Shown here piece after piece: positions 1-36,220 of a stretch of DNA of 36,220 bases. The stretch covers positions 1 to 36,220 of the forward strand of contig JACPHN010000060.1 in NCBI GenBank assembly GCA_016188575.1, written 5' to 3'. Made by a program: the position numbers and the translations under genes. Below the pieces are notes generated by a model. It was not told the origin of the DNA, did not search any database, and worked only from the letters and a program-made list of their open reading frames with translations. Positions within the stretch are counted from its first letter, which is position 1. The number at the start of each line of letters is the position of its first letter. The DNA comes from Candidatus Schekmanbacteria bacterium. GTDB lineage: Bacteria > CSSED10-310 > JACPHN01.

Positions 1-43
1 GACCGATATCCCCGGCCGTCGGTTCACGGATCAAGCCACCACA

Positions 44-137
44 GGCCTACTTGCTCCCGGCCATACCCACCCAACTGCCACGCCCCGTCTGGCCTACTTT
101 TCGCCGGCACACCCCGGTCGTTTTTCGCCAGCGTTGA
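44..137. mobile_element. Possible terminal region of an IS21-type insertion sequence
   Basis: GGCCTACTT occurs at 44-52 and again at 91-99, each followed by a CCGGC-containing stretch. A related copy, TTTTTCGCCAGCGTTGA, lies at 121-137. IS21-family elements typically carry several copies of such a roughly 20-base repeat at each end, and the CTACTTTTCGCC and TTTTCGCCRGCGTTGA wording resembles those ends as I remember them. The homology of the neighbouring DUF499 fragment begins immediately after the last copy, as expected if an element had inserted into that gene. No transposase is visible because the window starts here. The family name is from memory, not from a search. Confidence 0.35.
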
Positions 138-563
138 AGGTTCACGCCACCCGCGGATGTCCCTGACGACGCGGCGATGCCGCTCGTGGTGCTGCCGCCG
201 ACACGCGGTTTCATCAAGCTAATGCCACGCGATGTGGAAGACGCGATTCACGACTACCTGTGCTCCCATGGCAACCAGCCGCGCCATCGCGCGAACCGGC
301 TGCTCTTCGTCGCGCCAGACCATGCCGTGCTCTCGCGGTTGCGAGATGCGACGCGGACGGCGCTCGCCTGGGCCAGCATCGTCGACGACGTGGACAAGGG
401 CACCCTGAACATCGACCAGGCGCAGAAACGACAGGCTCAGCAGGAGGCGAAGTCAGCGGCCGACGCGCTGCCCGCGGTGCTTCGCGAGTGCTACAAGTGG
501 TTGCTTTGTCCATCGCAGGAAGACCCAACCGCGACCAAGTCAACGGTGGAAGCGTTCCCGATC
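138..563 (+). pseudogene. Fragment of a DUF499 (anti-phage-associated) ATPase gene
   Basis: The frame open from 138 encodes about 140 residues that I recognise as an internal piece of the large DUF499 ATP-binding proteins: 'PLVVLPPTRGF', 'HGNQPRHRANRLLFVAPDH', 'LSRLRDATRTALAWASIVDD', 'LNIDQAQKRQA' and 'ECYKWLLCP', ending near 'TVEAFPI'. Full-length family members are around 1000 residues or more and sit in defence islands beside DUF1156 methyltransferases, DUF3780 proteins and helicases. The N-terminal ATPase part is missing upstream. After about 563 the frame stays open to 776, but the sequence becomes Arg/Gly/Pro-rich and loses resemblance. There is no plausible start, so this is a dead remnant. 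The likely history is insertion of the element at 44-137 followed by decay. Confidence 0.55.
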
Positions 564-1509
564 GGAATTGTCGGCGGCAGGCCGAGTCGCCAGTGGCCGG
601 GCGGGCCTGACGACACAGATCCATTGGCATTCACGCACGCACGCACCGAGGGAGAAGGCGCCCTCGGAAGATGGGAGTTTTGGCCTCGGAGCAGGCGGGT
701 GTTTCGTGGGACGGCGAGCAGAATCTCCCCTGGCCGCCAGCAACCCAACGGCCGAACCGTCCGAAAGCTGAGGTAAGGCGTGCGAGCAGTGCCTGGAACG
801 CGACGAACCGCCGTTCCCGGCGGCTCCACCGGCCTCTGGAAGCGTCCCAAGCGCCCTTCGACATGTCCGAGCGGCGACTCGTTCGCGACGAAAGGCCATT
901 CACGCAGACCCGAACGGTGCCTGGTCGCCTCCCGGAGGCCATTCCGCACACGCGGATCGACGACTTGCGCGCTTCCAGCCGCGACTCGCCAGGCGTGAGC
1001 TCCTACTCGAACGCGACGAAGCACCGTTCGGACCGCTCGCGCGCATATCGGAAGGCGCTGGAGGGGCGAAGGACGGCAGGAGCTCAATCTCGTGACGCGA
1101 CAGCGGCCCTGGTTACCCTGACCGCCAACATCGGCGAGCAGGGCGAGCCCGACGGCTTGCAGGTTGCCATCGACCTCGCGAACGACGACCTTTCCGCCGC
1201 CATCCGCCTGGACCCCGACCCCCGCGCTCTCGACCTTTCCGCGGGAACGCCGTGCTGCCGGACCTCGAGAGCCTGGACAACGTCGCGGAGCCGGCGCTGG
1301 TAACGGTCTAGCGCGTCGCCCCCGACCCGTGGCGGTCGCGGGCGGGGAGCCGAATCCCCAGCGAGTGGTGCTGTCGGCGACCGTCCTCAGATGGCTGCGC
1401 GGCCGCAAGCTCATGGTGTTGCCGAAGCGCGAATTCCTCGCTTTGGGGGCGGAGGGGGGCGCCGTCGCGCCGGCGCCAAGTCTACGGCGAATTCACGGGC
1501 AGGAGGGGC
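564..1509. other. Gene-poor debris region
   Basis: About 950 bases have no convincing gene. Open frames exist on both strands, including 671-1303 (+) and 491-1414 (-), but they are by-products of high GC: Arg/Ser/Pro-rich with no recognisable domain. A short related pair, GAACGCGACGAA followed by a CCGTTC, occurs near 792 and 1015. The stretch 1108-1230 reads 'TANIGEQGEPDGLQVAIDLA' on the + strand, which looks protein-like but is too short to assign. I read this as decayed coding DNA continuing the broken defence region. Confidence 0.5.
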
Positions 1510-2808
1510 TTGACGGCAGCCAGCCCGCTGCCAATACTAAGAGCGTACCGCTTCCCATTCTCGAGAACGTGTTCATTGCATCCCAAGGAAAATGTCGCAG
1601 GGCTGGTCTGTGTCATGCTGGCTACCCTGGTCGTGACTGGCTCCGAGGCGCGGGCGAGTGCGCTGGCGCGCGATTTCGACCTGTCGCTGCGGCTCGAGCA
1701 GGCGTACTTCTCGTGGGTCGATGGGGTGCGCAGCTCCGCCTCCTACCGCGTCAGCATGGCGGAACCGGCCGGAAAAAGTGCGGCGATCTTCGCCCGCCTG
1801 GCCGGCGGTTATCAGGAAGGTGCGCTGTTGACGTTTGCCCTGGATGACGCTCTTATCGCTGACCGGGCATCCCTGCTGCGCCGTACCTTTCGCCACGAGG
1901 TGGAGCTCGGTATGCGCCGGCGCCTGGGCGGGCCCCACGAGCTGGAGCTTTCGGCCCAGGCGGAGATCTTCGACAGTGCGGCCCTGCGGGATTCCTCGAC
2001 GAGCTTTGCCGCCGGCGGCACGGTCACGGCGCGAATCTCCGACAGTTGCCGTCTGCGTGCCTCGCTGCATGGCGTCTACAAGCAGTTCCCGAACATGACG
2101 ACCGCGACGAGCTCCGTCGACCACCGCGAGCTACGCCAGCGCACGCAGCTTCGCTTTCAGCGCAAGCTCGGCGCCCGGAAAGGCCGCCGCAGCCAGCAGA
2201 CCATCACCTGGTCGGTCGAGAGCGAGCTCCGCCTCCGCGGCTACGTGCGCTCGCACCACGACGCCCTGGACACCGATAGCGACAGCGCGAGCACGATCGT
2301 GCGTGATCCCGAAAACCGCCAGTATCGCGCGGCGGCGATCGCGACCGCCGTGACCTACGAGCTCCGCCGGCGCCTGACCGCGACCTCCGCGGCGCGCTGG
2401 GAGCAGAACCGCTCCCGCCACTACGACCGTTTTTTCGCGGACGCGGGTATCCTGGTGCGGAGCTACTACGACTACGATCACTTCGAGCTCAAAGAGAAAG
2501 CGGAGCTGGAGCTGATCCCCGCCCTCAGCCTGGAGCTCGAGGGTGCCGTAGGATGGCGCCGGTTCGCCAACTATCCGGCACGCGCGGAGGACGGAAGCTG
2601 GCTCGGCGAGCGGCGGAGAGACCGTGAGCTGAAGGCGAGCGTCGCGCTCGGCCTCGATCTCGACCGCCGCCTGCGCTGGTCGGGGAAACTTCGCCTGGAG
2701 GCGTTCGTCGAGCATCGGCTGGAGCGCTCGAATATGCGCGATGAACGGTCGTTCCTGACGAGCTACGAGCTTACTACCGTCGGGCTTCGGGCGCGGTTCG
2801 GAGTGTGA
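1510..2808 (+). CDS. Predicted outer-membrane beta-barrel protein
   Basis: The 432-residue product has an export signal near its start and then mostly alternating polar/hydrophobic strands with charged turns, for example 'ELELSAQAEIF', 'TWSVESELRLRGYV', 'LSLELEGAVGWRRF' and 'ASVALGLDLDRRLRWSGKL'. It ends in a strand closing 'RARFGV'. This is the pattern of an outer-membrane barrel with long, arginine-rich loops; I cannot name the family. The start is uncertain. TTG 1510 has AGGAGG at 1501-1506, only three bases away, and gives a long n-region before the hydrophobic core 'VAGLVCVMLATLVV' (about residues 29-42). ATG 1615 would leave almost no n-region. It is the first gene of a tight + strand operon, with the lipoprotein gene starting one base after its stop. 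It probably supplies the outer-membrane component of the system below. Confidence 0.6.
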   Translation: MTAASPLPILRAYRFPFSRTCSLHPKENVAGLVCVMLATLVVTGSEARASALARDFDLSLRLEQAYFSWVDGVRSSASYRVSMAEPAGKSAAIFARLAGGYQEGALLTFALDDALIADRASLLRRTFRHEVELGMRRRLGGPHELELSAQAEIFDSAALRDSSTSFAAGGTVTARISDSCRLRASLHGVYKQFPNMTTATSSVDHRELRQRTQLRFQRKLGARKGRRSQQTITWSVESELRLRGYVRSHHDALDTDSDSASTIVRDPENRQYRAAAIATAVTYELRRRLTATSAARWEQNRSRHYDRFFADAGILVRSYYDYDHFELKEKAELELIPALSLELEGAVGWRRFANYPARAEDGSWLGERRRDRELKASVALGLDLDRRLRWSGKLRLEAFVEHRLERSNMRDERSFLTSYELTTVGLRARFGV

Positions 2809-2809
2809 C

Positions 2810-3568
2810 GTGAGACGAAAGCTCGTGACGCGAGTGGGAAGCGCGGACCTGACTGGCGCCACCGCGGCGCTGGCGATGACACTCGCAGCGGTGGCCGGGG
2901 GTGGCTGCCTGTCTCCGTCCTCGGCCCCGGACGCCGCCATTGTGTCGATCGACGTCAACACCTACACCCGGGCCTTGCCCGGGTCCGTGGACCGACGGCT
3001 CGAGCTCGACTGCCGCGTCGCCGACCCGGACGCGGTCGGCTGCCACCAACTGCAGTCGCTGGTCCTCATCTTGCCCGGCAGCGATGCCGTGACGCTCGAC
3101 GTCCTGGCGACGGCCCAGTGCGAACCCCAAAGTGGTCGCACCGCGTATTCCTGGCGAGAAGACACCGGCCTGGACCTGCCGCTGACCGCCGGCCCCTACC
3201 GCGTGGAAGCGGCACTTCTCGATGGCGACGTCGCTTCCGTCGTCGACCGCGTCGCCGGTGACCCGCTCGCTCCGCCGGTGCTGCTGCAGCCCCGAAACGG
3301 CCGGACTGCCGGGCTCACGCCGCGCCTGGTCTGGGAGCAGGTGCGCGGAGCGGTGCGCTATCGCGTCGTGGTCACCGATGTCGCCGCCGACAGGCAAGTG
3401 CTTTCAGAAGTGACCGCCGGAGCGGAGTTTGCCATTCCTGCCGGCGTTACGGCGCTCGGACGCTTCTACCAATGGGACGTCTACGCGTATGACGCGGCCG
3501 CTGGAGATGACGTCGACCACAAGTCGCGCTCAGCCCGCTGGCGTTTTTATTCGGGAGAGCTGCCGTGA
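2810..3568 (+). CDS. Putative lipoprotein with a fibronectin-like C-terminal region
   Basis: The 252-residue product starts at GTG, one base after the preceding stop, with CGGAG upstream. Its N-terminus 'MRRKLVTRV...' leads to a hydrophobic stretch (about 17-29) and a Gly-Gly-Gly-Cys33, so lipid attachment at Cys33 is likely although the lipobox is not canonical. Residues 45-150 are beta-rich and contain three further cysteines. About 163-250 reads 'LLQPRNGRTAGLTPRLVWEQ', 'AVRYRVVVTD' and 'FYQWDVYAYD', the look of a fibronectin type III-like or carbohydrate-binding beta-sandwich often seen in secreted proteins. Its stop overlaps the next start, implying coupled translation. A periplasmic or outer-membrane partner of the barrel is likely. 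No enzymatic motif is visible. Confidence 0.6.
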   Translation: MRRKLVTRVGSADLTGATAALAMTLAAVAGGGCLSPSSAPDAAIVSIDVNTYTRALPGSVDRRLELDCRVADPDAVGCHQLQSLVLILPGSDAVTLDVLATAQCEPQSGRTAYSWREDTGLDLPLTAGPYRVEAALLDGDVASVVDRVAGDPLAPPVLLQPRNGRTAGLTPRLVWEQVRGAVRYRVVVTDVAADRQVLSEVTAGAEFAIPAGVTALGRFYQWDVYAYDAAAGDDVDHKSRSARWRFYSGELP

Positions 3569-5253
3569 GCAACGACCCTGCGGGCGTCGGCGAAGCAGTG
3601 CGGCGGCGCATCACTCTCGCCGTCATCCTCGTCCTTCTCGGGCTGCCCACGCTCCTCATGGCGTACAAGGTAACGGTTCTCGGCTACGGACTGCGGCTGA
3701 TCGTCCCCGAGGAGCGCTACTTCGTGAATGTTACCATGAGCTTCGAGGGCACCGGGGAAGGCGTCGACGTGCGCGTCGCCTTGCCCATCGAAACACCGCG
3801 CCAGCACGTCGTCGGCGAGTGGGTGGACTCTCCGGGTTTTCTCTTTCAAGTGGCACAGCAGCGGGGAAACCGCTTCGGCAAGTGGTCGCATCCCAAGCTC
3901 GGCGGTGCGGCATCCGTCGTCTACACCTTCAGCGCTACGGCCCGGCAAGAGCGTTACGTCATCGCGGACGAGCTCACGATCCCCGAGGCCTACCCCGAGG
4001 ACCTGCTACCCGATCTGGAGGCGACGGAGCTGATCCAATCCACGGACCCGGCGGTGATGGCGAAGCTCCGGGAGCTCGTGCCCGCCGGCGAGCGCCGCAT
4101 CGGGCGCACGCTGCGCGCGCTGTTCGACTTCGTCAAGGACGGCCTCAAGCCGCTCCCATTTCGCGGCACCACCGACGCCCTGACGGCGCTCCGCCTCGGT
4201 GAGGCGAGCTGCGGTGGCAAATCGCGGCTCCTGGCGGCACTGACCCGTGCGGCGGGCATACCCACGCGTCTCGTCGGCGGCATCCTGCTCGAGCCAGGTT
4301 CCAAGCGCACCTCTCATCTCTGGGTGGAGGCGTGGGTGTTCGCTCACTGGGTGCCCTTCGATGCGCTCAACAACCACTTCTCCGAGCTTCCCGCCGACTA
4401 CTTGGTGGTCTACTACGGGGAGGAACCGCTCTTCACTCACACTCGCGACATCAACTTCCAGTACGCGTTCAAGATGAAGAAGCGCCTGGCGACGCCGCAG
4501 GACGTGCTTGACGCACTGCGCGAGCACCCCCTGAACGCGATCAACGTGTGGCAGACCTTTCGGCAGGCCCACATCTCCCTCGAGCTGCTCAAGATCATCC
4601 TGATGATACCCTTCGGCGGCCTGATCGTCGTGCTGTTCCGCAACTTTATTGGCCTGCGCACGTTTGGGACGTTTCTTCCCGCGCTGCTGGCAGTGTCGTT
4701 TCGCGAGACCGGGATCTTGTGGGGAACGGCGGTGCTACTGACGGTCCTCGCGGTGGGCATTGCGGTGGTGCGGTCCTTGCGTGGGCTGCACTTGTTGCAC
4801 ACGCCGCGCCTGGTGGTCGTGCTTGTTGCGACCGTGTGCGTGCTGCTCGGCTACGCGATGCTTGGCGTGCAGCTCGGGCAGCTCGAGGCGGCAGGATCGG
4901 TGCTGTTTCCGATGGTGGTGCTCTCTCTTACCGTCGAGCGGTTCTTCATCTACGTCGAAGAGTCGGGATGGCGAGAGACGCTGCTCGTGTTGCTGCAGAC
5001 GATGATCGCGGTGCTCGGCTGCTATGCGGTCATGAACCTTTTCGTGTTACAGGCGGTGCTGCTGGCGTTCCCGGAGCTCCTGATGGCGGTCGCGGCAGCC
5101 GCCATCGCTGTCGGTAGCTACGCGGGCCTGCGGCTATCGGAGCTCTTTCGGTTTGCGCCGCTGGCCGCGGCCATCGCCATGGAGCCGGGGAGCGCAGTGG
5201 GCGGCGCCACGGGACTCGACACGGGGAACGCGGATCGTGAGGCGGCCCCATGA
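3565..5253 (+). CDS. Transglutaminase-like protein fused to seven transmembrane helices (UUP1-type)
   Basis: The 562-residue product starts at GTG (GGGAGAG upstream), overlapping the previous stop. One TM helix lies near residues 15-33. A periplasmic domain of about 330 residues follows with a transglutaminase-like core: Cys216 in 'EASCGGKSRLL', His251 in 'TSHLWVEAWV' and Asp266 in 'PFDALN'. About seven hydrophobic helices fill residues 345-545, starting 'LELLKIILMIPFGGLIVVLF'. This matches the families called 'inactive transglutaminase fused to 7 TM helices', which are regularly next to an ATP-grasp ligase, as here (4-base ATGA overlap with the next gene). Despite the family name, Cys, His and Asp are all present in plausible catalytic order, so activity as a peptidase or acyl transferase cannot be dismissed. 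The catalytic domain should face the periplasm. Confidence 0.88.
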   Translation: MSNDPAGVGEAVRRRITLAVILVLLGLPTLLMAYKVTVLGYGLRLIVPEERYFVNVTMSFEGTGEGVDVRVALPIETPRQHVVGEWVDSPGFLFQVAQQRGNRFGKWSHPKLGGAASVVYTFSATARQERYVIADELTIPEAYPEDLLPDLEATELIQSTDPAVMAKLRELVPAGERRIGRTLRALFDFVKDGLKPLPFRGTTDALTALRLGEASCGGKSRLLAALTRAAGIPTRLVGGILLEPGSKRTSHLWVEAWVFAHWVPFDALNNHFSELPADYLVVYYGEEPLFTHTRDINFQYAFKMKKRLATPQDVLDALREHPLNAINVWQTFRQAHISLELLKIILMIPFGGLIVVLFRNFIGLRTFGTFLPALLAVSFRETGILWGTAVLLTVLAVGIAVVRSLRGLHLLHTPRLVVVLVATVCVLLGYAMLGVQLGQLEAAGSVLFPMVVLSLTVERFFIYVEESGWRETLLVLLQTMIAVLGCYAVMNLFVLQAVLLAFPELLMAVAAAAIAVGSYAGLRLSELFRFAPLAAAIAMEPGSAVGGATGLDTGNADREAAP

Positions 5254-6221
5254 ACGCGATGCAGCGGCTTCAGGCATGGGTCGACGCGGCGCGGCGAGTC
5301 CGCGACGCCTATCGCACGATTGCCGGGATCAACGGGAGGAATCGAAACCTGGTCAAGCCCCTCAATCCGCGTTCGCAGTACCCGCTGGTCGACGACAAGC
5401 TGGCCTGCAAGCACGCGCTCTCGGCGGCGGGGGTGCCGGTTCCCGCGACGCTGGCCGTCCTGGGGCGCATGGCGGATCTTTCCCGCCTTCCCGAGGTCCT
5501 GTCCTGCCACCCAGTGGCGGCGATCAAACCGAGTCGCGGCCTGGGAGGCGGTGGCATCTTGCTGCTCTTTGGCGAACGCGCCCCGGGGCAGTACTGGCGG
5601 CAGCCGGAAAGCATCGCCCGCGGCGCGGAATCGGCGCGGCAGTGGGCAACGATCGGCGAGATCCGCGGCCACCTGCAGCAGATTCTCGCCGGCCAGTTCG
5701 CCATGGACCGACGTGACGATGTCGCTTTTCTCGAGGAGCTGCTGATCTCGATGCCCGAGATCGACCGTCTTTCGCCCGGGCACGTATCCGACGTCCGCAT
5801 CCTGGTTCACCGCGGCGTGCCCGTTCTCGCCATGACCCGGGCTCCCACGCGCGTTTCGGGTGGTCGCGCGAATCTACACCAGGGAGCGATTGGATACGGG
5901 ATCGACCTGGCCGACGGTCGAGCGGTCGCCGCGATTTTCCGCAATCGCCCGATTGGCCGCCACCCGGACACGGGCCTGCCGCTTGAAGCGTTCGTCGTTC
6001 CCCGCTGGGCCGAGCTTCTGGACATCGCGCGCCGGTGCGCCGCTGCGATCCCGCTGGGCTACCTGGGCGTCGACATCGTGCTTGATCGGCGGCATGGGCC
6101 GCTGGTCTTGGAGCTCAACGCCAGGCCCGGGCTGGCCATCCAGGTCGCCAACATGCGGGGGCTGTTTTCGCTGGTGCGGCCTGAGCTCCCGTCGGGCGTG
6201 ATCGCCGGGGGTGCGGCATGA
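5250..6221 (+). CDS. ATP-grasp peptide ligase (alpha-L-glutamate ligase-like, RimK-related)
   Basis: The 323-residue product is a cytoplasmic ATP-grasp enzyme. Lys93 in 'AIKPSRGLGGGGI' combines the ATP-binding lysine with the glycine-rich loop. Near the C-terminus 'PLVLELNARPGL' supplies the Mg-binding Glu288 and Asn290, preceded by 'YLGVDIVLD'. Length and order fit the 'alpha-L-glutamate ligase-like' ATPgrasp_ST family, which pairs with the transglutaminase-7TM protein in many proteobacteria. Known relatives such as RimK join an amino acid to a carboxyl group using ATP through an acyl phosphate; the substrate of this branch is unknown. The start overlaps the upstream stop as ATGA, with GAGG seven bases before it, so the two are translationally coupled. 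The natural reading is that this enzyme makes or extends a peptide that the membrane partner handles. Confidence 0.88.
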   Translation: MNAMQRLQAWVDAARRVRDAYRTIAGINGRNRNLVKPLNPRSQYPLVDDKLACKHALSAAGVPVPATLAVLGRMADLSRLPEVLSCHPVAAIKPSRGLGGGGILLLFGERAPGQYWRQPESIARGAESARQWATIGEIRGHLQQILAGQFAMDRRDDVAFLEELLISMPEIDRLSPGHVSDVRILVHRGVPVLAMTRAPTRVSGGRANLHQGAIGYGIDLADGRAVAAIFRNRPIGRHPDTGLPLEAFVVPRWAELLDIARRCAAAIPLGYLGVDIVLDRRHGPLVLELNARPGLAIQVANMRGLFSLVRPELPSGVIAGGAA

Positions 6222-9217
6222 CGGATATTGCCCAGACTGACGATGCGAGGCTCGCGGCACAGACGCCAAGGACCTATCTGATTCCCAACGAGCGGGCGTT
6301 GTGGGCGGCGCGCTACCTGCGGGCCGCGCGCGTGGTGCTCTCCGCGCTGCTGGCGGCGCTCGCCATGCTCCTGTACCACGCCTACGAACGCTCCGAGGAA
6401 GCGCTTCAGATCTACGCCGGTGAGCGGGTCATCTCCATCGGGCCGGACGATGCACGGAAGGTGGCCGAGAGGATGAAGCCGACCGCTTCGGGAGGCGGCG
6501 ACGAGGAAGACCTGGCGGTACGGGATGACGCCGGAGGAGATGCCGCCGAGGCCGCTGAGGCGCTGTCCGTCGGGGCGGAGACGAGTGCGAGTGAGCTCGG
6601 TGACCTCGGCGATCTCGAGCAGGCAGCGCGTGCGAATGGCGGCGACCGCGGGATTCCGGCGACGGTGCGACCGCTGTTCGATGCGGCGCTCGCCGCGCTG
6701 GCGAGCGGCGACCGTAGCGGCGCCGAAGCGTCACTGGCGGCGGCCGGCCGGCAGTCCCCGGACACTTTTCCCATCTGGGCAAATCTGGCGATGGTGCGGT
6801 TGCAGCTCGGCGCGCCCGCACGCGCGGTCGAGGCCGCGGAACGGGCGGCGTCCCTGGCCACGAAAGACGCGCGTGCTCATTTCGCTCTGGGGCTCGCGCG
6901 GTCCGCCGCGGGGGACAAGGAGGGAGCGCTGCGCGCGTACGATCAGGCGATCTCGCTGAAAGCCACCTTCACCGACGCGCACTTCAATCGCGCCGTGGTG
7001 CTCGCCGCGCTGAACCGCACGGACGAAGCGCTCGCGGCATACATCCGTGTCACCGAGCTCAGCCACGCCACTCGCTTTGCCGTCGCCCACTTCAACATCG
7101 GGCAGCTTCGCTTGCGAGCCGACGAGCCCGAGGAAGCGGCGAAGGCGTTTCGCGAAGCGACCTTGCTGCGCCCGGACTACGCCGAGGCACACCTCAACCT
7201 CGGCATTGCGCAGATGCGTGCCAAACACGAGGACGAGGCGCTGGCGTCTCTGGACAACGCGATCGCACTGCGGCCTGCCTATCGCCTGGCTCATTTCAAC
7301 CGCGGGCTCGTGCTGGCCAGGCAACAGCGAGTCGCGGCAGCGATCGCCGCTTACGATCGGGCACTGGAGGCCCCCGACCCCCTCGCGGAGGCAGCCGTAA
7401 ACCGCGGTATCCTGCTGATGCGCGGCGGCAACCTCGACGCTGCGTCGGAGAGCCTGCGGCAGGCGCTGGCGCTGCGGCCGAGCTATCCAGCCGCGCTGTT
7501 CAACCTCGGGCTGGTCAGCGCCAGGATGGGAAAGACGAAAGAGGCCGAGGCGTACTATCGGGCCGCGGACGCCCTTCCGGGCGGCCATGCCGACGCCTGC
7601 ATGAACCTCGGCGTGCTGCTGCGGCACGAGAACCGCAACCCCGAGGCCGTCGCCGCCTTTCAACGCGCGCTCGAGCTCGAGCCGAAGCAGGCGCGAGCAG
7701 CGCTCAATCTCGGATCCCTGTACGCGCGCGCCCGCATGGTCGAGGAGGCCATCGCCGCCTATGAGCGCGCCTTGCAGATCCAGCCCGGGTACGCCAAGGC
7801 CGCATTCAACCTCGGCGTGCTCTTCCGCCGCGAAAAGCGGACGCGCGAGGCGACGGCGGCGTTCCGCAAGGCGATCGCGGCTGACCTCGGGCTGACGCGC
7901 GCTCACTTCTTTCTGGCGCGGTCGCTCGCGGACCTTGGACAGAGCGCGGAGGCGCTCGAAGTAATGGAGGCGTACGTGCGCACGGCTCCGGATGCCGAAG
8001 ACGCGATTGTGGCCAAGGCCAAAATCTTGACCTCGCTTGGCCGGTCACAGGAGGCGATCGCCACCCTCGAGGAGCTTGCTCGCGACAAACCTGCCTCACG
8101 AGCGGCGCGTGCCGTGCTGGCCGATCTGCTCCTCGACGCCGGCCGCAACGAGGCGGCTCTGGCGATCCGCCGTGAGCTGGTGCGGCTGGATCCCAAGGAT
8201 GCTACCAGCGCCGCGGCACTCGGCGAGCTCCTCGCCGCTTCCGGCGACACGGAGGGCGCCATCGCGCAGTACCGAGCTGCCATCGCCGCCGCCCCCAAGC
8301 TCCTCTCGGCCCGCCTGGCACTTGGCACCGTGCTGCGTCGGGCAGGGCGGCGGCAAGACGCCATCGCTGTCTACCGGGAGCTACTCGCGCTCGCACCTCG
8401 TTACGCTCGCGCCTACTACAACCTCGGGGTGGCGCAGGCCGAGGACCGCCAGCACGCCGCCGCGGTTGAGAGCTACCGCAAGGCCATCGAGCTCGACCCC
8501 GAGTACGTCCGCGCGCACTGGAATCTCGCGCTCGCTCACGAGGCTCTCGGCCAGCTACCCGAAGCCATCGACGCACTCCAGGCGCTGGCCGGGTATGAGC
8601 CGAACCACGCCAAGGCGAGGCTCAAGCTGGCCGAGCTCTATGCGGCCTCCGAACGTGCGGATCTCGCCGCGGAGTCGCTTGGGAAGGCCAAAGTGATCGC
8701 CCCAGGGGACGCCGAGGTGTACGCTACCGGCGCCGACATTCTGCGCAAACAAGGAAAGTTGGAGGAGGCTCTCGCCCTGCTCGATGGCATACCGGCCGAG
8801 GTGGCGGCGGACCCGGCGGCGCTGTGGAGCCGCGGCGCGGCACTGATGGACCTGGCAAGATGGCCGGAGGCCGAGCGCGCGTTCGCGCAATACGTCGAGA
8901 TAAAGCCAGACTCGAAGCGCGCCTGGTTCAACCTGGGGCTCGTATTTGAGCGCCAGGGGCGGTTGGTGGATGCGGCCGAGCGATACGGCCGCGCCACTGC
9001 GCTCGACCCGCGATACCAGAAGGCGCTAAGTCGCGCCTGCGACGTTCTGGTCGGCGCCTCCGCCTGGCAACGCGCTCTCGCCCAGTGCCGCCTGGCGGTG
9101 GAGCTCGACGCCAGCGACGTCGAAGCAAAGAAAGGCTTGGAAGCAGCGCTCGGCGCTGTTGGCAAGCAGGTGCCGGGCCAGCCTACGGCGCGGCACATAG
9201 ACGGGAATAGGGAGTAA
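6218..9217 (+). CDS. Membrane-anchored protein with about two dozen TPRs
   Basis: The 999-residue product has one TM helix at residues 38-54, an acidic, low-complexity linker to about residue 140, then an almost unbroken array of 34-residue tetratricopeptide repeats to about residue 980. Typical units read 'AHFNRAVVLAALNRTDEALA' and 'AHLNLGIAQMRAKHEDEALA'. TPR superhelices are protein-binding scaffolds, and no catalytic domain is present. The N-terminus before the TM helix is short and carries several arginines just before it, so the TPR array is most likely periplasmic. It starts as ATGA inside the ligase stop, so it is coupled to it. In context it probably organises the transglutaminase-7TM protein, the lipoprotein or the repeat proteins in the envelope. 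Confidence 0.85.
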   Translation: MTDIAQTDDARLAAQTPRTYLIPNERALWAARYLRAARVVLSALLAALAMLLYHAYERSEEALQIYAGERVISIGPDDARKVAERMKPTASGGGDEEDLAVRDDAGGDAAEAAEALSVGAETSASELGDLGDLEQAARANGGDRGIPATVRPLFDAALAALASGDRSGAEASLAAAGRQSPDTFPIWANLAMVRLQLGAPARAVEAAERAASLATKDARAHFALGLARSAAGDKEGALRAYDQAISLKATFTDAHFNRAVVLAALNRTDEALAAYIRVTELSHATRFAVAHFNIGQLRLRADEPEEAAKAFREATLLRPDYAEAHLNLGIAQMRAKHEDEALASLDNAIALRPAYRLAHFNRGLVLARQQRVAAAIAAYDRALEAPDPLAEAAVNRGILLMRGGNLDAASESLRQALALRPSYPAALFNLGLVSARMGKTKEAEAYYRAADALPGGHADACMNLGVLLRHENRNPEAVAAFQRALELEPKQARAALNLGSLYARARMVEEAIAAYERALQIQPGYAKAAFNLGVLFRREKRTREATAAFRKAIAADLGLTRAHFFLARSLADLGQSAEALEVMEAYVRTAPDAEDAIVAKAKILTSLGRSQEAIATLEELARDKPASRAARAVLADLLLDAGRNEAALAIRRELVRLDPKDATSAAALGELLAASGDTEGAIAQYRAAIAAAPKLLSARLALGTVLRRAGRRQDAIAVYRELLALAPRYARAYYNLGVAQAEDRQHAAAVESYRKAIELDPEYVRAHWNLALAHEALGQLPEAIDALQALAGYEPNHAKARLKLAELYAASERADLAAESLGKAKVIAPGDAEVYATGADILRKQGKLEEALALLDGIPAEVAADPAALWSRGAALMDLARWPEAERAFAQYVEIKPDSKRAWFNLGLVFERQGRLVDAAERYGRATALDPRYQKALSRACDVLVGASAWQRALAQCRLAVELDASDVEAKKGLEAALGAVGKQVPGQPTARHIDGNRE

Positions 9218-9221
9218 CAAG

Positions 9222-12101
9222 ATGGCAGTCGAAAAATCGCCAACTGCTTCCCGCCGCTCGCGACGCGTGATGCACCCTGTCGCGCGCGATGGCGACATCA
9301 TCGTCATGCCGGCGACAGCCGGCAGCCAGTCGACCCCGGCGACCCTGCCCCGGCGAAAGCGGGGGGCCGGGGTGACGAGGCAACGTGTGTCACGCGCCTC
9401 GCGGGGGCAGGCGAACTGGGGCGGGATCGTGATCTGCGCCAGCGCCTGCGTCTGTGTCTGTGCCCTGCTCGGCTGGCTAGCCGCGCCTGCCGCCGCCGCC
9501 ACCATCCAGGTGACGATTACGGACGAGTCGACCTCCTCGCCCCTGGCCGGCATCGACATTGACGTCTACGATGCGAGCACTAGCAACGTGGGTGGCAAAA
9601 CGACCGATCAGGTCGGCTTCGAAGAGGTGACCGGCCTGCCGGCCGGCAGCTACGTCGTAAAAGCCGACGCCTCCAAGACCCAATACTATGTCGACGAGTA
9701 CTACGACAATGCGGTCAGCCTCTCCACGGCAACGCCGATCACCGCCACGGCCAATCAGGTGGTCGCCATCGCGATGGCACTGCAACCTGGCGGCCTCATT
9801 CGCGGAACGGTGCGGGATACACAGGGCGCGGCGCTCGCCGGCATCGACCTGGACCTCGAGGACGCCGCTGGGACCAAGCTCGCGTACAGCGCGACCTCGG
9901 GAGACGGAAATGTCCGACCCGTAGGCACCTATGAGCTCGGTGCCGTACCGCCAGGTACCTATTATCTGCGCACGGATCCTGCCTACGGCGCGGGCACCCC
10001 GCAGCATTATCAGCGGCGCTACTATCCAGACGCGCCCGATCGCACGACGGCGCAACCCATCATCGTGGTGGCGGGCGCCGACCAGCAGAGCATCGATTTC
10101 GCGCTCCCGGCGGGTTACTACATTGCCGGCGGCGCGACGGCCGCGGCAGGCGGTGGGGCACCGGTAGCGGGCCTGGACCTCGACGTGCTCGATGCCGCGA
10201 CCGGCGTCAAGATCACCGCCGCCGGGGGCATCACTGATGCGAACGGCCAGTACGCGATTGGCGCGCTGCCACCGGGAACCTACAAGGTGCGCGTCGACCC
10301 GCGGTATCCGCTGCATTACCTCCGGCAATACTTTGCGGGAGCGTCCGACCCCGCCGGCGCGACAATCCTTGATCTCGCATCCGCGGATGCCACGGGTGTC
10401 GACTTTTCAGTTGCCGAGGGCGCCTACATCAGCGGCCTTGTTCAGTCTGCCGGCACCGGAACCCTCGCCGGCATCGATCTCGACGTCTATGACGCGTTTG
10501 GCAATCTGCTCGAGACTTCCGCTACCAGCGACGCATCGGGGCAGTATATCCTGGGACCGCTGCCCGCCGGTGCGTACCGCGTGAAAGCCGATCCCGTCTA
10601 CCCCCAACCGTACGCGAATCAGTACTACACCGGGTCAAGCAGCCTGGCGGGCGCCACCGCCGTGCCGGTGACCCCGCCTGCGGACGTCGCGGCGATCGAC
10701 TTCGCCTTGATTCGGGGCGCCTTCGTTTCCGGCTCCGTCACGACGGCGGAGCCGCGATCGCCAAGCCGCGCGGTCGCGCGCGCTCCTCTGGGAGGCGTGC
10801 GCATTCGCTTGCGCGATGCCGGGGGCGCGCTGACTGGACCTACGGCGATCTCGGACGCGGCTACCGGCGTCTTCCACGCGGGTCCTGTGTCGGCCGGCAC
10901 GTACCACGTTCAGGCCGCCCCCGCACAAGGGCTCAACCGGGTCGGGCAGTACTACGCTGGACAATCGACGGAGGCCAGCGCGACCGATGTGGTTGTGGCG
11001 GACGCGGAGGTAACCGGCATCGATTTTGCGCTCGCGACCGGAGGCATGGCCGAGGGAACCATTACCAGCTCCGCCGGCGGTCCCGTGAACGTGGCCAAGA
11101 TCGAGGTTTACGATCTGGCCGGGACCCAGTACGAGATCGATCAGGTCACCACGCTGCCGGACGGCACGTACAGAGTGGACGGCCTGCCCAACGCTTCGTG
11201 GTTCTTGCGGGCATTGCCTCCGGTAGGGCTGGGTGACGCCGCGCAGTTTTACGGTCAGGCGCTGGTCTTGGAGCACGCGCAGGTATTTGCCACAGCCGCG
11301 GGCGCGATTTCCGGCGGCATCGACGTCCAACTCGCGGCGGCGGCGTCCGTGACCGGGTCGGTCGTCGACGACCAGTCTTCCGCACCTTTGGCGGGGTTCG
11401 ATATCGACATCTGGGACGCCGGCTGGAACAGAATCCTCCTGAGCGGCGACCAGACCGCGGCTGACGGCACCTTTGACATCGGCGGCCTTCCTGCCGGCGA
11501 TTACTATCTCCGCGTCGATTCCGACCCGACAGCGCAACAGGGCTACGTCGACGTCTACTACGACGGGAGCGGCGGCCAGGTCAGCGATGCGCTCAATGCC
11601 GGCACTCTGGCGATGGTGCCTCCGGCGGCGACGACGGGCCTGGACTTCCGCCTGCGGAAGGGCGGGGCAATCGAGGGCCGGATCACCCGGGACGATACGC
11701 AGAACGGCGTGACCGGCGTGTCACTACGGCTCTACGACGGCGGCGGCGCGCTCGTTCCCGAAACCCTGTCGTCGGGGACCAATGGCGTCTACCATTGGGG
11801 AGGTCTGGCCGATGGCCAGTACCACCTGTACGCCCAGACCAGAGTTGACGGCGATGGTGCCGTACTGCTGGCCGAGTACTACAATGACGCGAGCAACCTG
11901 GCGGATGCCACCGCCATAACGATAACGAGCGGCGGAACCCGGGCGGGTATCGATATCGGGCTAACGGTCGCAACAGTTCCGGCGCTATCGGGAGTGAGCG
12001 CCTTGGTGGCGCTAGGCGCTGCGGTGGCCGCACTGGCCCGGCGTCGCGGCTCTGGGGCCATTCGGGAGCGGGAGCGTGATCGATGCGCGTCGGCCGAATA
12101 G
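9222..12101 (+). CDS. Secreted protein of eight carboxypeptidase-regulatory-like repeats, with C-terminal sorting-like tail
   Basis: The 959-residue product contains eight beta-sandwich repeats of roughly 90-115 residues. Each has the pattern 'LAGIDLDVYDA', then a Gly-rich turn, 'LPPGTYYLR.DP', 'QYY.GA...AT.I' and 'GIDFAL', the signature of CarboxypepD_reg/prealbumin-like domains common in surface proteins. The export signal is internal: hydrophobic core about 67-93 ending 'APAAAA', after a basic extension of about 65 residues. ATG 9222 has GGGAG eight bases upstream and lies four bases after the TPR gene. GTG 9372 would give an ordinary signal peptide but has no good ribosome site. The tail has 'VPALSG' (919), a hydrophobic stretch (925-939) and Arg-Arg-Arg (940-942), as in IPTL-/PEP-CTERM-like anchors. 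Its end overlaps the next gene by 19 bases. Confidence 0.8.
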   Translation: MAVEKSPTASRRSRRVMHPVARDGDIIVMPATAGSQSTPATLPRRKRGAGVTRQRVSRASRGQANWGGIVICASACVCVCALLGWLAAPAAAATIQVTITDESTSSPLAGIDIDVYDASTSNVGGKTTDQVGFEEVTGLPAGSYVVKADASKTQYYVDEYYDNAVSLSTATPITATANQVVAIAMALQPGGLIRGTVRDTQGAALAGIDLDLEDAAGTKLAYSATSGDGNVRPVGTYELGAVPPGTYYLRTDPAYGAGTPQHYQRRYYPDAPDRTTAQPIIVVAGADQQSIDFALPAGYYIAGGATAAAGGGAPVAGLDLDVLDAATGVKITAAGGITDANGQYAIGALPPGTYKVRVDPRYPLHYLRQYFAGASDPAGATILDLASADATGVDFSVAEGAYISGLVQSAGTGTLAGIDLDVYDAFGNLLETSATSDASGQYILGPLPAGAYRVKADPVYPQPYANQYYTGSSSLAGATAVPVTPPADVAAIDFALIRGAFVSGSVTTAEPRSPSRAVARAPLGGVRIRLRDAGGALTGPTAISDAATGVFHAGPVSAGTYHVQAAPAQGLNRVGQYYAGQSTEASATDVVVADAEVTGIDFALATGGMAEGTITSSAGGPVNVAKIEVYDLAGTQYEIDQVTTLPDGTYRVDGLPNASWFLRALPPVGLGDAAQFYGQALVLEHAQVFATAAGAISGGIDVQLAAAASVTGSVVDDQSSAPLAGFDIDIWDAGWNRILLSGDQTAADGTFDIGGLPAGDYYLRVDSDPTAQQGYVDVYYDGSGGQVSDALNAGTLAMVPPAATTGLDFRLRKGGAIEGRITRDDTQNGVTGVSLRLYDGGGALVPETLSSGTNGVYHWGGLADGQYHLYAQTRVDGDGAVLLAEYYNDASNLADATAITITSGGTRAGIDIGLTVATVPALSGVSALVALGAAVAALARRRGSGAIRERERDRCASAE
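9301..9380. repeat. Palindromic intergenic-type repeat lying inside a coding region
   Basis: GCCGGC at 9308-9313 and 9318-9323 form a hairpin with a GACA loop. A second hairpin, CCCCGGC with GGCCGGGG, occupies about 9347-9373 and ends in GGTGACGAGG. This is the look of the short palindromic elements ('...CCGGCGAAAGCCGG...GGTGACG...') dispersed between genes in many proteobacteria. A related element is at 18850-18915. Here it falls between the ribosome-site-supported start (9222) and the signal peptide of the repeat protein, and it stays in frame. Confidence 0.6.
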
Positions 12102-14764
12102 CTCTGACGGGGCTTGCGGCGGTCGCCTTGACCATCCTGGCGACCGCCGCCGCGGTAACCTCGGCGCGCGCGGCCACCTTTGCAGGCACCGTGCGCGATG
12201 CTGACGGCGGTGTGCCCCTCGCGGGTGTCCGCGTCCGCGCCGTGGCGCCGGAAAACGGCACTACGATCAGCACTGACGAGACCGACGAAGCGGGTTTCTA
12301 TGAGCTCCCGGGGCTGCCGGCGGGCACCTACTTGCTGGCATTTTCCGGATCCGCTGCCGCGCCGTTCGTCGTGACCCAATACTACGATCGAGCGCCGAGC
12401 CGCTCCCGGGCCACGCCGCTGGAGATGACTTACAACCAGATTCGGCGGATCGATGCGCTGGCCATCCGCGGCGGCATCCTGAGCGGCACGGTATCCGTTG
12501 AGGGTGGAGGCGGCGCCGCGGCGATCGATCTCGACCTGTACGACAGTAGCGGAGCAAAGAGCCCTCATGGCGAGGTCACCAAGGATGACGGCTCCTTCCG
12601 CATCGGACCGGTCCTTTCGGGGACGTACTACCTTTTCGCGGATCCCAGCTTCGCCGCTGGCCAGCATCTGCAGGCGCGCTACTTTGGCGGAGCGACCAAG
12701 CGCAGCGAGGCGAAACCGATCGCGGTAGTCGCCGGTCGCGAGACCGCGGGGCGCAACATCGCCTTGCCTGAAGGCTACTACCTCCTGGGCAGCGTCGAGG
12801 CCCCGGCCGGCCGGCCCCGTGCAGGTATCGATCTGGACGTGTTCGACGCGCGGACAGACGCGCCGATCGACACCCGCGGCGACGTCACCCGCGATGACGG
12901 GCACTTCGTTATCGGCGCGGTTCCCCCGGGTGTCTACAAGCTGAAAGCCGATAATACCTATCCGGGCCACCTGGTGCAGATGTTTTTTGCGTCGGCGCTC
13001 AGCGCCGGCGACGCCACTGCCATCGACGCGCGGGCGCGCGATGCCCTGGACCTGCTCATTCGGACGGAGGTCGGCGGCTACATCGAGGGTTCGGTACGAT
13101 CCAGCTCGGGCGCTCCTCTGGCGGGAATCGACCTCGATCTTTTCGACGCCGCCGGGGACCGCATCACGGAATACGACGACACGTCGGCGGCGTCCGGCTT
13201 GTACCGGCTTGGCCCCGTGCCTCCTGGAACCTACTACCTGAGCGCCGATCCGGCATTCCCGGTGCCGTACTGCGGCCTGCGCTTCGGTGCGACGGCCGCG
13301 CACCCGGACGGCACCGCGCTGCTCGTGCGGCCCAATCAGGATGAGTCACCGCTCGACCTGCTCCTGGAGCCGTGCCGGTACATCAGTGGCCACATTCGCC
13401 GCGCCGCGGGCGGAGCCGCCGTCGCGGGCGTGCGGGTCCGCGCTCTGCTCGTGTCGGGAGCCGACGAGCGCACCGTAGCGACCGCACGTTCCGATGCGGA
13501 CGGAGCCTTCCATCTTGGCGGCCTGCCCGCAGGGACCTATCGGGTGCTCGCGGATCCAGACGCGGAAATGAACCTCGTCGACGCCTACTACCCACATGGC
13601 CTGCGGCTCGAGGACGCTGCCCCCATTTCCCTCACGCTCAAGTCCGATCGCGCGGGAATCGACTTCGCGTTGCAAGACGGCGCCAGTATCCGGGGGCGGA
13701 TCAGCGGCGGCGCAAACGCCGGCCCCCTCGCGGGCATTGACGTGGATGTGTACTGGCCGGACGAAAAGGTTTACAGCATCGAGGCATCTCCGTCGGACGC
13801 AGCAGGAGCCTACGAGGTGCGCGGCTTGCCCGCCGGCCGGTGGCTCGTGCGCGCTGACCCACCGCCTTCCTCGGGTCTCGCGCCGCAATTCTTCCCGTTT
13901 TCATTTCGCGTGGGTGACGCCTCGCCGGTGCGTGTGAGCACGGCGGCGGTCGTGTCCGGCATCGACTTCGCGTTACGCCCCGCCGGAACCATTCACGGCC
14001 GCGTGACCGATGAAGCGACCCAGGCGCCGCTCGCCGGCCTCGACGTCGACGTGTGGGATGATCGCTGGCAGCTCGTTTTCGATATCGGCGACGGCAGCTC
14101 GGACGCGGACGGCAGGTTCGTCGCGACGGGCCTGGAGCCCGGCGAATACTTCATCCGGGCCAACCCCGACGCGGGAGATCCGCGCGGCTACATGGACGCG
14201 TTCTACGATGGCGCAGGTGGCACGGTGCCGCAGCGGCAGCTCGCGGGTCCAGTCGTCGTGGAGGCGCCTGCGGACGGAGAGGAGATCCCGTTTCCGCTGC
14301 GGCCAGGGGCGGCGATTGCCGGCACGATTCGGCGGCCCGATTCCCATGCCGGGGTGCCCGGGGTACCCTTGCGGCTGTACGACGCGACCGGACTCCAGAT
14401 TTGGGCGACGGTTCGGTCGCGGGATGGCGGCAGCTACCGCTGGGGAGGGCTACCGCCCGGTCAATACCGGCTCGGCGCGGGGCGTACGATGCTGCCGGGT
14501 GGCGACCTGCTGGAGGAGACGTTCTACGAGCAGAGCGCGGACCTGGTGGGAGCGACGCCGATCGCCGTGTTCGGCACCGCGACGACGACCCCTGTCGATA
14601 TTTCGATGACGCTCTACGCCGTCCACTGGACCGGCTCGTCCGGGGCGGCCGCCGCCGTGGTTGCCCTGTCGATACTCGTGGCGCGCCGGCCCAAATCCAA
14701 CCTGCCGGAGACCACCCACCTCAACTCCCCCCGCACGCGCGGGGAGGCAGGAGGGGGCGGGTAA
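12083..14764 (+). CDS. Second secreted protein of eight carboxypeptidase-regulatory-like repeats (paralog)
   Basis: The 893-residue product is a paralog of the preceding protein. It has a standard signal peptide (cleavage likely after Ala30, 'SARA'), then eight beta repeats with the same 'LAGIDLDLFDA / PPGTYYL.ADP / GIDFAL' wording, and a C-terminal hydrophobic segment at 855-867 followed by Arg-Arg. Repeat 5 has 'AGVRVRAL' where the neighbour has 'GGVRIRLRD'. Repeat 7 has 'LDVDVWD' against 'FDIDIWD', and repeat 8 'VPLRLYDA' against 'VSLRLYD'. The two are therefore alignable in register and arose by whole-gene duplication. GGGAG precedes the ATG, and it overlaps the upstream gene by 19 bases. 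The last 25 or so residues (from about 'LNSPRTRGEAGGGG') appear to be read from a palindromic element. Probably surface-exposed or periplasmic and membrane-tethered. Confidence 0.82.
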   Translation: MRVGRIALTGLAAVALTILATAAAVTSARAATFAGTVRDADGGVPLAGVRVRAVAPENGTTISTDETDEAGFYELPGLPAGTYLLAFSGSAAAPFVVTQYYDRAPSRSRATPLEMTYNQIRRIDALAIRGGILSGTVSVEGGGGAAAIDLDLYDSSGAKSPHGEVTKDDGSFRIGPVLSGTYYLFADPSFAAGQHLQARYFGGATKRSEAKPIAVVAGRETAGRNIALPEGYYLLGSVEAPAGRPRAGIDLDVFDARTDAPIDTRGDVTRDDGHFVIGAVPPGVYKLKADNTYPGHLVQMFFASALSAGDATAIDARARDALDLLIRTEVGGYIEGSVRSSSGAPLAGIDLDLFDAAGDRITEYDDTSAASGLYRLGPVPPGTYYLSADPAFPVPYCGLRFGATAAHPDGTALLVRPNQDESPLDLLLEPCRYISGHIRRAAGGAAVAGVRVRALLVSGADERTVATARSDADGAFHLGGLPAGTYRVLADPDAEMNLVDAYYPHGLRLEDAAPISLTLKSDRAGIDFALQDGASIRGRISGGANAGPLAGIDVDVYWPDEKVYSIEASPSDAAGAYEVRGLPAGRWLVRADPPPSSGLAPQFFPFSFRVGDASPVRVSTAAVVSGIDFALRPAGTIHGRVTDEATQAPLAGLDVDVWDDRWQLVFDIGDGSSDADGRFVATGLEPGEYFIRANPDAGDPRGYMDAFYDGAGGTVPQRQLAGPVVVEAPADGEEIPFPLRPGAAIAGTIRRPDSHAGVPGVPLRLYDATGLQIWATVRSRDGGSYRWGGLPPGQYRLGAGRTMLPGGDLLEETFYEQSADLVGATPIAVFGTATTTPVDISMTLYAVHWTGSSGAAAAVVALSILVARRPKSNLPETTHLNSPRTRGEAGGGG
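14725..14746. repeat. Palindromic element at the 3' end of the second repeat-protein gene
   Basis: CTCCCC at 14725-14730 pairs with GGGGAG at 14741-14746 around a GC-rich loop, followed by a purine run to 14760. It resembles the 'CTCCCCCGC..GCGGGGGAG' elements found between genes in many proteobacteria. The coding frame runs through it to TAA at 14762-14764. There is no T-run, so it is not a typical intrinsic terminator, though it could fold in mRNA between the operon and the kinase gene. Confidence 0.45.
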
Positions 14765-14889
14765 GTAGCGCCTCGGCCTCCAGGGCTCGACGCGGCGCGG
14801 AGCGCGGAGTACATCCAGGAATAGTCAAAGGAATGAGCCTCACCGCACCGCGCACCGACTGCGGCTGAGGGCTACCTGGAATCCAGGCG

Positions 14890-17800
14890 ATGGACACGGC
14901 CGAGCCTTTGAAGAATACCTCGCAGCGACCCGCCGACGACACGGTGCCGGAGCAGATCGGCCCATTTCTCATCGCAAAGTTGCTGGGGCGTGGCGCTTCC
15001 GGTCTGATCTATGAAGCGCGCCACGCGGTTACCGGCGAGATTGCCGCCGTCAAGGTGCTGCACGCCTTGAAGGAAGGCCGCATCGAAGCCTTGCGGCGCG
15101 AGCTCGCGGTGCTCGCCCGGCTCGATCATCCCGGGGTGGTGCGGGTGCTCGCCAGCGGGGTTCGCGACGGGTTGCCGTGGTTCGCCATGGAGCGGGTCGA
15201 GGGGGAAGACTTGCGCGCGCATTGCCGCCGCTTGTGGGATCCGACCGCGTCGCCCGGCGCACCGGAACCCGAAGCGCTTCGGCTCATCCTCGCCACGCTG
15301 CGCCGGCTCGCACTGGTGCTCGCCTTCGTGCACGGCGAGGGCATCGTTCACCGGGATCTCAAGCCCGAAAACATCCTGGTGCGCCCGAGCGGCTTTCCCG
15401 TGCTGGTCGACTTCGGTCTGCACCTGCGATTTGGGCGCGAGACGTATCGCGAGGCGCTGGCGGAGGATCAGGAGGCCGCCGGCACGCTCCTGTTCATGTC
15501 CCCCGAGCAGCTCCGCGGCGAACCCGCCGATGCGCGCAGTGACTTGTACTCGCTCGGTTGCGTCATCTACGAGATTTTCACGGGTCATCCGCCGTTCTTG
15601 GGGCCGACAGTGCGCCACGTGATCCAGGGCCACCTTTTTGACGCGCCGCTACCTCCCTCGCGGGACCATCCGGGTTGCCCTGCCGTGCTCGACCAGCTCA
15701 TTCTCCGCCTGCTCGCCAAGGAACCGGGGGCGCGCCTTGGCCACGCTGCGGCGCTCGCGGAGCAGCTCGTCCTGGCCGGCTGGCTCGACCCCGAACCCGC
15801 CTGGTCCCGACCCGTCACGGTATGCCCCATCTACAGGCCGGCCTTGGTGGGCCGCATTCAGACGGTGCAGACCGTCCTCGAGAGACTGCGGGCGGGGCGC
15901 CCCGGAGAACAGGCCGGGCAGGCCAGGCCAGCCACGGAGCTCCTCCTCCTACTTATCGGCGGCGAGAGCGGCATCGGCAAGACGCGTGTGCTCATGGAGG
16001 TCGCGCGCGCGGCGCGCCGACTTCGCTATCGTATTCTCCGCGGCGAATGCCTGCCGCCGGCGGACCACCCGGCCGACGCGCGGCAAGCCGCGGGTGGCGG
16101 CGCTCTCTACCCCTTCGCGGGGATGCTGAGGGAGATGGCCGATCAGTGCCTCGAGGCCGGGGAGCGCGAGATTGCGCGCCTGTTCGGCGACGACCTGGCG
16201 CTCCTGTTGCCGTACAGCGCGGCGCTCGCGGAGCTCGTCTGCCCCGGCGCCGCCGCAATCGCGCAGCGCGCCGAGCTGCTGCCTCCGGAGGTGCGGAAGC
16301 GCCAGCTTTTCTCCGCGCTGCTGCGCGCCATCAACGCACTTGCGGGGGACCGCGCACCGCTCGTCATCATCGACGACCTACAGTGGGCGGACGAGCTCAC
16401 GCTGGAGCTGCTCACGGCCGTCGCGAGCGGCGATTTCGCCGCGGCGGCACCGGCTTTCCTCGGCGCCTACCGCGCGGAGGAAGCCGGCCCGCTGCTCGCA
16501 GCCTGTCTCTCGGCCGCCGGCGCGCACGTGCTGACTCTGGAGCGGCTCTCGCCGGCGGATATCGAAAGCATGACGGCGGAGATGCTGGGCACTGCCGCTC
16601 CGCCGCCTGAGCTCACCCGCTTTCTCGCCGAGGCCGCGAACGGAAACCCGTTCTTCGCCGCCGAGCTCCTGCGCAACGTGATCATGGCAGGCATTTTCCG
16701 CGCTGACGTCAACGGGCGGTGGGAGCGCGCGGCTGAAACCGCCGGGGAAAGCGCCGACCCGCGGCTGGCCGGGGAGCTCTCCTGCCTACCCGTTCCCAAA
16801 TCCGTCGAGGAGGTCATCGCCGCGCGCGTCTCCCGCCTGTCGCCGCGCGCGCGCGAGGTGATCGACGTCGCCGCGCTCGTGGGACGACACCTGCGCTGGC
16901 CGATCCTCGAGCTCGCGCTGCCGCACTTGGCGACGGTGCGTTCCGCGGTGACCGCCGAGCTCCTGGCGCGGCACGTCGTCGAGGAGTCGGAAACGAGCGG
17001 CGGGCTTCAGTTTGCGCATGATCGCATCTGCGAGGTGGTGCAGGCGCGGCTCGACCCCGCCAGGCGCGCGGCGCTTCACCGGCAGGTGGCGCTGGCTCTG
17101 GAAAGCGACGCGTCGACGTCGGATCGAGTGCCCGAGCTTGCCGCCGACCTCGCGCGCCACTGGCGGGCGGCGGCGGCTCCCGAGCAGGCGGCGCGCTACG
17201 CGCTGATCGCGGCGCGCCATGCGGTCACCCTGTCCGCGCTGGCGGCAGCGGAGGAACACTTCAAGCACTTCCTCGCGCTCTGCGACGAGCTTGGCGAGGC
17301 GTGGCGCACCGCGGCCGGGCACGGCGGGCACGTGACAGCGGCCGCGCGCTACGAGCTGGCGCAAGACGTTCTCAGAGCCCAGGGCCGGGCCGCCGACGCC
17401 GCGGCCGAGCTGGAAATCGCGCGGAGCGAGCTGGCCGCCACCCCGGGCTCATCGGAAAGTGCTCTGAACGCCCAGATCCTCCTCGGCCTTGCGGCCGCGC
17501 GCCGGGAAATCGGTGATCCGCACGCGGCGATTCCCCACGTCGCCGCTGCCGAGACGACCTTTCGCGAGCTCGGAGATCGCGTCGGAGCGGCCCGGGCCCG
17601 CGCGGAAACCGCCGCCATTCACAAGGCGCTCGGCCACATTCCCGCCGCCGCGGAGCACTTTTCCCGTGCCGCCGCGGCTTTTCGGTTGGCCGGCGAGCGC
17701 GGGGGCGAGGCTCTGGCCCTGACGAATCTGGCGGGCATTCTCGCGTCTCAGGGACAGGAGGCGGCCGCGGAGAGCGCTTTCGCGGCCGCGATCTCGGCCC

Positions 17801-18543
17801 ACCGGGCGGCCGGTAATCGGCGCGCGGAAGCTGTCGCTCTCGGCATTCTCGGTAGCGCGCGCATGCACGTGGCGCGCCTCGAGGATGCCGAGCGCGCGCT
17901 GACGGCGGCACTCGAAATCCTCCGTGACCTCGGCGACCGCCGCAACGAGGCGTGCTTTCTCACCGAGCTCGGCGTTCTGCGGCGGCTCCAGGGGCGCCAC
18001 GACGAAGCCTCCGCGACGCTCCTCGCCGCCCTCTCCAGGCATCGGCAGCTCGCCAACCGCCAGTTTGAGTCGATTGCGCTTGGACACCTTGGGGTGCTGC
18101 ACCTGGAGCTCGGGAAGGCGACAGAGGCGAAGGTCGCCCTGACCGCGGCGCGCGAGCTGCAACGAGCCATCGGCGACCGCTACTCCGAGGCGTTCACGGC
18201 AGTCGAGCTCGCTCGCGCGGAGCGCCTGATCGGCGGGTCGATCACGGCGGGGCGGGCGCACATCGATTTCGCGGAAACCGTGTACACCGAGGCCGGCTCG
18301 CCGCTCGGCCTCATCTCCTGCGCGTGCGAGCGCGCCTACCTGGAGATTGCGGCAGGCGGCACGGGAGAGGCGTTTCGCGAGCGAGCGCGGGCGCTCGCGA
18401 GCGCGCACGGCGTCACCGCTGACAGCGACACCGGGCGCGAGCTCCTGCGCATGGAAGAAGCTGTCGCCGCGGCCAGCGAGCGCGACCCGGGCTGCGGCCT
18501 GAGCGACTCCGCAGGCGGCTATCCTGCCGAGGGACGGCTATAG
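14890..18543 (+). CDS. Ser/Thr protein kinase fused to an AAA ATPase and TPR array
   Basis: The 1217-residue product has three parts. The kinase (about 22-295) is complete: Gly-loop GRGASG (33-38), Lys55 in 'AAVKVL', HRD at 154-156 in 'HRDLKPENIL', DFG at 174-176 and 'MSPEQLRGEPADARSDLYSL'. The predicted ATPase (about 315-700) has Walker A GESGIGKT (358-365) and Walker B 'LVIIDDLQWADE' with Asp495/Asp496. The C-terminal part (about 780-1190) carries TPR-like helices. This is the architecture of large signalling kinases related to the MalT/AfsR-type STAND ATPases; no DNA-binding or TM segment is visible, so it is cytoplasmic. ATG 14890 lies 125 bases after the second repeat-protein gene on the same strand. 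It may be co-transcribed and could regulate the envelope operon, but that is inferred only from position. Confidence 0.88.
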   Translation: MDTAEPLKNTSQRPADDTVPEQIGPFLIAKLLGRGASGLIYEARHAVTGEIAAVKVLHALKEGRIEALRRELAVLARLDHPGVVRVLASGVRDGLPWFAMERVEGEDLRAHCRRLWDPTASPGAPEPEALRLILATLRRLALVLAFVHGEGIVHRDLKPENILVRPSGFPVLVDFGLHLRFGRETYREALAEDQEAAGTLLFMSPEQLRGEPADARSDLYSLGCVIYEIFTGHPPFLGPTVRHVIQGHLFDAPLPPSRDHPGCPAVLDQLILRLLAKEPGARLGHAAALAEQLVLAGWLDPEPAWSRPVTVCPIYRPALVGRIQTVQTVLERLRAGRPGEQAGQARPATELLLLLIGGESGIGKTRVLMEVARAARRLRYRILRGECLPPADHPADARQAAGGGALYPFAGMLREMADQCLEAGEREIARLFGDDLALLLPYSAALAELVCPGAAAIAQRAELLPPEVRKRQLFSALLRAINALAGDRAPLVIIDDLQWADELTLELLTAVASGDFAAAAPAFLGAYRAEEAGPLLAACLSAAGAHVLTLERLSPADIESMTAEMLGTAAPPPELTRFLAEAANGNPFFAAELLRNVIMAGIFRADVNGRWERAAETAGESADPRLAGELSCLPVPKSVEEVIAARVSRLSPRAREVIDVAALVGRHLRWPILELALPHLATVRSAVTAELLARHVVEESETSGGLQFAHDRICEVVQARLDPARRAALHRQVALALESDASTSDRVPELAADLARHWRAAAAPEQAARYALIAARHAVTLSALAAAEEHFKHFLALCDELGEAWRTAAGHGGHVTAAARYELAQDVLRAQGRAADAAAELEIARSELAATPGSSESALNAQILLGLAAARREIGDPHAAIPHVAAAETTFRELGDRVGAARARAETAAIHKALGHIPAAAEHFSRAAAAFRLAGERGGEALALTNLAGILASQGQEAAAESAFAAAISAHRAAGNRRAEAVALGILGSARMHVARLEDAERALTAALEILRDLGDRRNEACFLTELGVLRRLQGRHDEASATLLAALSRHRQLANRQFESIALGHLGVLHLELGKATEAKVALTAARELQRAIGDRYSEAFTAVELARAERLIGGSITAGRAHIDFAETVYTEAGSPLGLISCACERAYLEIAAGGTGEAFRERARALASAHGVTADSDTGRELLRMEEAVAAASERDPGCGLSDSAGGYPAEGRL

Positions 18544-18639
18544 TGGTGCTTTTGGGCAGGTTCGACCGACCCGCCGGCACGGGCGATGGGCTGGGCGTGG
18601 CAACCGAGACCGGACGCTCACAGGAAAAGGAGCACATGC

Positions 18640-18846
18640 GTGAACGTCAGCGAGGAGAAGTTCGACGCGTTGCTCGCGCTCATGCGCGAGCAGGTCGAAG
18701 AAACACGCAACGGCCTCAGCGAGGTTCGCGCGGGCCTTCTGGCGGTTGAGGGCCGGGTGGATCTGGTTTGCTCCCGCGCCGAAGCCTGCGGCGGGAAGAA
18801 GTGTAAAGGACGAAACCGGACATTCGGCCGACGCCCAAAATGGTGA
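18640..18846 (+). pseudogene. Truncated duplicate of the coiled-coil protein gene
   Basis: From 18636 to about 18773 this is nearly identical to the start of the gene at 19212 ('VNVSEEKFDALLALMREQVE...'), including the same ATGCGTGAACGTC start context. After 'GRVDLV' it diverges into a short cysteine- and lysine-rich tail and stops at 18844-18846. The GTG start (18640) has AAAAGGAG upstream, so a 68-residue peptide could be made, but the repetitive coiled-coil body is missing. The dispersed palindromic element at 18850-18915 begins right after its stop. Best read as a partial gene duplication; a small functional protein is possible but less likely. Confidence 0.7.
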
Positions 18847-18849
18847 GTC

Positions 18850-18915
18850 GACAGCTCGACCCCTTCCGGCGGAATCCCGGCTTTTGCCGGGTGGGATCAC
18901 CCCGGGGTGACGGAC
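18850..18915. repeat. Dispersed palindromic element
   Basis: CCCGGC at 18876-18881 and GCCGGG at 18886-18891 form a hairpin with a TTTT loop. They are preceded by CTCGACCCC and followed by CACCCCGGGGTGACGG. It belongs to the same general class as the element at 9301-9380, sharing CGACCCC and GGTGACG. The remaining sequence to 19100 shows no gene; part of it (CGTAACGCATGGTGGGC, near 18932) looks like ordinary intergenic repeat wording. Confidence 0.5.
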
Positions 18916-19076
18916 AAGGCGTCCGCGGCAACGTAACGCATGGTGGGCGGGCAAGCCGGGGGCGGTGGTAGCGATCTGTCGGCAGGGACTGGCGCCGCCC
19001 GGTGCGAACGTTGTGGGGATTGAGCTGAAGCGAGCCGGAGAAGGTCTGGCAACCGGAAAACTGGCGAGCGGCGCCA

Positions 19077-19106
19077 TTCGCATTCCCGGGCAAGATCGGC
19101 TATATT
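19077..19106 (+). promoter_or_regulatory. Candidate sigma-70 promoter for the coiled-coil gene
   Basis: TTCGCA at 19077-19082 and TATATT at 19101-19106 are 18 bases apart. The -10 is a five-of-six match in an otherwise GC-rich stretch. The start codon lies about 105 bases downstream. Prediction from sequence only. Confidence 0.35.
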
Positions 19107-19211
19107 GATCTCAACTGCGCTGATTCGGCCGACCCGGTGAGGGCGATAGCGCCGGCACTGGGCTGTTATGGATCGCGGGTAGCGTGCCATCGAGCGAAAG
19201 GGAGTGGATGC

Positions 19212-19886
19212 GTGAACGTCAGCGAGGAGAAGTTCGACGCGTTGCTCGCGCTCATGCGCGAGCAGATCGAAGAAACACGCAACGGCCTCAGCGAGGTTCG
19301 CGCCGGTCTTCTGGCTGTTGAGGGCCGGGTGGACCTGGTTTCCTCGCACCTCGTCGAGCTTCGGGAGGAGTCGCGCAGCGGCCTGACGGGTCTCCGGGAG
19401 GAGACACACGAGAGTCTCAGCGAGCTGCGCGCGGATATGCGCGCGGGGCTCTTGGGGGTTGAGGGCCGGGTGGACCTGGTTTCCTCGCACCTCGTCGAGC
19501 TCCGGGAGGAGACGCACAACGGCCTGGCGGGGCTCCGGGAGGAGACGCACAACGGCCTGGCGGGGCTCCGGGAGGAGACGCACAGCGGCCTGGCGGGGCT
19601 CCGGGAGGAGACGCACAGCGGCCTGGCGGGGCTCCGGGCGGAGACACACAGCGGCCTGGCGGGGCTCCGGGCGGAGACACACGAGAGTCTCAGCGAGCTG
19701 CGCGCGGATATGCGCGAGGGCTTTTTGGCGGTGGAAGGCCGCCTGGATCTGGTTTCCTCCGGCCTCGTCGACCTCCGCGATCGCTTCGACGCCTTCTTGT
19801 CCGGACCTGGACATGGGCTCGTCGCCCGCGTTGAGGACCTCGAGCGCCGTCTCGAGCGTCTTGAGCGCGAGCGCCGGGCGAGTTAG
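19212..19886 (+). CDS. Coiled-coil protein of 11-residue repeats
   Basis: The 224-residue product starts at GTG (AAAGGGAG about 11 bases upstream). The same start context appears in the truncated copy at 18640. It is almost wholly helical: 'SEEKFDALLALMREQIEETR', a 47-residue segment ('GRVDLVSSHLVELREE') present twice, then repeated 11-residue units of the type G-L-A-G-L-R-E-E-T-H-N/S, ending in a charged leucine heptad 'VEDLERRLERLERERR'. The 11-residue period suggests a right-handed or apolipoprotein-like coiled coil. No signal peptide or TM segment is seen, so it is probably cytoplasmic. I do not recognise a named family. It is convergent with the helicase gene downstream. Confidence 0.75.
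   Translation: MNVSEEKFDALLALMREQIEETRNGLSEVRAGLLAVEGRVDLVSSHLVELREESRSGLTGLREETHESLSELRADMRAGLLGVEGRVDLVSSHLVELREETHNGLAGLREETHNGLAGLREETHSGLAGLREETHSGLAGLRAETHSGLAGLRAETHESLSELRADMREGFLAVEGRLDLVSSGLVDLRDRFDAFLSGPGHGLVARVEDLERRLERLERERRAS
19500..19685 (+). repeat. 33-base tandem repeat encoding the 11-residue units
   Basis: Five consecutive 33-base units begin at 19521, 19554, 19587, 19620 and 19653, each starting GGCCTGGCGGGGCTCCGGG and differing only in the AAC/AGC and GAGGAG/GCGGAG codons. A partial unit precedes them from 19500. Larger repeats flank the array: a segment at 19317 recurs 141 bases later at 19458, and ACACGAGAGTCTCAGCGAGC recurs near 19405 and 19678. Near-identity at DNA level indicates recent expansion or slippage. 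Confidence 0.9.
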
Positions 19887-19922
19887 GGGCGTTCCTCGTC
19901 GCCAATGCGCCGAAGCGAGAAT

Positions 19923-19944
19923 CCCTCGGTCCTCCAGCCGAGGG
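19923..19944. terminator. Hairpin between convergent genes
   Basis: CCCTCGG (19923-19929) and CCGAGGG (19938-19944) form a perfect seven-base stem with an eight-base loop. It sits between the coiled-coil gene (+, ends 19886) and the helicase gene (-, ends 20030), where a bidirectional terminator would be expected. It lacks a T-run on either side, so the call is tentative. Confidence 0.3.
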
Positions 19945-20029
19945 CCGCCAGCGCGGCGTCGCATGTGTCAGCCGGCCGGCCGAACCCGGAGAAGTCGAGA
20001 GGGGAATGGAGCTCCGCGGGGTGCTCCGG

Positions 20030-23000
20030 CTATGAATCGCTACCGGTCGTCACGTCGCCCTCGTCCTTACGACCGGATGACTGCCAGGAGGACAGTTCCT
20101 CCGAATCAAGCACCGCTTTGAGCCGCGCGAGCGTTCGCATTCCCTCTGTGGCCGGCAGGTCTGCGTAATCCGGATTGTTTGCTTTGAGCACGTAGCGCCC
20201 CTCTGCAGTCTTCACAACCAGGCGCAACAAGTACTGATTGTCGCCGGCTTCGTCCTGGCGCTCGACCGCGAGAATCTTGCCCGTGATCGAACCCGCCCGC
20301 GTCGGCGAGATCAGCTCGAGCAGCAGGTAATCACCATCGCGGATTGGTCGCTTGCCACCGTCCATGGAGTTTCCCGAAGCCCGGGCGATGAAGTGAACGG
20401 CTGGGTCGAGCTTGCCGTAGCCCACCCCGACACGCCGAAACTCCGCGACGTCTGCCGAGCCCGTGCGAAAGTGGCCGCACGCGATCCTCAGGTTGGGAAA
20501 ATATGGCAGCTCTGCGTGGGGCTCCGCGGGTTTCAGCAAGGGAACGACATTGGTGACCTCGACGCTGCTCTCCTGTCGGGCCTCGTAGCTCGCCAGCCTG
20601 TAGTCGACGAGCTCCTGCACGAGCTCGGCAAAAAGCTCCCGCGCTTGCGACTCGACCTCAAAGCTCGGAACGAGGCACCCCTCTCTCGCGGAGAAGAAGG
20701 CCTTGCCGCCGCCTGGCCGGAACCCTCCGATCCAGGCGTTGACCGGGTTCTTTCGCCAGTAGCGCAGCCACCGGTCGTCAGCTCCGTCTTTCAGGTCGCT
20801 GACGTCATTTGGCAGATCCGCGAGCAGCGATCGGCGCCTCTGTAGCACCCACCATGACCGCTCGGCCAGGGCACGAAGTGTCGGCGGCGCCGTCCAACCC
20901 TCGAGCTCCTGGAGCGCTTCCAGCAGCACCATCTTGAAACTCTTCGTCATCTGGCCGAATTCCACCTCGGCCAAGAAGTCCCCGTGCCTGGTCGTGAGCG
21001 CGGACTCTTGCTGCGACAGATCTCCCGTCGAATTGATGAAGGCGAACCAGCCATCGGCCTTCTGTGCCCCGCACGCGATGATGTTTCCCGCGCGATAGGC
21101 CTCGGACAGTGTTGGTCGTCGGCCAAGAGTATCTCGCAACGCCTCGTAGCTTCCTCGCTCATAACATCGCGCTGAACCTCGACCTCGACTCCGCGTCGGT
21201 AGAGGACTGTTTGGCTCGAGCGACTTGAGAAACTGGATGATCCCCAGATCGTAGTTGACCGCGCAGCCTCTTGGCAGTTGCAACGTCCATTGCTCGACCT
21301 TCCGCGCAAAGTCCGCAAGTTGCCTGTCGCCTGGTGCAAGATCGAACAGCGCCTGGGGCTTGTGCAGGAAGTCACGGTGATTGCCGACAAAATCAAGGAC
21401 CACGAGCCGGTCCTTGTCCTCGGCCTTTCGCAGGCCGCGCCCCAACTGCTGCAAAAACAGGACCTTCGACTGCGTCGGCCGCAGCATCATCACCGTGTCG
21501 ATACCAGGAAGGTCCACGCCCTCGTTGAACAGGTCGACGGAAAAGACGGCCGACAGCCGACCGTCGCGCAGACGCTCCAAGGCTTCGGCGCGACTCAGCT
21601 CCGATCCGGCGTAGACGGCCGCGGCGCTGACTCCGGCCTTCGAGAACTGCTCGGCCATGAATTCGGCGTGGCGAATCGACGAGCAAAAGGCGAGCGTTCG
21701 CTTCTGTGCATGCTTTCGCCATTCCCTGAGCCCATGCCGTGCGCGGGCGAGGGTGGCAAGTCTGTTGGACAATTCGGCGGGATCGAAGCGACCGTTGCGC
21801 CACGGAATCGCCTTGTAATCAACGGTTTCGTCCAGGATCCCGAAGTAGTGAAACGGCACGAGCAGGCCGGCACTGATAGCATCGCGCAGGTTGTAGGTGA
21901 AGATCAGCTTCTCATCGCAGAGGACGAGAATGTCGGACTGATCCGTCCGATCCGGCGTCGCGGTGAGGCCCAACAGGAAACGCGGCGAAAAGTAATTGAT
22001 GATCCGCCGGTAGGTCGCCGCGGCGGCGTGATGAAACTCGTCAACCACGATGTAGTCGAAATGGCGCCGGGAGAACCGCTCCAGATGCGGCGCTCGGCCG
22101 ATCGTCTGCACCGAGGCACAAAGAGTGTCGACGTCTGCGTCCCGCGACCGGCCCCTGTAGAATCCCGTCCGCACCTGCGGGCGAACCCGGAGAAAGGTCT
22201 CCGCCGCCTGGTTGAGGATCTCCTCGCGATGCGCCACGAACAGAACCCGGCGAGCACCTGCCTGCTCGGCATCAAAGGCGGCGAGCCATGTCTTGCCAAG
22301 ACCGGTGGCAAGAACGACCAGGCCGCTGTGGTAACCCTGCGCGCGCGCCTGCGCGAGGGCCGCGAGCGCCGCGACCTGCACCGCGGTTGGCTGCGGGGGC
22401 GGCTCACGCTCCTGGCTCCCTGGCGCAATGGCGCGCGGCGGCGGTGTACGCCGTGATTCGTAGCGCTCGATCCAGGCGTCGGTAAGTGGCACGGCGTGAG
22501 GGTGTCCGAACAGCTCCTCGAAGCGATTGCGAGCCTCCACGAATCCGCTGTCACCGGGGTAGTCGACGCGATAGTTCCATTCGCGACCACTCTGCAGGGC
22601 TTCGGCGCTGATGTTGCTGGAGCCGATGAACGCAATTCCACGCAGCTCACCACCTTCGTCGAGCCTGGCACAAAGGTAGGCCTTCAAGTGGAAGCTGCTC
22701 CGCAAGGTCTCAAACACCCTCACCTGCGCGCCCTGCTCCTGAAGCAACAGCAGCAGTCGCAGCGCCTCAGGATCGGTCACGTCCAGGTAGTCGCTCGTCA
22801 GCACGCGCACGCGCGCCGGCAGACGCACTGCCTCGGTGCTCGGCAACAAGACGCCATAAAGCTCGGGCAAGAGGAGTCGAAGACCCGTTACCTTGATGAA
22901 GGCGACGGCAACGTCGACGTCCGTTGCCCGGCTGATGGCGGAACAGAGGTGTGGCAAAAACGGGTTCTCGCCGCCAGTAACGAGCTTGCTCGGTGACGCC

Positions 23001-23518
23001 GGTCGCCGGGTTACGAGCGCGTTGATCCACTTCTTCGCGGCACCTGCCGGCTCCAGACCATCGGAGTGCCACGACTCGAGCTGGTCTACCTCCGGCAGGG
23101 AGGCGATCCAGGCCTGGAGAATGGCGTCATTGGCGTCGGTGAAGCGGCGGCCCTCTCCTTCGTGTTCACCTGTACTCAGGTGAAAACTGAGAAACAGGAC
23201 GGCCCCGGGCTTGAGCGCACACCACAGGCGCCCGATGGCATCTGGAACCTCCCGGAGAGGAACATGCAGGAGACTCGCCCAGGCCCACACGCCGTCATAG
23301 CAGGCGCGCTCGTGCACGCACTGGAATCTCCCAGCCTGCACGGGGCTGCGGGTGTGCTCGCTTGCCAGCTCGGCCACACCTGGCGAATCGTCAATCGCGA
23401 CGACGCGGTAGCCGCGATCGCGAAAGGCCTTGGTATCGCGCCCGGACCCACATCCGGAGTCCAGGATCAAGCCGCCCGCGGGAATTTTCGCCAGGAACCG
23501 ATCGTAGAGCGCTTCCAT
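20030..23518 (-). CDS. Methyltransferase-PLD nuclease-SF2 helicase-DUF3427-S24 fusion protein
   Basis: The 1162-residue product has five modules. (1) SAM methyltransferase fold, about 1-165, motif I 'ILDSGCGSGRD' (Asp20). (2) PLD-type nuclease, about 180-355, HxK at His277/Lys279 and 'GSSN' at 299-302. (3) Superfamily 2 helicase, about 370-730: Walker A ATGLGKT (404-410), DEFH (493-496), TATP (519-522) and motif VI 'QLGRGLRK'. (4) DUF3427-like region, about 750-985. (5) C-terminal S24/LexA-like domain, about 1025-1135, with Ser1051 in 'ASGNSMDGG'. PLD-helicase-DUF3427 proteins are a known family thought to act on foreign or damaged DNA. ATG 23518 lies directly after an in-frame TGA and has no clear ribosome site. 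Helicase motifs are intact, so it is probably active. No partner gene is adjacent. Defence is the likely role but is inferred. Confidence 0.85.
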   Translation of the reverse strand: MEALYDRFLAKIPAGGLILDSGCGSGRDTKAFRDRGYRVVAIDDSPGVAELASEHTRSPVQAGRFQCVHERACYDGVWAWASLLHVPLREVPDAIGRLWCALKPGAVLFLSFHLSTGEHEGEGRRFTDANDAILQAWIASLPEVDQLESWHSDGLEPAGAAKKWINALVTRRPASPSKLVTGGENPFLPHLCSAISRATDVDVAVAFIKVTGLRLLLPELYGVLLPSTEAVRLPARVRVLTSDYLDVTDPEALRLLLLLQEQGAQVRVFETLRSSFHLKAYLCARLDEGGELRGIAFIGSSNISAEALQSGREWNYRVDYPGDSGFVEARNRFEELFGHPHAVPLTDAWIERYESRRTPPPRAIAPGSQEREPPPQPTAVQVAALAALAQARAQGYHSGLVVLATGLGKTWLAAFDAEQAGARRVLFVAHREEILNQAAETFLRVRPQVRTGFYRGRSRDADVDTLCASVQTIGRAPHLERFSRRHFDYIVVDEFHHAAAATYRRIINYFSPRFLLGLTATPDRTDQSDILVLCDEKLIFTYNLRDAISAGLLVPFHYFGILDETVDYKAIPWRNGRFDPAELSNRLATLARARHGLREWRKHAQKRTLAFCSSIRHAEFMAEQFSKAGVSAAAVYAGSELSRAEALERLRDGRLSAVFSVDLFNEGVDLPGIDTVMMLRPTQSKVLFLQQLGRGLRKAEDKDRLVVLDFVGNHRDFLHKPQALFDLAPGDRQLADFARKVEQWTLQLPRGCAVNYDLGIIQFLKSLEPNSPLPTRSRGRGSARCYERGSYEALRDTLGRRPTLSEAYRAGNIIACGAQKADGWFAFINSTGDLSQQESALTTRHGDFLAEVEFGQMTKSFKMVLLEALQELEGWTAPPTLRALAERSWWVLQRRRSLLADLPNDVSDLKDGADDRWLRYWRKNPVNAWIGGFRPGGGKAFFSAREGCLVPSFEVESQARELFAELVQELVDYRLASYEARQESSVEVTNVVPLLKPAEPHAELPYFPNLRIACGHFRTGSADVAEFRRVGVGYGKLDPAVHFIARASGNSMDGGKRPIRDGDYLLLELISPTRAGSITGKILAVERQDEAGDNQYLLRLVVKTAEGRYVLKANNPDYADLPATEGMRTLARLKAVLDSEELSSWQSSGRKDEGDVTTGSDS

Positions 23519-23764
23519 TCACGGCAACGTCGTTTCGCGCACATGCTCCTCACCGCAGTCTATCGACCCGCCGCCCCATGCGCAAGAGCAGGTGCGGCCC
23601 AGCCACCGCTAGCCAAGGCGGCGCCGGGCGCCCGACAGCTCGAGGTGCACCGTTGCGTGGTTGTTGCCGGTCCTCGTCGAGACCTTGGGGAGCGACAAGG
23701 ATGATGAAACTACCCGGCGCGTGCTGCACAAAGGGCCACTCATGGACCCCAGATCGCCTACCGG

Positions 23765-24304
23765 CTACAGGTCGCTTGCCAGCGCCCGCAACTTGAGCAC
23801 GGTGGACCAGTTTCGGGTGGTGGCGCTTTTGCCGGCCTTGCCCAGAAGGGCTGCTGCGGCCTTGCTTTCCCGTATACCCGTGGCGCACCAAAGATAGGCC
23901 GCCTGGCTGCCGATCACGAATCGCTCCGGCGGCACGACGAGGGGCTCGATCGGTGCCAGCGTTACGAGCGCCGTTGGCTCCTGTACGAAGGCGACGAGAA
24001 ACTGCGAGTAGCCCGACGGTGCGCTCTTGATTGGGCATTCGGAGATGATGGCCGCCAGCTCTCCGGCCGACTTTACGACGACGGGAGCCGCGACCTTCAG
24101 CTCGCTGACGAGCGCCGCGGAAATGTCTGCCGCATGCTCGGCCGGCGTTCCTCCGCCGGCGCGGAAGACGGCATTGCCACTGTTGAGCAAGGTGCCTACG
24201 CCGGTGTACCCGAGGCGCGAGAGCAGAGCGCGAAGCTCCGCCATCTGCACGCGCCTGGCAGTGCCGACATTGACCCCGCGCAGGAGCGCAACAAACATGG
24301 GCAT
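23765..24304 (-). CDS. DUF1697 family protein
   Basis: The 179-residue product begins 'MPMFVALLRGVNVGTARRVQ', continues 'MAELRALLSRLGYTGVGTLL' and 'NSGNAVFRAG', and ends with 'RNWSTVLKL', all characteristic of the DUF1697 family; length is normal. Its biochemical function is unknown. ATG 24304 is preferred because GAGG lies eight bases upstream; GTG 24313 would add three residues, and ATG 24298 is a further in-frame option. It is a stand-alone small soluble protein between the helicase gene (246 bases downstream) and the Spy-like gene, all on the same strand. The 246-base gap at 23519-23764 shows no gene or clear promoter. Confidence 0.88.
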   Translation of the reverse strand: MPMFVALLRGVNVGTARRVQMAELRALLSRLGYTGVGTLLNSGNAVFRAGGGTPAEHAADISAALVSELKVAAPVVVKSAGELAAIISECPIKSAPSGYSQFLVAFVQEPTALVTLAPIEPLVVPPERFVIGSQAAYLWCATGIRESKAAAALLGKAGKSATTRNWSTVLKLRALASDL

Positions 24305-24376
24305 GTGCGACACCTCACTCCAACCGCCGGGCGCTGCTCGTCCCTAAGCGCGGCTACTACCCACAGGGACGGCTCC

Positions 24377-25069
24377 CTAGAGGTCCAGGTCGTCGCCGAG
24401 CTCCTCCGCCGGCTCCGGCGGCGGCGGGGGCGGCAGCGACGGATCTCCCCTGCCGTCTTGTGGCGGCCTGCCGCCCGGGCGTCGTGGTCGTCCCCGCTCA
24501 CCCGGCGGTCCCGGCTGATGCCGCCCACCCCGCAACCTGCGCAGCGTCCGGTCCAGCTCCCGGCCGAATTCCTCCTCGAAGAGCAGCCACTGGCCGAGCT
24601 GCTTCGGAGACAGGACGGCTGCCAGCTCACCCTCCAACTGCCGCTTCCGCTCGAAATCGCGCGCTTCCTGAGCCTGCGCCGCCGCGATCAGGCGCTTGAT
24701 CTCCTCATCATTGGTTGCCGGATCGCGCAGTTTCGCACCCAGATCGTGCAGGAAGCCTCTGGCCCTCTTGCGCTGCTCGAACACCAGGCGGTCATACTCC
24801 GAAAGCGGTCGAGAAATGCGTATGGCGGTCTGGTTGTCCAGGTTCAAGCGCGCGACGAGCCGCATCTGCTTGACCGTCTGGACCGTTTCGAACAGCCGTT
24901 CAACGCGCTCCGGCGGGATCTCCGGAAGCGCCCTGTCCACCTCTCCTGGAGGTCTGTCGCCCGGCCACGGACCTGCTGGCGGCGGCGCCGGTTCTCCGCC
25001 CGCCGACGCCGGCGAAATCGCCAGCAGCGCCACGCCCAGCAGCGCGAAACCACACCAGGACCGCAACAT
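24377..25069 (-). CDS. Spy/CpxP-like periplasmic protein
   Basis: The 230-residue product starts at ATG 25069, which gives a clean signal peptide ('MLRSWCGFALLGVALLAISP', cleavage likely after Ala23). A longer frame to 25414 overlaps the ATPase gene and is a shadow. Residues about 45-170 form charged helices of the Spy/CpxP/ZraP type: 'VKQMRLVARLNLDNQTAIRI', 'DEEIKRLIAA' and 'AVLSPKQLGQWLLFEEEFGR', the last being the usual 'L(T/S)P.Q' element. Residues 170-230 are rich in Pro, Arg and Gly and end acidic. Such proteins act as periplasmic chaperones or stress sensors and often accompany ECF sigma/anti-sigma pairs, as here. It starts five bases after the ATPase stop, so it is the last gene of that operon. 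Confidence 0.7.
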   Translation of the reverse strand: MLRSWCGFALLGVALLAISPASAGGEPAPPPAGPWPGDRPPGEVDRALPEIPPERVERLFETVQTVKQMRLVARLNLDNQTAIRISRPLSEYDRLVFEQRKRARGFLHDLGAKLRDPATNDEEIKRLIAAAQAQEARDFERKRQLEGELAAVLSPKQLGQWLLFEEEFGRELDRTLRRLRGGRHQPGPPGERGRPRRPGGRPPQDGRGDPSLPPPPPPEPAEELGDDLDL

Positions 25070-25074
25070 AGGTC

Positions 25075-26904
25075 TCACACCTCCGACGTGACCCGGCGGA
25101 TCTCCTCCACCGTCGTCAGGCCCTGCGCGACTTTGCGCAGCGCGCTTTCGCGCAACGTCGTCATCCCCTCCGCGCAGGCGTGCAGCCGAATCTCCTTCGC
25201 GTCCGCGCAATCGCGGGTCAGTTGCCGCAGTCGCGGCGACATGGGCATGATCTCGAAAATTCCGCCGCGCCCGTAGTAACCCGTGTAGCGGCAGCTCGGG
25301 CACCCCTCGCCGCGGCGAAACCGCAGGAGCTCGCGCTGTTCCGCCGGAACCTGGAGCCCCATGCGCTCGATTTCCGCGGCGGACGGCGGGTAGCTCGTCG
25401 CACAGGCGCGGCAAACGGTCCGCACCAGTCGTTGCGCGATGACGCCGATCACCGTGGAGCTGATGAGAAAAGGCGGCACACCCATGTCGATGAGTCGGGT
25501 AATCGAAGACGGCGCGTCGTTTGTGTGCAGCGTGGAAAAGACGAGGTGACCCGTCAGTGCCGCCTGCACCGCGTTTTCCGCCGTGTCGCGGTCACGGATC
25601 TCCCCGACCATGATGATGTCGGGATCCTGGCGCAAGATCGTCCGAATGGCCGTCGCAAACGTGATCCCAACGCGCTCCCGAACTGCGATCTGGTTGAACT
25701 CCTCGTGAACTAGCTCGATCGGGTCCTCGATCGTCGTGATGTTCGTCTCGCCCGTTGACAGGTGCCGTAGCGATGAATAGAGAGTCGTGGTCTTGCCGCT
25801 ACCCGTCGGGCCGGTGACGAGGATGATGCCGTTCGAGTTGGAAATGAACTCGTTATAGGTAGTCAGCTCGCCGCCGGCAAAGCCAAGCTCCCCGAGGTCC
25901 TTCAGCAGCACGTCCGGGTCGAATATGCGCAGTACGACCTTCTCACCGAAGGCCACCGGCATCACGCTCAGGCGCAGCTCAATCTCGCGGACGCCGTGGC
26001 TGATCTTGATGCGACCGTCTTGGGGCCTGCGCTTTTCGGCGATGTCGAGGCCGGCCATCATTTTGATCCGGGAGATGATTGCGCCGTGCAGCTTCTTGCC
26101 GGCGCGCTGCCGCCCCTCCGCGTCGACGCCGCGTTCCGGTGCGTCCTCGATGCGCATCACGGTGTGGAGAATGCCGTCGATCCGGAACCGGATCCAGGTC
26201 TCGCGCCGCTTGGGCTCGACGTGAATGTCGCTGGCGCGTTGGTCGAAGGCAGAATGTAGGAGGTAGTTAACGGTGTTGACGAGCGGCTTGGAATCGAGCG
26301 AGATTTCTGCGAGCCCGCGCAGCTCGTAGAGCTGTTCGAGATTTCCCGGGTCGACGGTCGGCGCCACGAGCTCCGCTTCGGCCTGGGTCAGGGAGCGGTG
26401 AATACCGTAAAAATAGGTAATGCAGCGACTGACGTCGGTTGGCGTGGCCACCACCGGCTCGATCCGCAGCCCGGTCATGTTGGCGATGTCGGCCAGCGGC
26501 ACGCCGTGGTAGGGCCGGCCGAGCGCAATCGTCAGCAGATCGTCGCGCCTGTCTACCACCAACATCTGGTGCTTTTGCGCGAACCGAAACGGCAGCACGC
26601 CAATGACGACCTGGTTGTTGAGGCGCAGCGGATCGATGCGCACGAAAGGCAGGCCGATCCACGCGGCGATGGCCTGCATCCATTGTTCCTCGGGGATGAG
26701 GTCGAGCCGCGCCAGCACGCTCTGGACGGTGGCGCCTTCCTCTTCAGCGCGGGCACCGAGATCTGCGGCAGCCTGCTCGTCAAGCAGGCCGGAGTTGCAC
26801 AGGATGCTCGGGATCTGCACATCGGATGGAAAGCGGTCCGGGTCAAACGCGTTCTGGGCGCTTCTGGTCTCTGTCGCCGGCGATGCCGCCACTTTTCCGT
26901 TCAC
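25075..26904 (-). CDS. GspE/PilB-type secretion or pilus assembly ATPase
   Basis: The 609-residue product has an MshEN-type N-terminal domain (about 30-160), a linker, and the hexameric ATPase core. Walker A GPTGSGKT is at 365-372, followed by the Asp box 'TTIEDPIE', Walker B 'IIMVGEIRD' and His box 'LVFSTLHTNDA'. Two CxxC pairs ('CRACATSY' and 'GCPSCRYTGYYGRGG') form the zinc-binding element. These features define the assembly ATPases of type II secretion or type IV pili. The gene starts as ATGA within the end of the anti-sigma gene, so they are coupled, yet no other secretion or pilus gene lies in the window. It may power an apparatus encoded elsewhere. Motifs are all intact. Confidence 0.9.
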   Translation of the reverse strand: MNGKVAASPATETRSAQNAFDPDRFPSDVQIPSILCNSGLLDEQAAADLGARAEEEGATVQSVLARLDLIPEEQWMQAIAAWIGLPFVRIDPLRLNNQVVIGVLPFRFAQKHQMLVVDRRDDLLTIALGRPYHGVPLADIANMTGLRIEPVVATPTDVSRCITYFYGIHRSLTQAEAELVAPTVDPGNLEQLYELRGLAEISLDSKPLVNTVNYLLHSAFDQRASDIHVEPKRRETWIRFRIDGILHTVMRIEDAPERGVDAEGRQRAGKKLHGAIISRIKMMAGLDIAEKRRPQDGRIKISHGVREIELRLSVMPVAFGEKVVLRIFDPDVLLKDLGELGFAGGELTTYNEFISNSNGIILVTGPTGSGKTTTLYSSLRHLSTGETNITTIEDPIELVHEEFNQIAVRERVGITFATAIRTILRQDPDIIMVGEIRDRDTAENAVQAALTGHLVFSTLHTNDAPSSITRLIDMGVPPFLISSTVIGVIAQRLVRTVCRACATSYPPSAAEIERMGLQVPAEQRELLRFRRGEGCPSCRYTGYYGRGGIFEIMPMSPRLRQLTRDCADAKEIRLHACAEGMTTLRESALRKVAQGLTTVEEIRRVTSEV

Positions 26905-27617
26905 GAACCTACTCCCTCACCATTGCTGAGCGCACTTTCCAGGCCGGTCACATCATAGCCCGCCTGATCGTAGGCGCCAAGAACACCCGTTGCCGACCAT
27001 CCGCCGCCGGCGCCCGGAGTGAGCTCGTCCGAGATGAGCCCGAGCAGCGCCAGGTCCTCATCGCCGAGAGCGCCGAGCTTTGCGGTAAGTGCTTCCTCCA
27101 GCGCGGCGGCGTCGGCATTGGCAGTCGTTGGGCGCGTGTCCGTGACCACCCGCGTCGCGGTGGGTTCGTCGACTGCAGCGCGCAACAGCGGCGAATCGTC
27201 GTCATCGAGGAGGCCTCGGGGCGCAACCTGCAGCGCCAGCACGGTGGCGGCCGCCGCCGCGAGCGATAGCAGCGCCACCCGGATCGGACGCCGGAGTAGC
27301 GGCGTCGCGACGTGGCCCCCGCCCGCGCCAAAACGTGCGGCCGCGGCCCGCTCCCAGAACCGCTCGACGAATGCCGCGTCAGTGAGGGGCGACGGCGGGA
27401 TTCTCTCGCCCTGCAGCCCCAGACGCACGAGCTGCATGGCGCGCGCGGCCTGGCGGCAGGACGGACACGCCTGCAGGTGCGCAGCCAGCTCTCCGGAAGC
27501 GATCGGCATTGCCGCCGGATCCCGCTCGCCCAAGTCGCTCAGGGCGACCAGCGCGCGCTCACAGCCAACCTCGCCCGACCATCGCGAATCGGGCGGTCCA
27601 CCATTCCAGCCGCTCAT
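26901..27617 (-). CDS. Zinc-finger anti-sigma factor
   Basis: The 238-residue product has an N-terminal zf-HC2 module with Cys19, His47, Cys51 and Cys54 ('HLQACPSC'), one TM helix at about 112-131 ('VALLSLAAAAATVLALQV') and an Ala/Asp-rich C-terminal part of about 105 residues. The topology fits a membrane anti-sigma factor with a cytoplasmic N-terminus and periplasmic sensor. It directly follows the ECF sigma gene (15 bases) and should inhibit it. The C-terminal end ('ALLGLISDELTPGAGGG') resembles the acidic tails found in some such proteins. Its end overlaps the ATPase start by four bases. Confidence 0.85.
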   Translation of the reverse strand: MSGWNGGPPDSRWSGEVGCERALVALSDLGERDPAAMPIASGELAAHLQACPSCRQAARAMQLVRLGLQGERIPPSPLTDAAFVERFWERAAAARFGAGGGHVATPLLRRPIRVALLSLAAAAATVLALQVAPRGLLDDDDSPLLRAAVDEPTATRVVTDTRPTTANADAAALEEALTAKLGALGDEDLALLGLISDELTPGAGGGWSATGVLGAYDQAGYDVTGLESALSNGEGVGS

Positions 27618-27632
27618 GGCCTCAGCCTCTCT

Positions 27633-28244
27633 CTAGTTACCCTCCGCGCTTCGCGCATCCCCTGTATCGCCACCCGCGACACCCTCGCGCGCCAGCGGGG
27701 CGAGCAGTTGTGACAGCGCGCGGACGGCGTGAAAATAATTCGCCTTGGCCGTTCCTTCCGCGCATCCCATCGCTGCGGCGATCTCCTTGAACGGCAGGTC
27801 GGTCTCGATGCGCATGAGCAACGTGAGCCGCTGGCGAGGCGGCAGGCGATCGACTCCGTTGCGCACCAGCGCGTGAATTTGCAGACGCTCCAGGTCATCG
27901 GCCTGATTCGCCGCCGCGGACAGCTCCTCGACACCGTCAGTGTCCCTCTGGCCCGCGGTCCTTCGCTTCGCCACGTGGTTGAGCGCCAAGTTCGAGGCGA
28001 TCCGGAAGAGCCAGGACCGGAAGGCCTCGGCGCGCTCGAGCTCGCGTAACCCCTGATACGCCCGCAGGAACGTCTCTTGTGACAAGTCGTCCGCATCGTC
28101 GACAGACCTCGTCATGCGATACAACAATCTCCGCAGCGCCGGCCGGTAGCGGAGGATCAGCTCCGCAAACGCTGCCCGGTCTCCGGTCTGGGCTCGGCGC
28201 ACGAGCAACAGCTCTTCGCCTGCTCCACTGCCATCATGATCCAT
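27633..28244 (-). CDS. ECF RNA polymerase sigma factor (RpoE-like)
   Basis: The 203-residue product has region 2 at about 25-95, with 'DADDLSQETFLRAYQGL' and 'AFRSWLFRIASNLALNHVAK', and region 4 at about 125-185 with 'LPPRQRLTLLMR' and the helix-turn-helix 'FKEIAAAMGCAEGTAKANYF'. Size and layout are standard for ECF sigma-70 factors. It directs RNA polymerase to a regulon that presumably includes its own operon: anti-sigma, secretion-type ATPase and Spy-like protein follow on the same strand. It starts 97 bases after the end of wzt, and its own candidate promoter overlaps the wzt stop. Confidence 0.93.
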   Translation of the reverse strand: MDHDGSGAGEELLLVRRAQTGDRAAFAELILRYRPALRRLLYRMTRSVDDADDLSQETFLRAYQGLRELERAEAFRSWLFRIASNLALNHVAKRRTAGQRDTDGVEELSAAANQADDLERLQIHALVRNGVDRLPPRQRLTLLMRIETDLPFKEIAAAMGCAEGTAKANYFHAVRALSQLLAPLAREGVAGGDTGDARSAEGN

Positions 28245-28316
28245 GGACCGCTTGGGGAGAAAAAGGTTTAACGGCGGAAGGCCACGGACGCCAGCGCCCT
28301 GGCATCCGGGCTGAAG

Positions 28317-28344
28317 AGTATCGCCCGCTGCCCGCCGCTGTCAA
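28317..28344 (-). promoter_or_regulatory. Candidate promoter of the ECF sigma operon
   Basis: On the minus strand TTGACA (28344-28339) and GATACT (28322-28317) are 16 bases apart; the -35 is a perfect match. Transcription would begin near 28310 and leave about 65 bases before the sigma start. The -35 overlaps the wzt stop codon. No typical ECF-type GGAAC motif was seen. Confidence 0.4.
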
Positions 28345-29699
28345 CTTTGCGCCGCGCCCGGTATCGGCGTGGCGACCCCCTGGCTTCGCCGGTGCAACCA
28401 CTGATGGCGCGGGCGAAAAATCCCCATATCGGAACCATGTTTTTCGAGCGGCGGATGCAGGGTAAAGCCATGGCGGCGCAGATGGTAGTCGAAGGTGTAG
28501 CCGTCCTGCATGTGGACCGCCACATCGAGAAGGAACTCGCCGCTGAGGAGCTCAACGCTAGGAAAGTCGACGATGACCGTCCCCTCGCCGTCGATCAAGC
28601 CGGGCGCCAGGCGCTCCAGGAACGTGTTGCTTTGGTACACCGGTACGCCGTCCGAAGTGAACAGGCCGATCCCAAACACCGGCTCATCAACCGGCTTGTG
28701 ACACCGATAGTCCATCTCCAGGGTGATGTGCGCGCCATGCGAAATGACCCTGCGCGGTTCGCCGTTTTCACACACGCGCACGTCGGTGATTTCAACTTCC
28801 CGCGTTCCCCAGCGATCGACGCTGGTCGCCGCCGCGGGTGCGCCCGCCGCCTGCGCCTGTGCCTGCACCACCGCCTCGCGCTCCTTGATCCGCTGCTCCA
28901 CGCCGACCTGCACCGACACATGTTCCCCGGAGAGCACCTCGTGTCCCTTGCTCGCGACGAAGGACAGGTAGCCGTCGATGACCCGACGCGGGTGCCCCTG
29001 TTCACGGATGCGCCCTTCCTCGATCCAGACGGCCCGGTCGCAATACTTCTCGACGGACCAGAGGTCGTGAGTCACAAAGACGACCGTCTTTTTCCGCTCC
29101 TTCATCTCCAGGATCTTGTCGCGGCACTTGTTCGCAAACGCCTGGTCGCCCACGGCCAGGATCTCGTCGATCAAGAGCACGTCCGGATCCGCGTGGATGG
29201 CGACCGAGAAGCCCAGGCGCAGATACATTCCCGTGGAGTAGGTCCGCAGCGGCTGATCGATGAAGCGGTGCAACCCCGAAAACTCGACGATCGAGTCGTA
29301 GCGCTGCTCGATCTCCCGCCGCGTAAGCCCGAGAATGATGCCGTTTACGAAGATATTCTCGCGGCCCGAAATCTCCGGGTGAAAACCGGCGCCGAGCTCG
29401 ATCAGCGCTACGAGCCGCCCCGAGCGCTCGACGCGACCCACGGTCGGCTTCGTAATGCCGGCCAGGCACTTCAGCAGCGTCGTCTTGCCCGCCCCGTTGC
29501 TGCCGATGATTCCGGTCATGGTGCCGCTTTCGCAGGTAAAGGTGACGTCGCGTAGCGCCCAAAAACAGTTCTCGTCCACCGGTAAAGTCCGCTCCTTGTG
29601 CCATTTCACGAGCAGACTCTTCAGCGTCAGCGATCCCCGCCGGCGGTTTCGGTAATACTGCTTGCCAAGATCGACGACTCGGATCGCCGCCGCGGCCAT
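28341..29699 (-). CDS. wzt: Polysaccharide ABC exporter ATPase with C-terminal Wzt-type domain
   Basis: The 452-residue product has a complete ABC ATPase at about 1-245: Walker A GSNGAGKT (66-73), signature 'YSTGMYLRLGFS' (STGM at 155-158, the normal variant in this family), Walker B 'VLLIDEI' (Asp178, Glu179) and switch His211. A linker of about 70 residues leads to a C-terminal beta-sandwich (about 300-430), which in Wzt homologs recognises the end-modification of O-antigen chains. It energises export of an undecaprenyl-linked glycan across the inner membrane together with the permease encoded just upstream (one-base gap; GAGGAGG lies within the permease 3' end). No glycosyltransferase genes are in the window, so the glycan cannot be inferred. 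Confidence 0.92.
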   Translation of the reverse strand: MAAAAIRVVDLGKQYYRNRRRGSLTLKSLLVKWHKERTLPVDENCFWALRDVTFTCESGTMTGIIGSNGAGKTTLLKCLAGITKPTVGRVERSGRLVALIELGAGFHPEISGRENIFVNGIILGLTRREIEQRYDSIVEFSGLHRFIDQPLRTYSTGMYLRLGFSVAIHADPDVLLIDEILAVGDQAFANKCRDKILEMKERKKTVVFVTHDLWSVEKYCDRAVWIEEGRIREQGHPRRVIDGYLSFVASKGHEVLSGEHVSVQVGVEQRIKEREAVVQAQAQAAGAPAAATSVDRWGTREVEITDVRVCENGEPRRVISHGAHITLEMDYRCHKPVDEPVFGIGLFTSDGVPVYQSNTFLERLAPGLIDGEGTVIVDFPSVELLSGEFLLDVAVHMQDGYTFDYHLRRHGFTLHPPLEKHGSDMGIFRPRHQWLHRRSQGVATPIPGAAQS

Positions 29700-29700
29700 C

Positions 29701-30546
29701 TCACACCTCCTCGGGAAACTCGTCGCGCGAACGGATCATCACGCTGTAGCCCCAGGCCGCCACGACGACGGCGAACAGCGCGACCACGCCGAGGGCAACG
29801 GGGGATTGCGGCCACCGCCTGTAAAAGAGGATGTCCTGGTAGGCTGCGATGAGAGGCGCCATCGGATTGAGGTAGGTGGTGACCTTGAAGCCTGCCGGAA
29901 TTGCGCTTACCGGATAAATGATGGGGGTGATGAAAAACCAGAGCGTCATGACGTTGCCGAGGATGTGCTGCAAGTCGCGCAGGTAGACATTCATCGTCGC
30001 CAGAGCCAGGGTGACGCCGAGCGTAAAGGCGCCCTGGATCACCATCAGCACCGGCAGCAGGACCACGTGGTGGGTCGGCACGATGCCAAAGGCGAGCAGG
30101 AACAGTGCGAGAATCGGAAGCCCCAGCAGGAAATGGACGAAGTTCGACAGCACGCTGACGGTGGGCAGGATTTCCGGGGGAAACAACGCCTTGTTCACGA
30201 GGTTTCCGTTGGCGATAATCGAGGACGATCCCTCGAGAATCGAGCTCAGGAACCAGGTCCAGGGCAACAGGCCCGAAAACAGGAACATCGCGTATGGGCC
30301 GCCGATGGCGCTGCTGTCCATCCGCAGGTACACGCTGAAGACCAGCGTGTAGATGAGCATCAAGAGCAACGGGTTGAGAAACGACCAGAGGAATCCGAGA
30401 AACGAGCCGCGGTAGCGGGCTTTCAGCTCGCGCATGACGAGTGTAGACACGAGCAGACGGTATTTGACCATCTCGCCAAGCGCGTCGCGTAGGTGGGGGT
30501 CGAACACGCGGCGCCCTAGCGACGAAAGCAGGTCGTTGGGAAGCAC
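29701..30546 (-). CDS. wzm: Polysaccharide ABC exporter permease
   Basis: The 281-residue product is an ABC-2-type permease with about six TM helices. The typical 'VMRELKARYRGSFLGFLWSF' amphipathic start leads to 'LNPLLLMLIYTLVFSVYLRM' and a helix ending 'VVAAWGYSVMIRSRDEFPEE'. This is the Wzm/KpsM-like channel that moves lipid-linked O-antigen or teichoic-acid-like polymers across the inner membrane. The start is GTG (30546) with GGAG about eight bases upstream. It is coupled to wzt through a one-base gap. A candidate promoter lies at 30584-30612. Confidence 0.92.
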   Translation of the reverse strand: MLPNDLLSSLGRRVFDPHLRDALGEMVKYRLLVSTLVMRELKARYRGSFLGFLWSFLNPLLLMLIYTLVFSVYLRMDSSAIGGPYAMFLFSGLLPWTWFLSSILEGSSSIIANGNLVNKALFPPEILPTVSVLSNFVHFLLGLPILALFLLAFGIVPTHHVVLLPVLMVIQGAFTLGVTLALATMNVYLRDLQHILGNVMTLWFFITPIIYPVSAIPAGFKVTTYLNPMAPLIAAYQDILFYRRWPQSPVALGVVALFAVVVAAWGYSVMIRSRDEFPEEV

Positions 30547-30583
30547 CGAAAGTCTCCTGGAAAACGATGAAAAATCGCGGCGC

Positions 30584-30612
30584 TTTATAACGCGCTCGCG
30601 AGCTCAAGTAAA
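30584..30612 (-). promoter_or_regulatory. Candidate promoter of wzm-wzt
   Basis: On the minus strand TTTACT (30612-30607) and TATAAA (30589-30584) are 17 bases apart, about 40 bases before the GTG start of wzm. The -10 matches five of six, within a locally AT-richer stretch. Confidence 0.45.
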
Positions 30613-30671
30613 GATCACGGCCTCCCACCGGCCAGGAATGCGGCCCGGCGGCGGCCGCCCCGACCCCGGCG

Positions 30672-31568
30672 TCAGGTCTGCGGAGTCGCCGTTACATTGT
30701 CGGAGGGAACCGCCCGTCGTCTGGCCTTCTCGCGGTACAGGGCCTCATCCGCCAGGCGCTCGAGCTGTGCCTGCGTCCCGGCATCCTCGGGAAACACCGC
30801 GTACCCGGCCGAAGCGGACGGCACCAGGCGGTCCTCGAGGCACTCTTGCGCGAGCGCGGCGTAGAACCTGCGAATGAATGAGACCGCCGCATCTCCGTCG
30901 GATTCTGGCATGAGCACGGCAAACTCGTCCCCTCCGAGGCGAAAGAGGTGGTCGGCCGCGCGGGCCGTGGCCCGCATCGTGCCGGCAATCAGCGTCAGTA
31001 ACTGATCGCCGGCCGCGTGGCCCAGCGCATCGTTGACACTCTTGAGCCCGTCGGCGTCAATCATCGTCACCGCAAACGGCCGCCCATAGCGAACCGAGCG
31101 CGCAATCTCACGTTCGATCGTGCGCTGGTACGAGCGGCGATTGCCGAGGCGCGTGAGATTGTCCTCGTACGCGGCGCTGCGCACCCGATCCAGCCGCTCC
31201 TTCTCCCGGAGCGCTGCGCGAATGCGCGCCACCAGCTCCGGCGCGTCGAACGGCTTGATCACGTAGTCGACCGCCCCAAGCTCGAGCCCACGAATGCGGT
31301 CGCTCACCTGTGTCATCGCCGACAAGAAGATCACGGCCGGCCGGTCATCCCACTCCTGCAGCCGGTATAGCAGCTCGAAGCCGTTCATGCGCGGCATCAT
31401 GATGTCCGCTACTACGACGTCAAACGTCTCCCGCGATAGGCTCTCCATTGCCTCCTGGCCATCCGCGGCCGTGGTCACCTCCATGGCTTCGCACGTCAAC
31501 CTCATCGACAGCAAGAGCCGCAGGTCCTCGTCATCATCGACAATGAGAATACGCGGTCGGCGATGCAA
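30672..31568 (-). CDS. Response regulator with GGDEF (diguanylate cyclase) output
   Basis: With the TTG start at 31568 the product is 298 residues. The receiver domain (about 5-120) has acidic pocket 'VDDDED', phosphoacceptor Asp55 in 'VVVADIMMPRMNG' and Lys105 in 'VIKPFDAP'. The GGDEF domain (about 130-285) has an intact GGDEF at 212-216 and an RxxD inhibitory site (RAAD, 203-206) five residues before it. It should make cyclic di-GMP when phosphorylated and be product-inhibited. TTG is preferred because AAGGA sits seven bases upstream and 'MHRRPRILIVDDD' is a typical receiver start. ATG 31646 would add 26 residues and overlap the upstream gene by 50 bases. No histidine kinase is nearby. Confidence 0.88.
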   Translation of the reverse strand: MHRRPRILIVDDDEDLRLLLSMRLTCEAMEVTTAADGQEAMESLSRETFDVVVADIMMPRMNGFELLYRLQEWDDRPAVIFLSAMTQVSDRIRGLELGAVDYVIKPFDAPELVARIRAALREKERLDRVRSAAYEDNLTRLGNRRSYQRTIEREIARSVRYGRPFAVTMIDADGLKSVNDALGHAAGDQLLTLIAGTMRATARAADHLFRLGGDEFAVLMPESDGDAAVSFIRRFYAALAQECLEDRLVPSASAGYAVFPEDAGTQAQLERLADEALYREKARRRAVPSDNVTATPQT

Positions 31569-31596
31569 AGTTACGTCCTTTCGATCCCCGGCGCGA

Positions 31597-32535
31597 TCAC
31601 TCGGCGTCGCTTTGGGGCGACGAGCCGTGCTTGATGGTCGAGCCATACAGAAAGCACTGGTTGCGCCCGGCGTTCTTCGCCGTATACAAGGCCTGGTCGG
31701 CGCGTTGGATCAGGTCGGGGAGCGTCGTCGCATCCGTGGGAAAGTTGGCCACTCCCAGGCTGATGGAAACGTGAAGCTCTACGTCCTCCGTCTTGAAGGG
31801 AAAGTCCTCGACCTTGCGCCGCAACCGATCCGCAAGCACCCCCGCTTCCTCTCGGCAGCGATGCTTGAGCAGGATGGCGAACTCCTCGCCGCCGTAGCGA
31901 GCGAAGAGGTCATGTTTCCGCAGGGAATTCGTCAATATTCCCGCCAGCGTCTTCAATACGAAATCGCCGATAGGGTGCCCGTAGTTGTCGTTGATCTTCT
32001 TGAAGTGATCAATGTCGAACAAGATCAACGATAGCGTCTGGTCGCTATTGGTGGCCTGATCAAGCTCGCGCTCTGCAACCGTCATGAAGAAACCGCGGTT
32101 GTAGATACCCGTGAGCGCGTCGCGCATCGCCATGTCCTGAATGCGCCGCTGATACTCGCTCTCCGCCGGATCGCGGATCACGAACTTGAAAATCACCTCG
32201 CCGATGTGAATAATGTCGCCGTTCTTCAGGACGATGCTGTCGGCGACTCGATCTCCGTTCACAAACGTGCCATTGGTCGAATTGAGATCCTGAAGTCGAA
32301 AGTTGCCGCCGATCTCTTCGATGATTGCATGATGCCGTGAGATCAGCCGGGAATTCAGCGGCAGATCCGCGTTCTCGTCGCGACCAATCACCATCTCGTC
32401 GCGCACCTCGAACTCCCGGTCGCCGTCCTGGCCCGAGATTACGAGCAAGAAAGGAATCTTCTCGCGAAGCGCGCTAACTTCCTGCTTGACGATCTGGCTC
32501 AGATCAGTGATTTTCGTATCGTCGAAAGGCACCAC
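31597..32535 (-). CDS. FHA-GGDEF diguanylate cyclase
   Basis: The 312-residue product has an FHA domain (about 30-115) with the phosphothreonine-binding residues 'IGRDENADL', 'SRLISRHHA' and 'LNSTNGTFVNG'. A GGDEF domain (about 130-295) follows with active-site GGEEF at 215-219 and an RxxD site (RKHD, 206-209). FHA domains bind phosphothreonine, so this cyclase may respond to Ser/Thr kinases; one such kinase is encoded at 14890-18543, but a link is speculative. Cytoplasmic, no TM segment. It is the first gene of a two-cyclase unit, with a strong candidate promoter at 32608-32636 and the receiver-GGDEF gene 28 bases downstream. Confidence 0.92.
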   Translation of the reverse strand: MVPFDDTKITDLSQIVKQEVSALREKIPFLLVISGQDGDREFEVRDEMVIGRDENADLPLNSRLISRHHAIIEEIGGNFRLQDLNSTNGTFVNGDRVADSIVLKNGDIIHIGEVIFKFVIRDPAESEYQRRIQDMAMRDALTGIYNRGFFMTVAERELDQATNSDQTLSLILFDIDHFKKINDNYGHPIGDFVLKTLAGILTNSLRKHDLFARYGGEEFAILLKHRCREEAGVLADRLRRKVEDFPFKTEDVELHVSISLGVANFPTDATTLPDLIQRADQALYTAKNAGRNQCFLYGSTIKHGSSPQSDAE

Positions 32536-32607
32536 CGCCCCCGCTGAACGTCCGCCCCCGCGCTGCTGGCGGCGGACAAACCCTCGAGCTAATCGGTCAA
32601 CGCTTCA

Positions 32608-32636
32608 TTTCTATCGCGCCCGCCAAGCACTGTCAA
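32608..32636 (-). promoter_or_regulatory. Candidate promoter of the diguanylate cyclase genes
   Basis: On the minus strand a perfect TTGACA (32636-32631) and TAGAAA (32613-32608) are separated by 17 bases, about 70 bases before the FHA-GGDEF start. It lies in the 209-base divergent gap shared with pyrE. Confidence 0.5.
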
Positions 32637-32676
32637 GGACGAAGGGAGAGGTGGCCACAGCGCCCCCTGCTCCGGC

Positions 32677-32705
32677 TTGTCGCGCCGAGCCATCGGTGTC
32701 ATACT
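32677..32705 (+). promoter_or_regulatory. Candidate promoter of pyrE
   Basis: TTGTCG (32677-32682) and CATACT (32700-32705) are separated by 17 bases, about 40 bases before the pyrE start. The match is moderate. No attenuator-like hairpin with a T-run was seen between it and the gene. Confidence 0.4.
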
Positions 32706-32744
32706 CCCGCGACACCCGCTTTTCGAGCGCCGGAGTATTGCACG

Positions 32745-33326
32745 ATGACCACAACCGCAGTCGAGCTCGCGGCCACTCGATCCCGCCTGCTCCGCATCAT
32801 CATCGAGAAGTCCGTGACGCGCGGGCGGGAAGTTCGCCTCGCCTCCGGAAAGACCTCCGACCTGTACATCGACATGCGGCGCACCGTGTGCGACCCGACT
32901 GCCCTGGCGCTCGTGGCACATTTGCTGCTGGATGCGGCCCGCCGCCTCGCTGTCGACGCCGTCGGCGGACCAGCCACCGGTGGTATTTCTCTCGCCTGCG
33001 CGACCAGCCTCGCCTCGCTCGCCGACGGCGGAGCACCACTGCCGTGGTTCTACGTGCGACAAAGCCAGAAAGAGCACGGCGCGGAACGGCAACTCGAAGG
33101 CGCAGATGTGTTCATGAAGAGCGTCCTGGTGGTCGAGGACGTGGTGACCACCGGGACCTCCGCGGCCGCGGCCATCGACGCCGCCCGGCGCTCCGGTGCC
33201 GTTGTCGTCGGTCTCGTTGCCGTCATCGACCGCAAAGAGGGTGCCGGGGACCTTCTTTCTTCAATGAACGTCGCTTTTGAACCCCTCTTCGACCGCTCCG
33301 ACGTCGCCGGCGAGTCTCTACCATGA
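32745..33326 (+). CDS. pyrE: Orotate phosphoribosyltransferase
   Basis: The 193-residue product converts orotate and PRPP to orotidine 5'-phosphate in pyrimidine synthesis. The PRPP-binding loop is 'VLVVEDVVTTGTSA' (about 127-140, with acidic pair Glu131/Asp132). 'VRQSQKEHG' (104-112) provides the catalytic-loop lysine and histidine in the usual 'R...K.HG' arrangement. 'LASGKTSDLYIDMR' near the N-terminus is the orotate-site strand. Length is standard. It overlaps the deaminase gene downstream by four bases (ATGA), so the two are co-translated and form a nucleotide-metabolism pair. Confidence 0.93.
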   Translation: MTTTAVELAATRSRLLRIIIEKSVTRGREVRLASGKTSDLYIDMRRTVCDPTALALVAHLLLDAARRLAVDAVGGPATGGISLACATSLASLADGGAPLPWFYVRQSQKEHGAERQLEGADVFMKSVLVVEDVVTTGTSAAAAIDAARRSGAVVVGLVAVIDRKEGAGDLLSSMNVAFEPLFDRSDVAGESLP

Positions 33327-34561
33327 ACATTTCTACCGACTTTCTCCTGGCCATCCCCAAGCCCGACCTGCACGTGCACCTGGATGGCTCGCTGCGCCTC
33401 GGCACGCTCATCGAGCTCGCCCAGGAATACGGCGTTTCCCTTCCCTCCTATACAGAGGACGGCCTCAGAGCACTCGTCTTTAAGGAACGCTACGAAAACC
33501 TCGGAGAATACCTCACCGGATTCCGCTACACGGTGGCCGTGCTGCAGAGCGAGGCCGCCATCGAACGCGTCGCCTACGAGCTGGCGCTGGACAATCAGGC
33601 GGAAGGCGTCCGCTACATCGAGGTCCGCTATGCACCGCACCTGCACTCGCATAGCCACCTCGACCCGATTCAGACGATGCGCGCCGTCAACCGCGGACTT
33701 GAACGCGCCGCCAGGTCATATAATGAGCGCCCCGGGGTCGTCGCCGGCACGGAACCGCCTTTTGCCTTTGGCATCATCGTCTGCGGGTTGCGGATGTTTT
33801 CCAGGGAATACAGCGAATACTACGCGAATCTCCTCTCCGCACACCGCTTTTCCCCGCCTTCCGAAGTGTACGGCTGGGCAACCCTGGAGCTCGTTCGCGC
33901 TGCCGTCGAAGCGCGCGATCGCCACGCGGTGCCGATCGTCGGACTCGATCTCGCCGGACAGGAGCGCGGCTATCCCCCAATCGACCATGAGGCCGCCTAT
34001 CGCTTCGCCCACCGCCACTTTCTCTGCAAGACCGTGCACGCCGGCGAAGCCTATGGGCCGGAAAGCATCTTCCAGGCCATTACCGAGCTGCACGCCGATC
34101 GCATCGGACATGGATACTACCTCATGGACGCCGGCATGGTCAGCGATCCCCAGGTTCCCAATGCCGATGCCTATGTCCACGCGCTTTCACAATACATCGC
34201 GGATCGCCGCATCACCCTTGAAGTCTGCTTGACCAGCAACTTTCAGACGATCCCGGAGCTCACCGAGCTGGGCCTCCACAACGCCAGAAAGTTCCGCGAC
34301 GCGCGTCTCTCTTTCGCCATCTGTACGGACAACCGCCTGATCTCCAACACCTCCGTAACCAAAGAGCTCCAGCTCGCCGTCGCGCACCTCGGTTTCGATC
34401 TCCGCGATATCCGCAACGCCGTCATCTATGGATTCAAGCGCAGCTTCTTCCCCGGAACCTACGCGGCGAAGCGCGCCTACGTCCGCCAGATCATTGACCA
34501 CTACGGCGCGCAGGAGGAGCTCTTCAAGACTGCCTCGGCGACCACGGGCTCAGAGCCCTGA
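33323..34561 (+). CDS. Adenosine deaminase-like metal-dependent hydrolase
   Basis: The 412-residue product is a TIM-barrel member of the adenosine/AMP deaminase family: His17 and His19 in 'DLHVHLDGS', 'VGLDLAGQE', His239 and Glu242 in 'VHAGEAYGPES', His263 in 'DRIGHG', 'LEVCLTSNFQT', and metal-ligand Asp336 in 'CTDNRLIS'. Classical adenosine deaminases have Asp-Asp at the last site; here the second is Asn337, so substrate preference may differ (another purine or modified nucleoside). It is also longer than the roughly 340 residues usual for bacterial enzymes. The start overlaps the pyrE stop. It is cytoplasmic and likely acts in purine salvage. Its 3' end overlaps the convergent gene by 12 bases. 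Confidence 0.85.
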   Translation: MNISTDFLLAIPKPDLHVHLDGSLRLGTLIELAQEYGVSLPSYTEDGLRALVFKERYENLGEYLTGFRYTVAVLQSEAAIERVAYELALDNQAEGVRYIEVRYAPHLHSHSHLDPIQTMRAVNRGLERAARSYNERPGVVAGTEPPFAFGIIVCGLRMFSREYSEYYANLLSAHRFSPPSEVYGWATLELVRAAVEARDRHAVPIVGLDLAGQERGYPPIDHEAAYRFAHRHFLCKTVHAGEAYGPESIFQAITELHADRIGHGYYLMDAGMVSDPQVPNADAYVHALSQYIADRRITLEVCLTSNFQTIPELTELGLHNARKFRDARLSFAICTDNRLISNTSVTKELQLAVAHLGFDLRDIRNAVIYGFKRSFFPGTYAAKRAYVRQIIDHYGAQEELFKTASATTGSEP

Positions 34562-35269
34562 CCGGTCTCCTCGGCCGATGGCCGCAAGCGCGGCCATCTT
34601 GCGGACGTACGGGAGTCGCTGAAAGTGGCGCAGGAGCTGCAAGCGCTCGCCGGCGGCGCGCCCGTCAAGAAAGTCGAGAAACCGCCGGCTGAGGCTGGCG
34701 GCGTCCTGATACCGCTGCTGCAGGTGCGGATCCAAGGAGGGGTCGAGCGTCGTTTCGAACACCTCCCGCTGCAGCCACTGGCGGATTGCCGGCGGCAGCT
34801 CGACGGCGCTGCGGCCGCAGCTACGTCTGTGCTGCCGGCGCAAAAAATGCGCGAGCACCAGATACCGCGTCAGGTAGCCGAGCAGCTCGAGCTCAAGGAG
34901 CGAGAACTCCAGTCGTCGCCAGGTGCGGTCGAGGATCTGCAGCAAGTGATCGAGCTCCTCGATGAACACGCCAAATCCGCCGACGTTGCTTGCGTCCAGG
35001 CCGTGAAATGGGTGTGCCCCCTCGAGCTGCACGATGAGACGGTCAGGATAGTACAGCGCCAGCCGCAGCCCATCCTGGCGCGGATTGATGAGCACCCGGG
35101 CCTGGCCGGGGGCCGCAGAGCCCACCGCGGCAACCTCTCTGCACTGCTCGTACAGCCGGCGATACCCCTGATCTCCGATGATGAACCTGTCGATCTCGCG
35201 CCCCGCGGGTTGCAACCCGTAGAGCTGCTCGATCACATTTTGCACGACCTCCAACAGCGACAGACTCAC
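34550..35269 (-). CDS. Conserved-looking protein of unknown function
   Basis: The product is 239 residues if it starts at GTG 35269, which has GAGG five bases upstream; a longer frame reaches 35500 but adds Arg/Ser-rich sequence unlike the rest. It is rich in Leu and helical, with segments such as 'LLEVVQNVIEQLYGL', 'EIDRFIIGDQGYRRLYEQ', 'FGVFIEELDHLLQILDRTWR', 'LLGYLTRYLVLAHFLR' and 'ELPPAIRQWLQREVF'. No signal peptide, TM helix or catalytic motif is clear. Balanced amino-acid use argues that it is a real gene, in contrast to the opposite-strand frame at 34625-35272. It converges with the deaminase gene, their ends overlapping by 12 bases. Function unknown. Confidence 0.65.
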   Translation of the reverse strand: MSLSLLEVVQNVIEQLYGLQPAGREIDRFIIGDQGYRRLYEQCREVAAVGSAAPGQARVLINPRQDGLRLALYYPDRLIVQLEGAHPFHGLDASNVGGFGVFIEELDHLLQILDRTWRRLEFSLLELELLGYLTRYLVLAHFLRRQHRRSCGRSAVELPPAIRQWLQREVFETTLDPSLDPHLQQRYQDAASLSRRFLDFLDGRAAGERLQLLRHFQRLPYVRKMAALAAIGRGDRSGL

Positions 35270-35555
35270 TAGCGCCTCACGCGTGGCTGCGCTGCCCGGA
35301 CGGCACGCGCACTCCACAAGCTGACCCCGTAGCCTATCGCCACCGGCGACCGCCCGCCAGCTCTGAATCCACCGCCGGTTCGGCGCCGACGCGATAGTGC
35401 CCCGCTCCGTCCCTCCCCCGCTGACGAGGCGCGCCCTGAGCTGCGCTCGGCACTCCGGGAGCAGCGCGCTGACGGACGGCCGCATCAGGGCGCAGGGCAA
35501 TCCCGTCAGCTAGACCCTGAAGGGCCGTGACCCAGGGAATACGCGGCCACTTGAG

Positions 35556-35699
35556 ATGGCGATCATCGACACATTCCCAGCCGCTTCGGAGAGCCGCGGC
35601 CGTTGGCAAGCGTTTCGCATTGGCGTCAACGGATGCAATTTTGGATCATCTATTGGAACTCTTTATGTAACCGTATACGATCCGAGTAAGATTGGATAA
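35556..35699 (+). pseudogene. Possible frameshifted 5' part of the terminal gene
   Basis: A 47-codon frame from ATG 35556 to TAA 35697-35699 ends 'QAFRIGVNGCNFGSSIGTL', 'YVTVYDPSKIG'. This is protein-like and flows into the next + strand frame ('NWSYREIALRADD') if one base is restored near 35696-35699. There is no clear ribosome site before the ATG. It could be the broken N-terminal part of the gene that continues to the window end, or an unrelated short frame. The gap 35270-35555 before it shows no gene. Confidence 0.4.
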
Positions 35700-36220
35700 C
35701 GAACTGGAGCTACAGAGAGATCGCCCTGCGCGCCGATGATTCCAAAGTGAGCGGAAATCATGACGAGATTCACGTGCTGGGCGCGATGAACGTCAATGTC
35801 AGCACCAGCAACAACCGTTGGTACGCGCTCTATCAATCTACTCCAGACAAGACCGAGGCAGATATCGTCGTTAGCAACAAGGAGGTGCTTGATAATGGTA
35901 ACTACATGTCGGTGCCATTCAATTTTGACAACGTGAATGCAAATACCGCTGACCTGGATCATCGTGGAGATTCTAACTACAAGGTAAAGAGAATTTTCGC
36001 TGGCAGTGGGACGGCCATGCTGCTCAGCAGCACGAGTGATCATGACGCGTTCGGGCTGCAGATCGGCATCCCGCTTTTCCGCATGGGCTATCCGCTTGGA
36101 TGGCCGGCAATAGGGGACAAGGTGGGAGAGGATTGGCTGCCAGGAGCGCACTTGTACTGGCATACCAACACGGGATCGAGCTATCGCATGCTCGAGCACG
36201 AGAAGTACTTCACCGCCAAC
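35690..36220 (+). CDS. Unknown protein, partial, AT-richer than its surroundings
   Basis: This frame is open from just after TAA 35687-35689 to the last base, so the 3' end is outside the window. It encodes at least 177 residues: 'NWSYREIALRADDSKVSGN', 'EIHVLGAMNVNVSTSNNRWY', 'SVPFNFDNVNANTADLDHRG', 'AFGLQIGIPLFRMGYPLGW' and 'LYWHTNTGSSYRMLEHEKYF'. It is rich in Asn, Asp, Ser, Thr and Tyr, as in extracellular or beta-rich proteins. The DNA is clearly less GC-rich than neighbouring genes, which suggests recent acquisition. No good start lies in this frame at its beginning (GTG at 35747 is the first), supporting a frameshift from the 35556 frame. I do not recognise a family. Confidence 0.6.

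Follow-up and report, generated by a model that had tools for sequence, protein, structure and literature searches.

What does a transglutaminase-7TM (TG-7TM) protein do when it is encoded with an ATP-grasp ligase in the middle of a run of genes for envelope proteins, and does such a run form one functional unit? The question is raised by a locus at positions 1510–14764 of the window, by which is meant the whole 36,220-nucleotide stretch of DNA that was analysed, part of a 9.2 Mb draft genome of Candidatus Schekmanbacteria bacterium (275 contigs, 94% complete). Seven open reading frames lie there, all on the forward strand, at the positions given in the preliminary description, and recomputing them together with their junctions returned the tight spacing it had reported (overlaps of 4–19 bases or gaps of 1–4 bases), the successive junctions from gene 1 to gene 7 being +1, −4, −4, −4, +4, and −19 bases. 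The GC pattern is coding-like in 7/7 genes, with low values at codon position 2 and high values at position 3, and gene 1 starts with a TTG codon that has AGGAGG ahead of it. A promoter-like match at 1510 was rejected, as it overlies this start codon and such matches are no more frequent than expected by chance. After gene 7, 125 bases pass before the following forward-strand gene, which encodes a kinase, begins at 14890; 14764 is therefore a reasonable right edge. The seven-gene locus is a real and coherent predicted operon.

The product of the kinase gene behind the operon (14890–18543, +) is of the Ser/Thr type and has AAA and TPR regions; the gene could be co-transcribed with the operon, and its product could regulate the operon. 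Further along the window, a gene at 19137–19886 (+) encodes a coiled-coil-like protein and contains a 33-base unit repeated 5.6 times almost without change (19499–19682, 98% match), equivalent to 11-residue repeats, and the copy number of this unit is likely to vary. The reverse strand encodes a 1162-aa protein with methyltransferase, PLD-like nuclease, type III restriction/helicase, and S24 peptidase-like regions (20030–23518, −) and, at 28341–32535 (−), a Wzt/Wzm-like polysaccharide ABC exporter, the genes of which adjoin those of two GGDEF proteins that also have a receiver and an FHA domain, respectively.

Gene 3 (3565–5253, +) is, by its Pfam matches (HMM), a genuine TG-7TM protein of the PF14400/PF14402 type, matching PF14402 (E 3.7e-47), PF14400 (E 5e-8), and PF01841 (E 6.4e-16, 59 bits). 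Its predicted topology consists of an N-terminal TM segment, a periplasmic beta domain with a transglutaminase-like domain, and a C-terminal membrane bundle, and the RloB model NF052267 aligns with it over nearly the full length at 171 bits, the cut-off of this exact-match model being 900. Pfam labels the TG-7TM family "inactive transglutaminase," and the catalytic Cys, His, and Asp are gone from the aligned Legionella and Aeromonas relatives; in gene 3 all three, overlooked in the preliminary description, are present, as C216 (GEASCGGK), H251 (TSHLWVE), and D266 (WVPFDA). Across 105 aligned TG-7TM proteins, the triad occurs in six only, the window protein and five from Zetaproteobacteria, while the other 99 have neither the triad (0) nor a cysteine near the C216 position. 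An AF2 model of gene 3 (28 sequences, pLDDT 79.5) has its best PDB match in 3isr, a putative transglutaminase-like cysteine protease (Z 18.2, residues 49–310, 244 residues, 3.6 Å), and the runners-up for the TG part are LapG (Z 6.5) and classical transglutaminases (Z 6.4). The TG fold and the Cys-His-Asp triad are as in transglutaminase-like cysteine peptidases and transferases (PF01841, 3isr, triad alignment), and the domain is apparently a working one, putatively cutting or joining. For the 7TM bundle, no clear relation to known channels or transporters was found; matches to RND pumps were set aside, a Z of about 6 being within what common arrangements of helices give.

Directly downstream, with its start overlapping the end of gene 3 by 4 bases, gene 4 (5250–6221, +) occupies the place of an RloC-type partner and encodes a predicted cytoplasmic, RimK-like, RloC-related ATP-grasp ligase of 323 aa. 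Its profile matches identify it as a ligase of the PF14397 type (E 1.5e-62, HMM), with a score of 275 bits against TIGR02291 (under the cut-off of 314) and 34.8 bits against PF08443 over the C-terminal motif; LELNARPG, from the ATP/Mg motif region, is conserved, the closest PDB chains are alpha-L-glutamate ligases, and identity to Legionella, Aeromonas, and Halobacterium relatives is 38–41%. On a plasmid of Halobacterium sp. DL1, a TG-7TM-type membrane bundle that has no TG domain is joined to an ATP-grasp domain in a single open frame (L006:5815-7569), unannotated in the record and with transposase genes on its flanks. This fusion ties the two proteins together, places the ligase and the C-terminus of the 7TM bundle on the cytoplasmic side, and supports a synthase-translocase unit.

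The genes around this pair can be assigned with differing degrees of certainty. Gene 1 (1510–2808, +; 432 aa) is predicted to be an outer-membrane beta-barrel, with a signal-peptide-like segment at residues 29–47 and a two-residue hydrophobicity alternation of z = 5.3 against shuffles, within the range of the Zetaproteobacteria barrels described below (4.2–6.2); helical, kinase, and ATP-grasp controls gave −1.8 to 0.2, and the beta-rich genes 2 and 6 gave 2.4 and 2.7, respectively. The assignment is by pattern and position rather than by homology: no Pfam family was matched, known export barrel families included, and comparison with the Zetaproteobacteria barrels gave no clear homology (blastp E 0.073; hhalign probability 0.9%; hmmsearch). 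A single-sequence structure model of gene 1 reached a pLDDT of 39, too low to use. Gene 2 (2810–3568, +; 252 aa), with a beta-sandwich-like domain, is probably a lipoprotein, the one basis for this being a weak lipobox, VAGGGC, read by eye; it has no family match (HMM) and no counterpart at the Zetaproteobacteria loci. Gene 5 (6218–9217, +; 999 aa) matches TPR_2 at E 4.9e-82 in 16 separate stretches, the span of which, divided by 34, gives about two dozen repeats, and a single TM segment is predicted at 34–52, ahead of the TPRs, so that the TM-anchored array of this size in the preliminary description is borne out. A membrane-anchored TPR scaffold, as in synthase-dependent polymer export, is in this way predicted for the periplasm.

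Genes 6 (9222–12101, +) and 7 (12083–14764, +) encode secreted-type proteins, each with seven PF13620 (CarboxypepD_reg) stretches, and their 38% identity over 829 columns indicates a tandem duplication; gene 6 ends in a hydrophobic, TM-like tail (921–939). These two proteins had been proposed as substrates or surface products of the system. This is unsupported, because relatives are absent from all of the Zetaproteobacteria loci, the CarboxypepD_reg family occurs at many further places in the same genome, and Lys (1%) and Gln (2–4%) are rare in both, and the most sensible view of the two accessory genes is that they are cargo or neighbours specific to this lineage. Sorting by an exosortase was also rejected, because the IPTL-CTERM model matches neither tail. 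The genome itself encodes an XrtH-like exosortase on contig 106 (L003:1348-2031; 86.5 bits against a cut-off of 86), with a LysM lytic transglycosylase as its neighbour, and one clear IPTL-CTERM protein only.

Whether the remaining genes belong together can be judged from their relatives. A GTDB genome scan with the ATP-grasp alignment gave 80 loci, nearly all of them RloA-RloB-RloC operons of Gammaproteobacteria, and one of these 80, in Ghiorsea (Zetaproteobacteria, L070), has the order of the window, TG-7TM / ATP-grasp / TPR. A search of the class Zetaproteobacteria found the window subtype in 5/78 genomes (E about 1e-130, 38–41% identical to gene 3), and in all five this gene order is present with the triad intact. 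Four of the five loci are uninterrupted by a contig end (L097, L098, L099, and L100); in these, a gene for a barrel of ∼395 residues comes next after the TPR gene, and the TG and ATP-grasp genes overlap in all of them (longest open frames), as in the window, whereas the barrel gene of the window comes first in its operon. Gene 5 has a positional counterpart at the Zetaproteobacteria loci, weakly alike in its N-terminal non-repeat part (blastp E 0.003). The preliminary description had seen one coupled envelope unit and had asked whether the pair co-occurs with TPR and barrel genes elsewhere; it does, with TPR genes at 5/5 and barrel genes at 4/4 evaluable Zetaproteobacteria loci, and this conserved neighbourhood upholds the tie between the TG-7TM/ATP-grasp pair and the TPR and barrel genes. 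A conserved four-part module of TG-7TM, ATP-grasp, TPR, and barrel proteins is well supported, with the membership of the window barrel resting on pattern and position.

Searched with a profile, 398 Pseudomonadota genomes gave scores of 979–1041 bits for the five Zetaproteobacteria proteins, which are in the profile, and ≤226 for all others, and the best TG-7TM matches in another phylum reached 335–337 bits and had no cysteine. The top relatives there (G465, G661, G794, and G644) were tried as active members and rejected, all of them being without the cysteine, and those with a readable context have RloA next door or no TPR gene next door. In the tree of TG-7TM proteins, that of the window groups with those of the Zetaproteobacteria in one clade (support 100/99), a grouping not recovered in the ATP-grasp tree, where branches are long; as the two host lineages are from separate phyla, transfer of the genes between them is likely. 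Only this genome was found for its own order and eight for its phylum, and PF14402 is present in none of the seven others. A GTDB genome scan with the gene 3 protein alone gave no match, nor did a search of viral contigs with either the TG-7TM or the ATP-grasp alignment. A third TG-7TM type of ∼840–860 aa, with an insert between the TG and 7TM parts and no catalytic Cys (L066:2801-5386 and L168:7587-10103), adjoins an ATP-grasp gene, and RloA is absent. At another locus, a secreted protein resembling C25-type peptidases by eye (L160:5149-7197, −) is encoded downstream of a dead TG-7TM/ATP-grasp pair, the TG domain of which has the His and Asp and lacks the Cys.

The active and dead types of TG-7TM protein occur in two contexts, and an intact triad and the retropepsin RloA are mutually exclusive. 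A TPR gene is next door at 6/6 active-type and 0/85 dead-type loci, and RloA at 0/6 and 77/88, respectively, although these associations represent few independent events, because the five Zetaproteobacteria loci form one clade of close kin and only the window adds a second, independent case. By genome, PF05618 (the RloA/RimB family) is absent from that of the window, both in the locus and in the whole 94% complete assembly, and from 4/5 active-type Zetaproteobacteria, and it is present in 19/21 dead-type genomes (Fisher p 0.0014, a value that overstates independence for the same reason). With the triad intact, a TPR gene next door, RloA missing, and the core recurring in Zetaproteobacteria, the locus represents a variant form of rloABC, in which a lipoprotein and a duplicated pair of beta-repeat proteins join the four-part core, and the core appears to be a so far undescribed relative of the recently discovered rlo genes for stress tolerance in Pseudomonas. 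The 2009 amidoligase survey by Iyer et al. reportedly discusses the TG-7TM/ATP-grasp family and may already mention TPR neighbours.

The pair had been called functionally unresolved in the preliminary description, which is partly outdated, as a 2025 study dealt with rloB and rloC in P. aeruginosa (PMC12239564). In that species, RloB is an inactive TG-7TM protein, RloC an ATP-grasp protein, and RloA a secreted retropepsin with a positively charged substrate channel that cleaves polyglutamate in vitro; deletion of rloB or rloC rescues a mutant without all three RloA proteases, and rloABC influence osmotic tolerance, beta-lactam resistance, and shape (PMC12239564). From the cleavage and the rescue, the simplest reading is that RloC makes and RloB delivers into the periplasm a polyglutamate-like product, which would be harmful if untrimmed.

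For the window, the best explanation, to which a probability of roughly 45% is given, is an envelope module whose four-part core makes a peptide and exports it toward or through the outer membrane. The ATP-grasp enzyme would add amino acids to form a peptide chain in the cytoplasm, perhaps acidic ones such as glutamate by analogy with RimK, which makes poly-alpha-glutamate (PMC12239564); the 7TM part would carry the chain across the inner membrane, and the TG domain would cut the emerging chain or transfer it to an acceptor. The periplasmic TG domain with its triad may thereby stand in for the separate RloA of the classic rlo operon. The TPR scaffold and the barrel would lead the chain over the periplasm and onward to, or across, the outer membrane, in the way that TPR-plus-barrel proteins act in exopolysaccharide export. 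We infer the substrate, the direction of transport, the choice between cutting and transfer, and export itself. An export-type machine is favoured because TPRs with a barrel are, as in PgaA, BcsC, and PelB, a standard layout for moving polymers across the outer membrane (PMC9384988, PMC11379886, PMC12141448), the TPR domains of PgaA and BcsC serving polymer export (PMC9384988, PMC11379886). The export model is weakened by the frontal position of the window barrel, for which no homology to the Zetaproteobacteria barrels was found, by the few independent events behind the associations, by the ATP-grasp tree, which does not unite the window with Zetaproteobacteria, and by the 7TM bundle, for which no clear kinship with a known channel or transporter was found. 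A stronger form, a dedicated Gram-negative machine for poly-amino-acid synthesis and secretion organised like cellulose or PNAG synthase, is rather less likely; in it, the ATP-grasp and 7TM parts would be the synthase-translocase, the TG domain would process the product in the periplasm, and the TPR protein and barrel would be the exporter.

Several other readings have to be weighed against export. Somewhat doubtful is a homeostatic role resembling that of rlo, in which a polyglutamate-like periplasmic chain would serve osmotic or cell-wall balance and the active TG domain, in the role of RloA, would degrade it; the polyglutamate cleavage by RloA, the osmotic, beta-lactam, and shape phenotypes of rloABC (PMC12239564), and the mutual exclusion of active TG and RloA all agree with it. 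The TPR protein and the barrel would then serve another step, for example, keeping the chain in place at the cell wall or outer membrane, but their restriction to the active type is left unexplained. The model of the preliminary description, in which the TG domain attaches the peptide to envelope proteins or cross-links them and the repeat proteins are substrates or surface products, is improbable. In its favour, the repeat genes are packed tightly against the others (junctions of +4 and −19 bases), both products are of secreted type, and an intact triad could do transfer as well as hydrolysis; however, these genes are missing from all of the Zetaproteobacteria loci, their family is common elsewhere in the genome, their Lys and Gln content is low, and the top fold match of the TG domain is a putative protease and not a classical transglutaminase (Z 18.2 vs. 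6.4).

It is very unlikely that the TG domain is a LapG-like processing protease for a surface protein, with the ATP-grasp product acting only as its regulator. Among fold families, LapG ranks second (Z 6.5), but the match covers the common TG core only and a Z of 6–6.5 is in the unreliable range, and the genes examined include no LapA-like or LapD-like partner. The least probable reading is accidental proximity of a genuine TG-7TM/ATP-grasp pair to unrelated envelope genes, which would account for the differing position of the barrel gene in the window and in Zetaproteobacteria but not for the TG / ATP-grasp / TPR order and overlapping junctions kept in distant phyla, nor for the TPR neighbour at 6/6 active-type and 0/85 dead-type loci.

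The export reading matters beyond this locus. RloB/RloC-type pairs are widespread, and in P. aeruginosa osmotic tolerance, beta-lactam resistance, and biofilm have been tied to them. A variant that occurs naturally, keeps its enzyme domain intact, and comes with an apparent route for export is a direct handle on such pairs. The variant predicts a secreted or surface peptide product and a single catalytic cysteine to mutate, and it predicts that the dead TG domain of RloB is a relic, its job having been taken over by RloA. If true, non-ribosomal peptide polymers made by ATP-grasp enzymes would join the list of exported bacterial surface polymers.

Known systems resemble parts of the locus. The Slam translocon shares the combination of TPRs with a barrel, and the TPR protein of the Zetaproteobacteria scores above threshold for TPR_Slam, as generic TPRs may; however, their barrels match SlipAM below the family cut-off, and no Slam-type client was identified. 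The exopolysaccharide export systems (BcsC, PgaA, and PelBC) have a periplasmic TPR scaffold with a barrel and, in Pel, also a lipoprotein (PMC9384988, PMC12141448), whereas the window has an amino-acid ligase in place of a glycosyltransferase, TPRs and barrel on separate chains, and a barrel for which homology was not found. The Anbu operon (ATP-grasp, Alpha-E, transglutaminase, and Anbu) shares an ATP-grasp and transglutaminase-like pair with proposed peptide synthesis (PMC5666114), but has the proteasome-like Anbu and Alpha-E where the window has the 7TM, TPR, and barrel proteins. Similarly, rimABK has the ATP-grasp ligase RimK, the ribosomal S6 glutamate ligase, which gene 4 resembles, and the retropepsin RimB, yet RimK and RimB are cytoplasmic, target ribosomal protein S6, and have no membrane or envelope partner. 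In rloABC, the TG-7TM and ATP-grasp genes are homologous to those of the window, adjacent, and in identical order; in contrast to rloABC, the window has no RloA in locus or genome, keeps its TG triad intact, and adds TPR, barrel, lipoprotein, and repeat genes to the pair.

What the first reader, a model, noticed from the sequence alone, without database searches (positions are those of the whole stretch)
20030..23518. Five-module methyltransferase-nuclease-helicase-DUF3427-S24 protein
Methyltransferase, single-HxK PLD nuclease, SF2 helicase and a LexA/S24-like domain in one polypeptide suggest an all-in-one DNA-sensing defence effector. The methyltransferase could modify host DNA, a nucleotide or a small molecule, and the S24 domain could be a damage-triggered switch. 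The nearby DUF499 remnant supports a defence-prone locus.
Basis: partly seen in the sequence, partly recalled or inferred. Interest (0 to 1): 0.66.

Follow-up and report, generated by a model that had tools for sequence, protein, structure and literature searches.

The report
Eroded fused SauUSI-type restriction enzyme
This is a horizontally acquired, partly eroded copy of an undescribed branch of SauUSI-like DNA-shredding restriction enzymes, which carry a small methyltransferase at the front and a LexA/UmuD-like domain that has lost its catalytic lysine; the copy here has lost the methylated-DNA reader and key methyltransferase residues.

Summary
The 1162-aa ORF (20030-23518, minus strand) is real. 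Methyltransferase (MTase), PLD nuclease, SF2 helicase and S24 modules are confirmed. DUF3427 is absent: Pfam finds none. In relatives DUF3427 (SauUSI's SRA methyl-cytosine reader) follows S24; here it has been lost.

PLD plus helicase is homologous to SauUSI (PDB 7clg, 8.7e-81), a characterised Type IV restriction enzyme. 42 related loci define a branch in which the same small MTase is fused (one origin) or translationally coupled (gaps -11 to +12 nt) to PLD-helicase-coupler, with or without S24 and SRA. The window copy nests among fused, SRA-bearing forms from Pseudomonadota, so it was probably acquired horizontally, then eroded. An in-frame TGA replaces the MTase N-terminus, and 10 of 41 near-invariant MTase positions are broken (0-3 in every relative). 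Nuclease, helicase and S24 remain intact.

The MTase lacks DNA-MTase motifs. S24 keeps Ser and the Cys-Gly cleavage site, but the catalytic Lys is Arg in 31 of 32 sequences, so a self-cleaving damage switch is unlikely; a non-cleaving RecA-docking or regulatory role is inferred. The claimed DUF499 remnant is not there.

Verdict: eroded member of a new variant of SauUSI-type restriction enzymes.

The parts
20030..23518 (-). Whole ORF, 1162 aa: MTase - PLD nuclease - SF2 helicase - coupler-like region - S24
22994..23518 (-). Small class I SAM methyltransferase domain (residues 1-175), N-terminally truncated, 10 of 41 near-invariant family positions changed (A21S C80W G106A Y109F K113H G115S D154G R156E R159G E162K)
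23519..23554 (-). Upstream remnant of the MTase N-terminus (GEEHVRETTLP-stop) aligned without gaps to ASEFFADTVLAD of the fused relative L014; an in-frame TGA stands at the conserved Asp codon just before the present ATG
22394..22993 (-). PLD-family nuclease domain (residues 176-375)
22682..22690 (-). Single HxK motif H277-L278-K279 (H and K in 38 of 38 sequences; N302 and E313 also invariant)
   Evidence: aligned to SauUSI H119/K121
21329..22393 (-). SF2 helicase-like ATPase (residues 376-730); Walker A GLGKT 406-410, DEFHH, TATP and QQLGRGLR motifs intact
20510..21328 (-). Mostly helical coupler-like region (residues 731-1003); not DUF3427 by Pfam
20099..20509 (-). LexA/UmuD-like S24 domain (residues 1004-1140)
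20474..20479 (-). Cys1014-Gly1015, position of the LexA/UmuD self-cleavage site (C-G in 31 of 32, A-G in L050)
20366..20368 (-). Ser1051, catalytic Ser position (32 of 32)
20222..20224 (-). Arg1099, in the column of LexA catalytic Lys156 (Arg 31 of 32, Lys only in L050)
20033..20098 (-). Tail (residues 1141-1162); its start resembles the linker into the SRA domain of relatives (DSEELSSWQSSGRKDE against DPLEFAVGQSFVREEIP); the SRA domain is gone and no fragment of it is found downstream in any frame

Best explanation
The ORF is a horizontally acquired and partly eroded member of an undescribed branch of SauUSI-type (Type IV, ATP-dependent) restriction enzymes. In intact members, a small non-DNA class I methyltransferase is fused or translationally coupled to a PLD nuclease, an SF2 translocase and a coupler, followed by a LexA/UmuD-like S24 domain and, in the fused branch, the SRA methyl-cytosine reader. 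Inferred mechanism: the SRA reads modified foreign DNA, ATP-driven translocation brings PLD dimers together, and the DNA is shredded as shown for SauUSI (PMC7913695). The S24 domain keeps the fold and substrate loop but has Arg for Lys, so it most likely acts as a non-cleaving docking or regulatory domain (for example on RecA-DNA filaments or as a dimer contact), not as a protease. The MTase most likely acts on a small molecule or protein as an accessory or protective enzyme. The window copy keeps nuclease, helicase and S24 but lost the SRA and probably MTase activity, so it is unlikely to restrict methylated DNA and may be decaying. Shown here: homology, architecture, losses, Lys-to-Arg. Inferred: all biochemical roles.
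For: SauUSI 7clg matches residues 175-723 at 8.7e-81. PADLOC mREase_IV 3e-91. 42 related loci, in most of which the MTase is fused or adjacent. Gaps of -11 to +12 nt in 23 split loci; MTase and helicase distances correlate (r = 0.77, 0 of 2000 permutations). One fusion origin, window sister to Accumulibacter (99/95) inside the fused clade; fused relatives with a complete C-terminus all keep the SRA. The SRA tail matches the SauUSI TRD, residues 807-918, 4.1e-12, and DUF3427 in Pfam. Window MTase breaks 10/41 near-invariant positions, others 0-3; PLD 1/39, helicase 5/144, S24 0/34. In-frame TGA upstream. Only 1 of 8 genomes of its phylum has a match. S24 fold matches lambda repressor, LexA and UmuD, including RecA-filament complexes 8gmu, 8s7g and 8gmt. 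Arg in the catalytic-Lys column in 31 of 32.
Against: Nuclease, helicase and S24 motifs are fully kept over 3.5 kb without a stop, which fits continued use better than old decay. Overall MTase divergence relative to the helicase is not raised in the window protein (ratio 1.76 against 1.68 +/- 0.30). Some relatives (Pseudoalteromonas, Thiohalocapsa) naturally end after S24, and some Vibrio and Aliidiomarina forms end after the coupler, so lack of an SRA need not mean loss of function. S24 Ser and Cys-Gly are strictly conserved, which is odd for a purely structural domain. SauUSI's Glu126 aligns to Ala284. No activity of any member has been tested.
Confidence: 0.68

Rival explanations
1. A fully working all-in-one DNA-sensing effector: the S24 domain self-cleaves on DNA damage and switches the nuclease on, and the MTase marks host DNA.
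For: Ser1051 and Cys1014-Gly1015 are strictly conserved with LexA/UmuD-like spacing; LexA/UmuD fold including the cleavage-site region; nuclease and helicase intact. L050 has the canonical Lys and an Ala-Gly site, so an ancestral autoprotease is plausible.
Against: The catalytic Lys is Arg in 31 of 32. MTase motif IV is WACASLLHV, with no DPPY/NPPY or PC motif in 27 of 27, and its fold matches small-molecule and protein MTases. In the window the MTase has lost its N-terminus and 10 near-invariant residues.
Confidence: 0.08
2. The gene is a live, SRA-less variant in which the S24 domain has taken over target recognition or recruitment, as in the Pseudoalteromonas and Thiohalocapsa forms that end after S24; the missing MTase activity is supplied in trans by the intact stand-alone paralogue (L003, 62% identical).
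For: Natural forms that end after S24; S24 shows 0 of 34 violations in the window; an intact stand-alone MTase that groups with the window MTase (91/87) is present in the same genome.
Against: The window copy descends from SRA-bearing ancestors, keeps a linker remnant and has an in-frame stop at its start. L003 lies next to an acyl-CoA dehydrogenase-like ORF, not next to a nuclease.
Confidence: 0.2
3. The family is a DNA-repair or recombination helicase-nuclease, not an anti-phage system; the truncated Vibrio-type forms without reader are the ancestral function.
For: RadD/YejH helicase similarity; LexA/UmuD-like domain; several loci lie next to housekeeping genes (beta clamp DnaN in the flank of L017; an ArfB-like ORF after Vibrio forms).
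Against: The best match by far is SauUSI and mREase_IV; patchy distribution; defence genes in flanks such as HamA/HamB, AbiEi/AbiEii, PDC-S01, PDC-S08 and a second mREase_IV (control).
Confidence: 0.12

Closest known systems
[quoted passage not shown] PMC7913695)
   Same: PLD nuclease with single HxK, SF2 DExH ATPase, helical coupler; relatives of the window protein also carry the C-terminal SRA/DUF3427 reader
   Different: Adds an N-terminal or coupled small MTase and an S24 domain between coupler and SRA; the window copy lacks the SRA; SauUSI Glu126 aligns to Ala284
UmuD / LexA / lambda repressor C-terminal S24 domain
   Same: Fold, Cys-Gly (or Ala-Gly) cleavage-site region, catalytic Ser, spacing
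   Different: Catalytic Lys replaced by Arg in 31 of 32; located inside a restriction enzyme
RPA2492 (PDB 3e23) and TehB-like small class I methyltransferases
   Same: Whole fold (TM 0.93 to 3e23) and sequence (1.3e-37), same minimal size, no DNA-MTase motif
   Different: Fused or coupled to a restriction enzyme; RPA2492 has no known function
SauUSI homologues next to MutT (PMC7641849) and the HIT-PLD-helicase-S24 protein L050
   Same: A SauUSI-type enzyme with a small accessory enzyme beside or fused to it
   Different: MutT or HIT hydrolase in place of the MTase
Type ISP / Type IIG single-chain restriction-modification enzymes (LlaBIII, LlaGI, MmeI)
   Same: Nuclease and MTase (and in Type ISP an ATPase) in one chain
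   Different: Those have a true N6-adenine DNA MTase and a DNA specificity domain (from general knowledge); neither is present here

Membership tests
SauUSI-type Type IV restriction enzymes | PLD nuclease with HxK and N | tested here: met
   H277, K279, N302 invariant; aligned to SauUSI H119/K121; SauUSI Glu126 aligns to Ala284
SauUSI-type Type IV restriction enzymes | SF2 DExH-type translocase homologous to SauUSI | tested here: met
   7clg 8.7e-81 over 175-723; motifs intact
SauUSI-type Type IV restriction enzymes | Helical coupler between ATPase and reader | tested here: inconclusive
   Residues 731-1003 mostly helical in AlphaFold2 (mean pLDDT 78 for 731-1162); no sequence or fold match to the SauUSI coupler shown
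SauUSI-type Type IV restriction enzymes | C-terminal SRA / DUF3427 reader domain | tested here: not met
   Absent in the window; present in relatives L014, L030 and others
SauUSI-type Type IV restriction enzymes | ATP-dependent cleavage of 5mC/5hmC DNA | not testable with these tools
   Needs biochemistry
LexA/UmuD S24 autoproteases | LexA/signal-peptidase fold with cleavage-site region | tested here: met
   Foldseek 2hnf 4.2e-8, 8gmu 1.2e-7; UmuD by profile 3.7e-4
LexA/UmuD S24 autoproteases | Catalytic Ser | tested here: met
   Ser1051, 32 of 32
LexA/UmuD S24 autoproteases | Catalytic Lys | tested here: not met
   Arg1099 aligns to LexA position 156
LexA/UmuD S24 autoproteases | RecA-stimulated self-cleavage | not testable with these tools
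   Needs biochemistry
Restriction-modification DNA methyltransferases | Motif IV (D/N/S)PP(Y/F/W) or PC | tested here: not met
   None in 27 of 27; WACASLLHV instead
Restriction-modification DNA methyltransferases | DNA target-recognition domain in the MTase | tested here: not met
   Minimal fold of about 195 residues; best fold matches are small-molecule and protein MTases
DISARM | DrmA helicase, DrmB DUF1998, DrmC PLD and DNA MTase genes | tested here: not met
   Only a weak DrmD match (0.0087) in PADLOC; no DUF1998 neighbour found in the ORFs scanned

The most novel reading that the evidence does not exclude
The branch is an SOS-linked Type IV restriction system: the Lys-to-Arg S24 domain is a locked LexA/UmuD mimic that binds RecA-ssDNA filaments without being cut, so that the nuclease-translocase is recruited to, or licensed by, DNA undergoing replication stress or entry, while the coupled methyltransferase protects the host by modifying a nucleotide or the enzyme itself.
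Probability: 0.15. Interest if true: 0.8.

Novelty: new variant of a known kind. Interest (0 to 1): 0.48.

Why it matters
SauUSI-type enzymes are major barriers to gene transfer. A branch that couples them to a non-DNA methyltransferase and to a LexA-like domain stripped of its catalytic lysine points to an unrecognised layer of regulation, possibly tied to RecA and the SOS state, and would make that link directly testable. I found no description of the combination in the papers searched, though the library is open-access only. The copy in this window is also a clear example of how such a multi-part defence protein is taken apart after transfer: reader lost, MTase degraded, motor and nuclease kept.

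Tried and rejected
Searched viral contigs with the coupler-S24 profile: no relative. Searched the genome for DUF499: none on the window's contig. Searched all frames downstream for a frameshifted SRA: none. Tested whether the window MTase evolves faster overall: it does not; only near-invariant positions are hit. Looked for a ribosome-binding site as evidence for or against translation from the present ATG: none seen, but most relatives also lack one, so uninformative. Considered K1103 as the catalytic Lys: the profile alignment to LexA places R1099, not K1103, at position 156. No step had to be referred.

Full report
Observation. The ORF at 20030-23518 on the minus strand is open for 1162 codons, with coding-like codon usage throughout. 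Pfam recognises a class I SAM methyltransferase, a PLD-like domain, ResIII plus Helicase_C, and Peptidase_S24. It does not recognise DUF3427 at E <= 1. The 'DUF499 remnant' is not on this contig, and no defence gene was recognised among the window ORFs scanned, which include secreted repeat proteins, a kinase-ATPase-TPR protein, DUF1697, a PilB-like ATPase and an ABC transporter.

What the core is. Residues 175-723 align with SauUSI (PDB 7clg, 8.7e-81), and PADLOC's Type IV restriction model scores 3e-91. SauUSI is a homodimeric PLD nuclease with an SF2 translocase, helical coupler and C-terminal SRA reader that shreds 5mC/5hmC DNA with ATP (PMC7913695; DUF3427 as the proposed reader, PMC3874153). 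In the window protein the HxK, N, Walker A, DExH and motif VI residues are intact and invariant in the family. SauUSI's Glu126 aligns to Ala284.

The family. A profile of the coupler-S24 region found 42 loci in a collection of one genome per species. Domain mapping gives a modular series. (I) MTase gene plus PLD-helicase-coupler (some Vibrio, Aliidiomarina). (II) The same plus S24 (Pseudoalteromonas, Shewanella, Thiohalocapsa, Vibrio aestuarianus). (III) A fused MTase-PLD-helicase-coupler-S24-SRA chain of about 1280 aa (Accumulibacter, Oxalobacteraceae, Marinobacter, Ectothiorhodospira, a Verrucomicrobiota MAG). The SRA tail matches Pfam DUF3427 and SauUSI residues 807-918 (4.1e-12). In 23 split loci the MTase stop and the nuclease start lie -11 to +12 nt apart, and MTase and helicase distances correlate (Mantel r = 0.77, 0 of 2000), so the pair travels together. 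On the helicase tree the fused forms, with the window, are one clade (99/94), and the window is sister to Accumulibacter (99/95). Only this genome, of 8 held in its phylum, has a match, which fits horizontal gain. The same small MTase also lies beside SauUSI-like and other SF2 helicases in gut contigs (L058, L059).

What the window copy lost. First, the SRA: complete fused relatives carry it, the window tail begins like the linker into it and then diverges, and no fragment is found in any frame downstream. Second, the MTase N-terminus: the conserved YYNxNAxxFxxxTxxVDM segment is replaced by a weakly recognisable remnant with a TGA at the conserved Asp codon, directly before the present ATG. 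Third, MTase core residues: 10 of 41 positions that are at least 95% conserved are changed, against 0-3 in every other member, while PLD (1/39), helicase (5/144), coupler (1/28) and S24 (0/34) are normal. Overall MTase divergence is not raised, so the evidence is for loss of key residues, not for free drift. An intact stand-alone MTase paralogue (62%) and a separate SauUSI-like enzyme with SRA exist elsewhere in the genome.

The S24 domain. Its AlphaFold2 model matches the lambda repressor fragment with cleavage region, LexA, UmuD and their RecA-filament complexes; profile search agrees (UmuD 3.7e-4). Cys1014-Gly1015 and Ser1051 occupy the cleavage-site and nucleophile positions and are conserved (31 and 32 of 32). 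The column of the general base, LexA position 156, is Arg in 31 of 32 and Lys only in the HIT-linked Planctomycetota protein L050. Self-cleavage is therefore unlikely but not excluded. A non-cleaving docking or regulatory role is inference.

The MTase. No member has a DNA-methylase motif IV (27 of 27). The closest structures are RPA2492 (unknown function, TM 0.93), toxoflavin-pathway and other small-molecule MTases and N-terminal protein MTases. An accessory, possibly protective or house-cleaning role is inferred, by analogy with MutT beside SauUSI homologues (PMC7641849) and the HIT domain in L050.

Defence context. The family is patchy (12/150 and 7/369 genomes). Flanks of 15 relatives (93 ORFs) hit 100 PADLOC models, including HamA/HamB, AbiEi/AbiEii, PDC-S01, PDC-S08, a second mREase_IV and a type II MTase. 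Fifteen regions from the same genomes (126 ORFs) hit 22 models, mostly of kinds also found in housekeeping helicases, MTases and MotB-like proteins. The test counts models, not systems, and some loci sit among housekeeping genes (for example the beta clamp near L017), so this is moderate support.

Verdict. The ORF is an eroded member of an undescribed variant of SauUSI-type restriction enzymes. Literature searches found no description of the MTase plus S24 architecture.

Noticed in passing
L010 16766-19477, L032 13695-16862, L037 11502-14672, L039 11007-14177, L050 4397-7507: PLD-helicase-S24 forms without SRA often sit within about 8 kb of a second PLD-helicase that does carry an SRA domain, which hints at pairing of the two forms.
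   Followed up: partly
L050 2-4282: A Planctomycetota protein with HIT-PLD-helicase-coupler-S24 order, whose S24 keeps the canonical Ala-Gly site and catalytic Lys; possibly the ancestral, cleavable state.
   Followed up: partly
L058 4267-8365 and L059 5878-9008 (gut contigs filed as phage): The same small methyltransferase family lies beside a SauUSI-like protein and beside a different SF2 helicase without PLD, so it may be a general partner of SF2-helicase defence proteins.
   Followed up: partly
L044, L045, L048 (Vibrio) and L046, L051 (Aliidiomarina): Reader-less forms that end after the coupler have fixed downstream neighbours, an ArfB-like ORF in Vibrio and a NERD-like ORF in Aliidiomarina.
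   Followed up: no
window 19137-19886 (+), repeat 19499-19682: A 249-aa coiled-coil ORF with 5.6 nearly perfect copies of a 33-bp repeat converges on the 3' end of the gene; expansion there may have accompanied loss of the SRA end.
   Followed up: partly
window 14890-18543 (+): A 1217-aa Ser/Thr kinase - AAA ATPase - TPR protein.
   Followed up: no
L003 / L056 9453-10154 (-): An intact stand-alone copy of the methyltransferase (62% identical) in the same genome, next to an acyl-CoA dehydrogenase-like ORF.
   Followed up: partly
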